Source: JALXCG01 sp026991065 [NCBI: Gemmatimonadota bacterium]
Lineage (GTDB): Bacteria; GCA-2686955
Length of the DNA: 15,951 nucleotides
NCBI GenBank assembly: GCA_026991065.1
Contig: JALXCG010000570.1
Location: 1-15,951 of the forward strand
Direction: 5' to 3'
The notes below the pieces were generated by a model. The model worked only from the letters and a program-made list of their open reading frames with translations. It was not told the origin of the DNA and did no database searches. Numbering within the stretch: the stretch's first letter is position 1; every line of letters starts with the position of its first letter. Made by a program: the position numbers and the translations under genes. This document shows positions 1-15,951 of the stretch, in pieces.

Positions 1-660
1 GAACTCGGTCAAGTGCCGCCGTGTCTTGGACTTTTCCGCACGGAATGTTGGCCCGAAACAGTAGACTTTGCCCAGCGCCATGCACGCCGCTTCCATGTAG
101 AGTTGGCCGGACTGCGACAGGTAGGCCCGCTGGCCGAAATACTCAGTCTCGAAGAGTGTGGACGTTCCTTCACAGGCATTGGGCGTGAAAATCGGTGCGT
201 CGACCAGAACAAATTCTTTCGCCGCCATGAAATCCCGGATGGCGCGTACAATCTCGTCCCGGATGCGGGCAATCGCCCACTGCCGGCTGGATCGCAACCA
301 GAGGTGGCGGTGATCCATAAGAAAGCTGACACCGTGGCTTTTGGGCGCGATTGGATACTCGGCAGCAATCTGCACCGGAACGACGCGGGTCAGCCCGAGT
401 TCAAATCCGCCGGGCGCGCGCGAATCCTCCTTGACCACGCCATTCACGATGACCGAAGACTCCTGGGTCAGACGGCTTGCCGCCTCGAAATCCTCCTCAC
501 CGATTTCACCGCGAAAAGCGACGCCTTGAACAATTCCCGAGCCATCGCGAATCATCAGGAACTGCAGCTTTCCCTTGGAGCGTTTGTTGTAGAGCCAGCC
601 TCGGATCTCGACCTCTTGGCCAACATGTTCGTGCAGCCGGCCAATGGATGTTCGTGTCAT
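1..660 (-). CDS. asnS: Asparaginyl-tRNA synthetase, N-terminal 220 residues (cut by window edge)
   Basis: Cytoplasmic class IIb aminoacyl-tRNA synthetase that charges tRNA-Asn with asparagine. The frame is open from the ATG at 660 to the window edge, giving 220 residues. Residues about 15-105 form the OB-fold anticodon-binding domain, with [20 protein letters not shown] at 21-40. The catalytic domain then starts with YPIAPKSHG and [12 protein letters not shown], and continues with [14 protein letters not shown] and [13 protein letters not shown]. Class II motif 2 is visible as [15 protein letters not shown], with FRAE at 206-209. This order and wording are typical of AsnRS rather than AspRS or LysRS. 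A GAGGAG ribosome site lies 7 nt before the ATG. The gene starts 54 nt after dut and is probably read with it. The C-terminal half, including motif 3, is outside the window. Confidence 0.95.
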
Positions 661-714
661 CGTGGTTCTCCTCTTGCCTAGTCATGATCGGACGCTGAAG
701 CTCTGTGAGGTTCT

Positions 715-1170
715 CTATCTACCCGTGCTACCGAAGCCCCCACTACCCCGGTCAGTCGGATCAAGTCGCTCCGTCGCAATCCAGTCACAGCGGAGTACTG
801 GCGCCACCACGAGTTGGGCGATTCGCATGCCGCGCTCTACGCGGAATGCCGCCCGGCTGTGATTGATCAGCACAACCTCGATTTCGCCACGATAATCCGC
901 ATCAACTGTGCCCGGCGCGTTCAGGACGGTGATCCCGTAGCGGGCCGCCAGGCCACTGCGCGGTCGCACCTGGGCTTCGTAGCCTCTGGGCAACGCGACG
1001 GCCAGACCACTCGGGATGCGCTCCCAACTGCCGGGCTGGATTGTCCGTGGCGAATCGATATCGGCTCGGAGATCCACCCCTGCAGAATCCGCGGTCGCCG
1101 GTTGTGGGGCGGGTAGATCATCTCCCGGTCGCAGCCGACGAAAATGAATAGCAACTGGCGGTTGCGTCAT
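715..1170 (-). CDS. dut: Deoxyuridine 5'-triphosphate nucleotidohydrolase (dUTPase)
   Basis: Hydrolyses dUTP to dUMP and diphosphate, keeping uracil out of DNA and feeding dTMP synthesis; the family works as a homotrimer. The 151-residue product has all five trimeric dUTPase motifs: AGVDLRAD (30-37), [12 protein letters not shown] (69-80), [13 protein letters not shown] (84-96, catalytic Asp D90), [12 protein letters not shown] (114-125) and the flexible C-terminal P-loop-like [10 protein letters not shown] (141-150). The frame stays open upstream to a TTG at 1269, but that extension has no family similarity. The ATG at 1170 gives the usual length and has GGAAGG about 8 nt upstream. It lies between pnp and asnS. 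In many bacteria an M16 zinc peptidase gene sits between pnp and dut; here there is only a 140-nt gap. Confidence 0.96.
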
Positions 1171-1200
1171 GCTCCTCGCCTTCCGAGAATCGTCGTGGTT

Positions 1201-1217
1201 CAACCGCGCGGCGGTTG
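1201..1217 (-). other. Short perfect hairpin in the pnp-dut gap
   Basis: CAACCGC and GCGGTTG form a perfect 7-bp stem around a 3-nt loop. A second, weaker inverted repeat (GCACT/AGTGC, 1248-1262) lies just upstream on the minus strand. Neither is followed by a T-run on the minus strand, so neither looks like a classical intrinsic terminator. They may be an RNA-processing or stability element between the pnp and dut messages, or chance in GC-rich DNA. Confidence 0.25.
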
Positions 1218-1310
1218 ACTCCGGCTGTACGGCGAACCTCTTGCCATGCACTGCCGGAGTGCCGTCCAACCGTATCGGGTGGCGGCCAACCGCGACCGTG
1301 GAGTAGTCCT

Positions 1311-3431
1311 CTAGGAGCTTTCGGTTTCTTGGTTCTCTTCCTGCTCTGCCAGAACGGCCATTGCCATGCGCCGTGACAACGAGATCTTGCCGCCGGCATC
1401 GATCCCCTTGACCTGTACCGGAATGATCTCATCCTCGGAGACCACATCGCCGACGCTGGCCACGCGATAGTCCTCGAGTTCCGAGATGTGGCAAAGGCCT
1501 TCGCGGCCAGGCAGGATCTCCACAAACGCACCGAAGGGCATGATCGAGGTTACCCGCCCGTGATAGATGCGACCAATCTCGGGATCCTCCGTGAGATCAC
1601 GAATGGTCTGCAAGGCCTGCTCCGAAGCAGCTCGGGTAGGTGCCGCGATGACAACGCGGCCATCATCATCGACATCGATCTTGGATCCCGTGTCGGACGA
1701 GATCTTACGAATCATCTTTCCACCTGGGCCGATAATGTCGCGGATCTTGTCTTTGGGGACAAAAATTGCCACGACCTTGGGCGCGTGCTCATTGAGTTCG
1801 GCTCGCGGCTCGGACAGGCATTTCGCCATCTCTCCCAGAATGTGATTGCGACCATCCCGCGCCTGGGCGAGAGCCGATCGAAGGATTTCAAAAGTGATTC
1901 CGCCCAGTTTTGAATCCATCTGAAACGCGGTGATTCCGTCCGCAGTTCCCGTGACTTTGAAGTCCATGTCTCCCAGGTGATCTTCCGCACCCAGAATATC
2001 AGACAGGACAACCGGCTCGTGGCCTTCCGCTGTCACCAGTCCCATGGCGATGCCGGCGACCGGTGCTTTGATGGGGACACCCAGGTCCATCATCGCCAGC
2101 GAACCGCCGCACACAGAGGCCATGGAGGAGGAACCGTTGGACTCGGTGATTTCCGAGACCAGGCGCAAGGTATAGGGGAAATCATCATCGGAAGGGATGA
2201 CCGGCAACAGGGCGCGCTCAGCCAAGTGGCCGTGGCCGATCTCACGCCGTCCGGGGCCACGATTGGGACGCGCCTCACCGACCGACCAAGCGGGGAAGTT
2301 GTAGTGCAGCATGTAGCTCTTCTTGTACTCCCCTTCGAGTTCTTCCATGAGTTTCTGGTCACTCTTGGTGCCGAGCGTGCCCACAACCAGGGCTTGCGTT
2401 TCGCCGCGCGTGAAGAGAGCGGAGCCATGGGTCCTGGGCAGGATCCCGACTTCGCAGGAGATCGGGCGGATGTCGCGGGGGCCGCGACCATCCAATCGCT
2501 TGCCTTCGTTGATAATTCGCCCGCGTACCGTCTTCTTTTCGATCTCGCCGAGGATCTGCGAAATCGCTGCGGCTTGATCAGGAAAAGATTCCTTCAGGGC
2601 TTCCTGCACTTCGTTGCGAAGAGCAGCCCACGCCTCTTGGCGAGCCAGTTTGTCGGCAATAAAAAGAGCGGCCGCGGCGCGATCGCCGACCTGTGCATAA
2701 ACCGCCTCACTGATCTCAGGAGAGATCTCTTCCTTGGTCACTGAGCGCTTTGTTTTTCCCACGGCAGCGCGCAACTCCTCCTGGAGATCCAGCAACTTCT
2801 GAATCCATCGATGCGCGAATTCGAGCGCATCGACCAGCACGTCCTCGCTGACCTCTTTGCAGCCCCCTTCGACCATGGTGATGCTCTCGCGGGAGCCGGC
2901 AACCACCACATCCAGGTCACTGAACTCCAACTCAGCAAAAGTCGGATTGAGGATCAACTCCCCTTCGATGCGCCCCACGCGGACACCCGCAATGGGCGTT
3001 TCGAACGGGATGTCGGAAATGAGCAGCGAGGCTGCTGCTCCGGTAAGCCCGAGAACGTCAGCGTTGTTCTGCGCATCCGACGACAATACGGAGAGTGAAA
3101 CCGCGGTCTCACTTTTGTAGCCGTCGGCGAAATTGGGACGCAGGGGACGGTCAATCATGCGGGCGACCAATGTCTCCGTCTCGCCCATGCGCCCTTCCCG
3201 CTTGAAGAATCCCCCCGGGATCCTGCCTGCGGCATAAGCCTTTTCACGGTAGTCAACCGTCAATGGAAAGAAACCGCGGTCAACGCCCCCCTCTTTGCTG
3301 CCCACCGAGCAGGCCAGCACGACTGTTTCTCCGAATCCAATCATCACAGCGCCATCGGCTTGCCGGGCGATCTTGCCGGTCTCCATCCAGAGTGTTTTTC
3401 CCCCAAGATCGGTCTCTACGCGTTTATACAT
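1311..3431 (-). CDS. pnp: Polyribonucleotide nucleotidyltransferase (PNPase)
   Basis: Trimeric 3'-5' phosphorolytic exoribonuclease that degrades mRNA to nucleoside diphosphates and can add tails in reverse. From the ATG at 3431 the protein is 706 residues, the usual size. In order it has a first RNase PH domain (about 5-145, with FFKREGR at 76-82), an all-helical linker domain (about 240-310), a second RNase PH domain (about 315-540), a KH domain (about 553-612, GPGGK at 568-572) and an S1 domain (about 620-690, ending KISLSRR). The catalytic segment [11 protein letters not shown] (483-493) keeps the Asp residues matching E. coli D486, D490 and D492. An acidic tail follows the S1 domain. The frame is open 43 codons further upstream, but that stretch is not PNPase-like. 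The ATG at 3431 has GGAG 8 nt upstream. It follows rpsO, the classic rpsO-pnp order. Confidence 0.97.
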
Positions 3432-3770
3432 TCGTTTCTCCGTGTTCTCGCAGCCGCGGACTGTTTCGTCGCAGCGGAAGAACATACAGGTCGTATCCAA
3501 GCCGGAAGTTCCGCTTCCATTGTGCTTGAATCGTGAAATGCGGTTGGGCATCGGGCGCAACCGCTGAAAGTCTGGCGCAAGTTCTGTTGCTCCTGCTCAC
3601 CATCCGTTCCCCGCTACTCTCGCCAGAACAGCAACCGCAACCAACTCTGCCTTTGGGGTGGTCCACGGGTTCGGAGGAAAGAAACGGGGTCGAATGATGA
3701 GCCTGAATTCTATTTGCGACAGAGCGGGGACCTAACGCCCCCGAAAGAAGAGGATTGCTGCGGTCGTCAA
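3432..3770 (-). promoter_or_regulatory. Long rpsO-pnp intergenic region / pnp leader with inverted repeats
   Basis: This 339-nt stretch holds no credible gene. On the minus strand it has several hairpin-capable repeats: GCGGTTG/CAACCGC (3540-3546 with 3558-3564, 11-nt loop), TCTGGCG/CGCCAGA (3571-3577 with 3621-3627, long loop) and GGAAG/CTTCC (3504-3518). A weak CGGGG/CCCCG stem follows rpsO (3725-3743) with no T-run, so it is a poor terminator. A TAGAAT hexamer occurs shortly after rpsO but without a good -35 box. In E. coli the pnp leader is a double-stranded RNase III target used in PNPase autoregulation. A similar role here is inference from the position and the repeats. Confidence 0.35.
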
Positions 3771-4040
3771 CTACTTGCGCAGACCGAGCGACTTGATGAG
3801 CGCACGGTATCCTTCGACATCCCGCCGTTTTATGTAAGCCAGGAGCCGACGCCGCTGACCAACCATCTTGAGCAGACCACGGCGTCCCGCGTGATCCTTG
3901 GGATGTTGTTTGAAATGAGATTGCAGGTCGTTGATACGCCTGGTGAGAAGCGCCACCTGAACTTCGGTGGAGCCGGTATCGGTTTCATGTTTCCGATATT
4001 CGTGAATGGTCTCTTGAATGCGCTCAGAACTAAATGGCAT
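3771..4040 (-). CDS. rpsO: 30S ribosomal protein S15
   Basis: Primary binding protein of the central domain of 16S rRNA, needed early in assembly of the 30S platform. From the ATG at 4040 the product is exactly 89 residues, the standard S15 length. It carries the family signature: [19 protein letters not shown] (18-36), [16 protein letters not shown] (42-57) and [12 protein letters not shown] (63-74), ending IKSLGLRK. The frame is open 26 codons further upstream, but those codons cover the leader hairpin and are not S15. AAAGGA lies 8 nt before the chosen ATG. The gene has its own promoter at the end of the preceding glycosyltransferase gene and is followed by pnp. Confidence 0.98.
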
Positions 4041-4068
4041 CGCCAAAATCCTTTCGAGAACGGTGACA

Positions 4069-4105
4069 CGATTTGGCCCGCGATGCGGGGCCAAACGCCA
4101 AATCG
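4069..4105 (-). promoter_or_regulatory. Structured rpsO 5' leader with two alternative pairings (possible S15 autoregulatory element)
   Basis: The minus-strand leader has tandem copies CGATTTGGC and GTTTGGCC that compete for one downstream arm, GGGCCAAATCG. Pairing A is TTTGGCCC with GGGCCAAA plus GC/GC, with one bulged C and an ATC loop (4072-4095). Pairing B is CGATTTGGC with GCCAAATCG, 9 perfect pairs (4097-4105 with 4069-4077), enclosing CCGC-ATC-GCGG and leaving an 8-nt bulge. The element ends about 28 nt before the rpsO ATG. S15 is known to repress its own translation through leader structures that differ between bacterial groups. The pairings are seen in the sequence; control by S15 is inference. 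There is no T-run, so it is not a standard terminator. Confidence 0.45.
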
Positions 4106-4117
4106 CATAAGCATCCA

Positions 4118-4146
4118 TCTATAGCATTCGATGCAAGGTGAGTCAA
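4118..4146 (-). promoter_or_regulatory. Sigma70-type promoter for rpsO
   Basis: On the minus strand TTGACT (4141-4146, 5 of 6 to consensus) is separated by 17 nt from TATAGA (4118-4123, 4 of 6), and the spacer ends in TGC, an extended -10 element. The predicted start near 4111 gives a leader of about 70 nt containing the hairpin described separately. The -35 box overlaps the stop codon of the upstream glycosyltransferase gene (TGA, 4143-4145). This is the best promoter match in the window. Confidence 0.6.
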
Positions 4147-5171
4147 TTCGCAATCTCCAAGTGGCGGAGTCGATCCGCTGCGCTCTCTCCCGCGACGACC
4201 AGAGCCGCAATGATCAGTGCCCAAGAGAGCAGCATCTCCGCCCCCGCCGCTCGTAGCGCAAAGCACAGTCCGGCGCTTCTTACACAAAACTGCAAGAACC
4301 CACCGGATGATCGCTCGTAGAGGAGCAATGCAGTTACTGTCAGGAAGACGGCGAGTGTCTGTGCAGGACCGTTCAAGATGGCGGCACCGATGATCGCAAG
4401 AGGCAAAACAGCGATGGCGATTCGGGCAACGGCTTGTTGCCTTGTCGTTAGGTAGTTATCGAAGCGCCGATCTTCGACATAGAGGCGACACCACAGTCGA
4501 CCCCGATGGAGGTGGTTCCGGAAGTTCTTCCACGCAGTATCGGGAAAGTGGTGGCCGACAATGAGTTCCCGATCCAGCAGGATCCGTCCACGGCATGCCA
4601 GGCGGCGTCCCAGCTCAACATCTTCGAGATCTGCGCCGGAATAGATCTCACTAAAACCGCCGGCATCAAGGAATGCGGCGCGCCGCACACAGGACATGGA
4701 GCCCCATATCCAGTTGATCTCCTGAACTTCGGTCAGGGCGTGGTAAGACCATGCCTGAAGTGCCTTGTAGCGTGGCCAGAACCCGGTATTGATCGGGGTT
4801 CTGGCGTAGACACCAACAACGGCGACCACGTCTTCCTGCTGCATGGCAGATTCTACGCGAGCCAATAGATCCGCCGGTGGTGCCGTGTCAGCATCCAAGA
4901 AAAGAACCCAGGCGGCCCGAGCCTGTCGAACTCCTGCGTTGCGTGCTTTCGCAGGTCCTCCGCGAACCGGCTGGCGGATCGGTTCATAACCGGCTTCCAG
5001 AATGCGCTTTGCGGTACCATCGGTTGATGCATCGTCAACGAAAAGGTATTCGATTTTGTCTCGGTGGTGCAGTTGTGCCAGGGCCTGCAAGAGAGGCTCC
5101 AGCGTTGCGCTCCCGTTGTAGACTGGGATCACAATCGAAAGCAGCGGCGTTTCGGTTCTATTCGACATCAT
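4143..5171 (-). CDS. Family 2 glycosyltransferase with C-terminal membrane segments
   Basis: Transfers a sugar from a nucleotide-sugar donor, probably at the inner face of the cytoplasmic membrane. The 342-residue product opens with the GT-A pattern LLSIVIPVYNG (10-20) and FVDDAST (44-50). It then shows GPAKARNAG (72-80), the metal-binding DXD in FLDADTAP (91-98) and the acceptor-side DLEDVELGRRL (181-191). Hydrophobic stretches at about 248-268, 270-286 and 312-328 look like membrane helices. The start is either of two adjacent ATG codons (5171 or 5168); the first gives an ATGA overlap with the stop of the radical SAM gene, implying translational coupling. It is the last gene of the five-gene cluster. 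Donor and acceptor are unknown. The membrane tail would suit a lipid acceptor, but this is inference. Confidence 0.88.
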   Translation of the reverse strand: MMSNRTETPLLSIVIPVYNGSATLEPLLQALAQLHHRDKIEYLFVDDASTDGTAKRILEAGYEPIRQPVRGGPAKARNAGVRQARAAWVLFLDADTAPPADLLARVESAMQQEDVVAVVGVYARTPINTGFWPRYKALQAWSYHALTEVQEINWIWGSMSCVRRAAFLDAGGFSEIYSGADLEDVELGRRLACRGRILLDRELIVGHHFPDTAWKNFRNHLHRGRLWCRLYVEDRRFDNYLTTRQQAVARIAIAVLPLAIIGAAILNGPAQTLAVFLTVTALLLYERSSGGFLQFCVRSAGLCFALRAAGAEMLLSWALIIAALVVAGESAADRLRHLEIAN

Positions 5172-6319
5172 TCCGCCGTCTTCCTCGTCAGGGAGCGGAA
5201 GATGGCGGCGGCGAATTGGCCTCCCCGCAAAGCAACCGTGGCCAGCGCCGGGCACTCCTCAGAACATCCAGCGGCACACTCGCCAGCCCTGATTCGCCTG
5301 ATTCGACTGCGCGCGGCTTCGGCGGCGAGGAGACTCCTCAAATCGCAATCGAATGCACGCAGATCTCCCATATCTCCTCGGTTCCCGAGAGTCTCGCAGG
5401 AGTCAACCTTTCCGGTGGGCCCAATGACGAGGAACCTCTCCCCCGCCACGCAGCCACGCACCCCGACGCCGCCCTTGAGGGTATGAAGAACGCGGCGATA
5501 AACCTCTCTTTGAGCGATTTCGGTGGCCCGGTTCAACAATCCCGAATCGGTCCAGCAGTGATCGGTGTTTGCCAGCGCCTTGAGTGCTCTGGCGTAGGAC
5601 TTCGTCGCCGGGTGTGCTGCAGGGTCTCGCGGCTCACCGCGCAGACGCAAAAGTTCCCACCCGTCAAGGCGCGGGAAAGTGGTCGCCAGGAAGGCGCCCA
5701 GTTCCTCCAGTCGAGTCTCGTTACGGGCGGAGACGCAGGTGTCTACGTAGAAACGCAAGTTGGTGTGCGAGGCCCGCATGCGGGAAAGAACCCGGAGCGA
5801 CAGAAGAGTCTTCTCCCATGAGCCGGGACGGCGACGAATCTGGTCATGCAGCGTGCCGACCCCGTCCAGGGAGATTCGCCACGAGATTGTCTGTCGAGGC
5901 AGTGTTCGCAGCAAATCCCCAGCGATTTCTTCGACGAGATCCGAGTTTAGCCCGTTGCTGTGGATCGAAAGAGATGGCACTCCGGAGCTTTCTGCGATCG
6001 CTTGTACAGCCGGGACAAAATCGGGCCTGAGTGTTGGCTCGCCACCCGTGATCGTTAGTTGCAGCAGCCCGCGCAACTGGGACCCGATGCGCGACAATTC
6101 CGGAGGGGTCAGCAGGTGTCGGTCGCTCTCGGGACGAACAAAACAGTGCCGGCAGTTCTGATCACACTTGGAGTTCAGAAAGAGAACAAGATACCCGACC
6201 GGTGGATGCCCAAGTTGCGCCCGCAACCAACGCCAACCGATGCGCAATGCGGCCGGCGTGCGCAGCGTCCCACTCTGTGGTATGCGAATATCGGCTTCGG
6301 GACTGCGGGTTACTCTCAT
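5168..6319 (-). CDS. Radical SAM enzyme with a SPASM-like C-terminal cluster-binding domain
   Basis: Member of the radical SAM superfamily, which cleaves S-adenosylmethionine at a [4Fe-4S] cluster to start radical chemistry. The 383-residue protein has the cluster motif CDQNCRHC (C52, C56, C59), then TITGGEPTLRPD (89-100, the SAM-binding GGEP), IHSNG (119-123) and WRISLDG (147-153). The C-terminal part has C290-x12-G-x4-C308, the first SPASM signature, then C325 and CAAGCSEEC (C348, C352, C356). The spacing differs from textbook SPASM, so the number of auxiliary clusters is uncertain. An N-terminal region of about 45 residues precedes the barrel. Start and stop are both coupled by ATGA overlaps to the neighbours. 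SPASM enzymes often modify peptides, but others act on sugars or small molecules, and no precursor peptide is visible here. Confidence 0.87.
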   Translation of the reverse strand: MRVTRSPEADIRIPQSGTLRTPAALRIGWRWLRAQLGHPPVGYLVLFLNSKCDQNCRHCFVRPESDRHLLTPPELSRIGSQLRGLLQLTITGGEPTLRPDFVPAVQAIAESSGVPSLSIHSNGLNSDLVEEIAGDLLRTLPRQTISWRISLDGVGTLHDQIRRRPGSWEKTLLSLRVLSRMRASHTNLRFYVDTCVSARNETRLEELGAFLATTFPRLDGWELLRLRGEPRDPAAHPATKSYARALKALANTDHCWTDSGLLNRATEIAQREVYRRVLHTLKGGVGVRGCVAGERFLVIGPTGKVDSCETLGNRGDMGDLRAFDCDLRSLLAAEAARSRIRRIRAGECAAGCSEECPALATVALRGGQFAAAIFRSLTRKTAE

Positions 6320-7899
6320 GCGCGATTGGGTAGCGGCGCCGACTGTGCCGCTGGGGACTGTGGCTCCGCTTCCGGCAATGGACGCCTAGTATAAGGATTG
6401 CATAGGGGACCAGAGAGCGGAGAATGCTCACCGCCGGTGAGAGATTCGGGGGGGCGGAAGGCGCGCCGGGACATTGCGATGCGCCGCAGCAAAAAAAACG
6501 CGGTTCGCAGGGCGCGCAGAGGCTCTCTCAGATCACCGAGTCGACGAAACAGGTAACTCGGGGAGAGATAGAATTCGCGCCGAACGCGGCGCAGGAACTT
6601 GCTTATTTCGACGGGGTCTAGTCCGGTTCCATCCACCACATAGCGATTGAAGCTGTAGTCGCGAAAATCAGCGGTGAGGAACTGCCCAGAGCGAGCCAGT
6701 TCGGCAAAGAGCGGTGTACCGGGATGCGGCGTCGCGCACATGAGCACCGCCATGTCGAGCGGCAGGGAGAGAATCAAGCGCCGGGTCTTCTCCAGTGAAG
6801 CGAGGGTTTCGCCGGGATGTCCCACGACAAAACTGCCATTGGTCCTTATCCGCAGTTTTCGGCAGGTTGCAACCACGCTTCGGATCATGGCTGGTGTGAC
6901 GTAAGGCTTCCCTAGTTTCGCCAGCATCTCTGGATCGCCCGACTCGATGCCGAAAGTGATCAGAAAAAGCCCGGCAGCACGCATCTTCCGAAGCAGTTCC
7001 GCATCAAGGGTGTCGATGCGCGCGTTACAGATCCAGCGGATCTTCAGTTTTCTGCGCATGATTTCGTCGCAGACTGCGAGCACCCACGAACGATTGGCGG
7101 TAAAAAGATCAGCTTGGAAAAGAAACGAACGAATGCCTTGGTCGCGAACAATTGCTTCGACTTCTGCGATAAGTGAGGCCGGCGAGCGCAGTCGGGCACG
7201 ACGACCGTGCATCCCCGGGGCCAGGCAAAATGAACAGTCGAAGGGGCACCCGCGGCCGGCGAGAACCAGCGTATAGAGGTCGCCATCGGGCAAGCGATAC
7301 TGCCGGGCGTCAAGAAGATCTCGTGCCGGAGGAGCGAGGTCATCCAGATGCTGGATCGGCGCTTGAGGGGGCACTGCAAGGATCCGGCCTGCCCTGTTTC
7401 GGGACACGGTTCCAGGGGGATCCGCTCCTCCATCGCCAGCCATGATTCGCCGGAGCAGCTCCGCGCAGACCATCTCCGGTTCGCCGGTGACGCAGACATC
7501 GATGGGGGAATCGGCGGTCAAAAGCGAATGGGGCAGAGCCTGGGCATGCTGCCCAAAGGCGACGGTCAGCGAGCCAGCGGAGTGAAGGACTTGAGCGAAT
7601 TCCAGATCGGAGTCCAGTGTCGGACTGGCCACGTTCAGAACAGAGAGGTTGGGCGCAAAAGAGCTGACGATCTCACGGAAGGCAGCGGTAGAAAGGCTTT
7701 GCACCGGCCCATCAACAATCCGCAGGAGAAGTGGTTCGGATGAATCTATCTCAACAGCAGCGGCGCGCATGGCTCCGGCGATCAAGCCAAGGGAGAGCGG
7801 AAAACGCGGAGGCTCGAAGGTCACGTTCAGAGGGATCAGCACGCGCCCCTCTTTGGTAATGCTCTCGCGTGGAGTCGGATTCACAAGCAGTACTCTCAT
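6316..7899 (-). CDS. B12-binding-domain radical SAM protein
   Basis: The 527-residue protein has the two-domain layout of cobalamin-dependent radical SAM enzymes (BchE-like and class B methyltransferase group). The N-terminal Rossmann-like domain runs from MRVLLVNPTP, through RFPLSLGLIAGAMR (32-45), to FGQHAQALPHSLL (115-127) and VCVTGEPE (135-142). The radical SAM barrel has GRGCPFDCSFC (C218, C222, C225), FQADLFTANR (261-270) and FGIESGDPEMLAKLG (316-330). Known members methylate unreactive carbons, close rings or epimerise; the substrate here is not predictable. After about residue 480 there is a Pro-, Ser- and Arg-rich tail of about 45 residues that does not look like a folded domain. The start overlaps the carbamoyltransferase stop and the stop overlaps the next radical SAM start, each as ATGA. 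Confidence 0.87.
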   Translation of the reverse strand: MRVLLVNPTPRESITKEGRVLIPLNVTFEPPRFPLSLGLIAGAMRAAAVEIDSSEPLLLRIVDGPVQSLSTAAFREIVSSFAPNLSVLNVASPTLDSDLEFAQVLHSAGSLTVAFGQHAQALPHSLLTADSPIDVCVTGEPEMVCAELLRRIMAGDGGADPPGTVSRNRAGRILAVPPQAPIQHLDDLAPPARDLLDARQYRLPDGDLYTLVLAGRGCPFDCSFCLAPGMHGRRARLRSPASLIAEVEAIVRDQGIRSFLFQADLFTANRSWVLAVCDEIMRRKLKIRWICNARIDTLDAELLRKMRAAGLFLITFGIESGDPEMLAKLGKPYVTPAMIRSVVATCRKLRIRTNGSFVVGHPGETLASLEKTRRLILSLPLDMAVLMCATPHPGTPLFAELARSGQFLTADFRDYSFNRYVVDGTGLDPVEISKFLRRVRREFYLSPSYLFRRLGDLREPLRALRTAFFLLRRIAMSRRAFRPPESLTGGEHSPLSGPLCNPYTRRPLPEAEPQSPAAQSAPLPNRA

Positions 7900-9710
7900 G
7901 CGAGAGGCCCCCCGGTGACAGACTGCGATTGCGCAGTTAGTTGAGGGGCAAGCAGTTCATCTACGGAATCGCGCTTTTCAATCCAATAGTCATCCAGGGC
8001 AAGATGACGCAGTCCTGAGTTCTGGAGCAATTCAAGTCCATCCTTGGCTGAACAAACCATTGGGTGACCGTGGAGATTGAGGGACGTATTCAAGACCGCG
8101 CCGATGCCGCGGAGTCGATGAAACTCTGTGATGATTCGATGAAACTCGGGAAAGAGTTCGGAAGTGACGATCTGCGGTCGCGCGGTCGCATCCGCCCGGT
8201 GAATCGCGGCCTGGATTTCGCTACGGTGCGGTGTGCGTGTTGCGAACGTGCGCATCATGTGCGGGGAACTCGCTCCGGGATGCATCCGCAAGTATCGGGA
8301 CGCATGTTCTGCTGCGATTGCGGGCGCAAAGGGCATCCAGAAATCTCGGTTTTTGACCGCTTGGTTCAAGATGTCGATGTTCTCCAGCCGAGATGGGTCA
8401 GCCAGGATGGAGCGGTTTCCCAGGGCACGCGGACCGAATTCCATGCGGCCCGCGGCACGCGCCACAATCCCACCCGCTGCCAGATGACGGGCGATCTGTC
8501 CGTAAATCCCGCTTCCGAGCTTGCGCACCCGATAGCGGCTCCGATCCACGCTCCTCAGGGCGGCGTGCAGATCATCGCCAACTTCTGGGCCCCAGCAAGA
8601 GGTTCCGACCGGTGTACCAAAACGCTCCCCCTGAAGGAGCGATCTGCTTTCTTCACGATTCGCCAGCAAAGCCGCGCCCAGGGCCACGGATTCATCTCCC
8701 GGAGCGGGAAGAAAGAACACCGCCGACACCCACGGCGACTCAGCAATCACGCCATTGGCCTTTACATTAAGGAAGACGCCACCCGCCGCGCACAGATGGC
8801 GTTCACCCGTTGCACGAAGAGCCGCTTCGGCCCATTCCCGAAGGCGGACTTCCGCTAGGTACTGAATCGCATAGGCGATGTCGTCGAACCGCCGGCGGCC
8901 ATAGCGGCGGGTAATGTGATTGAGGAATGCATTGCCGATGAGTCCGGTTCGGTTGCGGAACTCCAGCCCATCAAGCTCCACGAAGCGAAGAAAGTCCTGT
9001 GCCAACTCCGCCGCCCGCGCGGGCGATGCATATGGAGCCAGCCCCATCACTTTTCCTTCGTGCTCCCAGGGTTTCATCCCGAGCGCCCGGGTAACCCGGC
9101 TGTACATTGAGCCCAAGGAGTGAACGCTGGGTGTAGCGGCGATGCGTCGCAGGGTGTTGCCGGACCCGATGGAGACTGTGGCCGCCAGGCCATCTCCAAG
9201 TCCATCGCAAGTCAGGACCGCAGCATTCTCGGGAAAAGGACGCAGATAGTAGGCGGCTGCGGCGTGGCACTCGTGGTGATCAAAATAGCGAATGCGGCGT
9301 GGCCGGATGCCGATCTCTTCGAGCCAGGGCACCTGCACGCGCCGGGTTTCACGGCGCCGCTGCTGGCTGGTCACCGAGCGGTAGATTGCACGCAATGGCG
9401 ACGACCCGAGCACCGACAGCGGGATGAACCGTGAGGCGAGACCGGCGGCACGAATCAGCGGGCGATACTCTTCGGCCTGTGCCCGGCGTGGTTCGAAGCG
9501 CTCACAGAGAGTGCCAATGGCCAGAGTATCGATCTCCTCGGGCGCGACTCCGCCGATACTCAGGACTGACTGGATTGCAAGTGCAGGGAAACCGGCATCC
9601 GCTTTGAGTCGGCTGAGCCGCTCCTCAGCAACGGCTGCGACGACCCGCCCCGAGTCGACCAAACAAGCCGCCCCAGTATGACTCAAATTGATGCCTAGGG
9701 TACAGGACAT
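7896..9710 (-). CDS. NodU/TobZ-family O-carbamoyltransferase
   Basis: Transfers a carbamoyl group from carbamoyl phosphate, through a carbamoyl-adenylate, to a hydroxyl of a sugar or natural product; TobZ, NodU and CmcH are known members. The 604-residue product has the ASKHA-fold N-terminal domain starting TLGINLSHTGAACLV (4-18). It keeps the metal-site motif DHHECHAAAAYY (144-155), CDGLGDG (168-174), GMKPWEHEGKVMGLAPY (211-227), AAGGVFLNVKAN (308-319) and FLPAPGDESVALGAAL (333-348). The C-terminal YrdC-like domain has GRMEFGPRALGNRSILADP (421-439) and NRDFWMPFAPAI (454-465). Length and motifs match an intact enzyme. It starts 5 nt after the GT-C/TPR gene and overlaps the B12 radical SAM gene. 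Between glycosyltransferases the likely acceptor is a sugar hydroxyl (inference). Confidence 0.93.
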   Translation of the reverse strand: MSCTLGINLSHTGAACLVDSGRVVAAVAEERLSRLKADAGFPALAIQSVLSIGGVAPEEIDTLAIGTLCERFEPRRAQAEEYRPLIRAAGLASRFIPLSVLGSSPLRAIYRSVTSQQRRRETRRVQVPWLEEIGIRPRRIRYFDHHECHAAAAYYLRPFPENAAVLTCDGLGDGLAATVSIGSGNTLRRIAATPSVHSLGSMYSRVTRALGMKPWEHEGKVMGLAPYASPARAAELAQDFLRFVELDGLEFRNRTGLIGNAFLNHITRRYGRRRFDDIAYAIQYLAEVRLREWAEAALRATGERHLCAAGGVFLNVKANGVIAESPWVSAVFFLPAPGDESVALGAALLANREESRSLLQGERFGTPVGTSCWGPEVGDDLHAALRSVDRSRYRVRKLGSGIYGQIARHLAAGGIVARAAGRMEFGPRALGNRSILADPSRLENIDILNQAVKNRDFWMPFAPAIAAEHASRYLRMHPGASSPHMMRTFATRTPHRSEIQAAIHRADATARPQIVTSELFPEFHRIITEFHRLRGIGAVLNTSLNLHGHPMVCSAKDGLELLQNSGLRHLALDDYWIEKRDSVDELLAPQLTAQSQSVTGGPLA

Positions 9711-9715
9711 GGGAT

Positions 9716-12064
9716 CTATTCCGGTCCGTCGCTGCTGGAGTCGACGGCTTTGGAAGGAGTTGATTGATGGGATTCAAGGGCGGCCAATGCTTGGCGCGCC
9801 GGCTGAAAGTCGTTGCGCAGACGCAGACAAGCCTCCAGTTGCTCACGCGCAAGGTGGTCATCCCCTTCCCGGAGCGCCAGGGCCGCGAGACCGAAAAGTG
9901 GTTCTGGACGCTGCGGCGACAGTAGCAGTGCCTTTTCGTAGCAGTGTCTCGCTTCCATTGTATGCCCCTGAGCCGCACGCACGTTGCCCAGGTCGACCAA
10001 CGCCTCAAAGCATCCCGGATCAGCATCCAGAACAGCGGCCAGTTCCCTGCCAGCGGCTTGCAGTTCTCCCGCGCGCCCAAGTACGGATCCCAGCCCCAGC
10101 CGCGCCTCGCGCCGCTCAGGGTTGATCGCCAGAGCGCGGCGGTACTCCTGCGCCGCGGCCTGCAGCCGGCCCTGCTGAGCCAGCACCGCCCCACGATCGG
10201 TGAGTACGCCGACCAGATCCGGCTGGTACTCGACGGCGACTTCGCAGATCGCCAGCGCGCGATCGAGTGCCTCCAAAGCAGGGCCGGTCGCGCCGAGTTT
10301 TGCGTAGGCAAGGGCTTCGTTTCGGATTGCTCGTACGTAGTTTGGCTGGAGCTTTTGCGCCCGTTGAAACCACGGCAGAGCCTCTTTGGGGCGTTCAGCT
10401 TCGAGGAAGAGCGCACCCAAATTGTTGGCTGCCAGCGGATCATCCGGATGCAGTGAAAGCTCTTTACGGAAAGCGGCTTCAGCCTCGTCCGCCTGGCCTG
10501 CGCGGCGGGCGATCACACCGAGATTGAGCCAGGCGCGCGGGTAGCTCGGATCCTCTGCGAGGACCTTCTGCAGGGCCGCTTTCGCCTGAGCATCCCGCTG
10601 CAATTCGAGGAGTGAAACCGCCCTCGCGAATTCAGCCTGGGTGGGGGCATGGACATCCAGGCCAAACCAGTCATTCCACGTCAGCAGGAGTATGGCCAGA
10701 CTGACCCCGAGCGCAGGCAGACGTCCAAGCTGAGGTGAGTGGGCGGCGCGAACAAAGCCATTTCGCGGACCGGGGTCGACGAGGAAAAGCGGTGCCAGCG
10801 GAATTGCACAAGCCAGTACGGGCATGCGGTACCGAGTAGCAACGAAGTAGGAGACGACGGTCAGTGAATAGATCACAATGAAAAGCAGGGGCCAGCGGCG
10901 ATCGCGTTGCAGCAAAAGTCCTCCGCCGAGCCCCAGGGACCACAATAGAGCGTCCCATCCGGGACTAAAGAGACCTGCCCACCAGTGCCCCGCTACGTTC
11001 TCGGTGATGACCACGTCCAAATCTTGATTGTTCGCGATGCGTGGTCGTCCCATGAAGAGGAGCGCCTTTCGTCCCCAGAGGCGGAGTGCCGCCAGAGGCT
11101 GCTCTTGCCAATAGTGCAACCCCTTCTCAACGAAGAAGCGGGAGACCTCTGATGGGCGCAGTGTTCTCCCACGTGCTTGTTCTGCCATCCGTACACAATC
11201 GTAATACTCCCAGTTCCCGCCGATGATCTTGAAGCCCGCCGGGCTTCCGAACGCACCGTCGGAGTCTGGGTTGTTGCCTGTGTAGAAGGCGATTCCGCCT
11301 TGGGAGGAGATCAGAACCAGGTCATGTCCTACGTAATAGTTGCGAACTGTGACCGGGAGTATGGGCAAGGCCAGAGCGAGGACAAAGAGAGAGGTGCGCA
11401 CCACGCCGGTCCGGAACCCGCGTCGTGAGGTTTCGCCCCACAGGATCAGGAGCACCGCCAGCGCCAAAAAGGGCAATACCGTTGGCCGAGTGATCGCGCT
11501 GAGTCCCCAAAGGAGACCACTGAGCGCGTAGCGCCAGCCCGAATTCAGACGCTGGCCACGCAGCAGGACAAGCATGGCAGCCAGGTCGAAACAGACGATC
11601 CATGCGGTAAACAGGACCTCACCCTCGAAATAGATAAAGCTCCCCGTCCAGCCCAGGAGGGCGATCGCTACCAGTGCAGTTGAGCGCTGGCCGCCCAGTT
11701 CGCGGGTGATTGCTCCTCCGAGCAGTGCGGAGAGAAGCCCAAGCCCCCACTGCAGCCAACGCGCCCAGACGAGGGGATTCAGCCCAATAACACTCAGTGC
11801 CGCCAGCCAGTACGGGTAGAAAGGAGCCTTAAAATAGGGTGCTGCGGCCGCCGGATTGCTGCCGGTGCACAACTGACGCGCTTGAGCCAGATAGGCCTGC
11901 GGATCGTTTTGGGGAGCCCAAAAGCGCGCCGATTCCATGTAGGCAGCACCGTATTGGACACGCAAGAATGCCCCGAAGGCGAGCACTGCGACAATGCCAC
12001 CGGCAAAGAGGAAACGGGTCGGGAAAGCGACCGCGAGGCGTCGGGATGAGCACGAACGCGACAT
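9716..12064 (-). CDS. GT-C (family 39-like) membrane glycosyltransferase fused to a TPR domain
   Basis: The N-terminal half (residues about 20-470) is a multi-pass membrane protein with GT-C hallmarks. There is an acidic first loop, NDPQAYLAQAR, then KAPFYPYWLAAL (a PPLYPLLL-type motif), SAITRPTVLPFLALA, VRNYYVGHDLVLISSQGGI with FYTGNNP, and RYRMPVLACAIPLAPLF. These enzymes move a sugar from a polyprenyl-phosphate carrier to an acceptor outside the cytoplasmic membrane. The C-terminal 300 residues hold about eight TPR units, for example RAWLNLGVIARRAGQADEAEAAFRKELSLHPDDP-type repeats from about 475 to 765, probably a protein- or glycan-docking scaffold. The ATG at 12064 gives 782 residues; a GTG two codons upstream (12070) is possible, and no good ribosome site precedes either. 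It starts 24 nt after the chaperone gene and opens the cluster. Confidence 0.85.
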   Translation of the reverse strand: MSRSCSSRRLAVAFPTRFLFAGGIVAVLAFGAFLRVQYGAAYMESARFWAPQNDPQAYLAQARQLCTGSNPAAAAPYFKAPFYPYWLAALSVIGLNPLVWARWLQWGLGLLSALLGGAITRELGGQRSTALVAIALLGWTGSFIYFEGEVLFTAWIVCFDLAAMLVLLRGQRLNSGWRYALSGLLWGLSAITRPTVLPFLALAVLLILWGETSRRGFRTGVVRTSLFVLALALPILPVTVRNYYVGHDLVLISSQGGIAFYTGNNPDSDGAFGSPAGFKIIGGNWEYYDCVRMAEQARGRTLRPSEVSRFFVEKGLHYWQEQPLAALRLWGRKALLFMGRPRIANNQDLDVVITENVAGHWWAGLFSPGWDALLWSLGLGGGLLLQRDRRWPLLFIVIYSLTVVSYFVATRYRMPVLACAIPLAPLFLVDPGPRNGFVRAAHSPQLGRLPALGVSLAILLLTWNDWFGLDVHAPTQAEFARAVSLLELQRDAQAKAALQKVLAEDPSYPRAWLNLGVIARRAGQADEAEAAFRKELSLHPDDPLAANNLGALFLEAERPKEALPWFQRAQKLQPNYVRAIRNEALAYAKLGATGPALEALDRALAICEVAVEYQPDLVGVLTDRGAVLAQQGRLQAAAQEYRRALAINPERREARLGLGSVLGRAGELQAAGRELAAVLDADPGCFEALVDLGNVRAAQGHTMEARHCYEKALLLSPQRPEPLFGLAALALREGDDHLAREQLEACLRLRNDFQPARQALAALESHQSTPSKAVDSSSDGPE

Positions 12065-12088
12065 GGCCACCAGCCGGAACGCGATCGC

Positions 12089-13291
12089 CTAGTTCGTGGC
12101 CTGAATGGTGACCGGAATCTCACTCTTCAGGGAGTCGACCAGGGCGGTGTACAGCTCTCTTTGCGCGCGGTTCTTGAGTGTCTTGCGGAGTTGAGCTTGA
12201 ACGGCATCAAACTCGGTATAGGTGCCCGGATGGTAGACTTGAATGTAAAAGACTTCCCAGCCTTGCGAACTCTTCCTCGGCGGCAGGACCTCGTGTAAGT
12301 GGGCATTTCTCAGTGCTTCCGCTTGAGATTCAGGAAAATCGCTCAAGCGCCGCAGTCCTGAATCGCCCCCTCCCCGGCTCTCACTGCTTTTCCCCAGCCG
12401 TTCCTTGACATCAGCAAAACCGCCGTCCTTGATTTCGCGATACACCTCTTGCGCTTCTTTTTCACTGTCCACCACAAAAGAAAACCCGCGCACCCGGGGC
12501 TCGCTATAGTAGTCCGTCGCACGATGGGTGTCGTAATAGTGGCGAACCTCCTCGGGAGTAATCTCCACCTTTTCCGTGACCCGACGCTGAAGGACGTACT
12601 GGGCGAGGAAGCGGTCGATGTTGTGGTTCAGTTCCTCTCGAATGTCGCCTTCGAGTTGCAGTCCGGAACTGCGTGCATAGTCCGCAAGGAGTTTCTCTTC
12701 CGTCATCTGTTTGAGAACCTCCATACGTCGCTCCGGCCTCCGCTCAATCTCAGATTGCGCCACACCGTCCAGGCGCTGAATAACACGATCCAGCGCCTCG
12801 ACCGTAATCATGTGGCCACCAACGGTCGCGGCGATACGCGGCTGATTGGACTCGAAGCACCGCGTAATACCCTTGCTGGCACGCTCGTAATAGGCGGACT
12901 GGGGGAATTCCAGAAGAATGACTTGATACTCATTCGCGGCCCGCACCGTGTCACCCGTACTTTCCAGTGCCCGTGCGAGACGGTAGTGCAGCGCATCGCG
13001 TTGCGGTGCATCTTTCGGCAGCAATTCAAGTGCGTGAACGAGTGCTGCTGCGGCCTCGCTGCCGCCATTCTCGTGAGACTCGTAGATCCGAGCCAACTCC
13101 AACCAAGCCGCTGCGGTCTGACCGGCGTCCTGGCCCGTGGCGATCTGCTCCTTGAGTTCTGTGATGGCCTGGCTTTCAAGCCCACGTCGAAGCAATGCCT
13201 GCGTTGTGGCATGTAATTCGGAGGCGGAAAGCTGGTTGGCGAAAGAGCCACCGGTAAGAAGGAGAGCGGCGGCCATTATGCTGAGCAACAT
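12089..13291 (-). CDS. Exported SurA/PpiC-like chaperone with N-terminal TPR-like helices
   Basis: A 400-residue protein with a signal peptide (MLLSIMAAALLLTGGSFA, likely cut before NQLSA), so it acts in the periplasm or at the membrane surface. Residues about 24-148 are helical with TPR-like periodicity, such as AAWLELARIY and YRLARALESTGDTVRAANEY. Residues about 152-262 resemble the SurA N-terminal chaperone region. Residues about 264-355 are a parvulin-type PpiC domain followed by a final helix. Active parvulins usually carry a His near the start (RARHI-like) and another near the end (GYHI-like). Here the matching segments read EPRVRGFSF and GWEVFYIQ, so the rotamase may be inactive and the protein mainly a chaperone. 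The ATG at 13291 is chosen because it creates the signal peptide; a TTG-started extension to 13405 does not. It may assist secretion or assembly of envelope proteins. Confidence 0.85.
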   Translation of the reverse strand: MLLSIMAAALLLTGGSFANQLSASELHATTQALLRRGLESQAITELKEQIATGQDAGQTAAAWLELARIYESHENGGSEAAAALVHALELLPKDAPQRDALHYRLARALESTGDTVRAANEYQVILLEFPQSAYYERASKGITRCFESNQPRIAATVGGHMITVEALDRVIQRLDGVAQSEIERRPERRMEVLKQMTEEKLLADYARSSGLQLEGDIREELNHNIDRFLAQYVLQRRVTEKVEITPEEVRHYYDTHRATDYYSEPRVRGFSFVVDSEKEAQEVYREIKDGGFADVKERLGKSSESRGGGDSGLRRLSDFPESQAEALRNAHLHEVLPPRKSSQGWEVFYIQVYHPGTYTEFDAVQAQLRKTLKNRAQRELYTALVDSLKSEIPVTIQATN

Positions 13292-13412
13292 GGGAAAGCA
13301 GTCCTGAGTGAATGGCAGGTGTGGCTGGAGATCCAGAGGTTGGCGAGGGGTGCCGGGAGTTTTCGCTGGAGTTGTAGAACCGACTTGTGAAACGGGAGAG
13401 AACAACCTTATG

Positions 13413-13442
13413 ACGCTATTGGGTGCGCAGGGTTCCAGTCAA
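13413..13442 (-). promoter_or_regulatory. Candidate promoter for the PpiC-like chaperone gene
   Basis: TTGACT (13437-13442) overlaps the stop codon of the kinase gene, and TAGCGT (13413-13418) follows after 18 nt. The -10 hexamer matches consensus at only 3 of 6 positions, but the same TAGCGT appears in the candidate promoter upstream of the kinase. It would give a leader of about 115 nt. The remaining gap 13292-13412 shows nothing else I can support. Confidence 0.28.
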
Positions 13443-14011
13443 GCCATCATGATCTGCATGAGCGTTCCAGCGGCAAGAGGAATGCGGAAATTATCATCGA
13501 TGGGAATGGGCAGGAGTTCGGCGATCGTCGCCATGGCCGCACCAGCCAGGCCCACGTTGATGGTGACGCCCGGGGTCACCATGGCCACCACGATGCAAGT
13601 CAAGAAACAGGCCACGCTTCCTTCTACTGACTTACCCAGATAGCGCAAGCGCCCATACGACTTACCAACGAGTGCCGCCGCTGTGTCACCAAGAACAAGG
13701 AAGGAGATCGCGGCGATCGCCACCGGCTTGGAAAAGCAGAGAATGCACGCGGTCGCGGCAAACATGACGAAGGTGGCACCGTTGAGTTCGCGGGTTTCGT
13801 GCCGGCGGAGAAAGCGGCCGAAGATTCCCATGAAAACGCGGTTCCAATAGCGAGAACGCAGTTTCACGATGTCGGCCCAGAAAACGAGGAGGGTGGCGAG
13901 GAACAGGAGCCACCGAGACAGCGATTCCGAAGGGATCCACGAGTAGAGGACGGGAATCGATATCGAGGCCAGATGGATCGATTTGCGCTTGAATTCTTGA
14001 ACAATGCCCAT
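13439..14011 (-). CDS. CTP-dependent polyprenol/dolichol/diacylglycerol kinase-family membrane protein
   Basis: A 190-residue integral membrane protein of the SEC59/DGK1/VTE5 family, which phosphorylates lipid alcohols (dolichol, phytol, diacylglycerol), usually with CTP. Recognisable motifs are FKRKSIHLASI (7-17), RHETRELNGATFVMFAA (70-86), LGDTAAALVGKSYGR (107-121) with GKSVEGS (126-132), and AELLPIPIDDN (164-174). About five to six hydrophobic segments cover most of the chain. The ATG at 14011 is forced, because the in-frame TAG just upstream (14019-14021 region) excludes any longer form. No Shine-Dalgarno site precedes it. The chemistry would suit making or recycling polyprenyl phosphate for the glycosyltransferases downstream (inference). 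The substrate may instead be phytol or farnesol. Confidence 0.85.
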   Translation of the reverse strand: MGIVQEFKRKSIHLASISIPVLYSWIPSESLSRWLLFLATLLVFWADIVKLRSRYWNRVFMGIFGRFLRRHETRELNGATFVMFAATACILCFSKPVAIAAISFLVLGDTAAALVGKSYGRLRYLGKSVEGSVACFLTCIVVAMVTPGVTINVGLAGAAMATIAELLPIPIDDNFRIPLAAGTLMQIMMA

Positions 14012-14017
14012 GGCGGG

Positions 14018-14046
14018 ACGCTACGGAGACAAGCGACGGTCGTCAA
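14018..14046 (-). promoter_or_regulatory. Candidate promoter for a leaderless kinase transcript
   Basis: TTGACG (14041-14046), a 17-nt spacer and TAGCGT (14018-14023). The -10 box ends 6 nt before the ATG, so the start would fall on or next to the A of the start codon, giving a leaderless mRNA. This agrees with the absence of a ribosome binding site. The -10 match is only 3 of 6. Confidence 0.3.
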
Positions 14047-14121
14047 CCAGAATCCCGGCGCAGCGGAAGAGCAGATGGTGTGTGCCCGATCGCGTACTTT
14101 CTTCCCGGAACGGCGGTGCGA

Positions 14122-14150
14122 AGCAGGAGGAGCCGAAAAGGCTCCTTGCT
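14122..14150. other. Hairpin in the divergent intergenic region
   Basis: AGGAGCC (14128-14134) and GGCTCCT (14140-14146) pair perfectly around a GAAAA loop. The stem extends by AGCA/TGCT across a 2-nt bulge, 11 pairs in all. No T-run follows on either strand. It lies a few bases upstream of the candidate -35 box of the plus-strand gene, where it could be an operator or a terminator-like barrier between divergent transcripts. Confidence 0.35.
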
Positions 14151-14154
14151 GCTA

Positions 14155-14183
14155 TTGTTCGCCGCGCGCGTGAGGCATACACT
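14155..14183 (+). promoter_or_regulatory. Candidate promoter for the secreted-protein gene
   Basis: TTGTTC (14155-14160), a 17-nt spacer and TACACT (14178-14183). The -35 box matches at 3 of 6 positions and the -10 at 4 of 6, with ideal spacing. The start would be near 14190, about 44 nt upstream of the ATG. This is the only promoter-like pair I see on the plus strand of the gap. Confidence 0.33.
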
Positions 14184-14233
14184 AGCGAAAAGCGCTGACA
14201 TCCGCCTCCGAACCGGACCCCCTGGAGAAGTGC

Positions 14234-15951
14234 ATGAAGAAACGGCTATTGCTCGCCTTGCTGGCTGCTGGTTACGGCTCCGCAGGCACCGTGGAACTCG
14301 TTTGGGATTTCGAAGCTGGGATTCCCCCCGAGTATTTCGCCACCGACGACTGGGGCATTCGAGACGCGAGTTTTCAGCATGGTCCGCGTGCTGCCGCTGG
14401 AAGTGGCAGCCAGTGGTGTGGAACGCCGGTCGAAGATCTTTCTGAGTATCCCGGGCTTTCGGTGGCCAGTCTCACCACAAGTCCGATCGACCTGACTGAA
14501 CTCCAGTTCGCATCGCTCTATGTGAGTTGGGTGCAGTGGGCTGATTTCGAAGGCGTGGCGACGAACTTCGACGGCGCCCACCTGCTCATCAGCGCCAACG
14601 GCGGAACTTCGTGGGCAGTTGTCGACAGTCCGCCCGCGGGCGGCATTCAGCCCGCTTACGACGACAAGATCCTCGACAACGGGGGAACCCCGCTGTCGGG
14701 TAAGTGGGCATACTGTCACGACACCGTGAGCGGGGACGCGGGCCTTTCGACAGGAGAGATCCCAACCTACCGCGTACTCGGCCAAGCCAAGCCAGTGCAG
14801 ACAGCCAGCGGTGGTTCACCGGAGTGGCGCTCCGTGGCGACTGGAGATCTGATCGCGCTGGGTTACGTATCTCCCAGCGACACCATTCTGCTGCGCTGGC
14901 TTTTCGGTTCCGACACCCTGTCCGGTGGCGAAGGCTATTTCATCGATGATCTGCGCATCGCCGATTCCCCACCGGACTGCAAGATCCCGCCGAGCTTATC
15001 GGTCGATGTGCTCTCCGACACACCCGATACACTCTCCGAGTATGGCGTGAGCGCGGAGATCCTCCGGGTTTGCGCGGATATCGATGAGGACTCGGTGGTG
15101 CTCCACTACTGGAGCGATGTTCAGACCGACACAGTCGCGGTGATCATGGCCAATGAAGGAGGCGGTCATTTTACCGCATCGATCCCGGCTCAGCCGAACG
15201 ACACGGACGTCTGGTACTGGGTGTCCGCGTCTGACGTCGTCGGCAATTACACTCGATCCACCACCCGAACTTTCGAGGTGACCGATGCCATTACCCTGAT
15301 GTTGGATGATGGCCAGCCATTCTACGTCGACCCAACGTTTTTCGCCGCCGGAGATGGTCTTGCGGCTCGGTTCAGGGCGCCTGCCGCCGCCGATTCCTCC
15401 TACAACCTATACAAGGTGCAGGCCTATTTCTCCCGGCGGGGTCGGTTTGATCTTGGTGTCTGGAGGGGCGGCGATGAGGATGAGTCGCCCGCGGAACGGG
15501 TATTTACCAGCGGTCCCATGACCAACGATATCGACAATGGATGGTGGAGCTATGCTCTGGAGGACACCTCGCTGACCTTCTCGGGTGCGGCTCCGATCTA
15601 TGTGGGTTTCACTCTGGTCACCGGCGATTCGCTGGACAATCCCACCATTGCCTATGACGAAGTTCTGGACGACCCGGCAGCGAAGTGGATACTGGAGAAC
15701 AACGAATGGCATGTGGATGAATCGGGGCAGTCGGGCGAACTCATGATTCGACTCAAGGTGAAGGCCAGAGGCGGGACCGGTATCGGTGGCGAAGGCGCTG
15801 CGAGCGCTCTGCCGGCAACCTTTGCGGTGCATGGTAACTACCCCAATCCATTCAACCCGTGGACCGTCATTCGATATGATCTGGCCGCCGGTGCGGGTCC
15901 CGTGCCTGTTCGCGTAACGGTCTACGATCTGGCAGGGCGGAATGTCGCGAC
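14234..15951 (+). CDS. Secreted multidomain protein with a YPNPFNP C-terminal sorting-type domain (runs off window edge)
   Basis: The frame is open from the ATG at 14234 to the edge, 572 residues. GGAG lies 6 nt before the ATG. A signal peptide (MKKRLLLALLAAGYGSAG) is followed by a beta-rich domain (about 20-245) with DGAHLLISANGGTSW and GEGYFIDDLRI (F236-D239 within it), the style of jelly-roll modules in secreted proteins of FCB bacteria. An Ig/fibronectin-like module follows (about 255-350, with VWYWVSASDVVGNYTRSTT), then another beta-rich region (about 355-510) and a Gly/Ala-rich linker. The last part reads AVHGNYPNPFNPWTVIRYDL (N535-P542 within it) and VRVTVYDLAGRNVA. This is the FlgD-Ig/type A-like C-terminal module linked to type IX secretion or surface attachment in that group. 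No catalytic site is recognisable. It is transcribed divergently from the kinase and need not belong to the same pathway. Confidence 0.85.
   Translation, partial: MKKRLLLALLAAGYGSAGTVELVWDFEAGIPPEYFATDDWGIRDASFQHGPRAAAGSGSQWCGTPVEDLSEYPGLSVASLTTSPIDLTELQFASLYVSWVQWADFEGVATNFDGAHLLISANGGTSWAVVDSPPAGGIQPAYDDKILDNGGTPLSGKWAYCHDTVSGDAGLSTGEIPTYRVLGQAKPVQTASGGSPEWRSVATGDLIALGYVSPSDTILLRWLFGSDTLSGGEGYFIDDLRIADSPPDCKIPPSLSVDVLSDTPDTLSEYGVSAEILRVCADIDEDSVVLHYWSDVQTDTVAVIMANEGGGHFTASIPAQPNDTDVWYWVSASDVVGNYTRSTTRTFEVTDAITLMLDDGQPFYVDPTFFAAGDGLAARFRAPAAADSSYNLYKVQAYFSRRGRFDLGVWRGGDEDESPAERVFTSGPMTNDIDNGWWSYALEDTSLTFSGAAPIYVGFTLVTGDSLDNPTIAYDEVLDDPAAKWILENNEWHVDESGQSGELMIRLKVKARGGTGIGGEGAASALPATFAVHGNYPNPFNPWTVIRYDLAAGAGPVPVRVTVYDLAGRNVA

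What the first reader, a model, noticed from the sequence alone, without database searches (positions are those of the whole stretch)
4143..12064. Five-gene translationally coupled cluster: GT-C/TPR, O-carbamoyltransferase, two radical SAM enzymes, GT2
Three consecutive ATGA overlaps (7896-7899, 6316-6319, 5168-5171) and a 5-nt gap (9711-9715) join two glycosyltransferases, a NodU/TobZ-type carbamoyltransferase and two different radical SAM enzymes. Each family is known, but I do not recognise this set as a described pathway. Such tight coupling implies one product: probably a glycan, glycolipid or glycosylated metabolite that is O-carbamoylated and modified by radical chemistry, with the last sugar added on the outer side of the membrane by the GT-C enzyme. 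Gene order and motifs are seen; the product is inferred.
Basis: partly seen in the sequence, partly recalled or inferred. Interest (0 to 1): 0.65.

Follow-up and report, generated by a model that had tools for sequence, protein, structure and literature searches.

The report
Glycan-tailoring operon with two radical enzymes
A run of tightly joined bacterial genes probably builds and decorates a sugar structure on the cell surface, and its core trio (a sugar transferase and two radical enzymes) recurs in distant, barely studied bacteria with no known product.

Summary
In detail: five intact minus-strand genes, three ATGA overlaps, a 5-nt gap. A PPIase gene 18-24 nt upstream probably belongs to the same unit.

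As one conserved five-gene unit the reading fails so far. The only held same-phylum relative (G001) keeps kinase-like/PPIase/GT-C-TPR/carbamoyltransferase, then its contig ends; its 84%-complete assembly has no orthologue of the other three. I found the complete set nowhere else.

The inner trio (GT2, SPASM-type radical SAM, AprD4/HpnJ-like radical SAM) is a recurring module: GT2 lies within 5 kb of SPASM at 10 of 20 SPASM loci, against 4 of 75 carbamoyltransferase loci and 0 of 20 control regions. Four-base overlaps recur and G001 has a GT2-SPASM fusion. One distant contig carries a GT4-SPASM fusion, a half-carbamoyltransferase-SPASM fusion and a protein with five radical SAM domains, which supports one shared pathway.

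Most likely job: build, radical-tailor and O-carbamoylate a lipid-linked sugar, which the GT-C enzyme transfers outside the membrane. Chemistry, product and acceptor are inferred or unknown.

The parts
13439..14011 (-). Membrane protein; looks like a SEC59/phytol-kinase-type CTP-dependent lipid (polyprenol) kinase (motif recalled, not tested); possible carrier-lipid supplier
   Evidence: 76.6% identical and beside the PPIase gene in G001; no Pfam or NCBIfam hit
12089..13405 (-). PPIC-type peptidyl-prolyl isomerase with weak SurA-like N-terminal and TPR matches; 18-24 nt upstream of the GT-C gene
   Evidence: Rotamase_2 3e-11; 48% in G001 in the same order
9716..12070 (-). GT-C glycosyltransferase with C-terminal TPR array (784 aa), TMTC-like architecture; D56, K335, R413 and R415 invariant in 20 sequences
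   Evidence: model pLDDT 86, membrane part best matched by Pmt4, Z 22.6, 3.6 A over 342 residues; 54% in G001
7896..9710 (-). Class III O-carbamoyltransferase (Kae1-like + YrdC-like domains), 604 aa
   Evidence: Carbam_trans_N 7.5e-39, _C 7.9e-56; H145, H149, D169, D339 and H11 align with the GdmN iron ligands and base (my reading of the alignment; residues from PMC9633730 passages)
6316..7899 (-). B12-type radical SAM protein, AprD4/HpnJ-like, CxxxCxxC at C218/C222/C225, degenerate B12-binding-like N-domain
   Evidence: AprD4 Z 36.0, 2.5 A over 416 residues
5168..6319 (-). Radical SAM protein with a SPASM/twitch-like C-terminus; C52 C56 C59, C290-x12-G-x4-C308, C348 C352 C356 conserved
4143..5171 (-). 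GT2 glycosyltransferase (GT-A motifs D47, D93xD95, E183 D184, H207) with C-terminal hydrophobic segments
7896..7899 (-). ATGA overlap, carbamoyltransferase to B12-rSAM
6316..6319 (-). ATGA overlap, B12-rSAM to SPASM rSAM
5168..5171 (-). ATGA overlap, SPASM rSAM to GT2

Best explanation
The operon makes a radical-tailored, O-carbamoylated glycan or glycoconjugate for the outside of the cell. GT2 adds a sugar on the cytoplasmic face, probably to a polyprenyl-linked acceptor. The AprD4-like and SPASM-type radical SAM enzymes change sugar carbons (for example deoxygenation, epimerisation or decarboxylation). The carbamoyltransferase adds a carbamoyl group to a sugar hydroxyl through carbamoyl-AMP. 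The GT-C enzyme then moves the lipid-linked sugar to its final acceptor on the outer face, with the TPR array helping to hold that acceptor.

Shown here: families, intact motifs, gene order, coupling, and recurrence of pairs as neighbours and fusions. Inferred: substrates, order of steps, topology, acceptor.
For: GT2 near SPASM in 10 of 20 loci vs 4 of 75 carbamoyltransferase loci (p 1e-5) and 0 of 20 control regions (p 2e-4). B12-rSAM near GT2 in 7 of 17 GT2-centred loci vs 0 of 20 controls (p 0.002) and 7 of 75 carbamoyltransferase loci (p 0.003).

Four-base start-stop joints in distant genomes: GT2>B12>SPASM (L148), GT2>SPASM (L135), B12>SPASM (L251), B12>carbamoyltransferase (L172). GT2-SPASM fusion coupled to a B12-rSAM in G001:C30. 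GT4-SPASM and Kae1-half-carbamoyltransferase-SPASM fusions, NDP-sugar epimerase-like genes, a full carbamoyltransferase and a five-rSAM protein in G036:C110. A GT-C gene without TPRs lies within 5 kb of SPASM, GT2 and B12-rSAM in L148.

Closest solved relatives of the carbamoyltransferase include NovN and TobZ, which act on sugar parts of antibiotics (recalled; GdmN does not), and that of the B12-rSAM is AprD4 with its sugar substrate paromamine. The GT-C part resembles Pmt4 and OST enzymes.
Against: The full set was found only in this window. GT-C loci elsewhere do not carry the other families (0 of 20). The three closest SPASM homologues (L129-L131) show no GT2 or B12-rSAM neighbour, though their contigs are only 4.6-8.6 kb long. 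10 of 20 SPASM loci have no GT2 within 5 kb. The B12-rSAM/carbamoyltransferase association is not significant against controls (p 0.18). The best PDB match of the SPASM protein is a peptide enzyme (SkfB, 1e-7); BlsE is weak (5e-4). The highest-scoring carbamoyltransferases outside the phylum lack the other families as neighbours. No wet-lab data.
Confidence: 0.5

Rival explanations
1. Two neighbouring functions rather than one: a phylum-specific kinase/PPIase/GT-C/carbamoyltransferase unit, and a mobile GT2-SPASM-B12rSAM module that landed downstream of it, next to rpsO-pnp.
For: G001 keeps the first block but has no trio orthologue in its assembly; its rpsO-pnp is preceded by other genes. The trio members recur mostly without carbamoyltransferase or GT-C.
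Against: ATGA coupling of carbamoyltransferase to B12-rSAM in the window, a four-base B12-rSAM/carbamoyltransferase overlap in L172, and a carbamoyltransferase-SPASM fusion in G036:C110 link carbamoyl transfer to radical SAM chemistry.
Confidence: 0.25
2. A soluble modified glycoside or peptide-derived metabolite (mycofactocin-like: SPASM maturase plus GT2) rather than a surface glycan.
For: GT2 and SPASM score weakly against MftF (79.7 bits) and MftC (38.5 bits); SkfB is the best PDB match of SPASM.
Against: Scores far below the cut-offs (280, 265); no room for a precursor gene between the overlapping genes; a membrane GT-C enzyme in the operon; NDP-sugar epimerase-like genes beside two relatives. 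Precursor peptides elsewhere in the genome were not searched for.
Confidence: 0.15
3. Hopanoid side-chain pathway (HpnH/HpnI/HpnJ-like trio).
For: HpnJ is the best NCBIfam model for the B12-rSAM (157.1 bits), and HpnI and HpnB hit GT2 weakly (26.4 and 23.7 bits).
Against: 157.1 against a cut-off of 577.6; no squalene-hopene cyclase (PF13243, E 1e-5) in 2 of 2 genomes of the phylum, each about 84% complete.
Confidence: 0.03

Closest known systems
TobZ/NovN/GdmN class III O-carbamoyltransferases
   Same: Both domains, iron ligands and general base conserved
   Different: Sits in a glycosyltransferase/radical SAM operon; acceptor unknown
AprD4 radical SAM diol dehydratase (aminoglycoside pathway)
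   Same: Best PDB sequence match 9e-25 and best fold match, Z 36.0, 2.5 A over 416 residues
   Different: 117.7 bits against a family cut-off of 500; reaction untested
TMTC/PMT protein O-mannosyltransferases
   Same: GT-C domain followed by a TPR array; membrane part best matched by Pmt4. PMC7801869 (passages seen) reports full-length prokaryotic homologues of TMTC
   Different: Acceptor and sugar unknown; protein glycosylation not shown
Mycofactocin MftC + MftF
   Same: A SPASM-type radical SAM enzyme paired with a GT2
   Different: Both proteins far below the family cut-offs; no room for a precursor gene between the coupled genes

Membership tests
Class III O-carbamoyltransferase | Kae1-like and YrdC-like domains | tested here: met
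   PF02543 7.5e-39 and PF16861 7.9e-56
Class III O-carbamoyltransferase | Iron ligands H133, H137, D156, D333 and base H27 (GdmN numbering) | tested here: met
   H145, H149, D169, D339, H11 by position in the alignment; residues from PMC9633730 passages
AprD4 diol dehydratase | NCBIfam equivalog score (cut-off 500) | tested here: not met
   117.7 bits; shared fold only
HpnJ / hopanoid side chain | Equivalog score (577.6) and a squalene-hopene cyclase in the genome | tested here: not met
   157.1 bits; 0 of 2 genomes, each about 84% complete
Radical SAM/SPASM | CxxxCxxC motif | tested here: met
   C52, C56, C59 in 23 of 23 sequences, window included
Radical SAM/SPASM | SPASM auxiliary-cluster cysteines (recalled pattern C-x9-15-G-x4-C plus further C) | tested here: inconclusive
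   C290-x12-G303-x4-C308 and C348, C352 (23 of 23) and C356 (22 of 23) conserved, but Pfam SPASM is not hit in the window protein at E 0.01
Mycofactocin MftC/MftF | Equivalog scores (265 / 280) | tested here: not met
   38.5 and 79.7 bits
TMTC-like GT-C/TPR | GT-C domain followed by a TPR array | tested here: met
TMTC-like GT-C/TPR | Odd number of TM helices, TPR outside the cytoplasm | tested here: inconclusive
   11 TM is the count I favour from model helices and loop charges; 12 is not excluded
TMTC-like GT-C/TPR | Transfers sugar to protein | not testable with these tools
   Needs biochemistry

The most novel reading that the evidence does not exclude
A bacterial, TMTC-like protein O-glycosylation system: a dedicated lipid kinase, GT2 and GT-C/TPR enzyme, with a periplasmic PPIase partner, attach to exported proteins a sugar that has been deoxygenated or otherwise remodelled by two radical SAM enzymes and O-carbamoylated, i.e. 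antibiotic-style sugar tailoring used on a glycoprotein.
Probability: 0.12. Interest if true: 0.8.

Novelty: new variant of a known kind. Interest (0 to 1): 0.5.

Why it matters
Radical SAM sugar chemistry and O-carbamoylation are known mainly from antibiotics (recalled). The recurring GT2/SPASM/B12-type radical SAM module, and natural fusions of a glycosyltransferase or half a carbamoyltransferase to SPASM enzymes, suggest that similar chemistry is used on glycans in other uncultivated bacteria. They also give compact, testable enzyme sets.

Tried and rejected
Hopanoid pathway: rejected. Mycofactocin: scores far below cut-offs. Five-gene set around the 34 other carbamoyltransferase relatives of the named-genome scan: not found; several of those contigs end close to the gene. 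G001 rpsO-pnp locus as the missing half of its cluster: not so. Five-gene set via SPASM and GT-C hits on the same contig, by eye over the printed rows: none but the window; not all GT-C rows were printed. Foldseek on the whole GT-C/TPR model was swamped by TPR proteins. PDB sequence search with its membrane part gave nothing at E 1. Phyletic link of high-scoring carbamoyltransferases (>400 bits, a threshold set after seeing the scores) to module genomes: 2 of 12 vs 0 of 51, p 0.03, weak. The 51 are the 60 genomes without G000, G001 and seven with SPASM hits (G013, G025, G030, G035, G036, G041, G043); G041 and G043 are among the 12. Eight further carbamoyltransferase regions were scanned after the counts and are not in the 75: L285 and L286 have a B12-rSAM within 5 kb.

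Caveats on the counts. Set A: the top 20 non-own rows. Set B: 40 regions around carbamoyltransferase matches (48 rows printed), own genome and G001 loci among them. Set C: the 35 loci. Set D: the top 20 GT-C rows outside G000/G001. Set E: 17 of the 19 GT2 rows with 200 bits or more that are not in alignment A3 (one of the other two lies in set A, one was not fetched); L255 and L256, also fetched, scored under the GT2 threshold and are not counted. All 18 genomes were picked because they (or the window) carry the SPASM gene, so set E is unbiased only as to position. The profiles were trained on loci of sets A-C, so scores there are partly self-referential. Many contigs end inside the 5 kb. The 20 control regions were positions I picked by hand on contigs of four module genomes, not drawn by a script.

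Literature: one search listed 15 of 1,585 papers, 12 of 29, all 8; two searches found none, one each. I saw listings with the start of abstracts only; passages only of PMC7801869, PMC9633730 and PMC8670742. Searches were background searches.
Full report
What is in the window. Five intact ORFs lie head to tail on the minus strand: GT-C/TPR (12070-9716), carbamoyltransferase (9710-7896), B12-type radical SAM (7899-6316), SPASM-type radical SAM (6319-5168) and GT2 (5171-4143). The three ATGA overlaps and the 5-nt gap are as reported. Upstream, a PPIase gene ends 18-24 nt before the GT-C start, and a small membrane protein (14011-13439) precedes it; downstream come rpsO (Pfam) and ORFs that read as pnp, dut and asnS (by eye). 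The window is the whole of contig C570 of an 84%-complete metagenome-assembled genome whose phylum has two held genomes.

The parts. The carbamoyltransferase has both domains, and the GdmN iron ligands and general base (PMC9633730, passages only) fall on H145, H149, D169, D339 and H11 in the alignment. Its best solved relative is decarbamoylnovobiocin carbamoyltransferase (NovN, 6e-63), then GdmN, 7xb6 and TobZ. The B12-type radical SAM protein keeps C218/C222/C225; its N-domain is not hit by Pfam's B12-binding model at E 0.01. Its AlphaFold model (16 sequences, pLDDT 83) matches AprD4 best (Z 36.0, 2.5 A, 416 residues), ahead of MgmA (29.8). It is not an AprD4 or HpnJ equivalog: 117.7 vs 500 and 157.1 vs 577.6 bits. 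The SPASM protein has eight cysteines conserved across 23 sequences (22 of 23 for the last), a radical SAM motif plus a SPASM/twitch-like set. GT2 keeps its GT-A motifs across 11 sequences (D184 in 82%) and has C-terminal hydrophobic segments. The GT-C/TPR model (20 sequences, pLDDT 86) gives Pmt4 as the best match of its membrane part (Z 22.6, 342 residues, 3.6 A), then OST, AglB and PglB chains at about Z 19-21, and OGT-type TPRs for the C-terminus. From helices and loop charges I favour 11 TM helices with the TPRs outside, as described for TMTCs (PMC7801869, passages only), but 12 is not excluded.

Conservation in the phylum. Its best matches to the other three are distant: B12-rSAM 34%, SPASM 30%, GT2 100.8 bits against 378.9 for the window's own. 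Its rpsO-pnp locus has other neighbours. So half of the cluster is conserved; the other half is either untestable, because of the contig break, or absent.

Recurrence of the parts. SPASM relatives at E <= 1e-20 occur in 50 of 386 genomes, own included. Within 5 kb of the 20 best non-own ones: GT2 in 10, B12-rSAM in 4, GT-C in 1, carbamoyltransferase in 0. Around 75 carbamoyltransferase genes (40 + 35): B12-rSAM in 7, GT2 in 4, SPASM in 3, GT-C in 1 (G001). Around 20 GT-C genes: none of the other families. Around 17 GT2 genes taken by GT2 score: B12-rSAM in 7, SPASM in 3 (all). In 20 control regions of 11 kb from four module genomes: 0 GT2, 0 B12-rSAM, 0 SPASM, 1 carbamoyltransferase, 1 GT-C. 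Fisher tests: GT2 near SPASM vs controls p 2e-4, vs carbamoyltransferase loci p 1e-5; B12-rSAM near GT2 vs controls p 0.002, vs carbamoyltransferase loci p 0.003; B12-rSAM near carbamoyltransferase vs controls p 0.18, not significant. Training and selection caveats stand under Tried and rejected. L148 comes closest to the window: SPASM, GT2, B12-rSAM and a GT-C gene without TPRs (PMT_2) within 5 kb, but no carbamoyltransferase.

Coupling and fusions elsewhere. Four-base start-stop overlaps recur in distant genomes: GT2>B12>SPASM in L148, GT2>SPASM in L135, B12>SPASM in L251, B12>carbamoyltransferase in L172 (gene). G001:C30 has a B12-rSAM coupled to one ORF with GT2 and SPASM-type radical SAM domains. 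G036:C110 has, in one run: a GT4-radical SAM-SPASM fusion; the YrdC half of a carbamoyltransferase; a Kae1 half fused to radical SAM-SPASM; two NAD-epimerase/GDP-mannose-dehydratase-like genes; another SPASM enzyme; a full carbamoyltransferase; and a 2358-residue ORF with five radical SAM, four B12-binding and one SPASM match. These fusions are the strongest evidence that carbamoyl transfer, glycosyl transfer and radical chemistry belong to one pathway. Each rests on a single draft-assembly contig, and the members are distant from the window's proteins.

What speaks against one pathway. The full five were found nowhere else. Half of the SPASM loci (10 of 20) have no GT2 within 5 kb, among them the three nearest relatives (L129-L131, on contigs of 4.6-8.6 kb). 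The highest-scoring carbamoyltransferases outside the phylum (G220 44%, G105 41%) have no GT2, SPASM, B12-rSAM or GT-C profile hit in the roughly 20 kb fetched around them, although both genomes carry trio members elsewhere. GT-C relatives keep no such company (0 of 20).

Mechanism. Most likely: GT2 starts or extends a lipid-linked sugar; the two radical SAM enzymes change sugar carbons; carbamoyl-AMP chemistry caps a hydroxyl; the GT-C enzyme transfers the result outside. The sugar, the order, the acceptor and the need for cobalamin are unknown. The kinase-like gene and the PPIase fit a lipid carrier and an exported protein acceptor, but the kinase assignment is a recalled motif with no family hit.

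Novelty. Full-text searches of the held open-licence library (listings only, two of them cut) showed no described pathway with this set; most subscription papers are not in that library. Each family is known, so I rate it a new variant of a known kind.

Noticed in passing
L050 (G036:C110) 1387-19287: Natural fusions GT4-radical SAM-SPASM and Kae1-half carbamoyltransferase-radical SAM-SPASM, with the YrdC half as a separate gene, plus a 2358-residue ORF with five radical SAM and four B12-binding matches.
   Followed up: partly
L097 (G001:C30) 2019-5884: B12-rSAM coupled by a 4-base overlap to a single ORF that fuses GT2 with a radical SAM domain about 30% identical to the window's SPASM protein.
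   Followed up: partly
L047 (G000:C408) 1-6528: Another carbamoyltransferase of the same genome abuts or overlaps a TMEM260-like/TPR gene; a GT2-formyltransferase fusion lies nearby.
   Followed up: partly
L046 (G000:C381) 2004-5307: A third carbamoyltransferase gene lies near an ORF that reads like S-adenosylmethionine synthetase (by eye).
   Followed up: no
window 14234-15949: Secreted-type protein with a NYPNPFNP-type C-terminal tail, as in T9SS/FlgD-like sorting domains (by eye, recalled); runs off the window.
   Followed up: no
G036, whole genome: 40 B12-rSAM-like matches at E <= 1e-20 in one 4.3 Mb genome.
   Followed up: no
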